Below, one piece after another: positions 1 to 41,178 of a stretch of 41,178 bases of DNA (position 1 is the first letter of the stretch; every line of letters starts with the position of its first letter). Source of the stretch: Acidimicrobiales bacterium (GTDB taxonomy: Bacteria; Actinomycetota; Acidimicrobiia; Acidimicrobiales; MedAcidi-G1); NCBI GenBank assembly GCA_014239855.1, contig JAAZXY010000018.1, forward strand, positions 1 through 41,178, in the 5' to 3' direction. The notes under the pieces are model-generated. The model was not told the origin of the DNA and did no database searches. It saw nothing but the letters and a program-made list of their open reading frames with translations. The translations under genes and the position numbers were made by a program.

Positions 1-923
1 CCGCCGAGTCGTGGGGCTCGGACGCCTTCTCGCCGCTCGTCTGGTTGGCCGCCCACACCGAACGGATCCGGCTGGGTACCGGCATCGTCCAGATGTCGGC
101 CCGCACCCCGACGGCCACGGCCATGCACGCCGTCACCCTGGACCACCTGTCCGCCGGCCGGCTCATCCTGGGCCTCGGCGTCTCCGGCCCCCAGGTCGTC
201 GAAGGCTGGTACGGCCAACCGTCCAACCGCCCGCTGGCCCGCACCCGCGAGTACGTCGAGATCCTGCGTCGGGCGTTCCGGCGCGACGAGCACCTGTCGT
301 TCGACGGCGACTTCCACCAGCACCCGTACGTGGGCGAGGGCTCGACGGGGCTGGGCAAGCCGCTGAAGGTCATGGTCCATCCGCTGCGGGCCGACATCCC
401 CATCTTCATCGGCGCCGAGGGCCCGAAGAACGTGACCCAGACGGCCGAGATCGCCGACGGGTGGCTGCCCCTCTACTACTCGCCGTACCGATCCGAGGTG
501 TACGCCGACCAGTTGACCGGCGCCCCCGACCACTTCGAGGTGGCGTTGAACCTGGCGGTCACGGTGACGAACGACGACGCCCCCGAGACCATTGCCTCGG
601 CGTTGGCCCCGGTGAAGGCGACGCTGGGCTTCTACGTGGGCGGCATGGGCGCCAAGGGCCAGAACTTCCACACGAAGCTGATGGCCCGCATGGGTTTCGC
701 CGCCGAGGCCGACCGCATCCAGGACCTGTTCCTGGAGGGACGGCGCGACGAGGCCATTGCCGCGGTGCCCGACCAGTTCGCCGACGAGATCTCCCTCGTC
801 GGCACCCCGGAGCGCATCCGGGACCGTCTGGCGGCCTTCGAGGAGAGCCCGGTGACCATGCTCAACGTGGCCCCGCGGTCGCCTGAACACCTGGCACGGG
901 TGGCCGACGTCCTCCTCGGCTGA
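1..923 (+). CDS. F420-dependent LLM-class oxidoreductase, 5' end cut off
   Basis: Luciferase-like monooxygenase fold protein of the type that uses coenzyme F420 for hydride transfer; substrate unknown. The reading frame is open from the first bases of the window (W-G-S-D-A-F-S-P-L, then T-E-R-I-R-L-G-T-G), so the N-terminus lies upstream. A TTG at 45 is an internal leucine, not a start. Visible family marks are D-H-L-S-A-G-R-L-I-L-G-L-G and the stretch G-P-Q-V-V-E-G-W-Y-G, which I associate with the mycobacterial Rv3520c-like subgroup. The C-terminal G-T-P-E-R-I-R-D-R-L is also typical. About 306 codons are present, close to the usual 330-350. Its stop codon lies inside the 921-934 palindrome. 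F420 use is family knowledge, and the subgroup name is from memory. Confidence 0.85.
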   Translation, partial: AESWGSDAFSPLVWLAAHTERIRLGTGIVQMSARTPTATAMHAVTLDHLSAGRLILGLGVSGPQVVEGWYGQPSNRPLARTREYVEILRRAFRRDEHLSFDGDFHQHPYVGEGSTGLGKPLKVMVHPLRADIPIFIGAEGPKNVTQTAEIADGWLPLYYSPYRSEVYADQLTGAPDHFEVALNLAVTVTNDDAPETIASALAPVKATLGFYVGGMGAKGQNFHTKLMARMGFAAEADRIQDLFLEGRRDEAIAAVPDQFADEISLVGTPERIRDRLAAFEESPVTMLNVAPRSPEHLARVADVLLG

Positions 924-934
924 ACACCTGTTCA
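921..934. promoter_or_regulatory. Perfect palindrome, candidate TetR-type operator
   Basis: TGAACA-CC-TGTTCA is a perfect inverted repeat that begins with the stop codon of the F420 oxidoreductase and ends 30 bases before the GTG of the alcohol dehydrogenase. With the -10 box at 952-957, its right half falls at the -35 distance (17-base spacer). A repressor bound here would block the six-gene operon. Half-sites of the GAACA/TGTTC type are common for TetR-family repressors. The regulator is not in the window. Confidence 0.4.
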
Positions 935-951
935 AGGCCCCGTTCCGGGTG

Positions 952-957
952 TAGGTT
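952..957 (+). promoter_or_regulatory. Candidate -10 box of a leaderless transcript
   Basis: TAGGTT, matching actinobacterial TANNNT, ends 7 bases before the GTG of the alcohol dehydrogenase. There is no Shine-Dalgarno sequence in between, so a transcript would start at or next to the GTG. Confidence 0.35.
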
Positions 958-964
958 CCGCGCC

Positions 965-2137
965 GTGTCGACGGGCCGAGGGGTCACCATCCGTGCGGCG
1001 GTGAGCCGAGGCATCGGCATCCCGACCGGCATCGAGGACGTCCATCTGGCCGCCCCGGGTCCCGACGAGGTCCGGGTGGAGATCGAGGCGTGCGCCGTCT
1101 GCCACTCCGACCTGAGCTACCTGGACGGCACGTGGGCCACCGGATTCCCGCTCGTGCTGGGCCACGAGGCCGCCGGGCGCGTGCTCGAGGTCGGGGTCGG
1201 GGTCGGGGTCGACGCCGAGCTGGGCGCAGATGCCGGCAGGAACACCGGCACCGAAACCGATCTCTCCGTGGGCGATCCGGTGGTCATCTCGCTCATCCGG
1301 ACGTGCGGTACCTGCCGGGCCTGCCTCCGCGGCCATGACGTGGCCTGCACCGGCGAGATCGCCCTGAACACCACCAGTCCCCTGACCGCCGCCGACGGCA
1401 CGGCACTCATCCAGGGGCTGGCCGTGGGGGCGTTCGCCGAGCAGGTGGTCGTCCACCGCTCCCAGGTCGTGGCGCTCCCCGACGACGTCGACCCGGTGGC
1501 CGCCTCGCTGCTGGGTTGCGGCGTGCTGACCGGTTCGGGGGCCGTAACCAACACGGCCCGGGTATCGGCCGACGACGCGGTGGTCGTGGTGGGCTGCGGC
1601 GGCGTGGGCATCGGCGCCATCCAGGCGGCCCGTCTGGCCGGCGCCCATCCCATCGTGGCCGTGGATCCGTCGGCCGACAAGCGGGAGGCCGCCCTGGGAT
1701 TCGGTGCCACCCACGCGGCCGACCCGTCCACCAGTGATCTGGCAGCCGTCATCACCGAGGCCAACAACGGCCATCTGGCTGACCACCTGCTGGTCACCAC
1801 CGGCGCCCCGGCGGCTCTCGACGGGGCCATCGACCTGCTGGCCCCCATGGGCCAACTGGTCATCGTCGGCATGGCCGGCGACGACGTCACCATCGACGTG
1901 GCGCCCAGCTGGCTGGCCGCCGCCAACAAGTCGATCCTGGGTTCGAAGATGGGCACGGCCCGGGTGGCCGTCGACGTCCCGACGCTCATCGAGCACCACC
2001 GCGCGGGCCGACTGGACCTGGCCGGCATGGTCTCCACCACCCACACCCTGGACGACATCGACCTCGCCTTCGACGAGGTCTGGCGGGGCGACGTGGTGCG
2101 AACCGTGGTGCTGCCCAACGGATCGGGTGCCGGCTGA
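965..2137 (+). CDS. Zinc-dependent alcohol dehydrogenase, MDR superfamily
   Basis: Medium-chain alcohol dehydrogenase of 390 residues that would oxidise an alcohol or aldehyde adduct with NAD(P). Catalytic zinc motif C-H-S-D near residue 42 and G-H-E-A-A-G near 61; structural zinc cysteines in C-G-T-C-R-A-C-L-R-G-H-D-V-A-C near 110-125; Rossmann motif G-C-G-G-V-G near 213. The pattern resembles class III and mycothiol-dependent formaldehyde dehydrogenases, which would suit a demethylation operon, but the substrate is not shown. An extra Gly-Val/Asp-Ala-rich stretch around residues 75-98 contains a GTCGGG hexamer repeat. Start is GTG at 965 with a leaderless-type -10 box. The stop overlaps the next start (TGATG), indicating an operon. 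Confidence 0.85.
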   Translation: MSTGRGVTIRAAVSRGIGIPTGIEDVHLAAPGPDEVRVEIEACAVCHSDLSYLDGTWATGFPLVLGHEAAGRVLEVGVGVGVDAELGADAGRNTGTETDLSVGDPVVISLIRTCGTCRACLRGHDVACTGEIALNTTSPLTAADGTALIQGLAVGAFAEQVVVHRSQVVALPDDVDPVAASLLGCGVLTGSGAVTNTARVSADDAVVVVGCGGVGIGAIQAARLAGAHPIVAVDPSADKREAALGFGATHAADPSTSDLAAVITEANNGHLADHLLVTTGAPAALDGAIDLLAPMGQLVIVGMAGDDVTIDVAPSWLAAANKSILGSKMGTARVAVDVPTLIEHHRAGRLDLAGMVSTTHTLDDIDLAFDEVWRGDVVRTVVLPNGSGAG

Positions 2138-3372
2138 TGCTGATCCGCGACGTCGAGACCTTCGTGGTCGGCAACCCGCCACCGCGTCACGGTGGCCGGT
2201 ACTTCATCTTCGTGAAGCTGACCACCGACGACGGGATCGAGGGCATCGGCGAGGCCTACGTGGCCACCGTCGGCCCCCATCTGGTGGCTGACATGATCGT
2301 CGACGTGGCCGACCGCCACCTCGTGGGCCACCGCCCGTTCGACGTGGAGTCGTTCTGGCGCCGGGCCTACGGCGGCGGGTACGCGCTGCGTCCCGACCCC
2401 ACCCTGTGCGGGGTCATCAGCGCGCTGGAGATGGCGTGCTGGGACATCATCGGCAAGGCCACCGGGCGCCCGGTCTACGACCTGCTGGGCGGGCGGGTCC
2501 ACGAGGGCCTGCGTTCCTACACCTACCTGTATCCCGAAGACGGCGACGCCTACGGCCCCGTCACTGGAGAACCCGACGGGCCGAACCTCTACAGCGATCC
2601 CGACCTGGCCGCCGAAGCGGCGGTCCGGGCCGTGGAGCAGGGCTTCACCGCGGTCAAGTTCGACCCCGCTGGCCCCTACACGGTGTTCGACGGCCGCCAG
2701 CCGTCATTGGAACGCCTCGACCTGTCGGAGCGGTACACCCGGGCCGTCCGCGAGGCGGTCGGCAACCGGGCCGACCTTTTGTTCGGCACCCATGGCCAGT
2801 TCACCCCGTCGGGCGCCCTGCGCCTGGCCCGCCGCCTCGAGGCCTACGACCCGCTCTGGTTCGAGGAGCCCGTCCCGGCCGACGACATCGAGGGCATGGC
2901 CCGGGTGGCCGCCGGGACCACCATCCCGGTGGCCACCGGGGAACGCCTGACCACCGTGTCGGAGTTCGCCGCGGTGCTGCGGGCTGGCGCGGCATCCATC
3001 CTCCAACCCGACCTGGGACGGAGCGGTGGGATCCTCCAGGGCAAGAAGATCGCAGCCCTCGGCGAGGTCCACCAGGCCGTGCTGGCCCCCCACTGCTACT
3101 GCGGACCGGTGGTCGCGGCAGCCAACATCGCCCTGGCGGCCTGCACCCCCAACTTCCTGGTCCTCGAGTCGATCGACCGCTTCGACGGCTTCCACGCCGA
3201 CCTGCTGGAGACACCCATCCGCTGGGAGGACGGCATGGTCATCCCGTCGACCGAACCGGGCCTCGGCGTGGTGCTCGACGAGGACGTGGCCCGGGCCCAC
3301 CCGTACGAGGGCGACGAACTCCACCTGGAGGCCGGCGACCGGCCCATGACCTTCGACGAGGGGATCGCCTGA
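2137..3372 (+). CDS. Enolase-superfamily dehydratase (mandelate racemase/galactonate dehydratase-like)
   Basis: 411-residue member of the mandelate racemase/muconate lactonising family, which abstracts a proton next to a carboxylate and often dehydrates sugar acids. The N-terminal capping domain is about residues 1-125, then the barrel. Seen: A-V-K-F-D-P on strand 2, W-F-E-E-P, G-E-R, and the general-base histidine in A-P-H-C-Y-C-G-P. Where galactonate dehydratase has D-F-H-G-R, this protein has G-T-H-G-Q, so the usual first metal-ligand aspartate seems replaced. This may be a subgroup trait. Start ATG overlaps the preceding stop (TGATG), and the stop overlaps the next ATG in the same way. 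Its role in a betaine/DMSP operon is unknown; a hydroxy-acid side product is one possibility. Confidence 0.8.
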   Translation: MLIRDVETFVVGNPPPRHGGRYFIFVKLTTDDGIEGIGEAYVATVGPHLVADMIVDVADRHLVGHRPFDVESFWRRAYGGGYALRPDPTLCGVISALEMACWDIIGKATGRPVYDLLGGRVHEGLRSYTYLYPEDGDAYGPVTGEPDGPNLYSDPDLAAEAAVRAVEQGFTAVKFDPAGPYTVFDGRQPSLERLDLSERYTRAVREAVGNRADLLFGTHGQFTPSGALRLARRLEAYDPLWFEEPVPADDIEGMARVAAGTTIPVATGERLTTVSEFAAVLRAGAASILQPDLGRSGGILQGKKIAALGEVHQAVLAPHCYCGPVVAAANIALAACTPNFLVLESIDRFDGFHADLLETPIRWEDGMVIPSTEPGLGVVLDEDVARAHPYEGDELHLEAGDRPMTFDEGIA

Positions 3373-4904
3373 TGAGTGGTGCACGACGGGGACGGCTCAG
3401 CGGCCGCTCCAGGGTCCGCGACGTGACCGGTGAGCAGCCGCCGTGGCAGCAGCCCCGGATGCGGTTCGACCCCCTACGGGCCGTGTCCGATGACGAACTG
3501 GAGTCCATCCACCTGGCCTCCCTGCGGGTCCTGTCCGAGACCGGCATCGACTTCCTGGACGACACGGCCCGCCAGCAACTGGCCGATGCCGGGTGCGACG
3601 TGGACGGCGACCGGGTGCGATTCGACCCCGAACTGGTCCTGCAACTGGTGTCCACCGCTCCGTCCGAGTTCACCCTCCACGCCCCGAACCCGGACCGCGA
3701 CCTGCACATCGGCGGCGACGTCATCACCTACACCAGCGTGGCCAGTCCCCCGTTCGTGACCGGTCTGGGCCGCGACCGCCGCGACGGCAACCGTGACGAC
3801 TACCGGAACCTGCTGAAGCTCGGCCAGTCGCTCAACGTGGTCCACACGGTGGCCGGCTACCCCGTCGAACCCATGGACCTCCACCCGTCGGTCCGCCACC
3901 TGCACGCCACCCACGACATGCTCACGCTCTCGGACAAGGTGCCGTTCGTCTACAGCCTCAGCCGCCAACGCAACCAAGACGCCATCGAGATGACCCGCCT
4001 GGCCCGGGGCGTGGACGACGACACGATGAGCACCCAGCCGTCGCTGTACTCGGTCATCAACGCCAGTACCCCTCTGCGTTACGACACCGTGATGCTCCAC
4101 GGCATCCAGGAGATGTCGGCCCGCAACCAGTGCATCGTCATCACCCCGTTCACCCTGGCCGGCGCCATGGCCCCGGTGACCGTCGCCGGAGCCCTGGTGC
4201 TCCAGAACGCCGAGGCGCTGGCCGGCATCGCCTACACCCAGGTGGTCCGGCCCGGGGCCCCGGTCATCTACGGCGGCTTCACCTCCAACGTCGACATGCG
4301 CTCCGGGGCACCGGCCTTCGGAACCCCCGAATACTGGAAGGCCTGCCTGATCGGCGGACAGCTGGCCCGCCGTTACGGGGTTCCGTACCGGTCATCGAAC
4401 GTCAACGCGTCGAACAGCGTGGACAGCCAGTCGGCCACCGAGAGCACCATCGCCGTCTGGGGGGCCGTCATGGGCGGCGTCAACCTGCTGCTCCACGGCA
4501 CGGGCTGGCTGGAGGGTGGCCTGCTCACCTCGTTCGAGAAGTTCGTGATCGACGCCGACCTGCTCAACATGGTCACGGCCATGCTCCAGCCGGTGACCAT
4601 CGACGACGCCGCCCTGGCCGTCGAGGCCATCGCCGAGGTGGGTCCGGCCGGCCACTTCTTCGGCACCCAGCACACCCAGGACCGCTACGCCACCGAGCAC
4701 TTCCAACCCATGGTCTCGAAGTGGTCCAACTTCGAGATGTGGGACGAGGAAGGCCGCATCGAGTCCCACCAGCGGGCCGAGACCCTGGCCCGCGCCCTCA
4801 TCGACGCCCACGTCGAACCACCCATGGCGCCGGAGCGGCGCGCCGGCCTCGACGAGTTCGTGGCGCGACGGGTGGCCGACGGCGGCGTCGAGACCGACTA
4901 CTGA
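3372..4904 (+). CDS. MttB-superfamily methyltransferase without pyrrolysine
   Basis: 510-residue protein of the trimethylamine methyltransferase family (COG5598). True MttB carries an in-frame amber codon for pyrrolysine. This frame has none, so it belongs to the non-Pyl branch, whose studied members demethylate quaternary amines onto a corrinoid protein (glycine betaine MtgB, carnitine MtcB, gamma-butyrobetaine MtyB). Visible: an N-terminal L-S-E-T-G-I-D-F motif near 55, a barrel core with I-T-P-F-T-L-A-G-A, and Y-G-G-F-T-S-N-V-D-M-R-S-G-A-P-A-F-G-T-P-E. No corrinoid-binding protein or RamA-like activator is in the window. The ATG overlaps the upstream stop (TGATG). Lying next to a demethylating dehydrogenase and near a betaine transporter, a quaternary amine or sulfonium substrate is the best guess. 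Confidence 0.85.
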   Translation: MSGARRGRLSGRSRVRDVTGEQPPWQQPRMRFDPLRAVSDDELESIHLASLRVLSETGIDFLDDTARQQLADAGCDVDGDRVRFDPELVLQLVSTAPSEFTLHAPNPDRDLHIGGDVITYTSVASPPFVTGLGRDRRDGNRDDYRNLLKLGQSLNVVHTVAGYPVEPMDLHPSVRHLHATHDMLTLSDKVPFVYSLSRQRNQDAIEMTRLARGVDDDTMSTQPSLYSVINASTPLRYDTVMLHGIQEMSARNQCIVITPFTLAGAMAPVTVAGALVLQNAEALAGIAYTQVVRPGAPVIYGGFTSNVDMRSGAPAFGTPEYWKACLIGGQLARRYGVPYRSSNVNASNSVDSQSATESTIAVWGAVMGGVNLLLHGTGWLEGGLLTSFEKFVIDADLLNMVTAMLQPVTIDDAALAVEAIAEVGPAGHFFGTQHTQDRYATEHFQPMVSKWSNFEMWDEEGRIESHQRAETLARALIDAHVEPPMAPERRAGLDEFVARRVADGGVETDY

Positions 4905-4962
4905 TCCCGTAGGCCCACAGCCGGCACCCGGCGCGAGACACGAGAAACGAGAACCCGGAGAC

Positions 4963-7509
4963 ATGGCAGATCTTCCCGAGAGCGCACAGGTGGTGGTGAT
5001 CGGCGGTGGCGTCGTGGGCGCCAGCGTCCTGTACCACCTCACGAAGGCCGGCTGGACCGACGCCGTCCTCCTGGAGCGCAAGGAGCTCACCGCCGGGTCC
5101 ACCTGGCACGCGGCGGGCGGCATGCACACCCTCAACGGCGACCCCAACGTGGCCGCCCTGCAGCGCTACACCGTCCAGCTCTACGAAGACCTGGAAAAGG
5201 AGTCGGGCGTGTCGTGCGGCGTCCACCTGACCGGCGAGGTCATGCTGGCCGACGACGCCGACCGCATGGACTGGCTCCGCATGGCCCACGCCCGGGGGCG
5301 CTACCTGGGCATGCAGACCGAGCTCATCTCGGCATCCGAAGCCGCCGAGATGATCCCCTTCCTGGTCGAGGAGCACTTCGTGGGCGCCCTGTTCGACCCG
5401 GTGGGTGGCCATGTCGACCCGTCGGGCGTCACCCACGCCTACGCCACGGCGGCCCGCATGGCCGGCGCCCAGGTCCACCGCAACACGTGGGCCCACGACG
5501 TGGTCCAGCGACCCGACGGCCTGTGGGACGTGGTCACCGAGCGGGGCACCATCACCTGTGAGCACTTCGTGAACTGCGGCGGCCTGTGGGCCCGCGAGGT
5601 GGGTCGCATGTGCGGTCTGGAACTGCCCATCCTGGCCATGGAGCACATGTACCTGCTGACCGAGGAGATCCCCGAGATCCAGCCGTGGCTGGAGGCCACC
5701 GGGGGTCACGGGATCGGGGCGGTCGACTTCGGCGGCGAGATCTACACCCGGGCCGAGGCCGGGGGCCTGCTCCTGGGCACCTACGAGCAGGCCTGCGTGC
5801 CGTGGTCCGAACGCGAGACCCCGTGGGACTTCGGTTCCCAACTCCTCACCCCGGACCTCGAACGGATCGCCCCTTCTCTGGCCGTGGCCTTCGAGCATTT
5901 CCCCATCTACGCCGACGCAGGGATCCGCCAGGTCATCAACGGCCCGTTCACCTTCGCTCCCGACGGCAACCCGGTCATCGGTCCCGTGCGGGGCCAGCGG
6001 GGACACTGGGTGGCCTGCGGCGTGATGGCCGGCCTCAGCCAGGGCGGCGGGGTCGGTCTGGCCATGGCCAACTGGATGACCACCGGCGACCCCGGTTTTG
6101 ACGTGTGGGGCATGGACGTGGCCCGTTTCGGAGACTGGACGACGCCGTCCTACACCCGGGCCAAGGTCATGGAGAACTACAGCCGACGCTTCTCCATCTC
6201 GTTCCCCAACGAGGAGCTCCCGGCGGCCCGACCGTTGCACACCTCGCCCATCCACGACCGCCTGGACGACGCCAACGCCGTCTGGGGCTCGTCGTACGGG
6301 CTGGAGACCGCCCTGTGGTTCCAGCGGGCGGGCGCCGAACCGGTCGAGGACGTCACCTACCACCGGTCCAACGCCTTCGACGTGGTGGCCGAGGAGGTCC
6401 ACGCGGTCCGCACCGGGGTGGGCCTCATCGAGACCACGGGCTTCGCCAAGCACCAGTTCACCGGGCCCGGGGCCCGGGCGCTGCTCGACCGGGTGCTGGC
6501 CAACCGGATCCCCAGACCGGGCCGCATGGCGCTGGCCCCCATGTTGAACCCCTACGGGAAGCTCATCGGCGACTTCACGGTGGCCACCCTGGCCGACCCG
6601 TTCGACGGTGCCGAGACCTTCCTGGTCCTGGGCTCCGGGGTGGCCGAGGGCTACCACGACCGCTGGTTCCGCGCCCAGATCGTCGAACATCTGGACGGCG
6701 GCGGCGACCCGGTGGACTACCGACCGCTGGGATCCGAGATGGCCGGGCTGTCCATTGCCGGCCCGAAGGCACGCGACGTGCTGGCCGCCGTGGTGGGACC
6801 CACCAGCCCCAGCTCCGGGGGGACCGGTTCGGACGTGTCGGCCGATGCCTTCGCCTTCCGGGACATCCAGCGCATGGACCTGGGCATGGTGCCGACCATC
6901 GTCGGCCGAATCACCTTCACCGGCGACCTCGGCTACGAGTTCTGGGTCCCGGCCTCCCTGCAGCAGCGCCTGTTCGACCTGTTGATGGAGGCGGGCCAGC
7001 CCCACGGCATCCGGCTGTTCGGGATCGGGGCGCTGAACTCCATGCGGTTCGACAAGGGGTTCGGAGGCTGGGCCACCGAGTTCCGGCCCATCTACACGCC
7101 GGCCGAGTCCGGGCTGGACGCCTTCGTGGCGCTCACGGCGGCCGATGGCTCCGATCGGGACTTCGTCGGTCGGGACGCCGCCGCATCCGCCCGGACGGAA
7201 GGCCCGCAACGTCGACTCTGCACGTTCACCCTCGACGATGGCGGAACGCCGTCAGGCGGCGAGCAGGCTTCCGATGTTTTGGGCGACGAGCCGATCTGGC
7301 ACGGCGGCGAGGTGGTGGGCTGGGCCACGTCCGGTGGCTACGCCCACTGGTCACAGGCCTCGTGCGCCATGGCCTACGTGCCGGCCGCCCTTGCCGACCC
7401 GGCCACGCCGGCCGACGGCTTCGAGATCGAGGTGCTCGGGGTGCGTCGTCCGGCCACCCGCCGCGACGAGCCCCTGTTCGACCCCTCGGGGTCACGAATG
7501 AGAGGTTGA
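4963..7509 (+). CDS. FAD-dependent dimethylglycine/sarcosine dehydrogenase-GcvT fusion
   Basis: 848-residue two-part enzyme. Residues about 1-375 are a DAO-type FAD domain with G-G-G-V-V-G-A near 14-20 and G-S-T-W-H-A-A-G, where His49 matches the histidine that binds FAD covalently in dimethylglycine and sarcosine dehydrogenases. A linker domain follows. From about 440 on is a GcvT/folate-binding aminomethyltransferase domain. The family oxidises N-methyl groups, passes electrons to ETF and transfers the one-carbon unit to tetrahydrofolate. ATG follows a GGAG 6 bases upstream. The 58-base gap after mttB is the largest in the operon. Substrate (dimethylglycine, sarcosine or another N-methyl compound) cannot be read from sequence. 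A paralogue sits at 39500-41178 with etfBA. Confidence 0.85.
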   Translation: MADLPESAQVVVIGGGVVGASVLYHLTKAGWTDAVLLERKELTAGSTWHAAGGMHTLNGDPNVAALQRYTVQLYEDLEKESGVSCGVHLTGEVMLADDADRMDWLRMAHARGRYLGMQTELISASEAAEMIPFLVEEHFVGALFDPVGGHVDPSGVTHAYATAARMAGAQVHRNTWAHDVVQRPDGLWDVVTERGTITCEHFVNCGGLWAREVGRMCGLELPILAMEHMYLLTEEIPEIQPWLEATGGHGIGAVDFGGEIYTRAEAGGLLLGTYEQACVPWSERETPWDFGSQLLTPDLERIAPSLAVAFEHFPIYADAGIRQVINGPFTFAPDGNPVIGPVRGQRGHWVACGVMAGLSQGGGVGLAMANWMTTGDPGFDVWGMDVARFGDWTTPSYTRAKVMENYSRRFSISFPNEELPAARPLHTSPIHDRLDDANAVWGSSYGLETALWFQRAGAEPVEDVTYHRSNAFDVVAEEVHAVRTGVGLIETTGFAKHQFTGPGARALLDRVLANRIPRPGRMALAPMLNPYGKLIGDFTVATLADPFDGAETFLVLGSGVAEGYHDRWFRAQIVEHLDGGGDPVDYRPLGSEMAGLSIAGPKARDVLAAVVGPTSPSSGGTGSDVSADAFAFRDIQRMDLGMVPTIVGRITFTGDLGYEFWVPASLQQRLFDLLMEAGQPHGIRLFGIGALNSMRFDKGFGGWATEFRPIYTPAESGLDAFVALTAADGSDRDFVGRDAAASARTEGPQRRLCTFTLDDGGTPSGGEQASDVLGDEPIWHGGEVVGWATSGGYAHWSQASCAMAYVPAALADPATPADGFEIEVLGVRRPATRRDEPLFDPSGSRMRG

Positions 7510-7516
7510 GCCCCTG

Positions 7517-8839
7517 ATGAGCGGAGATGTCCCGGGTCACGACGACCCGCTCGACCCGAACGACCCGATGGTCCGACGAGCGTCCACCGTCGGCCATCGG
7601 ATGGCCATGGGCCCCGGTGAGCCGGCGCTCACCGAGTGGGCGGCGTCCGGCCTGGACCTGCCCGACGAGACGGCCATGATGCGCTACCGACTGGACCGCA
7701 CGGTGGCCCAACTGGCCGACGCCGAGGTGGACGGGATCCTCCTGTTCGATCCCCTCAATGTCATGTACGTGACGTACGCACCCAACATGCAGGTCTGGTT
7801 GCTCCACAACCAGGCCCGCTACGCCTTCGTGGGCGCCGACGGCACCCTCATCCTGTTCGACTACCCGAACTGCGAGTTCCTGTCGGCCCACAACCCGTTC
7901 GTCACCGAGGTCCGACCGGCCCGGCCGTTCACCTACTTCCTGGCCGGTGACCGGATCGACGAGAAGTCCAAGGTCTTCGCCCAGGAGATCGCCGACCTGG
8001 CCCGGGTCCACGGGGCGGGCAGCCGCCGCATCGCCGTGGACTCGTCGACGACCGTCGGCGTCACGTCACTGCTGGACCAGGGCCTGACCCTGGTAGAGGG
8101 CACCTCCATCATGGAGGAGGCCCGCAAGATCAAGGGCCCCGACGAGATCCGGGCCATGCGATGCTCGGTGGACGCCACGTTCGTCTCGTGCCGGAAGATG
8201 TTCGAGGCCATGCGCCCCGGCATGTCCGAGAACCAGCTGTGGGGTGTCCTGTGGGCCGAGATGCTGGCCCGTCACGGCGAGTGGATGGAGTGCCGGCTGC
8301 TGGCCGCCGGGGAACGCACCAACCCGTGGTTCCAGGAGTGCAGCTCGTCGGTGATCAACAACGGTGACGTGGTGGCCTTCGACACCGACCTGGTTGGGGC
8401 CTACGGGATGATGACCGACATCTCCCGGACCTGGGTGTGCGGCGACGCCCCACCCACGCCGGAGGCCCGCCACGCCCACGACCTGGCCGTCGAGCAGATC
8501 ACCCGCAACACCGACCTGTTCAGACCCGGCGCCACCTTCCATGACCTGGTGCACAAGGCCTGGTATCCACCGGTCGCCGAGTACCGCCACTACTCGGTCC
8601 TGTCCCACGGGGTGGGCCAGTGCGACGAGTACCCGTCGCTCCCGTTCCGCGAGACGTGGGACGACGCCGGCTACGACGGGGTGCTGGAACCCGGCATGGT
8701 GCTCACCGTCGAGTCCTACGTGGGGGCCCGGTCCGGCGGCCAGGGCGTGAAGTTGGAGAACCAGCTCCTCATCACCGAGGACGGCCACGAGAACCTCAGT
8801 CCGTGGACGCTGGACCTGGAACGCTTCGAGCGGCTCTGA
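7517..8839 (+). CDS. dddP: M24-family enzyme, DddP-like DMSP lyase
   Basis: 440-residue protein with an N-terminal creatinase domain and a C-terminal pita-bread metallohydrolase domain. Candidate metal ligands are Asp289, Asp291, Asp301, His364, Glu399 and Glu414. Published DddP ligands, as I recall them, are Asp295, Asp297, Asp307, His371, Glu406 and Glu421, so spacing is the same to within one residue and the length fits. DddP cleaves dimethylsulfoniopropionate to dimethyl sulfide and acrylate. Other shared marks are N-M-Q-V-W, R-T-N-P-W-F-Q-E and H-G-V-G-Q-x-D-E-Y-P. ATG is 7 bases after the previous stop, with GAGG upstream. The alternative is a creatinase-like or unknown M24 hydrolase of the same operon. 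Confidence 0.7.
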   Translation: MSGDVPGHDDPLDPNDPMVRRASTVGHRMAMGPGEPALTEWAASGLDLPDETAMMRYRLDRTVAQLADAEVDGILLFDPLNVMYVTYAPNMQVWLLHNQARYAFVGADGTLILFDYPNCEFLSAHNPFVTEVRPARPFTYFLAGDRIDEKSKVFAQEIADLARVHGAGSRRIAVDSSTTVGVTSLLDQGLTLVEGTSIMEEARKIKGPDEIRAMRCSVDATFVSCRKMFEAMRPGMSENQLWGVLWAEMLARHGEWMECRLLAAGERTNPWFQECSSSVINNGDVVAFDTDLVGAYGMMTDISRTWVCGDAPPTPEARHAHDLAVEQITRNTDLFRPGATFHDLVHKAWYPPVAEYRHYSVLSHGVGQCDEYPSLPFRETWDDAGYDGVLEPGMVLTVESYVGARSGGQGVKLENQLLITEDGHENLSPWTLDLERFERL

Positions 8840-8868
8840 GCCCGCCGACCGCCTGTCAGACTCGCCTC

Positions 8869-9303
8869 ATGGAACATGAGCCCACCGACCAGGAGTCGCC
8901 CGAGGAGCTGACCACCACCATCCGTCGGATCATGCCGTTCTGCGAGGTGCTGGGACTGACGGTCGTCGAGGCCTCACCGGAACGGGTGGCTGCCACCGTG
9001 GAGTGGACCGCCGAACGCACCACGGTGTTCGGTGGCCTGCACGGCGGCTACGTGATGGCCGTGGCCGATTCCACCGGTGCCCTGTGCGCCGCCCGGAACC
9101 TGCCGGCCGGAGCGGGCACGTCGACCATCGAGTCCAAGACGAACTTCCTACGACCCGTCATGGCCGGCACCGTCACCATCGTGTCGACGCCGACCCACGT
9201 GGGCCGGACCACCATCGTGGTCCAGACCGAGGTGGTCCGCGACGACGGGAAGATGGCGGCCATCACCACCCAGACCCAGATCGTGCTCCCCGCCGAAGGC
9301 TGA
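8869..9303 (+). CDS. PaaI-type hotdog-fold thioesterase
   Basis: 144-residue hotdog protein of the PaaI/YigI thioesterase group, which hydrolyses acyl- or aryl-CoA esters in the cytoplasm. The central motif V-F-G-G-L-H-G-G-Y-V-M-A-V-A-D is the usual H-G-G region preceding the long helix, and the C-terminal strand pattern G-R-T-T-I-V-V-Q-T-E-V fits. ATG at 8869 is 29 bases after the dddP-like stop and gives the expected family length; there is no convincing Shine-Dalgarno sequence. It is the last gene of the plus-strand operon and faces a convergent enoyl-CoA hydratase. If acrylate from DMSP is made into acryloyl-CoA or 3-hydroxypropionyl-CoA, a thioesterase here could release it. That link is inference. 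Confidence 0.75.
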   Translation: MEHEPTDQESPEELTTTIRRIMPFCEVLGLTVVEASPERVAATVEWTAERTTVFGGLHGGYVMAVADSTGALCAARNLPAGAGTSTIESKTNFLRPVMAGTVTIVSTPTHVGRTTIVVQTEVVRDDGKMAAITTQTQIVLPAEG

Positions 9304-9311
9304 CTGCCGAG

Positions 9312-9336
9312 AACTGGCCGCCGAAAACTGGCCGCC
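9312..9336. repeat. Short tandem element AACTGGCCGCC, two copies
   Basis: Two copies of AACTGGCCGCC, 14 bases apart, lie between the convergent thioesterase and hydratase genes. They share the GGCCGCC core with the three-copy repeat after proX (19485-19520). Function unknown; both sites are where transcripts should end. Confidence 0.4.
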
Positions 9337-9347
9337 TGTGCCCCGGG

Positions 9348-10178
9348 TCAGCTTCCGGTGAACTCGGGGGGTCGCTTCTCGATCCAGGCCCGGGCGGCCT
9401 CCCGGGTGTCGGCGGTCCCGAAGTTGGTGGCCTGGGTGGCCGCCTCGGCCTCCAGCGCCTGGGACATCGACATCTGGGAGCCCTGGTTCAACAGCGCCTT
9501 GCTCATCGACAGCGCCAGTGGCGGTCCAGCGGCGATGCGGGCCACCACGTCGTCCACGTGGTCGTCCAGCTGGGCTTCGGGTAGCACCCGGTTCACCAGC
9601 CCGATGCGGTCGGCCTCCGCGGCATCGATCACCTCGGCCAGCAGGGCCAGTTCCTTGGCCCGGTGCAGGCCCACCCGGCGGGGCAGCACCCACGAGCCAC
9701 CGAAGTCGATGGTCAGACCCCGACGGGCGAAGATCTCCGAGAACCGGGCGGTGTCCGCCGCGTAGACGAGGTCGCACCCCAGGGCCATGTTCAGCCCCGC
9801 ACCGGCGGCCACCCCGTGGACCTTGGCCACCACCGGGTGCTGGCAGTCGTGCAGTGCCATGGCCGAGGCCTTGATCTGGCGGAGGTTCCGCAGCGGGTTG
9901 CTGGACACCGACCCGCTGGCCCGCTTGGACTGTCCGCCCACGTCGGCGCCCGAACAGAAGTTTCCGCCCGCTCCGGTGAGCACGATGCACCGCACCGTCT
10001 CGTCGGCGCTGAGGTCACGGAAGATGCGTCCGAACTCGGCGAACATCGTCCCGGTCATGGCGTTCATGACCTCGGGTCGGTTCACCGTGACGGTGACCAC
10101 GCCCCCGGCCCGCTCGACGACGAGTCCCTCGGCTCCCTCGTGTTTCCGTTGCCCGTCCTGGTCGCCGTGTTCAGCCAT
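9348..10178 (-). CDS. Enoyl-CoA hydratase/isomerase family protein
   Basis: 276-residue crotonase-fold enzyme that would hydrate or isomerise an enoyl-CoA. The oxyanion-hole segments are F-C-S-G-A-D-V and G-V-A-A-G-A-G-L-N-M-A-L-G-C-D, followed by a helix with F-S-E-I-F-A-R-R-G-L-T-I-D-F-G-G-S. These match broad-specificity EchA proteins. The ATG is preceded by TAGCGT with a 6-base gap, so the transcript may be leaderless. Transcribed alone, divergently from the acyl-CoA dehydrogenase pair; 125 bases separate the two starts. No sequence feature ties it to a specific substrate. General fatty-acid oxidation is the default, and acryloyl-CoA hydration is only a possibility. Confidence 0.8.
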   Translation of the reverse strand: MAEHGDQDGQRKHEGAEGLVVERAGGVVTVTVNRPEVMNAMTGTMFAEFGRIFRDLSADETVRCIVLTGAGGNFCSGADVGGQSKRASGSVSSNPLRNLRQIKASAMALHDCQHPVVAKVHGVAAGAGLNMALGCDLVYAADTARFSEIFARRGLTIDFGGSWVLPRRVGLHRAKELALLAEVIDAAEADRIGLVNRVLPEAQLDDHVDDVVARIAAGPPLALSMSKALLNQGSQMSMSQALEAEAATQATNFGTADTREAARAWIEKRPPEFTGS

Positions 10179-10184
10179 GGCCCG

Positions 10185-10190
10185 ACGCTA
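10185..10190 (-). promoter_or_regulatory. Candidate -10 box for the hydratase gene
   Basis: Read on the minus strand, TAGCGT lies 6 bases before the ATG at 10178, the leaderless arrangement also seen at other starts in this window. A GGACAC at -35 distance is only weakly similar to the consensus. Confidence 0.35.
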
Positions 10191-10291
10191 GACCCGCACC
10201 CGCCACGGTGTCCGGTCCGGCCCGCGGTGGGGTCACCGGGCCGCCGCGCCCGACGTCACCTCGTCTGGATCGGGCCTCCCCCCTCCGTCGA

Positions 10292-10297
10292 TAGTGT
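10292..10297 (+). promoter_or_regulatory. Candidate -10 box for the acyl-CoA dehydrogenase pair
   Basis: TAGTGT is followed by 6 bases and then the GTG start at 10304. No Shine-Dalgarno sequence is present, consistent with a leaderless transcript. Confidence 0.35.
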
Positions 10298-10303
10298 CAG
10301 CCC

Positions 10304-11392
10304 GTGGACCTGAATCTGACGGAGGATCAGGAAACGATCCGCGAGGTGTTCGCGGCGTTCTTCGATGGCGAGACCGGGCCGGCACGCGCCCGCGAGGCCG
10401 AGCCGGTGGGGTTCGACGGTGCCGCGTGGGAACGCCTGCTGGAGACCGGCGCCCCCGGCATGGGCGTCCCCGAAGCCGCAGGTGGCGGCGGTGCGTCCCT
10501 CGCCGACCTCGTCGTGGTGGCCACCGAGGCCGGGGCCCGCATCGCCCCCCTTCCCCTGGTCGACCACATGGTGACGGCCCGACTCCTGGCCGGACTGGCT
10601 GTCTCCCCTGATGGCCACTCGGCCTGCGACGACGACGTGCTGGCCGGATCCACCATCGTCGGCCTCGCCGTGCGACCGGCGACCGCTGGCGTAGCCCGTA
10701 CGGTGCCCACCGGTGCGGTGGCCCACCGGGTGGTGGCCCTCGACGGAGACCGGCTGGTCATCGATCGGGCCACCGGCGATCCGGCAGACCGCCACCTCCC
10801 CAACCACGGCTGCCTCCCGCTGGCCCACCGGGACCTGACCGATGCCGAGGTCCTGGCCGAGGGCCCCGACGCCGTCGCCTCCTTCGAGCGGGCCGTCGAC
10901 GAATGGCGCACCCTCACGGCGGCCACGCTGGTCGGCATGGCCCGCGAAGCCCTCGTCCTGGGCGTCGACTACGTCAAGGAACGCGAGCAGTTCGGTCGCC
11001 CGGTGGGCAGCTTCCAGGCCGTCCAGCACCTGCTGGCCGACCTCCCGGGCCTGATCGACGGCGCCCACCTGCTGACGGCCAAGGCGGCGTGGGCCGGAGA
11101 CCGGGCCTCGGGCGGCATGACCGGCACCCTGGACATCGACGTGAACGACGTGACCGACTTCCCGGCTCTGGCCGCCATGTCGCTGATCACGGCCGGCGAG
11201 GCCGCGGCATCGGCCACCGACCGGAGCCTCCACGTACACGGCGGCTACGGCTTCAGCGAGGAGTACGACATCCAGCTGTACTACCGCCGGGCCCGGGCCC
11301 TGACCTTCGTGCTGGACGACCCGGCCCGCGAATGCCGTCGCCTGGCCGGCATGTTCCTCGGGGCGACCGGGTTTCTGGAGCCGGCCGGCTGA
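10304..11392 (+). CDS. Acyl-CoA dehydrogenase, short partner subunit
   Basis: 362-residue acyl-CoA dehydrogenase-like protein. The N-terminal helical and middle domains are abbreviated: the usual Y-S-E-P/T-E-P-x-x-G-S-D motif of the middle domain is absent. The C-terminal domain is intact, with R-E-Q-F-G-R-P-V-G-S-F-Q-A-V-Q-H near 225-240 and H-G-G-Y-G-F-S-E-E near 308. Short and full-length genes overlapping by one base (TGATG with 11392) are the signature of actinobacterial heterotetrameric dehydrogenases such as the ChsE1-ChsE2 type, where one FAD site is built from both chains. Start GTG is set by the -10 box at 10292. Substrate unknown; bulky CoA esters are typical for such pairs. Confidence 0.8.
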   Translation: MDLNLTEDQETIREVFAAFFDGETGPARAREAEPVGFDGAAWERLLETGAPGMGVPEAAGGGGASLADLVVVATEAGARIAPLPLVDHMVTARLLAGLAVSPDGHSACDDDVLAGSTIVGLAVRPATAGVARTVPTGAVAHRVVALDGDRLVIDRATGDPADRHLPNHGCLPLAHRDLTDAEVLAEGPDAVASFERAVDEWRTLTAATLVGMAREALVLGVDYVKEREQFGRPVGSFQAVQHLLADLPGLIDGAHLLTAKAAWAGDRASGGMTGTLDIDVNDVTDFPALAAMSLITAGEAAASATDRSLHVHGGYGFSEEYDIQLYYRRARALTFVLDDPARECRRLAGMFLGATGFLEPAG

Positions 11393-12552
11393 TGGACTTC
11401 TCCCTGGGCGAGCGGACCGAGGCCTTTCGGGACGAGGTGCGGGCCTTCCTCGACGAACACCTCACGGCCGACGTGATCGAGCGGATGCACGCCAGCGGCA
11501 CGTTCAACGACAAGGACTTCAACGGCGCTCTGGCCGAGGCGGGCCTGCTGGCCGGTGCGGTGCCCGGCTACGGCGACCGGGACCCGATCGAGCTCTACGT
11601 GCTGTTCAACGAGCTGGAGAAGGCCGGCGCCCCCTACGACGGGCTGGCCGTCACCATGCTGGTGGCCGGGGTCATCCACGCCGTGGGCACCGACTTCCAC
11701 CACGCCGAGGTGCTCGAACGGCTCCTGACCGGCCGGTTCAACTGCTGTCTCGGCTACAGCGAGCCCGACCATGGTTCGGACGTGGCCGCCATCACCACGA
11801 AGGCCGTCCGGGACGGCGACGAGTGGGTGATCGACGGCCAGAAGATGTGGACCACCATGGCCCATGAGGCCGACTGGGTGATCCTGCTGACCCGCACCAA
11901 TCCGGACGTGCCCAAGCACAAGGGCCTGACCATGTTCCTGGTGCCCATGGACCTCCCGGGCATCGAGGTCCAGCCGGTGCCGACCATGGCCAGCGAGCGG
12001 ACCAACGCCACCTTCTACGACGGCGTGCGGATCAGCGATGAGTGGCGCCTCGGGGAGGTGGACGGCGGATGGGCCGTCATGGGCGTCGCCCTGGCCTTCG
12101 AACGGGGGGTCATGGGCGGAACCAACCCGGCCGTGCCCCTGCTGCGCCACGTCCGGGACTGGGCCGCCGAGGCTCCGTCGCCCGATGGCGGCGCCATGCT
12201 CGACGATCCGTTGCTGCGTGAACGCCTGGCCCGGACGGCCATGGCCAACCAGGTCTCCCAGTTGCTGACCCTCCGAGCGGCGTGGATCGCCGCGACCGGC
12301 GGACTGCCGGGCCTGGAGGGCTCCATGGCCAAGCTGTACGCCACCGAGCGCTACCAGCAGGCCGTGGGTTGGTTCCAGCAGATGGCCGGGGCCGAGGGCC
12401 TCCTCTCGTTCGGCGTGGACGGCGCGGCGGCCGACGGTTGGATCGACTACGACGGGCGACACTCCCCGGTGGTGACCATCTACGGCGGAACCACCGAGAT
12501 CAACCGCAACAACGTGGCCGAACGGCATCTGGGGCTCCCCCGGGCCCGCTGA
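11392..12552 (+). CDS. Acyl-CoA dehydrogenase, full-length partner subunit
   Basis: 386-residue acyl-CoA dehydrogenase with complete N-terminal, middle and C-terminal domains. Flavin and substrate motif L-G-Y-S-E-P-D-H-G-S-D near 118-128, W-V-I-D-G-Q-K-M-W-T-T near 146-156, and C-terminal I-Y-G-G-T-T-E-I-N-R-N-N-V-A-E. It would dehydrogenate the alpha-beta bond of an acyl-CoA and pass electrons to ETF. The ATG shares a base with the upstream TGA, so translation is probably coupled and the two chains probably form one enzyme. The stop codon is within a duplicated 14-base segment (12539-12552 and 12562-12575). A phosphatase gene is convergent 34 bases downstream. Confidence 0.85.
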   Translation: MDFSLGERTEAFRDEVRAFLDEHLTADVIERMHASGTFNDKDFNGALAEAGLLAGAVPGYGDRDPIELYVLFNELEKAGAPYDGLAVTMLVAGVIHAVGTDFHHAEVLERLLTGRFNCCLGYSEPDHGSDVAAITTKAVRDGDEWVIDGQKMWTTMAHEADWVILLTRTNPDVPKHKGLTMFLVPMDLPGIEVQPVPTMASERTNATFYDGVRISDEWRLGEVDGGWAVMGVALAFERGVMGGTNPAVPLLRHVRDWAAEAPSPDGGAMLDDPLLRERLARTAMANQVSQLLTLRAAWIAATGGLPGLEGSMAKLYATERYQQAVGWFQQMAGAEGLLSFGVDGAAADGWIDYDGRHSPVVTIYGGTTEINRNNVAERHLGLPRAR

Positions 12553-12575
12553 GGCCCGAGCCCCGGGCCCGCTGA
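12539..12575. repeat. Duplicated segment carrying the stop codon
   Basis: CCCGGGCCCGCTGA occurs at 12539-12552, where its TGA is the stop of the acyl-CoA dehydrogenase, and again at 12562-12575, 23 bases further. It looks like a local tandem duplication at a gene end. The GC-rich self-complementary CCCGGGCCC cores could fold between the convergent genes. Confidence 0.5.
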
Positions 12576-12586
12576 ACCCGGAATCC

Positions 12587-13390
12587 CTAGTCCAGGAGCC
12601 GATCCCGCAGGTCGGCGATCCGTTCGGCGCTGAAGCCGAACCCGTCCTGGAACATCGCCTCCACACCTCCCCAGTGGTCATCCACGGCAGCCATCTGGGA
12701 GATAACGGCGGCCTCCATCACCTGGACGAACGGGCGCATCAGCTCAAGTGAACCGGGGGTCACGAAGCCGCTCTTGACCATGGCGGCCACCCGGGCATCC
12801 GATCCCCGGTTGCTCTCCAGATAGTGGGCCACCACGGCGTCACGCTCCACGCCGAGGAGCAGCAGCAACGACGTACCCACCCATCCGGCGCGGTCCTTGC
12901 CGGCCGAGCAGTGCCAGAGCAGCGGCCAGTTCGACGGATCGGTGACCACGTCCAGCACCCGGGCGAACACCGCCACCCGACTGGGTTCGGTGACCATCTT
13001 GGTGGCGCCCCGCACGGCGATCTCCGCCGACCGGCCGTCGGACCACACGTCACGCATCTCGTCCTCGTCGCCCCGGACGATCATGGCCCGGATGTCGGCA
13101 CCGGCTCCCGCATCATCGGGGATGGGCACCGGGAGTTCCGTGGTGCCGGCCGGAACCACGTCGGCCCCGTCATGGGCAATGTCGTCCGGGGTCCGCAGGT
13201 CGACCACCGTCCGGACAGCCAGTGCCTCCAGACGGGCCAGGTCGCCCTCGCTGGCCCGACCCAGGTGGCCGGAGCGCCACACCAGGCCACCCACCGTGGT
13301 GCGTCCGTCGACGGTCCCCAGGCCCCCGATCCCCCGGAAGTTGGCCACGCCATCCATCACCGGGACCGGGTCGTCGATGGTGGGCCGCAT
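12587..13390 (-). CDS. Tyrosine-protein phosphatase, Y_phosphatase3 family
   Basis: 267-residue single-domain phosphatase of the bacterial tyrosine/lipid phosphatase family (mycobacterial PtpB-like). The P-loop H-C-S-A-G-K-D-R-A-G-W holds the catalytic cysteine and arginine in C-x5-R. The N-terminal N-F-R-G-I-G-G and W-R-S-G-H-L are also diagnostic, and V-V-D-L-R-T-P-D-D follows. Its targets may be phosphotyrosine or phosphoinositides. Start chosen at ATG 13390, which begins just before the conserved N-F-R-G region. A longer frame to 13528 would overlap the divergent hydratase and adds only low-complexity arginine-rich sequence. No functional link with its neighbours is apparent. Confidence 0.85.
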   Translation of the reverse strand: MRPTIDDPVPVMDGVANFRGIGGLGTVDGRTTVGGLVWRSGHLGRASEGDLARLEALAVRTVVDLRTPDDIAHDGADVVPAGTTELPVPIPDDAGAGADIRAMIVRGDEDEMRDVWSDGRSAEIAVRGATKMVTEPSRVAVFARVLDVVTDPSNWPLLWHCSAGKDRAGWVGTSLLLLLGVERDAVVAHYLESNRGSDARVAAMVKSGFVTPGSLELMRPFVQVMEAAVISQMAAVDDHWGGVEAMFQDGFGFSAERIADLRDRLLD

Positions 13391-13414
13391 CCGCACATGG
13401 TGGCACCCCCGCCC

Positions 13415-13420
13415 TACCAT
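13415..13420 (+). promoter_or_regulatory. Candidate -10 box for the second hydratase
   Basis: TACCAT lies 7 bases before the ATG at 13428, the same leaderless spacing seen at 952, 10292 and 21022. Confidence 0.3.
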
Positions 13421-13427
13421 CAGGACC

Positions 13428-14240
13428 ATGTCCACCGGGAGCGAACCGAACCTGCTGGTCGACGACCCCCGACCGGGGGTCCGTCGCCTCACCCTGAACC
13501 GACCCGAGAAGCGCAACGCCCTGGACAACTCGCTCCGGGGTGACCTGTTCGAGGCCCTCCGGGCCGCCGACCGCGACGACGCCGTCCACGTGACCGTGTT
13601 ACGGGGCGCCGGCCCGTGTTTCTCCTCGGGCTACGACCTCGGCTCGGACCTGAAGGCCGACCGCCCCTCCTACACCCCGGCGGGCGACGGCACGTGGGCC
13701 CGTCACGTCACCGACGGTTGGCTGTCGTTGTGGGACCTCGCCAAGCCGGTCATCGCCCAGGTCCACGGCTATGCCATGGCCGGTGGCTCGGAGCTGGCCG
13801 CGGCATGTGACCTCGTCTACCTGGCCGACAACGCCACCATCTCGCACCCCGTCCTACGGGTGGCCGGCACGCCGGACTTCGCCGTACACCCGTGGCTGGT
13901 CGGGGTACGTAACGCCATGGAGATGGTCCTGACCGGTGACGCCATGACCGCCGACGAAGCCGTCCGGACGGGCTATGCCAACCGGGCCTATCCGGCCGAC
14001 GAACTGGAGGACTCGGTGCTGCACGTCGCCGAGCGCATCGCCGGCGTGCCCCACGAACTCCTGCAACTCAACAAGCGTTGGGTGTACCGGGCCATGGACG
14101 CCATGGGCGCTCGCACGGCCATCCGGGCCGCGGCTGACATCGGTGCCATTGCCCCGCACGTGCCGGCCATCCGGGAGAACCTGGCCGACCTCCGGGGACG
14201 GATCAGGGGCGCAGCGGCCAGCAACCAGCCAGCCGACTGA
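13428..14240 (+). CDS. Enoyl-CoA hydratase/isomerase family protein
   Basis: 270-residue crotonase-fold protein. Motifs: L-N-R-P-E-K-R-N-A-L-D-N, oxyanion-hole C-F-S-S-G-Y-D-L, then V-H-G-Y-A-M-A-G-G-S-E-L-A-A-A-C-D. Start chosen at ATG 13428; the open frame extends far upstream but only as antisense of the phosphatase. The Glu/Asp acid-base residues of classical hydratases are not clearly in place after A-T-I-S-H-P-V-L-R-V-A-G-T-P-D, so it might catalyse another crotonase-family reaction. It stands alone on the plus strand, divergent from the phosphatase and convergent with the desaturase, whose stop is 9 bases away. Confidence 0.8.
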   Translation: MSTGSEPNLLVDDPRPGVRRLTLNRPEKRNALDNSLRGDLFEALRAADRDDAVHVTVLRGAGPCFSSGYDLGSDLKADRPSYTPAGDGTWARHVTDGWLSLWDLAKPVIAQVHGYAMAGGSELAAACDLVYLADNATISHPVLRVAGTPDFAVHPWLVGVRNAMEMVLTGDAMTADEAVRTGYANRAYPADELEDSVLHVAERIAGVPHELLQLNKRWVYRAMDAMGARTAIRAAADIGAIAPHVPAIRENLADLRGRIRGAAASNQPAD

Positions 14241-14249
14241 GCGTCGTGC

Positions 14250-15173
14250 TCAGGCTCGGGCAACCGCCCGGGCGTCGCGCTTGGAGAGGCGGGCCTCGAA
14301 GGCCTCGGCCTGGGCGATGAGGGTCTCAGGAATGGCCAGGATCTTCTCCTGGAGTTCCGATGCCCGGGCGTCGAGTCCCTCGAGGGATTCGATCCGCCAG
14401 TGGCGCAACAGCGGTTGCACGACCTGCTCGGCGTGGATTCGCAGGTTGTAGATCCCGGCCCGGGCAATGGCCACGGCCCGTCGGTTGAAGTTGGGGATAC
14501 CGGTACCGGGCATCCGGAAATCGGCCAACGCCTGGTGGATGGCGTCCAGCACGAAGGTCGGCGCCTGCTTCAGCATCGCCGTGGTGACGCCCCGGTAGAA
14601 CATGAAGTGGTGGTTCTCGTCGACGGCCACCCGGGTCATGACCTCGTGGGCGATCTCGCAGTCGGCCTTCACCCCGGCGTTGCGGTGGCTGATGCGGGTC
14701 GCCAGTTCCTGAGCCGAGGTGTAGGCGAACATCTCGATCGGACACGGCGAGTCGTAACGCCATCCCTTGGTCACCGTGGCCACCCGCTCGTCCTCCAGCA
14801 GGGCCGGATCACAGTTCCTGGTGGCCAGCAGGTAGTTCCGGATGGCAATGGAGTGCTGACCCTCCTCGGCGGTCCACAGACGGGACCACTCCGACATCGG
14901 CGAGTCCTCAGCGAAGCAACCGGCGATCTTGGCGTGGTAGTAGGGCAGGTTGTCCTCGGTCAGGAGGTTCAACTGCAGGGCCGTACGCACCTCGGGCGAC
15001 AGGGTGGCCTGGGACTCGTCCCACGGCTCATCCCGGAAGCTGCGCCCCATCTCCCACGGCACCACATCATGGGCGTACCAGTGCTGACGGCGTTCCCGGT
15101 GCTCGTCCATGAGACGGGCGATCTCGGGCTCGACGCTGGCGACCAGCTCGAAGGATTCAGTGGTGGCTGTCAC
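14250..15173 (-). CDS. Acyl-[ACP] desaturase (soluble di-iron)
   Basis: 307-residue helical protein of the acyl-ACP desaturase family (mycobacterial DesA1/DesA2 and plant stearoyl-ACP desaturase relatives). Iron-ligand motifs are L-T-E-D-N-L-P, E-E-G-Q-H and D-E-N-H-H; the last two are the two E-x-x-H signatures, and I place them near residues 125 and 210. It introduces a double bond into an ACP-bound fatty acid using O2 and ferredoxin. Start is GTG at 15173 with GGAG four bases upstream; a TAGCAT box at 15219-15224 could be the promoter. The chromosomal order puts it after the transporter operon on the same strand, but a strong hairpin separates them. Confidence 0.85.
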   Translation of the reverse strand: MTATTESFELVASVEPEIARLMDEHRERRQHWYAHDVVPWEMGRSFRDEPWDESQATLSPEVRTALQLNLLTEDNLPYYHAKIAGCFAEDSPMSEWSRLWTAEEGQHSIAIRNYLLATRNCDPALLEDERVATVTKGWRYDSPCPIEMFAYTSAQELATRISHRNAGVKADCEIAHEVMTRVAVDENHHFMFYRGVTTAMLKQAPTFVLDAIHQALADFRMPGTGIPNFNRRAVAIARAGIYNLRIHAEQVVQPLLRHWRIESLEGLDARASELQEKILAIPETLIAQAEAFEARLSKRDARAVARA

Positions 15174-15194
15174 GGGGCTCCGATCAGGGAGGGA

Positions 15195-15238
15195 GCCGGC
15201 GGGGGGCCGGTCAGCACAATGCTACGGCCCCCACCGGC
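15195..15238 (-). terminator. Strong hairpin after the betaine permease gene
   Basis: Starting 4 bases past the permease stop, the minus strand has a 14-15 base inverted repeat (GCCGGTGGGGGCCG pairing with the arm at 15195-15209, one G-U pair and one bulge) around a 15-base loop. There is no U-tract. It should separate the transporter operon from the desaturase gene. Confidence 0.5.
15219..15224 (-). promoter_or_regulatory. Candidate -10 box for the desaturase gene
   Basis: Minus-strand TAGCAT sits in the loop of the 15195-15238 hairpin, about 45 bases before the desaturase GTG. Its position after a terminator-like structure makes it the natural promoter of the desaturase. No clear -35 box. 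Confidence 0.3.
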
Positions 15239-15242
15239 ATCC

Positions 15243-18041
15243 TCAGACTGCGGCCACCTCGACGTCGTCGTAGGTCTTGTTCCGACGGAACTCCAAGAGG
15301 ATCTTCTTGGACGTCACCGCCAGGATCGCTCCGGCGAACATGGTCAGGAACGCTCCGGCACCGGTGACCACGTTCAGATCCGAGACTCTGGCCAGGCTGG
15401 CGATCCAGACGATGCCGATGAGCGCCAGGCCTCCGCCCGCGGCCGCCACCGCGGCACTCCACCTCCATCTCCGGTTCTCGTCCAGTCCCACGAGCCCGGA
15501 GGACGGGATGGTCAGGAGCGCACCGATGGCCGCCACCACAATGGCCAGACGGGAAAGCCCGGCCCCCTGGTCGCTGTAGCCGTCGGTGATCGTCTTAGCG
15601 TTCCGACGGAACTTGTTGCGAAGCGACGTGACCTTGCTGGTGTTGGTGGCGGCCAGTGCCGGGTTCTCCTTGGCCTCGGCACGGAGTCGCTCCATCTCCT
15701 CGACGAGTTCAGGGGGAAGCTCGGTGCCGACCCGCTCGTCGTACGTCCAGGCCGAGAACCCACCGATGACCACCAGGATCACGGCGAGGATGCCGGTCCC
15801 CATGCGGCCCCAGGCCACCACGCGTTCCAGCGGCCGGAAGGCCGAGTAGGGGGCGGTCTGGAGGGCCAACAGGGCGCCGATGAGCATCACGACGCTGGCC
15901 ACGATGGCCACCATCACGCCACCGCCCTGGCTGTAACCCTCGACGTCGACATGGGGCGAGGCCACCATGTAGGTGACCGAGGCCAGCAGCATGCAGGTCG
16001 AGGTGATGACCATGATGTCGGCCCCGAACCACCGGGAACCCGAACGGACGGTGTTGGCCACCACGATCCCGATGAGGACCGTGGTGAGGATCTGGGTGTC
16101 CAGGAACAACGCCGAATCGCCGCTACCGATGGTCCCGATGACCAGCCAGCGAAGGGCGGCACCGGCCACCACGGCCCCGATCAGCGAGGTCCGCTGGTCC
16201 GCACGGTGGCCGACCAGCCGGTAGACCAAGGCGGCAGCGGCCAGGGCCACCACGTCCTTGACGTCGAGCAGGCTGGTCACCGGCGCCACGGTCAGGCCGA
16301 TCACGCCGATCACCGTCCCGGCCCCCAGGTCGTTCCAGGTCTCCCGGGTGGCATCCAGGAGGTTGGTGCGTCCCAGGACACTGATGGCCAGTGCCGAGAT
16401 CACCGCCACCAGGATGGCCACCACCACGGCGTCAAGTCCCAGCGGGGATTCGAAGTAGTGGCCGAGGATGCCCGCCGCAAACGCCCAGATACCGACGGTG
16501 CGCCATCGCAGGGGCACCGAGACCCGGGCCAGTCCGAGGACCAGACCCACGATGGCCGGAATGGTGAGTACCTCGATGGCCACCGCCCAGACGGCCTGCG
16601 CTTCGTGGCCCTCGAGGTTGGACAACGTCGCGAAGCCGTCGAACTGGCCGAGGATCGGGAAGGCGAAGACGGCGGCGAACAGACCGACCGCGGCAGCCAC
16701 CAGCCCGCCGGGCCCCCGTAGGCGCCCGATACCCCCGGTCCAGCCCAGACAAGATGCGCCGGCCATGACCGAGAAGAATCCCAGGATGAGCACGACAATG
16801 CCCGACCAGCTTCCGCCCGAGGCCTGGTAGCCGTTGAACGACTCGCCGGCCAGGTCGATGTCGATCGCCCGGGAATGACTCGAGAAGAGTCCCGCTCCGC
16901 TGCCCCAGGTCATCAGGGTGGAGAACACGGCCACCACGCCGGCCAGGAGGACCGCTGTCATACCGAGTCGCTCCCGGGCGCCGGCGACAACCTCATGCTC
17001 GATGTGGACGACCTTGGAGGCCTTCTGGTCGTCGGTCTCCGCCGCCTCGACCTTCTTGAGGAGCTCCTCGGGATCCTGGCGGTTGGCCATGGCCTCCCGG
17101 ATGCGGGTCAGCAGGTTGTCCCCGCCACCCTCCTCGGGCTGGGACAGGCGGTCGAGCACCACGGCCACCGTCCACAGGGCCAGACCGGACGAGATACCTA
17201 GACCCACGTCGAGGTTCTGGACGGCCCGGAAGACCAGGAGTCCGAGGCCCGAAGCGCCCATGATGGCGGCGATGCCCACCATGGCGATGGCCAGCATCAG
17301 GGTCTGGTTCAGACCGGCCATGATCGACGGCTTGGCCAGCGGCAGCTGCACGTCGGTGAGGACCCGCAGCTCGGTGGCCCCGTAGGCCCGGCTGGCCTCC
17401 ACGACGTCTTCGGGCACATGCCGGATGCCCAGGTTCACCATGCGTACCAGCGGTGGCAGGGCGTAGATCATGGTCACCATGGTCGCCGGCACCACGCCGA
17501 TGCTGAAGAAGAACACGAACGGCACCATGTAGACGAAGGTGTGGACGGTCTGCATGGCGTCCAGTACCGGTCTGGTCACGTTCCAGGCCGAGTCCACACG
17601 CGCGCAGAACACGCCGAGTGGAATCCCGATCAGGGCACACAATCCGACGGCCACGAGCACCATGCCGATGGTCCGCATGGTCTCGACCCAGTACATGGCG
17701 CCCAGCAGGCCGCACATCATCAGGCCGGCGCCGGCCATGATGCCGATCTTCGGGGTCCGGACCAGCGATCCGAGGATCACCGTGAAGATGACCACCTGGT
17801 ACCAGGGAAGGCTCAGCAGGAAGTCGTTGACGACGTTCTCCAACAGGAAGTCGAACGGCCACTTGACGGCGTTGAGGAACCACTCGGCGTTGACGTCCAT
17901 CCAGTCGACCATCTGGTCGAACCAGTGGCCGATCGGCAGCTGGAACTGGTCGAGGACCCTGGTCTCGGACAGGCCGACGCCTTCGGCGCGGCCCGTCCAG
18001 TCGCCGGTCTCGGCGGTGGCGATCCAACTCGCGGCGCTCAC
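15243..18041 (-). CDS. proW: Betaine ABC transporter permease with giant membrane extension
   Basis: 932 residues. The first third is a ProW/OpuAB-type permease: an N-terminal region with W-P-F-D-F-L-L-E near 60, several membrane helices, and the EAA loop A-S-R-A-Y-G-A-T-E-L near 217-226 that contacts the ATPase, ending near residue 300 (A-V-V-L-D-R-L). A charged linker follows (about 300-360). The remaining 570 residues hold roughly 14-16 hydrophobic segments, separated once by a polar stretch (about 760-810) rich in Glu, Arg and Lys. Normal ProW proteins are about 280-380 residues, so the C-terminal part is an additional membrane domain I do not recognise. GTG start overlaps the proV stop (GTGA). 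No frameshift is seen, and codon use is even throughout. Confidence 0.8.
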   Translation of the reverse strand: MSAASWIATAETGDWTGRAEGVGLSETRVLDQFQLPIGHWFDQMVDWMDVNAEWFLNAVKWPFDFLLENVVNDFLLSLPWYQVVIFTVILGSLVRTPKIGIMAGAGLMMCGLLGAMYWVETMRTIGMVLVAVGLCALIGIPLGVFCARVDSAWNVTRPVLDAMQTVHTFVYMVPFVFFFSIGVVPATMVTMIYALPPLVRMVNLGIRHVPEDVVEASRAYGATELRVLTDVQLPLAKPSIMAGLNQTLMLAIAMVGIAAIMGASGLGLLVFRAVQNLDVGLGISSGLALWTVAVVLDRLSQPEEGGGDNLLTRIREAMANRQDPEELLKKVEAAETDDQKASKVVHIEHEVVAGARERLGMTAVLLAGVVAVFSTLMTWGSGAGLFSSHSRAIDIDLAGESFNGYQASGGSWSGIVVLILGFFSVMAGASCLGWTGGIGRLRGPGGLVAAAVGLFAAVFAFPILGQFDGFATLSNLEGHEAQAVWAVAIEVLTIPAIVGLVLGLARVSVPLRWRTVGIWAFAAGILGHYFESPLGLDAVVVAILVAVISALAISVLGRTNLLDATRETWNDLGAGTVIGVIGLTVAPVTSLLDVKDVVALAAAALVYRLVGHRADQRTSLIGAVVAGAALRWLVIGTIGSGDSALFLDTQILTTVLIGIVVANTVRSGSRWFGADIMVITSTCMLLASVTYMVASPHVDVEGYSQGGGVMVAIVASVVMLIGALLALQTAPYSAFRPLERVVAWGRMGTGILAVILVVIGGFSAWTYDERVGTELPPELVEEMERLRAEAKENPALAATNTSKVTSLRNKFRRNAKTITDGYSDQGAGLSRLAIVVAAIGALLTIPSSGLVGLDENRRWRWSAAVAAAGGGLALIGIVWIASLARVSDLNVVTGAGAFLTMFAGAILAVTSKKILLEFRRNKTYDDVEVAAV

Positions 18042-19258
18042 AGGAACACCTCCCGCTCGAAGCCATCTACCAACTGTTCGACGCGTCCCATTTCTTCCAT
18101 GATCTCCCTGGGTTCCAACTCGCCCACCAGACAGCCCGTCTCGTCCAGGACGGCGATGGGGAGTCCCCGACCGGCCGCCGCATAGTTGTCGTTGAACCTC
18201 GCCTCGGCGGTCGTGGTGTCAAAATCCGATCGCAGGACCGACGCCAGGTCGGTCGTGCCGTGGGCCAGGGCGGTGGCCGCGTCGGTCATGGCCAGCAGGC
18301 CGGTGGGCCGGCCGTCGGCGTCGCAGCAGAAGCCGCCCCGACGGTCGCCCAGCGCGTCGACGCACTCGGTGAGGGTGCGGGACGGATCCAGGATGACCGG
18401 TGAGCTCATGACCTTGCCCACGTCGATGACCCGACCCTGGTCCACGTCCTGGACGAACTCGGCCACGTAGCCGTCCGCCGGCTGGGTGAGGATCTCCTCC
18501 GGGGTGCCGATCTGGATGACCTTGCCGTCACGCAGGATGCACACCCGGTTGCCGATGCGGAGGGCTTCGTTCAGGTCGTGGGTGATGAACAGGATCGTCT
18601 TGTGGAGCTTGGACTGGATGGTCATCAGCTCGTCCTGCATCTGCCGACGGATCAGCGGATCCAGGGCGCTGAACGCCTCGTCCATGAGCAGGATCTCCGG
18701 GTTGGAACACAGGGCCCGGGCCAGGCCGACACGCTGCTGCATACCTCCCGAGAGTTCCCGGGTGGAGTTGAAGGCGTAGGCCTCGAGGCCGACCATGGCC
18801 AGTGCCTCGATGGCCGCCTCGTGACGTTCCCGCTTCTCCACGCCCTGGACCTTGAGTCCGTAGGCCGTGTTGTCGATCACGTTGCGGTGGGGGAAAAGGG
18901 CGAAGTGCTGGAACACCATGGCCAGCTTCTCGCGGCGGAACGACTGCAGGGCGGCCCCGGTCAGTTCCTGTACGTCGGTGCCCTCCACCATGACCCGTCC
19001 GTGGGTGATGTCATGGAGCTTGTTGACCGTCCGGATGGCCGTGGACTTGCCGGAACCCGACAGACCCATGACCACGAAGATCTCGCCCTTGTTGACCGAA
19101 AAGGAGATGTCGTGCATGCCGACCACGTGGCCGGTCTGGCGCTGCACCTCGTCCTTTCCGACATCCGACGAGCAGAGGTCGAACGCCCGACCCCGCGGGT
19201 TGGGACCAAAGATCTTGTAGACGTTCTCCAGTGCGATGATCGGCTCTTCGTCCGACAT
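18038..19258 (-). CDS. proV: Quaternary-amine ABC transporter ATPase with CBS region
   Basis: 406-residue ATPase of the glycine betaine/proline betaine (ProV/OpuAA) family. Walker A G-L-S-G-S-G-K-S-T near 66, signature L-S-G-G-M-Q-Q-R near 165, Walker B I-L-L-M-D-E-A-F-S-A-L-D near 185, and H-loop T-H-D. Residues about 270-400 form the CBS-pair region that senses ionic strength in OpuA relatives (V-G-K-V-M-S-S-P-V-I, later L-P-I-A-V-L-D-E-T-G). ATG at 19258 has the purine-rich AAGAGGGGG directly upstream, which decides it over an earlier in-frame codon. The gene is first of a two-gene transcript with the permease and has its own promoter (19424-19460), separate from proX. Confidence 0.92.
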   Translation of the reverse strand: MSDEEPIIALENVYKIFGPNPRGRAFDLCSSDVGKDEVQRQTGHVVGMHDISFSVNKGEIFVVMGLSGSGKSTAIRTVNKLHDITHGRVMVEGTDVQELTGAALQSFRREKLAMVFQHFALFPHRNVIDNTAYGLKVQGVEKRERHEAAIEALAMVGLEAYAFNSTRELSGGMQQRVGLARALCSNPEILLMDEAFSALDPLIRRQMQDELMTIQSKLHKTILFITHDLNEALRIGNRVCILRDGKVIQIGTPEEILTQPADGYVAEFVQDVDQGRVIDVGKVMSSPVILDPSRTLTECVDALGDRRGGFCCDADGRPTGLLAMTDAATALAHGTTDLASVLRSDFDTTTAEARFNDNYAAAGRGLPIAVLDETGCLVGELEPREIMEEMGRVEQLVDGFEREVFL

Positions 19259-19423
19259 GCATCCCCCTCTTGGCCGCCGTGTCGGCGGCCCTGTTGGTTG
19301 GTTGTCCCCCCGCAGAGCCATCCGTCCCCCCGGGGACCGACTCCGCTTCCGGCCGGAAGTTAGCAGGGCACTCCGAACACCGCCGAAGGACCTGCCCTCA
19401 GTCGCCCGACCCGCCGACCAGAG
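19259..19423 (-). promoter_or_regulatory. Structured leader of proV
   Basis: About 160 bases lie between the predicted start of transcription and the proV ATG. They contain a perfect hairpin GGCCGCC-N5-GGCGGCC (19272-19290) touching the ribosome binding site, a perfect 14-base palindrome CTTCCGGCCGGAAG (19346-19359), and a short hairpin with GTCCCC/GGGGAC arms near 19324-19337. No coding gene is credible here. The structures might tune proV translation, but no known riboswitch class was recognised. Confidence 0.4.
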
Positions 19424-19460
19424 CGAACCCTATACAAACGTTCAGTCGACGGGAAGAGGC
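19424..19460 (-). promoter_or_regulatory. Promoter of proV, twin of the proX promoter
   Basis: On the minus strand TTCCCG, a 17-base spacer and TAGGGT form a plausible sigma-A promoter. The same element (TTCCCA, 17 bases, TAGGGT) stands before proX at 20916-20950, and the spacer is conserved too, including CTGAACG and TTGTA. Spacer conservation suggests a bound regulator, perhaps at the imperfect dyad CTATAC-N4-GTTCAG. Confidence 0.55.
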
Positions 19461-19484
19461 ATCTTCGAATTCCCGGTTGGTGGC

Positions 19485-19542
19485 AAAACGGCGGCCAAAA
19501 ACGGCGGCCAAAAACGGCAGAAGGCCGGGGCCCGTGGGCCCC
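19485..19542 (-). terminator. Intrinsic terminator of proX with repeated T-tracts
   Basis: Downstream of proX on the minus strand is a perfect stem GGGGCCC-AC-GGGCCCC (19527-19542), then three 13-base units each with GGCCGCCG and a run of four or five T (19485-19520). The rest of the 19259-19615 interval holds only the proV promoter and leader. Confidence 0.6.
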
Positions 19543-19615
19543 GACCTCCATTCACCGTGTCCCGGTAGCGGCCCCTCGAGGAGCGGCCGGATCCGGAATC
19601 AGATGTTCAGGCGGT

Positions 19616-20839
19616 TCAGCCTGCTGCCGCCTCGGCGATCCACGCGTCGACCGTGTCGGCGTTGTCGGCCATCCAGCCGGAAGCCAACTGCGCCACATGG
19701 GCCTGGGAGCCGTCACCGTCGGTCTGGTCGACCTGCAGGAACGAGATGTCCAGGATCGACGGCTTGATCAACGGGAACAGGTTCCGCAGGAACGGCGTCC
19801 CATCGAGCATGTCGGTACGAGCCGACACCTGGATGTCGGCAGCCGACCAACCCAACTGACACGGCTGGGTGCACATGTCGGCACCGAAGTCGGTGAAGCC
19901 TTCCTCCTGCTGGTGGTTCTCGCCACCCTCCTTACCCAACGGGTTGGAGTCATCGAGGACACCCTCGACGGACAACCACAGCACGTTGTCACCGGGCACC
20001 AGCACCGTCAGGTATGAAGCCGGCGACCACGTGTACAAGATCCCCGGCTCACCAGCGTTGACGCGGTTCACCATCTCGGCGAACAAGGCGTCGTACTCGG
20101 CCTTGGTCTCCACGAAGTTGTCCCACGGCTCGGTGCCGTTACCGAACGCGATCTGGTTCTCGATGATGTCGTCACAGGTCCACGATTCGGGGCAACCCAG
20201 AATCTCGGCCTTGCCGTCACCATCGGAATCCAGCTGCGACCACAACGACTCGTCACGGTTGATCTGATCAATCGTCGAGATGTTGTTGTCCTCAGCCCAC
20301 GTCTTGGTCACCAGGAAGCCCTGCACACCGGAGTCCTGGAACAGACCCGGCACGGCCTCCACGTGGTCACCAACGAGCGAACCGTCGGTCAGCTGGTTCT
20401 CGAACCACGAGAAGTGACCCGGGTACCACGAGTTGGCCCAGAAGTCACACGACCCCTCAGCCATTGCCGTGTAGGCATTCGACGGGCCCAACTCGATCAC
20501 CGACGGATCGGAGACCTCGAAACCGGCCTTCTGAAGAATCTGACGAACGATCTCCGCCTGGATGTAACCAGACGCCCAGTTCGCACGACACATCGTCAAC
20601 GACACACCATCACCGGGCAGAGCCGCCGGAGCGGCGGCCTCGTCGCTGTCGCCGCTGTCGCTGTCGCCGCTGTCGCTGCTTCCGGAATCAGCGTCTCCGC
20701 TGTCCGGAGCCTCGGTGGTCGCCGTCGCGGAATCGCCGCCGGAACCCCCGGCGTCGTCCGAGTCATCGGATCCACAGGCCGCTGCGATCAGCGAGAAGCC
20801 CAAGAGCAGCGACAGGAAAAGTCGCCATGATCGATTCAT
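19616..20839 (-). CDS. proX: Glycine betaine/proline ABC transporter substrate-binding lipoprotein
   Basis: 407-residue ProX/OpuAC-type binding protein. The N-terminus is a lipoprotein signal (M-N-R-S-W-R, hydrophobic [10 protein letters not shown], then A-A-A-C), so it should be anchored outside the membrane by its cysteine near residue 21. An acidic Ser/Gly/Asp linker with repeated S-G-D-S-D steps follows up to about residue 70. The binding domain contains aromatic positions typical for a betaine cage, for example [17 protein letters not shown] and [11 protein letters not shown] at 20839 is chosen because the signal begins there; GGAGGG lies about 11 bases upstream. Transcribed separately from proVW, ahead of it on the same strand. 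The ligand could be glycine betaine, carnitine, gamma-butyrobetaine or DMSP. Confidence 0.9.
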
Positions 20840-20915
20840 AGTGGGATCACCCTCCATTGGTGTCAGTGGTGCCACCAGCGCGCCCGCGTGACGAGCGTCA
20901 CCCCTCGGTGGCCGA

Positions 20916-20950
20916 CGCAACCCTATACAAGCGTTCAGTTCGTGGGAAGG
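20916..20950 (-). promoter_or_regulatory. Promoter of proX, twin of the proV promoter
   Basis: Minus-strand TTCCCA, 17-base spacer, TAGGGT. It is nearly identical to the proV element at 19424-19460, including spacer positions. Predicted transcription starts near 20913, giving a leader of about 75 bases with GGAGGG before the ATG. Confidence 0.55.
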
Positions 20951-21021
20951 GGTGATTCACATTTACCGGATCGTGGGACAGCCGGTGATCCCCTTCTGGG
21001 AAGGTGATTGCTCGCCGGGAA

Positions 21022-21027
21022 TAGTCT
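21022..21027 (+). promoter_or_regulatory. Candidate -10 box for the methyltransferase
   Basis: TAGTCT precedes the GTG at 21034 by 6 bases with no Shine-Dalgarno sequence: the leaderless pattern again. Confidence 0.3.
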
Positions 21028-21033
21028 CGGACC

Positions 21034-21711
21034 GTGACCGAGTCGACCGATGACGACGCTGGACTGTTCAGGACGTCCTACGACCTCGCCACGGGCGAGG
21101 AGACGCTGGCCCACTATGAGGAGTGGGCCGAGACCTACGACCGGGAGATCGGGGTCGACAACGGCTACGCCCAGCCCGCCCGGTGCGCCTCCGCTCTGGC
21201 GTCGGTGCTTCCACCCGGTGAGAGCACCAGGGGCGTCGCCCCCCGCTGTGGCGCCATCCCCCGGCTACTGGACGTGGGATGCGGTACCGGGTTGTCCGGC
21301 CTGGCGCTACACGATGCGGGCTTCACCGACCTGGACGGCTGCGACTTCTCGCCGCCCATGTTGGAGCGGGCGGCCGCCACCGGCGTCTACCAGCGGCTGT
21401 TCGAGGCCGACCTCAACGCCGGCCTCGCCGTGACCGACAACACCTACGACGTTGCGTCGGCCGTCGGCGTGTTCTCGTTCGGTCACATCCGGCCGTCGGC
21501 TCTACGGGACGTCCTGCGGGTCGTTCGTCCGGGCGGCGCGGTGGTCGTCGGCCTCAACGACCACTTCTGGGACGAGGGGGACTTCCCGGCAGAACTGGAC
21601 GCCATCGAGGCCGACGGCTCGGCGACCGTGGCCTTCCGGGAACACGGCGACCACCTGCCCGGCGCGGGCGTCCAGGGCTGGGTGGTCGTCCTCGTCAAAC
21701 CGGAGGGCTGA
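21034..21711 (+). CDS. Class I SAM-dependent methyltransferase
   Basis: 225-residue Rossmann-fold methyltransferase. SAM motif I L-L-D-V-G-C-G-T-G near residues 78-86, the acidic end of strand 2 in L-D-G-C-D-F-S near 100, and motif post I to III A-D-L-N-A-G-L and V-V-R-P-G-G-A-V-V-V. The N-terminal Y-E-E-W-A-E-T-Y-D is common in UbiE/Coq5-like and WBSCR27-type proteins. Substrate unknown. GTG start is set by the leaderless-type -10 box. The gene lies between proX (divergent) and the formate dehydrogenase operon (convergent, 38 bases away), so a role in betaine synthesis or in unrelated small-molecule methylation cannot be told apart. Confidence 0.8.
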   Translation: MTESTDDDAGLFRTSYDLATGEETLAHYEEWAETYDREIGVDNGYAQPARCASALASVLPPGESTRGVAPRCGAIPRLLDVGCGTGLSGLALHDAGFTDLDGCDFSPPMLERAAATGVYQRLFEADLNAGLAVTDNTYDVASAVGVFSFGHIRPSALRDVLRVVRPGGAVVVGLNDHFWDEGDFPAELDAIEADGSATVAFREHGDHLPGAGVQGWVVVLVKPEG

Positions 21712-21749
21712 TCCCCCGGGTTTGCCGGGAACAGGCTCAGACGCCTGCT

Positions 21750-22610
21750 TCAGGCATGGGCGTGCTGCCAACCGAACCGGCCCTTGATGCAAAGGTGTCC
21801 GTGGGTGACCGAGTGGTCGGCCGGCGAGGTGACCTTCACGATGCGCTCGTCCTGGGTGTGCAGTTCGAGGTTGCAGCCCACGCCGCAGAACGGACACACG
21901 GTGGTGGTCACCTGCTGCTCAGACTCGTCCCACGTCCCGGCCTCACGCATGTCGTGCTCGGTCTTGAAGGCCAGCGCCCCGGTCGGGCACACGCCGATGC
22001 AGTTGCCGCAGTACACGCACGCAGAATCGGGCAGCGTCACGTCGTGCTCGGTCGAGATGTGCGCATCGAACCCCCGACCGGCCGTGGCGATGGCGAAGGT
22101 GTGCTGGGCATCGTCGCCGCAGGCCTCCACGCACTTGTAACAGAGGATGCACCGCTCGTAGTCGCGCACGTACAGGTCGTCCTGGATCTTCACCGGCTGG
22201 GCCACCGTGGCGATCTCGGACCGGTCACCCATTCGCTCGGGGCGGGCGCCGTAGTGCTCCATCCAGGCGTGCACCTCGGGGTCAGCCCGGTCCATCTCCA
22301 CCGACGAGGCCAGCAGTTCATAGACCATGCGTCGACTCGTCCGGACCCGCTCGGTGTCGGTGGCCACCACCATGCCCTCTTCGACGGGCCTCGAACACGA
22401 GGGAACCAGCACCCGCGAACCCTCTACCTCGACCACGCAGACCCGGCACACGTTCACCGGGGTCAGGTTCTCGGCCCAGCACAGCGTGGGCGTATCGATG
22501 CCCTCGCGCTGACAGGCATCAAGGATCGTGGCGCCCTCGGGCACCCGGACCGCCTCACCGTCGAGGGTGAACTCGACCATGGTCGTCACCATCACCGGGA
22601 CCTCGTTCAC
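21750..22610 (-). CDS. Formate dehydrogenase iron-sulfur subunit: detached N-terminal half of FdsA
   Basis: 286 residues matching the N-terminus of FdsA/NuoG-type formate dehydrogenase alpha chains. [2Fe-2S] ligands Cys44, 55, 58 and 72; two [4Fe-4S] sets Cys154/157/160 with 208 and Cys198/201/204 with 164; then the molybdopterin Fe4S4 domain with Cys239, 242, 246 and 274 and the C-I-K-G lysine. The histidine-ligated cluster motif (H-P-L-D-C-P-x-C) of long FdsA is missing. The protein ends right after C-I-K-G-R-F-G-W-Q, where intact FdsA runs on into the cofactor domain; that domain is encoded at 24462-26429. GTG start overlaps the diaphorase stop (GTGA), so translation is likely coupled. It would carry electrons from the Mo site to the NAD module. 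Confidence 0.85.
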   Translation of the reverse strand: MNEVPVMVTTMVEFTLDGEAVRVPEGATILDACQREGIDTPTLCWAENLTPVNVCRVCVVEVEGSRVLVPSCSRPVEEGMVVATDTERVRTSRRMVYELLASSVEMDRADPEVHAWMEHYGARPERMGDRSEIATVAQPVKIQDDLYVRDYERCILCYKCVEACGDDAQHTFAIATAGRGFDAHISTEHDVTLPDSACVYCGNCIGVCPTGALAFKTEHDMREAGTWDESEQQVTTTVCPFCGVGCNLELHTQDERIVKVTSPADHSVTHGHLCIKGRFGWQHAHA

Positions 22611-24469
22611 GTGGCGCTCCCCTCATCGGTATTCGATCCACCGGTACCGGCACTGGCACCGGCCAGCAGGCCCAGATCTATGGCGCTGCGTACCGCTCCG
22701 GACGCCGTCTGCCCCAGACCACAGATCGAGGCGTCCTTCATCACGGCCGCCAGGTCGTCCAGCAGATCCCGCTCGTCGTCGATGCTCGCCCCACGGCCGA
22801 GGCGAACCAGCACCTCCTCCTGACGGACCGTCCCCACCCGGCACGGCACGCACTGGCCACAGGATTCGTCGCGGAAGAACTCGGCGATCCGACGAACCGT
22901 GTCGACCATGTCGTCCTGTTCGTCGAAGACCATGATGACGCCGGACCCCAGCGAGGCCCCGGCCGCCCGGGTGTCCTCGAGCGTCAACGGCATGTCGAGC
23001 GAGTCCGGGCCGACGAAGCTGCCCGCCGCTCCCCCCAGCATCACGGTCCGCAGGACGCGACCCTCGGGCACCCCGCCGGCCAGGTCGATGAGGTCGCGCA
23101 ACGTGGCGCCGAACTCGACCTCGTAGGTGCCGGGGCGGTTCACCCGCCCGCTGAGACAGAACAACTTGGTTCCCGGCGAGCGCTCGGTGCCCTCGGCTGC
23201 GTAGGCCTCGCCCCCCATGAGCACCACGGGCAGCACGTTGACCAGGGTCTCCACGTTGTTGATGGCCGTCGGCTCGCCGAACAGCCCGTGGGTGGTCGGG
23301 AACGGCGGCTTGTTGCGGGGCTCGCCCCGGTACCCCTCGATGGAGTTGAAGAGCGCCGTCTCCTCGCCACAGATGTAGGCGCCGGCACCGTTGCGGAGAT
23401 GCAGGTCGAACCGGGCTCCTGAGCCGGCCACGTCGGCACCCAGCAGGCCCGCGTCGTAGGCCTCGGCAATGGCGTGGGCCAGGCGTTCGGTGGCCACCGG
23501 GTACTCGCCCCGGATGTACAGCCAGCCCTGCTCGGCCCCGATGGCCACGCCGGCCACCGTCATGGCCTCGACCAGGGAGAACGGGTCGCCCTCCATGACC
23601 ACCCGGTCCTTGAAGGTCCCCGGTTCGGACTCATCGGCGTTGCACACCAGGTGGCGGGGACGACCCTCCTGGTCAGCCACGCCGCGCCACTTCACGCCGG
23701 TGGGGAACGCCGCGCCGCCCCGGCCCGACAGACCCGACGCGGCGACCTCGGCGATGACCTGTTGGCCACCCATGGCCAGCGACGCCTCCAGCGCCCGGTA
23801 GCCGCCGTGGGCCCGGTAGTCCTCGAGGCTGGTCGGGTCGACCACGCCGACCCGGGCCAGGAGTCGCAGCCCCGGATCCCCGGCCTGGGGGAGGCTGACC
23901 GACGGGGTGGAGGCGGACCCGGCAATGGCGACCGCCACCTCGGCGGGAGCCACCGGGCCGTATCCCGACCCGTTGTCCACCGCGGTCACCGTGAGATCAG
24001 ACGCCCCGGTGCGCTGCACCATGACCGCCGGGCCCCGTTCGCACTGGCCGAGGCACGGGCTGGCCTTGACGTGATGGCCCTCGGCCCGCAGGTCGTCGAT
24101 CAGGTCGACGGCGCCGAACAGGCGACAGGCCACGTCGTCGCAGACGTGCACGGTGTCGGTGGCGGCCGGCGGCTCGTGGGTGAACAGGTGGTAGAAGGTC
24201 GCCACTCCGTAGGCCTCGGCCGGCGGGACCTCCAGTTCGGCACAGGCGTGGTCCAGCCCACCGGGGCTGATCCACCCCGAGGCGCGCTGCAGGGCGTGCA
24301 ACGCCGGCAGAAGCAGGTGGCGACGCTCACGGGTGCGGGTCCGCCCGGCGTGCACCAGGCGCTCCGACTCACGGATGGTGACCGCCCCGAAGCCGACCAG
24401 GACCTCGGCCACCGCGGCCCGCTCGGCCTCCGTCGCCTCCTCGGTCGCTCCGAAATACAGGTCAGGCAT
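22607..24469 (-). CDS. Formate dehydrogenase diaphorase subunit, NuoE-NuoF fusion
   Basis: 620-residue fusion. Residues about 1-160 are NuoE/FdsG-like thioredoxin-fold, with [2Fe-2S] ligands Cys110, Cys115, Cys139 and Cys143. From about 210 on is NuoF/FdsB: the FMN/NADH region G-L-S-G-R-G-G-A-A-F-P-T-G-V-K-W, the C-N-A-D-E-S-E-P-G-T-F-K-D-R motif, R-G-E-Y, G-A-G-A-Y-I-C-G-E-E-T-A-L, and the [4Fe-4S] set E-S-C-G-Q-C-V-P-C-R with a later cysteine in I-C-G-L. It takes electrons from formate through the iron-sulfur chain and reduces NAD. ATG at 24469 overlaps the end of the catalytic gene by 8 bases; an earlier in-frame start at 24538 would only add the antisense of the 15-base tandem repeat. Soluble: no signal peptide or membrane segment. 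Confidence 0.88.
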   Translation of the reverse strand: MPDLYFGATEEATEAERAAVAEVLVGFGAVTIRESERLVHAGRTRTRERRHLLLPALHALQRASGWISPGGLDHACAELEVPPAEAYGVATFYHLFTHEPPAATDTVHVCDDVACRLFGAVDLIDDLRAEGHHVKASPCLGQCERGPAVMVQRTGASDLTVTAVDNGSGYGPVAPAEVAVAIAGSASTPSVSLPQAGDPGLRLLARVGVVDPTSLEDYRAHGGYRALEASLAMGGQQVIAEVAASGLSGRGGAAFPTGVKWRGVADQEGRPRHLVCNADESEPGTFKDRVVMEGDPFSLVEAMTVAGVAIGAEQGWLYIRGEYPVATERLAHAIAEAYDAGLLGADVAGSGARFDLHLRNGAGAYICGEETALFNSIEGYRGEPRNKPPFPTTHGLFGEPTAINNVETLVNVLPVVLMGGEAYAAEGTERSPGTKLFCLSGRVNRPGTYEVEFGATLRDLIDLAGGVPEGRVLRTVMLGGAAGSFVGPDSLDMPLTLEDTRAAGASLGSGVIMVFDEQDDMVDTVRRIAEFFRDESCGQCVPCRVGTVRQEEVLVRLGRGASIDDERDLLDDLAAVMKDASICGLGQTASGAVRSAIDLGLLAGASAGTGGSNTDEGSAT

Positions 24470-26429
24470 GGGTCCCCACCGGGTCGTTGGTCGACGCCGG
24501 GTCGCCAGCCCGATCTTCAGCAGCCCGATCTTCAGCAACCGGCGAGGCCAGCTTGTCGATCCGGATGGCCGCCGCCTTGAACTCGGCGGTACCGGACTTC
24601 GGGTCCACGGCGTCGCTGGTGATCTGGTTGATGTCGGTGGTCTCCGGGAAATGGAAGGTGGTGTGGCAGAGGCCCACCGCCAGGTGCTCCTCGACCTCGA
24701 TGGTCATGGCGATGGCGCCACGCCGCGACGACACGGTGACCCGCTCGCCGTCGACCAGACCGAGAGCCTCGGCGTCGGTGGTCGAGATGGACAGCGCCTC
24801 ACCGGTCCGGATGGGCGACGGGAAGTGCTCGGTCTGGACACCGGTGTTGTACGAGTCGAGTGCCCGCACCGTGGTGAGGCGCAACGGGAACTCGTCGGTC
24901 AACACGTCCAGGGGCGGCCGATCGTCGACGCACGAGAAGGGGGCCAGTCGACCCTGGGCCGGACGCTCCCAGAGACGACCGTGCAGGAAGGAGGTGCCCG
25001 GGTGGTCCTCGGTGGGACACGGCCACTGGATGCCGCCCTCGGCCTCCAGCCTGTCCCACGACATTCCGCCATGCATGGGCGACACGGTGCGGAGTTCGTC
25101 CCAGAGTTCCTGCGGGGTGGGCTGACCCCAGTCGTCATCGCCCATGAGGGCCGCCAGGTCGTTGATGATGCCCACCTCCTGACGGGCCTCGCCGGGTGGC
25201 GGCACGGCGGCCCGCATCCGCTGGACCCGTCGCTCGCTGTTGGTGGCCGTCCCGTCGGACTCGGCCCATCCCAGAGCGGCCGGGAACACCACGTCGGCCA
25301 TCTCGGCGGTCCGGGTCATGAAGACGTCCTGGACGACCAGCAGGTCGAGGCGCTCCAACATGGCTCGGGCGTGCACGGCATCGGCCTCGGAATCCACCGG
25401 ATTCTCGCCGATGCAGTAGACGGCCTTGAGTTCGTCGCGGCCCATGGCCTCGAACATCTGGGTGAGGTTCCAGCCGTTGGTCGGCGGGATGGTGCACTCC
25501 CACGCCGCCTCGAACTTGGCCCGGGCCTCGTCGTCCTCCACGTCCTGGAACCCGGAGAGCTTGTTGGGCAGCGCACCCATGTCGCCTCCGCCCTGCACGT
25601 TGTTCTGGCCCCGCAACGGGACGAGCCCCGAGCCCCATCGGCCGACGTGGCCGGTGAGGAGCGACAGGTTGCAGAGGGACTGCACGTTGTCCACGCCGGT
25701 GTGGTGCTCGGTGATCCCCAGTGTCCAGCAGATCTGGGCCTTGTCCGCCGTGGCGTAGGCGTGGGCCAGGTCTCGGATGGCTTCGGCGGGCACGCCGGTG
25801 ACCGACGAAGTGTGCTCCAGGGTCCACGGCTCGACGAAGGCCACGAACTCCTCGTAGCCGGTGGTGGCGTTGGCGATGAACTCGTCGTCGGTCAGGCCCG
25901 CGGCGATGATCTCGCGGGCCACGCCGTGGGCCAGTCCGATGTCGGTCCCGACGTTGAGGCCCAACCAGTGGTCGGCGAATTTGGCGGTGCCGGTACGACG
26001 CGGGTCGACGGTCCACAGGCGCGCACCGTTGGCCACGCCCCGCAGGGCGTGATGGAAGAAGATCGGATGCGCGTTACGCGCGTTGGATCCCCACATGACG
26101 ATGACGTCCGCCTCCTCGATCTCCACGTAGGAGGAGGTGCCACCGCCGGCTCCGAAGACTGTCGCCAGACCGACGACGCTGGGAGCGTGTCAAGTTCGAT
26201 TGCAGCTGTCGATGTTGTTCGAGCCGATGACCCGACGGGCGAAACGCTGGGCGGCGTAGTTCACCTCGTTGGTCGTCTTCGAACAACTGAACATCCCGAA
26301 GGCGGTCGGGCCGTGGGCATCGACCGCGGTGCGGAACCCGGTGGCGGCCCGTCCGAGGGCCTCCTCCCAGGTGGCCTCGCGGAGGACGCCATCGTCCCGG
26401 ACCATCGGGGTCGTCAGACGCTTGCTCAT
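24462..26429 (-). CDS. fdhA: Formate dehydrogenase catalytic subunit with selenocysteine (TGA at 26190-26192)
   Basis: 655 residues if the in-frame TGA is read as selenocysteine (residue 80). Context N-N-I-D-S-C-N-R-T-[TGA]-H-A-P-S-V-V-G-L aligns exactly with the Sec/Cys-His active site of formate dehydrogenases (N-N-V-D-C-C-A-R-V-U-H-G-P-S-V-A-G-L in E. coli FdhF), and the frame is intact on both sides. The protein is the molybdopterin domain (E-I-E-E-A-D-V-I-V-M-W-G-S-N-A-R near 98-113) plus the C-terminal dinucleotide-binding barrel. The N-terminal Fe4S4 domain is absent and supplied by 21750-22610. ATG at 26429 has GGGGAA upstream. The C-terminal tail carries A-E-D-R-A twice from a 15-base tandem repeat. 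First gene of a three-gene operon. Cytoplasmic; no Tat signal. A Cys-to-stop mutation is the alternative but does not explain the SECIS. Confidence 0.88.
26149..26186 (-). promoter_or_regulatory. SECIS-like hairpin for selenocysteine insertion
   Basis: Counting U of the UGA as base 1, bases 7-11 (GCUCC) pair with 40-44 (GGAGC). Above an internal loop, bases 16-21 (GUCGUC) pair with 27-32 (GGCGAC), including one G-U pair. The apical loop is GGUCU, with G and U at 23-24 as in the E. coli fdhF element bound by SelB. Size and distance from UGA match bacterial SECIS elements. Confidence 0.75.
26190..26192 (-). other. Selenocysteine codon TGA (recoding site)
   Basis: In-frame TGA at residue 80 of the formate dehydrogenase catalytic subunit, followed by CAC for the conserved histidine. 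Reading it as stop would give a 79-residue fragment starting from 26429 and a headless second frame. Confidence 0.85.
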
Positions 26430-26513
26430 GTGTTCCCCATTGCTGGTCGGTGACCGGACATCGTTGTCCGATCCGAGCGGGCGGACCACGCAGGGCCCGA
26501 CCGACGGGGCCGG

Positions 26514-26549
26514 AACCTAGCGCATTTCCTATCCTCACGGACTTTCCTA
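26514..26549 (-). promoter_or_regulatory. Candidate formate dehydrogenase promoter with direct repeats
   Basis: Minus-strand TAGGTT (26514-26519) could be the -10 box, giving a leader of about 78 bases. It has no good -35. Instead, two TAGGAAA copies (26525-26531 and 26543-26549), 18 bases apart, lie over and above the -35 region, as expected for activator sites. The palindrome CTACTAGTAG (26547-26556) directly follows the caiD stop and overlaps the upstream copy. Confidence 0.3.
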
Positions 26550-26557
26550 CTAGTAGA

Positions 26558-27376
26558 TCAGCGTCCCTGCCAGTAGGGATCTCGTTTTTCGGCAAAGGCC
26601 CTCGGCCCCTCAAGGGCATCGTCGGAGGCCAACATGCGTTCATAGGCCTCGAGGTCACCGGACCGCAGGTGCCCGAAGGCCTCGTCCAGTGACAGGTGGC
26701 CGGTGGCCCGGTCGATGGCCATCACGGCCTCCACGGCCAGCGGTGCCGCGGCGGCGATCCGTTCCGCCAACTCCCGGGCCGCGGTGGCCAGGTCGGCGGC
26801 GGCCACCACCCGGTTGACCAGGCCCCAGCGCTCGGCCTCGGCGGCATCCAGACGTCGACCGCCGTAGAGCACCTCGTTGGCCACCACTGGCGGCAACTGA
26901 CGGGGCAACCGGATGGCCCCCGCGTCGGGAATGATGCCCAGCCCGGTCTCGGGAAGGAAGAAGGTGGCGTGCTCGGCGGCCACCACGAACTCGGCCGCCA
27001 TGGCCAGCTCGAATCCGCCACCCACGGCCATGCCGTTCACCGCGCAGATCACCGGCTTGTTCCGACCCGGCAGCTCGCAGAACCCTCCGAAGCCACCCTC
27101 GCCGTAGTCGGCCTCGAACGCCTCGCCGTCGGCCGCCGCCCCCAGATCCCAACCGGCCGAGAAGAAGCGTTCACCGGCGCCGGTGAACACGGCCACCCGT
27201 AGCGACGGATCGTCCCGGAACCCGGCGAACACCCGGCTCAACTCACGGCTGGTCTCGGCGTCGATGGCGTTGGCCTTCGGGCGGTCCAGCACCACGTTCA
27301 GAACCGGACCCTCGACCGACACCTGTACTGATGGCTGGGCCGCTGATTGGGCCGGGCTCGCCATTTCGTCACTCAT
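26558..27376 (-). CDS. caiD: Carnitinyl-CoA dehydratase (crotonobetainyl-CoA hydratase)
   Basis: 272-residue crotonase-family enzyme with close likeness to E. coli CaiD along its whole length: D-R-P-K-A-N-A-I-D-A, F-R-D-D-P-x-L-R-V-A, F-F-S-A-G-W-D-L, G-G-F-E-L-A-M-A-A-E-F, L-P-P-x-x-x-N-E-V, W-G-L-V-N-R-V-V, and the C-terminal E-G-P-R-A-F-A-E-K-R-D-P-Y-W-Q-G-R. It interconverts crotonobetainyl-CoA and carnitinyl-CoA. ATG at 27376 overlaps the ligase stop (ATGA), with GGAGG 8 bases upstream. Last gene of the carnitine operon. In aerobic gamma-butyrobetaine users the hydratase works in the direction of carnitine, followed by carnitine dehydrogenase, and the neighbours here fit that direction. 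Confidence 0.9.
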   Translation of the reverse strand: MSDEMASPAQSAAQPSVQVSVEGPVLNVVLDRPKANAIDAETSRELSRVFAGFRDDPSLRVAVFTGAGERFFSAGWDLGAAADGEAFEADYGEGGFGGFCELPGRNKPVICAVNGMAVGGGFELAMAAEFVVAAEHATFFLPETGLGIIPDAGAIRLPRQLPPVVANEVLYGGRRLDAAEAERWGLVNRVVAAADLATAARELAERIAAAAPLAVEAVMAIDRATGHLSLDEAFGHLRSGDLEAYERMLASDDALEGPRAFAEKRDPYWQGR

Positions 27377-29538
27377 GATTCCTCCTGATCGTTCCCAGCA
27401 TCTTCCAGAACCTCGACTTCGGGAACCTCGACCTGCATGAGGGCGTCCACCACCGTGGCACCCTCGGCGTCGAGCAGCAACGGGTTGACCTCCACCTCGA
27501 CCAGGCCCTCCACCGCGAGGGCGGCCGCTCCGATCCTCTGGATGGCATCGACCAACGCGTCCAGATCGACTCCCGGCCGGCCCCGGTGGCCGTCCAGCAA
27601 CGGTCGGACGGCCAATCCCCGGAGCGCTCCCCGGATGTCGTCATCGGTCGCCGGCAGCAACAGGCAGCGGGTGTCGGCCAGCACCTCGACCAGCGTGCCG
27701 CCAGCGCCCACCGTGAGAAGCCACCCCACCGGATCGGCCCGCCGGACCGACACCAGCAGCTCGACGGGCCCGTCCAGCGTCCGGTCGGCCGACCGCCCGC
27801 CCACCTGGGCTTCGACCAGCACCCGGTCGCTCCCGGTGGCCGCGGCGATCCGCCGCGCCGCGGCGTCGACGGCCGCCGCGTCCCGCAGGTCCAGGGCCAC
27901 GCCGTCGACCTCGGTCTTGTGGTCCACCCCGACGGCCTTGACGACCACCGGCAGCCCGATCCGTTCGGCCACCGCGACAGCCTCGGCCACCGCCACCACC
28001 TCGCCCTTCGGGACCGGCACCCCATGACCCACCAGCACCGCCTTGGCCTCCGCCTCCGAAAGGGTCACCCGGGTCCCGCGGACCGGTCCTGCCGGCAGGG
28101 GCGCCGGCGCGTCCACCCGCCGCCCCCACCAGGCCGCGGCCTCCAGTCCGACCAGGGCCTCGTCGATCCCCCGGACCGGAACGAGCCCGAGGTCGACGGC
28201 GTGCGCTTCGACGGCGGCCGGCAGGTTCTCGACCATCGAGGCGGCCATCACGCCCGGGGTTCCGGCCGCTTCGCAGGCGGCACCGAAGGCATCCAACGTC
28301 GGCCACCAACTTGAGGCGTCAAGATCCGAAGCCGGACCCTCCGACGGAAAGTCGAGGACCAGCAGCGCGGCATCCGGCGCCCCGTCGGGATCACGGGAGA
28401 CCGCCTCGGTGAACGTGGCCTCCAGGCGCTCCGGATCACCCCAGATGAACGTGTGGTAGTCGAACGGATTGGAGACCGACACCAGGTCGGCCTGGGCGCC
28501 ACCGCCCAACGCGGCCCGGATGCGATCCACCCGGGACCCGTCGAACCCCGGCAGGGAGAGGTCCAGGCCCTCAGAGCGATCGGCCACGATCGAGGCCTCG
28601 CCCCCCGAACAACTCAGGCTGACGATCCGGTTTCCCCTCAGGCCGCCCAAACGGTCCAGCACGTGCAAGGTGTCCAGCAGTTCGGGAATGGACCGCACCC
28701 GGCGCACGCCCACCCGGTCGAAGAGCGCCTGATAGGCCTCGTCGCTGCCCACCAACGACGAGGTGTGCGACGCGGCGATCTCGGCCCCCCGGGTCGACGA
28801 GCCCGTCTTGAGCACCACCACCGGTACCCCATCCGCCGACGCCCGCCGGCAGGCCTCCACGAACCGGGGTACGTCGTGCAGGGCCTCGACGTGCAGCCCC
28901 ACCGCGGTGACCGCCGGATCGGCCACCAGCACCTCGAGGCACTCCTCGATGCCCACGTCGGCCTGGTTGCCCAACGTCAGCACGTGGGCAATGGGCATGG
29001 GTCGGGACTGCAGGGTCAGGTCCAGGCCGATGTTCCCACTCTGGGTCACCAACGCCACGCCCCGGTCGGCCCGCCGACAGCCCTGCTGGTCGGGCCACAG
29101 GGCGGCCCCGACGGTGGCCGACACCGTCCCGTAGCAGTTGGGGCCCACCACGGGCATCCCGTCGGCCGCGGCAACCAGGGCCTGCTGCAGGGCCGCGCCG
29201 TCGGGCCCCACCTCGGCAAAACCCGATGCGTAGCAGACCGCCGCGCCGGCCCCCATGGCCGCCAGGCGCCCCACCACCTCCACGGTGGCGTGACGGTTCA
29301 CGGCCACCAGCGCCGCGTCGGGCACTCCCGGCAGATCATCGACCGACGGCACGCACGGCACCCCGGCCAGATCGCTGCGGGTGGGATGCACGGCCCACAG
29401 CTCACCGTCGAAACCCAGACGGCGACACTGCTCGATGGCCAGTTCGGCCGGCCGGCCACCGATCATGGCCACCGACCGGGGCACCAGCAGCCGGCTCAGC
29501 CGGGAAAGTTCTCCGCCACGCTCTCCGCCATGGGTCAC
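27373..29538 (-). CDS. NDP-forming acyl-CoA synthetase, probable betaine-CoA ligase
   Basis: 721-residue fused acyl-CoA synthetase of the ADP-forming (Acs/Pat-like) family. Order: CoA-binding Rossmann domain (R-S-V-A-M-I-G-G near 20), succinyl-CoA-ligase-like domain with V-T-Q-S-G-N and the phospho-histidine segment A-S-H-T-S-S-L-V-G-S-D, then an ATP-grasp domain (V-P-V-P-K-G-E near 500 through E-V-N-P-L-L-L). It joins a carboxylate to CoA with ATP or GTP. Because it is coupled to caiD (ATGA) and follows a dehydrogenase by 16 bases, its likely substrate is gamma-butyrobetaine, crotonobetaine or carnitine, taking the place of the AMP-forming CaiC. Start GTG at 29538. Substrate is inferred from neighbours only. 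Confidence 0.82.
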   Translation of the reverse strand: MTHGGERGGELSRLSRLLVPRSVAMIGGRPAELAIEQCRRLGFDGELWAVHPTRSDLAGVPCVPSVDDLPGVPDAALVAVNRHATVEVVGRLAAMGAGAAVCYASGFAEVGPDGAALQQALVAAADGMPVVGPNCYGTVSATVGAALWPDQQGCRRADRGVALVTQSGNIGLDLTLQSRPMPIAHVLTLGNQADVGIEECLEVLVADPAVTAVGLHVEALHDVPRFVEACRRASADGVPVVVLKTGSSTRGAEIAASHTSSLVGSDEAYQALFDRVGVRRVRSIPELLDTLHVLDRLGGLRGNRIVSLSCSGGEASIVADRSEGLDLSLPGFDGSRVDRIRAALGGGAQADLVSVSNPFDYHTFIWGDPERLEATFTEAVSRDPDGAPDAALLVLDFPSEGPASDLDASSWWPTLDAFGAACEAAGTPGVMAASMVENLPAAVEAHAVDLGLVPVRGIDEALVGLEAAAWWGRRVDAPAPLPAGPVRGTRVTLSEAEAKAVLVGHGVPVPKGEVVAVAEAVAVAERIGLPVVVKAVGVDHKTEVDGVALDLRDAAAVDAAARRIAAATGSDRVLVEAQVGGRSADRTLDGPVELLVSVRRADPVGWLLTVGAGGTLVEVLADTRCLLLPATDDDIRGALRGLAVRPLLDGHRGRPGVDLDALVDAIQRIGAAALAVEGLVEVEVNPLLLDAEGATVVDALMQVEVPEVEVLEDAGNDQEES

Positions 29539-29554
29539 CTTCGGAATCCCCCGG

Positions 29555-30715
29555 TCAGGCGCCGAGGGGGCGCAGCATCTCGCGGCTCACGATGTGGCGC
29601 TGGATCTCGCTCGTGCCGTCCCAGATCCGATCCACCCGGGCATCGCGCCAGATCCGCTCCAGGGGGAGCTCGTCCATGAGGCCCATACCACCGAGGATCT
29701 GGATGGCCTCGTCGGACACGAACTGCAGCATCTCGGTCGACGAGATCTTGGCCATGGCTGCATCGCCGTCGGCCATCTCGTCACGGTCCATCAACCACGC
29801 CGCCCGGTAGGTCATCAACTCGGCGGAGATCATCCGGGTACGCATGTCGGCCAGCTTGAACGAGACGCCCTGGAACTTCCCGATCTTCTGCCCGAACTGT
29901 TCACGCGATGCCGCCCAGTCCAGGGCGACGGCCATCGCCCGGTCGGCCCGGCCCAGGCACACCGAGGCCACCTGCAGGCGGGTGGCGCCCAGCCACTCGT
30001 TGGCCACCTCGAAGCCACGGTGTTCCTCACCCAGCACCGCGGATGCCGGCACCCGGCAGTCGTCGAAGTTCAGAATGCAGTTGTGGTACCCGCGGTTGGA
30101 CACCGACCGGTAGCCGTCGGCGATCTCCAGGCCCGGCGTGTCGTGGTCGACCAGGAACGACGTGATCAGCTTCTTGGGGCCCCGGGGCGTGTCCTCCTCG
30201 CCGGTCGCCGCGAAGAGGATGGTGTAGTCGGCCAGGTCGGCATGGCTGATGAAGTGCTTGGTCCCGTTGATGACGTAGTCGTCGCCGTCACGCACCGCCC
30301 GGCACGTCATGCCCCGCACGTCGGACCCGGCGTCGGGCTCACTCATGGCCAGGCAGTCCACCCGCTCGCCCCGGATGGTGGGCAGCAGGTACTCCTCGAT
30401 CTGGTCCCCCACACACGCCTGGAGGATGTTGGACGGGCGGGCCACCACATAGTGCAGGGCGTACTGGGTCCAGCCGAAGGCCCGGTCCACGAGCGCCATG
30501 GTCAGGTTGTCGAGACCACCGCCACCAAGGTCGGCCGGCATGTTGGCCGCGTAGATCCCCGCGGCCAGGGACCGGTCACGGATCTGGGCCACCAGTTCAG
30601 GTGGCACGTCACCGAGGCGCTCGACCTCCTCCTCGTGGGGCACCAGCTCACGCTCGGTGAAAGCCCGGACGGTGTCGACCACCATCTCCTGTTCATCGGT
30701 CAGGGCGAAGTCCAT
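29555..30715 (-). CDS. Acyl-CoA dehydrogenase, probable gamma-butyrobetainyl-CoA dehydrogenase
   Basis: 386-residue acyl-CoA dehydrogenase with all three domains: M-S-E-P-D-A-G-S-D near 124-132, Y-V-I-N-G-T-K-H-F-I-S-H near 144-155, R-E-Q-F-G-Q-K-I-G-K-F-Q-G-V near 270, and W-D-G-T-S-E-I-Q-R-H near the end. It resembles CaiA in general architecture. Between a carnitine dehydrogenase fusion and a CoA ligase-caiD pair, it most likely makes crotonobetainyl-CoA from gamma-butyrobetainyl-CoA, giving electrons to ETF (an etfBA pair lies at 37730-39489). The ATG has TAGGGAG 5 bases upstream. A general short-chain dehydrogenase is the alternative. Confidence 0.85.
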   Translation of the reverse strand: MDFALTDEQEMVVDTVRAFTERELVPHEEEVERLGDVPPELVAQIRDRSLAAGIYAANMPADLGGGGLDNLTMALVDRAFGWTQYALHYVVARPSNILQACVGDQIEEYLLPTIRGERVDCLAMSEPDAGSDVRGMTCRAVRDGDDYVINGTKHFISHADLADYTILFAATGEEDTPRGPKKLITSFLVDHDTPGLEIADGYRSVSNRGYHNCILNFDDCRVPASAVLGEEHRGFEVANEWLGATRLQVASVCLGRADRAMAVALDWAASREQFGQKIGKFQGVSFKLADMRTRMISAELMTYRAAWLMDRDEMADGDAAMAKISSTEMLQFVSDEAIQILGGMGLMDELPLERIWRDARVDRIWDGTSEIQRHIVSREMLRPLGA

Positions 30716-30766
30716 GGAGGCTCCCTACGAAACGGTGGTTCGGATGGTCCTGATCAGGTCTTCGGG

Positions 30767-32281
30767 TCAGGCGGGGATCCGCATGACCCGACCCACCTGG
30801 GGCGGAACGGGCAGGTCGGCGTGGGCCTCGGCGATGGCGGCCAGGGCGGCGGCCGGGCCGGGCAGCAGGGGCGCTGTCGAACCGGCTTCGGTGTCGACGT
30901 GCAGCAGCATCTGTTCGGTGGTGCACAACAGGTCGCCGGTCGATCCGCCCTCGTCCACCAGATACATCGAGTGGAAGAAGTGCAGCCTCTTGGCGTCCAC
31001 CCCGAGAACCTGGGTGGTGAAACGCAGCGGCTCGCCGAGCGACGCCTCCTTCACGTAGTTGAGGTGGGTCTCCACGGTGAAGAAGGTGTGGCCGGCCGCC
31101 CGATAGTCCTCGTCGATCCCGATGTACCGGAACAACTTGTCGCTGGCCCAGCCGAACGCCGTGAGGAACGCCCATTCGGACATGTGGCCGTTGTAGTCCA
31201 CCCAGTCGGGCTCCACGACCGTCTCGTACAGGGCCAGCGGGGCCGACAGGTCATCGACACCGGCATCGCCCGGGCTCCACCGCGCCGGTGATCCGGCCTC
31301 GTGGATCCGGGCCTCCCGCTCGGCGATCAACCGGCCCGCACCCAGATCGAGGGGCCGCAACGAGCGCATCACCGAGATGACGTAGTCGTCCCGGAGGCGC
31401 TCCAGTTCGGCAATGGACCGTCCCTCGGCCTGCTCCTCGCAGCCGTCGGCCATGGCCTCGATGAGGTCCTCGGTCAGTTCCGGCGCCTCGAGCTTCGTCC
31501 ACGGCAACTTCAGGGCCGGACCGAACTGGCGCAGCATGTGGCGCATGCCCTGTTCACCGCCGGCCAGGTGGAAGGTCAGGTTGGTGCCCATGCCGGCCCA
31601 CCGCAGCCCCGGCCCGTAGTTGACGGCGTCGTCCAGTTCTCGGGTGGTGGCCACCCCGTCGTTCACCAGGTGGAGGGCCTCGCGCCACAGGGCCTCCTGG
31701 AGCCGGTCCGAGAGGTAGCCCTCGATCTCGTTTCGCACCACCAGCGGATGCATCACCAGGTCGTCGTAGTGGGCCACCGCAGCATCCATGGCCGACGTCG
31801 ACGTCTGTTCGCCGGCCACGATCTCCACGAGGGGCAGCAGGTACACCGGGTTGAACGGATGCCCGATCAGGATCCGTTCCGGATGCTCGCAGCCTTCCTG
31901 GAGGTTGGTGGGCAGCAGACCCGAGGAACTCGAGGCGATGACCACCTCCGGTCCGGCGTGGGCGGCCAACGTCTGCAGCAGCGGACGCTTGACCGTCTCG
32001 TTCTCCGGGGCGCTCTCCTGGATCCAGTCGACCCGACCGGCCAGATCCTCGGCGGTGTCGGCCCACGTCAGGCGGTCCGGGTCGGCCCCCGGAAACAGTC
32101 CCAGCCTGGTGGCCGACGGCCAGGCCCGGGCCACCGCGGCACGAAGCTTGTCCTCGGCGCCCGGCGCCGGATCCCAGGCCACCACGTCGAGCCCCCGGGC
32201 CAGAGCCCGGACAGCCCAACCGGCACCGATCACCCCGGTGCCCACCACGCCGATCGTGCGCCCCTCGGCGGCCGTGCCCAT
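30767..32281 (-). CDS. L-carnitine dehydrogenase fused to betainyl-CoA thioesterase
   Basis: 504 residues. Residues 1-320 are a 3-hydroxyacyl-CoA dehydrogenase-type domain: NAD motif G-V-V-G-T-G-V-I-G-A-G-W near 10-21 and H-P-F-N-P-V-Y-L-L-P-L-V-E-I near 141-154. Residues about 345-500 are a 4HBT hotdog thioesterase with D-Y-N-G-H-M near 365. The two domains correspond to Pseudomonas CdhA (L-carnitine to 3-dehydrocarnitine) and CdhB (betainyl-CoA to glycine betaine). Fused forms of about 500 residues are known, for example the rhizobial carnitine dehydrogenase. The dehydrocarnitine-cleavage gene is 33 bases upstream, which completes the sequence of reactions. ATG at 32281; no strong ribosome site. 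Confidence 0.88.
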   Translation of the reverse strand: MGTAAEGRTIGVVGTGVIGAGWAVRALARGLDVVAWDPAPGAEDKLRAAVARAWPSATRLGLFPGADPDRLTWADTAEDLAGRVDWIQESAPENETVKRPLLQTLAAHAGPEVVIASSSSGLLPTNLQEGCEHPERILIGHPFNPVYLLPLVEIVAGEQTSTSAMDAAVAHYDDLVMHPLVVRNEIEGYLSDRLQEALWREALHLVNDGVATTRELDDAVNYGPGLRWAGMGTNLTFHLAGGEQGMRHMLRQFGPALKLPWTKLEAPELTEDLIEAMADGCEEQAEGRSIAELERLRDDYVISVMRSLRPLDLGAGRLIAEREARIHEAGSPARWSPGDAGVDDLSAPLALYETVVEPDWVDYNGHMSEWAFLTAFGWASDKLFRYIGIDEDYRAAGHTFFTVETHLNYVKEASLGEPLRFTTQVLGVDAKRLHFFHSMYLVDEGGSTGDLLCTTEQMLLHVDTEAGSTAPLLPGPAAALAAIAEAHADLPVPPQVGRVMRIPA

Positions 32282-32314
32282 CGGATCAGCCCTGACCGAG
32301 GTTCCCGGCCGAGC

Positions 32315-33196
32315 TCATCGGAGGTTCAACGTCTGACGGGCGTCGGCCGAGGTCTGCACCCGGGCACCCATGAGTTCCACGATCCGGATGGCCTTCTCGA
32401 CCAACTGGGCGTTGGTGGCCAGTACCCCGCGCTCCAGGTAGAGGTTGTCCTCCAGGCCGACCCGCACGTGTCCGCCCAGCATCACCGACTGGGCCACCAT
32501 CGGCATCTGCATGGCACCCAGGCCGAACGACGTGAACTCGGCCTCGGCGGGCAGGCGATTCACCATGGCCTGGAGGATCCCGACGTCCAACGGCGTGCCG
32601 TACGGGATCGACAGGCAGAGTTGGAGCCAGTACGGAGCGTCGATCAGGCCCTCGGCGATCATCGTCTCGGCGAACCACAGGTTGCCGGTGTCGAAGACCT
32701 CCAGTTCGGGACGCACGCCCAGCTCGCGCACCCGCTCGGCCATGATGCGCAACATGGCCGGGGTGGACACGTAGACCTCGTTGTGGTCGCCGAAGTTCAA
32801 CGACCCGCAGTCCATCGAGCAGATGTCGGGACGGATGGCCTCCACGTGGGCCAGGCGCTCCAGCCCACCGACCAGGTCGGTGCCGGGCTGCCAGGACATC
32901 GGGTCGTCGTCCGGTCCGACGTTCAGGTCGCCACCCATGCCCGCCGTGAGGTTCACCACCACGTCGGTGTTCTTCTCCCGGATGCGGTCGACCACCTCGC
33001 GGTAGAGGTCGACCGTGCGGGTGCCCTTCCCGGTCTCGAGGTCACGCACGTGACAGTGGACGATGGCCGCCCCGGCCGATGCGGCGTCCAGTGCGGAGTT
33101 GGCGATCTGTTCCGGGGTGACCGGTACGTGCTCGCTACGCCCCGAGGTGTCTCCCGAGCCGGTCACGGCGCAGGAGATGATGACGTCACGGTTCAT
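32315..33196 (-). CDS. 3-dehydrocarnitine cleavage enzyme, BKACE (DUF849) family
   Basis: 293-residue beta-keto-acid cleavage enzyme. Zinc-binding H-C-H-V-R near 46-50, S-M-D-C-G-S-L-N-F-G near 120, and G-L-E-D-N near 250, all typical of the family. BKACEs condense a beta-keto acid with acetyl-CoA to give acetoacetate and a new CoA ester. CdhC, the carnitine-pathway member, gives betainyl-CoA. Operon position before the carnitine dehydrogenase-thioesterase fusion supports this assignment. ATG at 33196 is chosen because homology begins at M-N-R-D-V-I-I-S-C-A-V-T-G; the frame stays open to 33328 without family similarity. First gene of the carnitine operon, divergent from serA. Confidence 0.87.
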   Translation of the reverse strand: MNRDVIISCAVTGSGDTSGRSEHVPVTPEQIANSALDAASAGAAIVHCHVRDLETGKGTRTVDLYREVVDRIREKNTDVVVNLTAGMGGDLNVGPDDDPMSWQPGTDLVGGLERLAHVEAIRPDICSMDCGSLNFGDHNEVYVSTPAMLRIMAERVRELGVRPELEVFDTGNLWFAETMIAEGLIDAPYWLQLCLSIPYGTPLDVGILQAMVNRLPAEAEFTSFGLGAMQMPMVAQSVMLGGHVRVGLEDNLYLERGVLATNAQLVEKAIRIVELMGARVQTSADARQTLNLR

Positions 33197-33281
33197 GGTT
33201 CGGGTCACGATGGCCCCATTTCTCAGTCGGCATTTCTCCGTCGGCTTCTCGAACGGCCCGCCCCCGTGGAACGGCCCCCCA

Positions 33282-33310
33282 TTGTCCCGGGAACGGGCCT
33301 TGCGTAGGCT
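33282..33310 (+). promoter_or_regulatory. Promoter of the serA operon
   Basis: TTGTCC (33282-33287), a 17-base spacer and TAGGCT (33305-33310) make the best sigma-A-like promoter in the window. Transcription would start near 33317, leaving a leader of about 115 bases with no recognised riboswitch. The 237-base divergent region must also hold the carnitine operon promoter, which I could not place. Confidence 0.45.
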
Positions 33311-33433
33311 GCCCCCGGCCCGGATCATCCTCCCCGATCGGGAATCGGTGACCCGGTCCGTCCCAGAATCCGCGCAGGCTACCCCGCCGTCCGTACCTCA
33401 GGTTCCGACGTCGGCGTGCCGAAGGAGCAAATC

Positions 33434-34645
33434 ATGAAGATCCTGTTCGCAGATGCTCTCCCCGAGGCGTACATCGACCTCCTGAGGGACCGGGGCGACG
33501 AGTGCATCGTCTCCCCCGAGTTGGGTGCCGACGACATCCCCGACGCCATCGAAGGCATCGACGTGCTCGTCGTCCGGAGCACCAGGGTCACCGCAGCGAC
33601 CATCGAGCGGTCGGACCGCCTGGGCCTGATTGTCCGCTCGGGCGCCGGAACCAACACCATCGACTGCCAGGCGGCGGCCGACGCCGGCATCTACGTGTGC
33701 AACGTGCCGGGCACCAACTCGGTGGCCGTGGCCGAACTTGCGATCGGCCTGCTGCTGGCCACCGACCGCCACATCCCGTCGGCGGCGACCGACCTGAAGC
33801 ACGGCACCTGGAACAAGAAGGGGTACTCGAAAGCCGACGGCCTCATGGGCAAGACGTTCGGCATCGTCGGCGTGGGCGAGATCGGACTGGCCGCCGCCGA
33901 GCGGGCCCGGGCCTTCGGGATGACCGTGGTCGCCGAACGCAAGGCCGACCGCCGGCCCGACGTGGAGGCCCGAATCCGGGCCATCGGCATCCGACTGGTC
34001 GAGGACCTCGACCAGTTGGTCTCCGAGTCCGACATCGTGTCGATCCACGTCCCCGGGGGTTCGTCGACCGAGAACCTGGTCGACGAGCGTTTCCTCGACC
34101 TGATGAAACCCGGCGCCATCCTGATCAACACCAGCCGGGGCGAGGTCGTCGACGAGGCGGCGCTCATTGCCGCCATGGACGCCAAGGGCATCCGGGCCGG
34201 CCTGGACGTGTTCCGCGATGAACCGGCCGGCGGCACCGGCGAGTTCACCTCGGCACTGGCCGCCCACCCCAACGTGGTCGGCACCCATCACATCGGGGCA
34301 TCCACCCAGCAGGCCCAGGACGCCACCTCGGCGGGCACCGTCGACGTGATCGAGGCCTACCGGGCCGGCGACCCGGTGAACTGCGTGAACGTGGCCCGGA
34401 CCCGCATGGGCTCGGCCACCATCACCATCCGGCACTTCGACCGGGTGGGTGTGCTGGCCGCCTCGTTGCAGGTCCTGCGACGGGCCGCCATCAACGTCCA
34501 GACCATGGAGAACAAGGTCTTCCAGGGTTCCAACGCCGCCATGGCCATCATCGACGTGGCCGGCGACGTCACCCATGAGGTCACCGACGAGTTGTCCGGC
34601 CTGGACAACGTGATCCAGGTCCAGATGACCACCCGCGACCAGTGA
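33434..34645 (+). CDS. serA: D-3-phosphoglycerate dehydrogenase with ACT domain
   Basis: 403-residue NAD-dependent 2-hydroxyacid dehydrogenase of the SerA type, the first step of phosphorylated serine synthesis. NAD motif G-I-V-G-V-G-E-I-G near 145, catalytic arginine in N-T-S-R-G-E-V-V-D near 240, the histidine in H-H-I-G-A-S-T near 290, and a C-terminal ACT domain (residues about 330-400, V-G-V-L-A-A-S-L-Q-V-L), which normally gives serine feedback control. ATG at 33434 has GAAGGAG at good distance and is preferred over the GTG at 33416. GTGA overlap with the next gene. Serine and glycine metabolism connects naturally with the betaine-to-glycine pathway next door. Another 2-hydroxyacid dehydrogenase activity cannot be excluded. 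Confidence 0.87.
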   Translation: MKILFADALPEAYIDLLRDRGDECIVSPELGADDIPDAIEGIDVLVVRSTRVTAATIERSDRLGLIVRSGAGTNTIDCQAAADAGIYVCNVPGTNSVAVAELAIGLLLATDRHIPSAATDLKHGTWNKKGYSKADGLMGKTFGIVGVGEIGLAAAERARAFGMTVVAERKADRRPDVEARIRAIGIRLVEDLDQLVSESDIVSIHVPGGSSTENLVDERFLDLMKPGAILINTSRGEVVDEAALIAAMDAKGIRAGLDVFRDEPAGGTGEFTSALAAHPNVVGTHHIGASTQQAQDATSAGTVDVIEAYRAGDPVNCVNVARTRMGSATITIRHFDRVGVLAASLQVLRRAAINVQTMENKVFQGSNAAMAIIDVAGDVTHEVTDELSGLDNVIQVQMTTRDQ

Positions 34646-35889
34646 GCGTGCTGCGCCCCTTTCCGGGGCTGATCGTCGACCCGGCATGGGCCGACCGGGT
34701 CACCACCGGTCCGTACGACGCCTACTCCCCCGATGAGCGGGCGGCCATCTCCGAGTCGAACCCCTACAGCTTCCTGAACGTCACCCGATCCCAGGAGGAC
34801 GTGCCCGTCGAATGGCGCGACGACGTGGACTGGTTGATCGACCAGTGCGTCCAGTCCATGCAGCACATCTACGACGCCGGCGCCTACGTCGAACACGACG
34901 AGCCGTCGTTGTTCCTGTACCGCCTGGAGGCCGGCGATCACACCCAGACCGGCGTGATGGGCCTGGTCCCGGTGACCGAGCCCGGCGACCGTCGGGTGCT
35001 GCGCCACGAGGCGGTGCGTCCCGGCCGGGCCGACCTCCTGACCCGGCACCTCCTCGAGGTCGGCATGTCGTCCAGCCCCATCTCGCTCACCTACCGGACC
35101 GACGAGATTCTCGACGAGGCGATCGCCGCCGGTTGCGCCACCGAACCGGTGCTGGAAGCCGACGGTGACGGCATCCACCAGACGGTCTGGGCGCTGACCG
35201 GCGAGACCGCCGATGCCCTCATCGCCGCGATGGGCGACCGGCCGCTGTACGTGACCGACGGGCACCACCGCCTGGCGGCCGCCGTCGAAGCCCGACATCG
35301 CAACCCGGAGATCGGCGACGACCATCCCCTGCAGTGGACCCAGGCCGTGCTGTTCCCCGACGCCGAGATGCAGGTCCTGGCCGCCCACCGGAGCGTCGGT
35401 GACCGGGCCGGCCGTTCGGCCGACGAGCTCATCGGGACCCTGTCGACGGTCGGCCCGCTCACGCCGTGCGCCGACGCCGCCGACGCCCGACCTCACGGCC
35501 CCGGAGCGGTCGGCGTGTACGTCGGTGGTCAGTGGTTCGCCATGGACCTGCCGCCCGCCTCGGGCGACCGGGCGGTCGACCTGCTGGACGTGTCACGACT
35601 CCAGGACGGGATCCTGTCCCCGGTGTTCGACGTCACCGATCCGGGCAGCGACCCGATGATCGGCTACGTGCCCGAACCGGTCGGCATCGACGCGTTGGTG
35701 GCGCGCTGTGACGTTGCCGGCCGCGTCGGCTTCGTCCTGCACGCCACGTCGGTGGCCGAGATGATGGCCGTGGCCGACGAGGACGGGCTCATGCCTCCCA
35801 AGTCGTCGTATTTTGAGCCCAAGCCCCGGTCCGGCGTGTTCGTGCGTCGACTCGACCGGGAGGCTGTCGCGCCGGAGGCCGACGACTGA
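34642..35889 (+). CDS. DUF1015 family protein, SerK-like serine kinase candidate
   Basis: 415-residue protein of the DUF1015 family. The N-terminal R-P-F-P-G-L and P-Y-D-A-Y-S, the P-Y-S-F-L-N-V region near 35, and the D-G-H-H-R-L-A-A-A motif near 210 are the family marks. Characterised relatives are archaeal SerK (ADP-dependent serine kinase) and staphylococcal SbnI (serine kinase and regulator), so free-serine phosphorylation is the best functional guess. The GTG start shares four bases with the serA stop (GTGA), which supports a shared serine role. Which phosphate donor it uses, and whether the kinase residues are complete, I cannot judge from sequence alone. Confidence 0.75.
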   Translation: MSVLRPFPGLIVDPAWADRVTTGPYDAYSPDERAAISESNPYSFLNVTRSQEDVPVEWRDDVDWLIDQCVQSMQHIYDAGAYVEHDEPSLFLYRLEAGDHTQTGVMGLVPVTEPGDRRVLRHEAVRPGRADLLTRHLLEVGMSSSPISLTYRTDEILDEAIAAGCATEPVLEADGDGIHQTVWALTGETADALIAAMGDRPLYVTDGHHRLAAAVEARHRNPEIGDDHPLQWTQAVLFPDAEMQVLAAHRSVGDRAGRSADELIGTLSTVGPLTPCADAADARPHGPGAVGVYVGGQWFAMDLPPASGDRAVDLLDVSRLQDGILSPVFDVTDPGSDPMIGYVPEPVGIDALVARCDVAGRVGFVLHATSVAEMMAVADEDGLMPPKSSYFEPKPRSGVFVRRLDREAVAPEADD

Positions 35890-35920
35890 TCACCACCCCG
35901 ACCGTCGTGCCGGCCATCGC

Positions 35921-37726
35921 ATGACCGGGGCCCACGTCCAGCGGGCGCTGCTCCAGTTTCCCGTCGACGGCCAACGGCGGTGGCTCTCCTTCGAGTCCCC
36001 GAGGAGGGTCATCGTGGCCGATGAGCTCCGCGATGTTCCGGCGGCCATGGCGGCCGCCGAGCAGGCGGCAGCCGACGGCCACTGGGTGGTCGGCATGGTG
36101 TCCTACGACGCCGGCCCGGCCTTCGACGACGCCATCCGGGCCGCCAGGATCCGGCGGTGCCCACTGGTTTCCTTCGGAGTGTTCGACGCCCCCCGTCCGA
36201 CCACCGGCGGTCCCGACGGTCGGCCCACCACCACCGGCGGCTACCACGTCGGCCCGTGGGTACCGAACCGGTCCCGACCGGCCTACCTCACCTCGGTCCG
36301 GACCATCCGGGAACTCATCGCCGCCGGCGAGACGTACCAGGTCAACCACACGCTGCGGCTGCGGTCACCCTTCCGAGGTGATCCCCTGGGTCTGTTCGGC
36401 GACCTGGTCCGGGCCCAGCGGGCGGACCACGCCGCCTATCTGGACCTCGGCGACCGGGCCGTCTGCTCGGCCTCACCGGAGCTGTTCTTCCGCCGGGAGG
36501 GTCGGAACCTGACCACCCGACCCATGAAGGGCACCATCGGCCGCCACCCGGACCCCGGGTTCGACGCGCTCGCCGCCGCCCATCTGGCCCGATCCGAGAA
36601 GGACCTGGCGGAGAACACGATGATCGTGGACATGGTCCGCAACGACCTCAGCCGACTGGCCGACCCCGGCTCGGTACGGGTTCCCGCCCTGCACACCGTG
36701 GAGACCTACCCGACGCTGCACACCATGACGTCGACCGTGGTGGCCGAGTCCGACGCCGGTCTCGGCGAGGTGTTCGGCGCCCTGTTCCCGGCCGCCTCCA
36801 TCACCGGCGCCCCCAAGGTCCGGACCACCGAGATCATCGAGGCCCTGGAGGGAGACGGACGCGGCGTCTACACCGGTGCGGTGGGCGCCATCTCCCCTGA
36901 CGGGACCATGGAGTTCAACATCGCCATCCGGACCGTCTGGGTGGACCGCGACCGGGGCACCGCCGAGTACGGAGTGGGCGGGGGCATCGTCTGGGATTCG
37001 GATCCCGACGAGGAATGGACCGAGGTCGAGCACAAGAGCCTCGTGCTGGGGCGGGCCCGGTCCGACTTCCGCCTGCTGGAGACGATGCGGTGGACGGCCG
37101 CCGACGGGGTGCTGCTCCGGGAACGGCACGCGACCCGCATGGCCGCCTCGGCCGCCCATTTCGGCTTCGAGTTCGATGCCGCCCGGGTCGACGCCCTCCT
37201 GGACGGGGTCACCGGCTCCGGTGGGTCGACCACCGACACCGACCTGAGGCTCCGACTGCTGGGCGCCCCGGACGGCACGCTGGAACTCGAGATCCACGAC
37301 GCTCCGAGCCCGTCGACCGAACCGTGGGACGTTCCCGTCGACGTGGAGGCCGTGCCCGCCGGGCACGAGTTCCTGCTCCACAAGACCACCATCCGCGAGG
37401 TCTACGACGACGCCCGGGCCCGGTTCCCCGGGGCGCCCGACGTCCTCCTGGTCAACGAGGTCGGTCAGGTCACCGAGACGACCATCGGCAACGTGGTCCT
37501 GGACCTGGACGGGGACCTGGTCACCCCGTCGGTGTCCTGCGGTCTGCTGTCCGGCACCTTCCGGGCCCAGCTGCTGGCCGACGGGACGGTCACCGAACGA
37601 CCGGTGGATCGCCGCGACCTGGATCGGGCCGATGCCGTGTGGATGGTCAACTCGGTCCGCGGCTGGGTGTCCATCATCCCGATGACCGACCCGGCAACGG
37701 CCTTCAGTGCCGTGGAGCGCCGCTGA
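35921..37726 (+). CDS. pabBC: Aminodeoxychorismate synthase-lyase fusion
   Basis: 601 residues: PabB-type chorismate-binding domain (about 1-370) and PabC-type class IV aminotransferase domain (about 385-600). PabB marks: R-P-M-K-G-T-I-G-R, whose lysine is the PabB nucleophile and separates it from anthranilate synthase; K-D-L-A-E-N-T-M-I-V-D-M-V-R-N-D-L; S-I-T-G-A-P-K. PabC marks: the lysine in L-L-H-K-T-T and N-E-V-G-Q-V-T-E-T-T-I-G-N. Together they turn chorismate and ammonia into p-aminobenzoate for folate. No glutaminase (PabA) is in the window. ATG 35921 is 31 bases after the DUF1015 stop. Folate supply fits the tetrahydrofolate-linked demethylases nearby, but the gene is also a housekeeping one. 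Confidence 0.88.
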   Translation: MTGAHVQRALLQFPVDGQRRWLSFESPRRVIVADELRDVPAAMAAAEQAAADGHWVVGMVSYDAGPAFDDAIRAARIRRCPLVSFGVFDAPRPTTGGPDGRPTTTGGYHVGPWVPNRSRPAYLTSVRTIRELIAAGETYQVNHTLRLRSPFRGDPLGLFGDLVRAQRADHAAYLDLGDRAVCSASPELFFRREGRNLTTRPMKGTIGRHPDPGFDALAAAHLARSEKDLAENTMIVDMVRNDLSRLADPGSVRVPALHTVETYPTLHTMTSTVVAESDAGLGEVFGALFPAASITGAPKVRTTEIIEALEGDGRGVYTGAVGAISPDGTMEFNIAIRTVWVDRDRGTAEYGVGGGIVWDSDPDEEWTEVEHKSLVLGRARSDFRLLETMRWTAADGVLLRERHATRMAASAAHFGFEFDAARVDALLDGVTGSGGSTTDTDLRLRLLGAPDGTLELEIHDAPSPSTEPWDVPVDVEAVPAGHEFLLHKTTIREVYDDARARFPGAPDVLLVNEVGQVTETTIGNVVLDLDGDLVTPSVSCGLLSGTFRAQLLADGTVTERPVDRRDLDRADAVWMVNSVRGWVSIIPMTDPATAFSAVERR

Positions 37727-37729
37727 GAA

Positions 37730-38713
37730 TCAACCGCGCCGGCGGCGGACCTCTTCGGTGATGGCCGGAATGACCTGGTGCAGGTCACCGATCACCGCGT
37801 GACCGGCCCGGGTGACCATGTTGGCTTCCTGATCGGTGTTGATGGCCAGGATGTTCTTGGCCGCCATGGCGCCCACCCAGTGCTGGATGGCCCCCGAGAT
37901 GCCGCTGGCGATGTAGATCTCCGGCGCGATCCGCGTACCGGTCTGTCCGACCTGGTCGCTGTGGGGTCGCCAACCGTTGTTCGTCACGGCACGTGAGCAA
38001 CCCACCACGCCGCCCAACTCGGCGGCCAACTCCTCCAGCGGAGCGAACGCCTCGGCCGAACCGACGCCACGGCCGCCACCCACCACCACCGGAGCCGACG
38101 ACAGGGTGATGCCCCGGGTGAGCACGACCCGGTCGGCCACCACGGTGCGGGCCAGCACATCGTCGAGTTCCGGGGCGAACGGCGCCACGGTGCCCGCCGC
38201 GGGCGCCTCGGCGACCACCCCCTCCACCGCGTGATGGGCCACCGTCACCAGGCGGACCTCCGCGGTCAGGGTGACGTCCTCGAGCAACGAGCCGCCCCAC
38301 TGGACGCGGGTCATGGTCCAGTTCCCCGAACCGTCGCCCGTCGGGTCCACGCTGCGGCAGTTGGCCACAAAGGGCTGATCGAGGCGGGCGGCCACCTGGG
38401 CCACCACCTCGTTGCCCCGATCGGTCCCACAGGCCAGCACGGCGGTGGCCCCGGCGCTCCGCACCAACTGGACCACCGTCTCGCCCCACGCCTCGGGACC
38501 GAAGTCGGTCAGCAACGGATGGGACGCCACGTGCACGGTGGCTGCTCCGTGAGCGCCCAGACCGGCCGCCGCCGCATCGGCGCCCTCACCGATGACCACT
38601 GCGGCCATCTCGAGGCCGGCCGCCGCGGCCAGCGGGCGCCCGAAGGTGAGCGCCTCCAACGAGGCGTCCGAAAGGGCCCCGCGATCGTGGTCACAGATGA
38701 CGAGGAGGCTCAT
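37730..38713 (-). CDS. etfA: Electron transfer flavoprotein alpha subunit
   Basis: 327-residue ETF alpha chain. The C-terminal FAD-binding domain is complete: G-G-G-R-G-V near 215, Q-V-G-Q-T-G-T-R near 260, Y-I-A-S-G-I-S-G-A-I-Q-H near 275, and I-N-T-D near 298. With EtfB it carries electrons from acyl-CoA and dimethylglycine/sarcosine-type dehydrogenases to ETF:quinone oxidoreductase. ATG at 38713 overlaps the etfB stop (ATGA). A longer upstream frame is antisense/out-of-frame sequence of etfB and is not used. Third gene of an operon that begins with a dehydrogenase-GcvT fusion, suggesting that this ETF serves the demethylation pathway. Convergent with pabBC; only 3 bases separate them. Confidence 0.92.
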   Translation of the reverse strand: MSLLVICDHDRGALSDASLEALTFGRPLAAAAGLEMAAVVIGEGADAAAAGLGAHGAATVHVASHPLLTDFGPEAWGETVVQLVRSAGATAVLACGTDRGNEVVAQVAARLDQPFVANCRSVDPTGDGSGNWTMTRVQWGGSLLEDVTLTAEVRLVTVAHHAVEGVVAEAPAAGTVAPFAPELDDVLARTVVADRVVLTRGITLSSAPVVVGGGRGVGSAEAFAPLEELAAELGGVVGCSRAVTNNGWRPHSDQVGQTGTRIAPEIYIASGISGAIQHWVGAMAAKNILAINTDQEANMVTRAGHAVIGDLHQVIPAITEEVRRRRG

Positions 38714-39489
38714 GCGAGCACCCCCAGTTCTTCGAGAAGGTCCACGACCGCCGAGGCGGCCTCCGGACCGGTTCCCAGGATGATCGTCTCGCTGATCTGT
38801 TCCTCGGGGCGGTGGAGGCGCAACCGCACCTGTCCACCGGCCTCGACGGTTCGCTCGTTGGTGTCCACCACGGCCTTCTTGGAGGCCAGGCGACCCTTCA
38901 TGGTCGGGTACCGGGGAAGGTTGATCCCCTCCTTCACGCCCAGTACCGCCGGCATGGGCACGTTGTAGACCTCGAAGCCGCCGTCGATCTCCCGACGGGC
39001 CGAAACGACGTCGCCGGCACCGTCGGCGGGCACCTCGATGCCCTTGATGCCGTTCACGATGGGACGGTCCAGGTGGTTGGCCACCCGTACCCCGACCTGG
39101 AAACCACCGGCGTCGGCCGACTCGTTCCCGAACAGGATCAGGTCGAACGCACCGTCGGTCTCCTCGACGGCCGAGATGGCCTCGGCCAGGGCCGTGGCGG
39201 TGCGCTGCGGGTCCCAGTCCACATCGTCGATCGGGATCAGCACGAAGTGGTGGGCGCCCACGCTGGCCGCGTAACGCAGCTGCTCCTCGGCCGCCGCCGG
39301 ACCGAGGGTCATGACGGTGACCTCGCCCCCGTGGGCCTCGGTGAGCTGGACGGCTTCTTCCACCGCGCACTCCTCGTGCGGGCTGGTGGTGAAGCCCAGG
39401 TGGGCGGCGTCGACGGTCTGGCCGTCGGCGGTCACGTTGATGCGGGCCCCGGGAGCCGGGACGCGCTTGACACAGACGAGGATCCTCAT
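38710..39489 (-). CDS. etfB: Electron transfer flavoprotein beta subunit
   Basis: 259-residue ETF beta chain with the usual N-terminus M-R-I-L-V-C-V-K-R-V-P, P-H-E-E-C-A-V-E-E-A near 37-46, and the recognition-loop region L-P-R-Y-P-T-M-K-G-R near 195 followed by A-S-K-K. It holds AMP and forms the docking side for partner dehydrogenases. ATG at 39489 is 10 bases after the stop of the dehydrogenase-GcvT gene, in operon with it and with etfA. Confidence 0.92.
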   Translation of the reverse strand: MRILVCVKRVPAPGARINVTADGQTVDAAHLGFTTSPHEECAVEEAVQLTEAHGGEVTVMTLGPAAAEEQLRYAASVGAHHFVLIPIDDVDWDPQRTATALAEAISAVEETDGAFDLILFGNESADAGGFQVGVRVANHLDRPIVNGIKGIEVPADGAGDVVSARREIDGGFEVYNVPMPAVLGVKEGINLPRYPTMKGRLASKKAVVDTNERTVEAGGQVRLRLHRPEEQISETIILGTGPEAASAVVDLLEELGVLA

Positions 39490-39499
39490 GGTCGTCGGG

Positions 39500-41178
39500 T
39501 CAGCCCTTCAACCGCGAGTCATCCGGGTCGAACACGGCCCCCGTGGAGGCCACCTTCACCGGGAACAGCTCGTTCATGTACATGACCTGCAGGTCGGTGC
39601 CGGCCACGGCCAGATCCCGCGGGAGGTAGGACATCAGCAGGTGCTTTCCGACCGACGGCCCGTAGCCCGCCGAGGTGACCCGACTGACCCGACCGTGGCT
39701 GTCGACGATGCGACCGCCGTCGGCGTCCAGGATGGGCTCGTTGCCACCCATCATGTGACGGGCCCGGCCCTGGCCGTCCGTCTGGTCCTCGACGGTGAGG
39801 GTGCACATCGAGACCTCGGGATCGCCGGCCTCGCGGGCCGCCAGGTAGGCGTCACGGCCGATGAAGTCGGCGGCCTTGAGCTTCGGGCGGGCCAGGCCGG
39901 CCTCCAGCGGGTTGTACTCGCTCTCCAGCTCGGCGCCCATCAGGCGGTAGCCCTTCTCGAGGCGACCCGACGATCCGTACACGCCGCCGCCGGTCGCCCG
40001 GATGCCCAGGTCGGCACCGGCCTCCATCAGGGCGTCCCACAGGGCGGGGCCGTTGTCCCACGCCGTGTAGATCTCCCAGCCGGTGTCACCGACGTAGGAG
40101 ATGCGGAACAACTGGACGGGCAGGCCGGCCACCTCGGCGTCGATGATCGAGCCGTAGGGCGAGCCGTCCTGGCTGAGGTCCTGACCGGTCAGCTGGGACA
40201 GCACGGCCGGGGCGTTCGGGCCCCACAGGCCGAGCGTGGTCAGCTCTCGGGTGATGTTGGTGAACGTCACCGAGCCGTCGGTCGGCATGTGACGCCGGGT
40301 CCAGAACTCGTCGCGTCCACCGTCGAACACGCCGGTCACGATCCGCATGCGGTCCTCGCCGAGGCGCATCATCGTGAGGTCGGAGTGGAAGCCACCGTCA
40401 GGCGTCAGCCACGGGGTGTAGATCGAACGGCCGACGGCCACGTCGACCTTGTTGACGGCCAGGCGCTCCGCGTACTCGATGGCCCCGGGGCCGTCCAGCT
40501 CGTAGATCTGGAAGGCGCTCAGGTCGACCACACCGCAGTGCTCGCGCATGTTGAGGTGCTCGCCGGTGGTGATGGGGCTCCACCAGCGGTTGTCCCATTC
40601 GACCTCGCGCTCGGCCAGGCCGTAGCGCTCCACGAGGTCGGCGTTGGCGCCGTACCACTGGGGGCGCTCCCACGTCCGGGCCTGGAAGAAGGTGGCGTCG
40701 AGGTCCTCCTGGCGGGAGAAGTACGGGCCCACCTCGAGGTTGCGGCGTCCCTCCCACTGCTCGGCCGGGTGGACGATCCCGTAGGTCTTGATGAAGTGCT
40801 CGTCGGCCCGGGACCAGATGTGCTCGTCGGAGCGCTCCTGGTCGTAGAAGCGGGCGATGTCGGCGCCGTGGACGTCGATGACCCGGGGGTAGCCGTGGGT
40901 CATCCACTCGGCGACCACCTGGGCCATGCCCGGCCCCTCCTTGACCCACACCGCGGCGGCCGACCAGAGGTTTCGCACCTCGGTGGTCTCGCCGAGGCAC
41001 GGCATGGTGTCGGGGGTCAGCGAGAGCAGGCCGTTGATGGCGTACTTGATCTCGGCGTCGCCCAGCATGTCCATCAACTCGATGGCCGTCTCCATCTGGT
41101 CGTCGAAGTCGTCCGGCGTGAACGGCATCTCCGTCGGGGACAGTGCGGCCTCGGCGTTGGACGGGATCTCGTCCGGGT
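39500..41178 (-). CDS. Dimethylglycine/sarcosine dehydrogenase-GcvT fusion, N-terminus beyond the window
   Basis: About 559 codons of a paralogue of the 4963-7509 gene. The frame is still open at the window edge; the methionine at 41128 is internal because upstream codons continue the family pattern. Visible: the end of the FAD domain (Y-A-I-N-G-L-L-S-L-T-P-D and E-G-P-G-M-A-Q-V-V-A-E-W-M), a linker region (W-E-R-P-Q-W), then the GcvT domain with V-V-D-L-S-A-F-Q, G-D-T-G-W-E-I-Y and the C-terminal barrel. The FAD-attaching N-terminus is not in view. Coupling to etfBA argues for electron transfer to ETF. It may act on a different step (for example sarcosine versus dimethylglycine) from the first copy. 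Confidence 0.87.
   Translation of the reverse strand, partial: PDEIPSNAEAALSPTEMPFTPDDFDDQMETAIELMDMLGDAEIKYAINGLLSLTPDTMPCLGETTEVRNLWSAAAVWVKEGPGMAQVVAEWMTHGYPRVIDVHGADIARFYDQERSDEHIWSRADEHFIKTYGIVHPAEQWEGRRNLEVGPYFSRQEDLDATFFQARTWERPQWYGANADLVERYGLAEREVEWDNRWWSPITTGEHLNMREHCGVVDLSAFQIYELDGPGAIEYAERLAVNKVDVAVGRSIYTPWLTPDGGFHSDLTMMRLGEDRMRIVTGVFDGGRDEFWTRRHMPTDGSVTFTNITRELTTLGLWGPNAPAVLSQLTGQDLSQDGSPYGSIIDAEVAGLPVQLFRISYVGDTGWEIYTAWDNGPALWDALMEAGADLGIRATGGGVYGSSGRLEKGYRLMGAELESEYNPLEAGLARPKLKAADFIGRDAYLAAREAGDPEVSMCTLTVEDQTDGQGRARHMMGGNEPILDADGGRIVDSHGRVSRVTSAGYGPSVGKHLLMSYLPRDLAVAGTDLQVMYMNELFPVKVASTGAVFDPDDSRLKG

Follow-up and report, generated by a model that had tools for sequence, protein, structure and literature searches.

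The fdhABC locus

The window analysed here, a stretch of 41,178 nucleotides forming positions 1 to 41,178 of contig JAAZXY010000018.1 (Acidimicrobiales bacterium, a probably marine actinobacterium; assembly GCA_014239855.1), carries on its minus strand fdhA (24462..26429), a gene for the catalytic molybdopterin part of a formate dehydrogenase alpha subunit, 655 residues long with a predicted selenocysteine (Sec, U) at residue 80. The frame opens at ATG 26429, from which an in-frame TGA (26192-26190) is codon 80, and when this TGA is read as U a single frame continues to the next stop, the terminator at 24464-24462, which is likewise TGA. The first-pass annotation had described two collinear frames parted by nothing but a TGA, in a gene that conventional gene calling would split or drop; with TGA taken as a stop the gene is indeed listed as two ORFs of 99 and 554 aa, and with TGA as U it is one. 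Our assignment of fdhA rests on that translation, on the Pfam domains Molybdopterin and Molydop_binding, on the NCBIfam formate dehydrogenase alpha family TIGR01591 and on formate dehydrogenases in the PDB.

The codon after the inner TGA is CAC, so that the conserved histidine expected there is present (context NNIDSCNRT-U-HAPSVVGLATVFGAGG, with HAPSVVGL as the residues following U80). When FdhA is aligned with solved structures, the counterpart of residue 80 is C in 7bkb_D and in 7qv7_S, and X in both 9t1s_L and 1aa6 (E. coli formate dehydrogenase H); in 1aa6 the X is at chain position 140 by count, which we take to be Sec140. The proposed placement of the TGA on the active-site Sec/Cys position thus holds, and FdhA combines molybdopterin domains with a putative Sec-His pair at the metal site. 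E. coli FdhF (1aa6/1fdo) also has Sec then His at the aligned position and shares the molybdopterin fold, over an alignment spanning 20-660; it differs in being one chain with its own 4Fe-4S part, whereas here that part lies in FdhC and the partners are NuoE/NuoF-like. TGA 26192-26190 most likely encodes selenocysteine.

fdhA is the first gene of an operon of three. Its stop is overlapped (ATGCCTGA) by the ATG at 24469 of fdhB (22607..24469, minus strand), a NuoE-NuoF fusion with the Pfam domains 2Fe-2S_thioredx, Complex1_51K, SLBB and NADH_4Fe-4S that is the probable NAD/FMN subunit; this start is our choice, the listed ORF beginning at 24538. The stop of fdhB is overlapped in turn (GTGA) by the GTG of fdhC (21750..22610, minus strand), which encodes 2Fe-2S, 4Fe-4S and Molybdop_Fe4S4 domains (Pfam Fer2_4, Fer4 and Molybdop_Fe4S4) and is the detached N-terminal Fe-S part of alpha. 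The 672 positions of TIGR01591 are shared between the two proteins without overlap, FdhC matching positions 1-49 (54 bits) and FdhA positions 50-672 (629 bits), so that alpha is split over two genes, a feature absent from the first-pass annotation.

The score of FdhA against TIGR01591 is below the family cut-off of 666.25, and its matches extend to nitrate reductases and other molybdopterin enzymes, so that a Sec-containing relative of formate dehydrogenase with another substrate or another electron acceptor has to be weighed. We consider this improbable. A score under the cut-off is expected if the N-terminal part lies in FdhC, which is where the missing positions are found; of the ten best PDB sequences, eight bear the name formate dehydrogenase or hydrogen-dependent CO2 reductase and two that of YjgC; and the NuoE and NuoF domains encoded within the operon point to NAD, as in NAD-dependent formate dehydrogenase complexes. 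The same modules (molybdopterin part, NuoG-like Fe-S N-terminal part, NuoE and NuoF) make up FdsABG (6tg9), which we take to be a Rhodobacter capsulatus-type NAD-dependent formate dehydrogenase with Cys in the active site where Sec is predicted here; alpha of 6tg9 is a single chain of 958 residues, whereas in our operon alpha is split and NuoE and NuoF are fused. The product of the operon is, on its domains, most likely an NAD-linked formate dehydrogenase.

Genes for selenocysteine decoding

The genome, a draft of 2.35 Mb in 144 contigs that is 83% complete, contains the full set of genes for selenocysteine decoding. Adjacent on one contig, about 13.6 kb from a gene for tRNA-Sec, are selA (388.7 bits, cut-off 267.9) and selB (265.6 bits, cut-off 242.25), the latter with a SelB-wing_3 domain as its C-terminal end; the tRNA scores 67.5 bits and is called tRNA-SeC(tca) by ARAGORN. 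selD (356.2 bits, cut-off 125) is present as well, so that selA, selB, selD and a tRNA-Sec with UCA anticodon, the genes by which the first-pass annotation would have its proposal checked, are all in the same genome as an in-frame UGA at a place where homologues have Sec or Cys. A second match above the tRNA-Sec cut-off (48.6 bits) is called tRNA-Ser(tga).

By profile match and frame reading, selD (contig C111 of this genome, locus L051, 5253-4195, minus strand) itself has an in-frame TGA, at 5208, in the context SHGAG-U-GCK. Of the best 30 class SelD loci, 16 carry TGA at that site and 14 carry TGC or TGT.

Across the class, selA scores above cut-off in 52 of the 53 genomes with a TGA-containing fdhA vs 82 of the 145 others (Fisher p 9e-10, kinship ignored). 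The one exception, G188, has the TGA fdhA without a selA match in an assembly that is 79% complete. Selenium genes are also kept in a group of small class genomes (f21/g41, 0.6-1.1 Mb), none of which is among the 111 class genomes with an FdhA match: tRNA-Sec was found in 8/8 tested, one TGA anywhere inside the SelD match in 40/40 listed, and selA in many.

A putative SECIS element downstream of the TGA

Just after the TGA, the minus strand can form a hairpin (26149..26186) beginning at base 7 (26186) as counted from the start of the TGA. It was found as first drawn, with a lower stem of 5 bp (GCUCC/GGAGC), an upper stem of 6 bp including one G-U pair (GUCGUC/GGCGAC) and the loop GGUCU, with GU at 23-24; the SECIS of E. 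coli fdhF is of the same type, with a GGUCU loop. An RNA folding check had also been proposed for this hairpin, and here the outcome is negative: its single-sequence folding energy is no better than chance (z = -0.76, equalled by 43 of 200 shuffles). Rfam likewise returned no match at gathering score in the whole window, and none at E <= 10 in 26000-26300. With an unremarkable energy, the hairpin has to be judged comparatively, and the evidence against chance, which comes from aligned relatives, is of that kind: retention of the TGA, retention of the loop codons and covariation in the upper stem.

The loop reads GGTCTG in 96/96 TGA loci checked (66 from a scan of named genomes and 30 from a search of the class, both described below, with two genes common to both sets). 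For a test of codon use, 96 of 97 loci could be entered, one being too short, and setting aside the sole Cys-encoding locus left 95 TGA loci. Codon entropy among these is 0 at both loop codons (GGT 95/95, CTG 95/95), compared with a mean of 1.82 and a minimum of 0.82 bits at 91 other conserved degenerate columns, a degree of conservation beyond coding need.

Pairing was assessed over 28 distinct sequences against 500 shuffles, with the proviso that kinship among the sequences makes their cells dependent on one another. All cells of the upper stem are paired (100%), and both-side changes occur at two of its pairs (in 5 sequences and in 1 sequence); in the lower stem 95.7% of cells are paired, one of its pairs failing in 6 of the 28 sequences. 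Neither the percentage paired nor the covariation score (0.161) was reached by any of the 500 shuffles, and the number of cells with both-side changes was reached by one; the number of pairs with both-side changes (reached by 107/500) and the number of pair types (reached by 291/500) are not above shuffles. Sliding the pairing by -3 to +2 columns lowers the covariation score to 0.012-0.057. At +3 there are more both-side changes (10 cells vs 6), at a score of 0.109 vs 0.161 and with 70.8% vs 98.1% of cells paired. A covariance model built from 29 rows, the fdhA hairpin itself among them, recovers the fdhA site in its own genome at E 7.1e-16, the next match having E 0.52; of 5143 first-look candidates, 150 were scored in this search. 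The model misses the selD site in that genome. Conservation among relatives together with the covarying upper stem uphold the earlier suggestion that the hairpin is a SECIS element.

In an alternative reading, TGA is decoded as Trp or Cys, through a changed code or leaky termination, and selenium plays no part. That reading is very improbable: fdhA itself ends in TGA, so TGA also serves as a stop in this genome; the sel set is complete; the loop codons are retained only together with the TGA; and the one relative with a sense codon at this position has Cys.

Distribution of the TGA among relatives

We searched 198 genomes of the class, of which 111 gave matches at E <= 1e-40. A close relative of FdhA (at least 59% identity) with a TGA in the match occurs in 53 of the 198, our own genome included; in 30 loci read at the DNA level the TGA is at the same place in all 30, and for the other 23 genomes its presence is taken from the count of stops in the match. 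The remaining matches, at 30-43% identity and mostly without a TGA, belong to more distant enzymes or other types of formate dehydrogenase. Some class genomes show two TGAs in the match, which raised the possibility of a second selenocysteine. This is improbable for the plus-strand loci read, where the second TGA is terminator-like, with the match ending there or no more than about 20 residues away; in minus-strand loci the reading covered the active-site codon.

Scanning named genomes with short peptide patterns, an approach that favours close relatives, yielded 69 loci, of which 68 have TGA and one, in Planotetraspora silvatica (L096, match 6001-7935), has TGC (Cys). No sense codon other than Cys was thus seen at this position in the 69. 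The P. silvatica gene has GGACTG at the place of GGTCTG, which looks like decay of the SECIS following a change from Sec to Cys. The nearest named relatives of FdhA are in Acidimicrobiales and Acidimicrobiaceae metagenome assemblies (92-91% identity), the names of several pointing to marine samples. In two other named relatives, L117 and L099, the open frame ahead of the TGA is unusually long (430 and 290 codons) and might represent an N-terminal fusion.

Of 67 named loci, 57 have both fdhB and fdhC on the strand of fdhA and downstream of it; 6 show only fdhB, and 4 (L088, L100, L111 and L118) show neither gene. In some of these cases the contig ends there; in L100 and L118, 3.6 and 6 kb of sequence follow with no match.

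A dead or truncated gene, with its Cys codon broken by nonsense mutation or misread in sequencing, might be suggested by the draft state of the assembly (144 contigs, 83% complete) and by a gene that, taken by itself, a caller would list as two ORFs, and it has almost no probability left, as the same TGA in 30/30 class and 68/69 named loci from independent assemblies already refutes it and the downstream frame and operon are intact. The recurrence of TGA in relatives, or of Cys in one, speaks equally against the sequencing error that had been raised as a possible undoing of the Sec assignment, and the TGA is best read as a selenocysteine codon.

Comparison with published selenocysteine formate dehydrogenases

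Sec-containing formate dehydrogenases are the best-known class of bacterial selenoproteins, and the mechanism proposed here is the standard one. The first-pass annotation held selenoproteins to be unusual in this kind of bacterium, a view that does not stand given the 53 of 198 class genomes with a TGA-containing relative and the Sec-formate dehydrogenases published in actinobacteria (PMC7176365, PMC5029168). In Actinomycetospora chiangmaiensis three such enzymes are described, and formate removal depends on selenite (PMC7176365). One of them in strain DSM 45062, FDH3 (FdhA3/FdhB3/FdhC3; WP_084681743.1, WP_018332443.1 and WP_018332444.1), is described as cytoplasmic and NAD-dependent, with subunits of 640 (Sec alpha), 614 and 316 aa (PMC7176365), against 655, about 620 and 286 here, a comparison of sizes only; by its size, FdhC3 may be a detached N-terminal part of alpha. 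The Sec trait is also described in Microlunatus and Nakamurella, among other actinobacteria (PMC5029168), and co-occurrence of SelA and SelB in most bins of sponge symbionts from various phyla (PMC5649159). Our search of open-licence papers found none tying Sec directly to this class.

A proposed route of formate oxidation

The functions of SelA, SelB and SelD in this family are established, as is that of selenium at the metal. We are highly confident of the explanation as a whole, namely that SECIS- and SelB-directed insertion of Sec at the TGA gives an FdhABC enzyme that oxidises formate to CO2 with formation of NADH. SelA, using selenophosphate from SelD, would make Sec-tRNA-Sec; SelB would carry it, bind the mRNA hairpin (26186-26149) after the UGA and deliver Sec at the ribosome. 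Once the three proteins had assembled, selenium at residue 80 would coordinate the Mo or W of the bis-pterin centre where formate is oxidised, and the electrons would reach the flavin/NAD site of FdhB by way of the Fe-S clusters in FdhC, the products being CO2 and NADH.

The surrounding genes suggest where the formate could come from. Within the window are genes for a glycine-betaine-type ABC transporter (15243-20920), a FAD oxidoreductase with a folate-binding GCV_T domain (4963-7509) and, at the window end, a second GCV_T protein (39500-41128). On the minus strand, a match to L-carnitine dehydrogenase (426.8 bits, cut-off 414) joined to a thioesterase domain (30767-32281) is neighboured by a beta-keto acid cleavage enzyme (32315-33328), and the pair (30767-33328) looks like a cluster for carnitine breakdown; further genes of the window encode a CoA-ligase-like protein, an acyl-CoA dehydrogenase and an enoyl-CoA hydratase. 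Formate for FdhABC would probably derive from one-carbon units released, through these neighbouring genes, by demethylation of carnitine and glycine betaine. Adjoining the demethylase-like FAD/GCV_T gene on the plus strand (7517-8839) is an M24-family protein that resembles the DMSP lyase DddP, though at 439.8 bits it stays under the curated cut-off of 600.

Implications

The wider biology of Sec-formate dehydrogenases in actinobacteria is already published. For this class, it is tempting to speculate, and we do so tentatively, that Sec use is a widespread and long-kept trait, retained even in genomes of ~1 Mb and often tied to a split-alpha Sec-formate dehydrogenase that burns the one-carbon units of methylated osmolytes (carnitine and glycine betaine, for example), with the result that the supply of marine selenium could limit that carbon flow. 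FdhA and SelD of the class offer natural comparisons of Sec with Cys. Since a gene caller that ends frames at TGA would break fdhA in two or lose it, many Acidimicrobiia genomes could encode formate oxidation and a demand for selenium that annotation overlooks.
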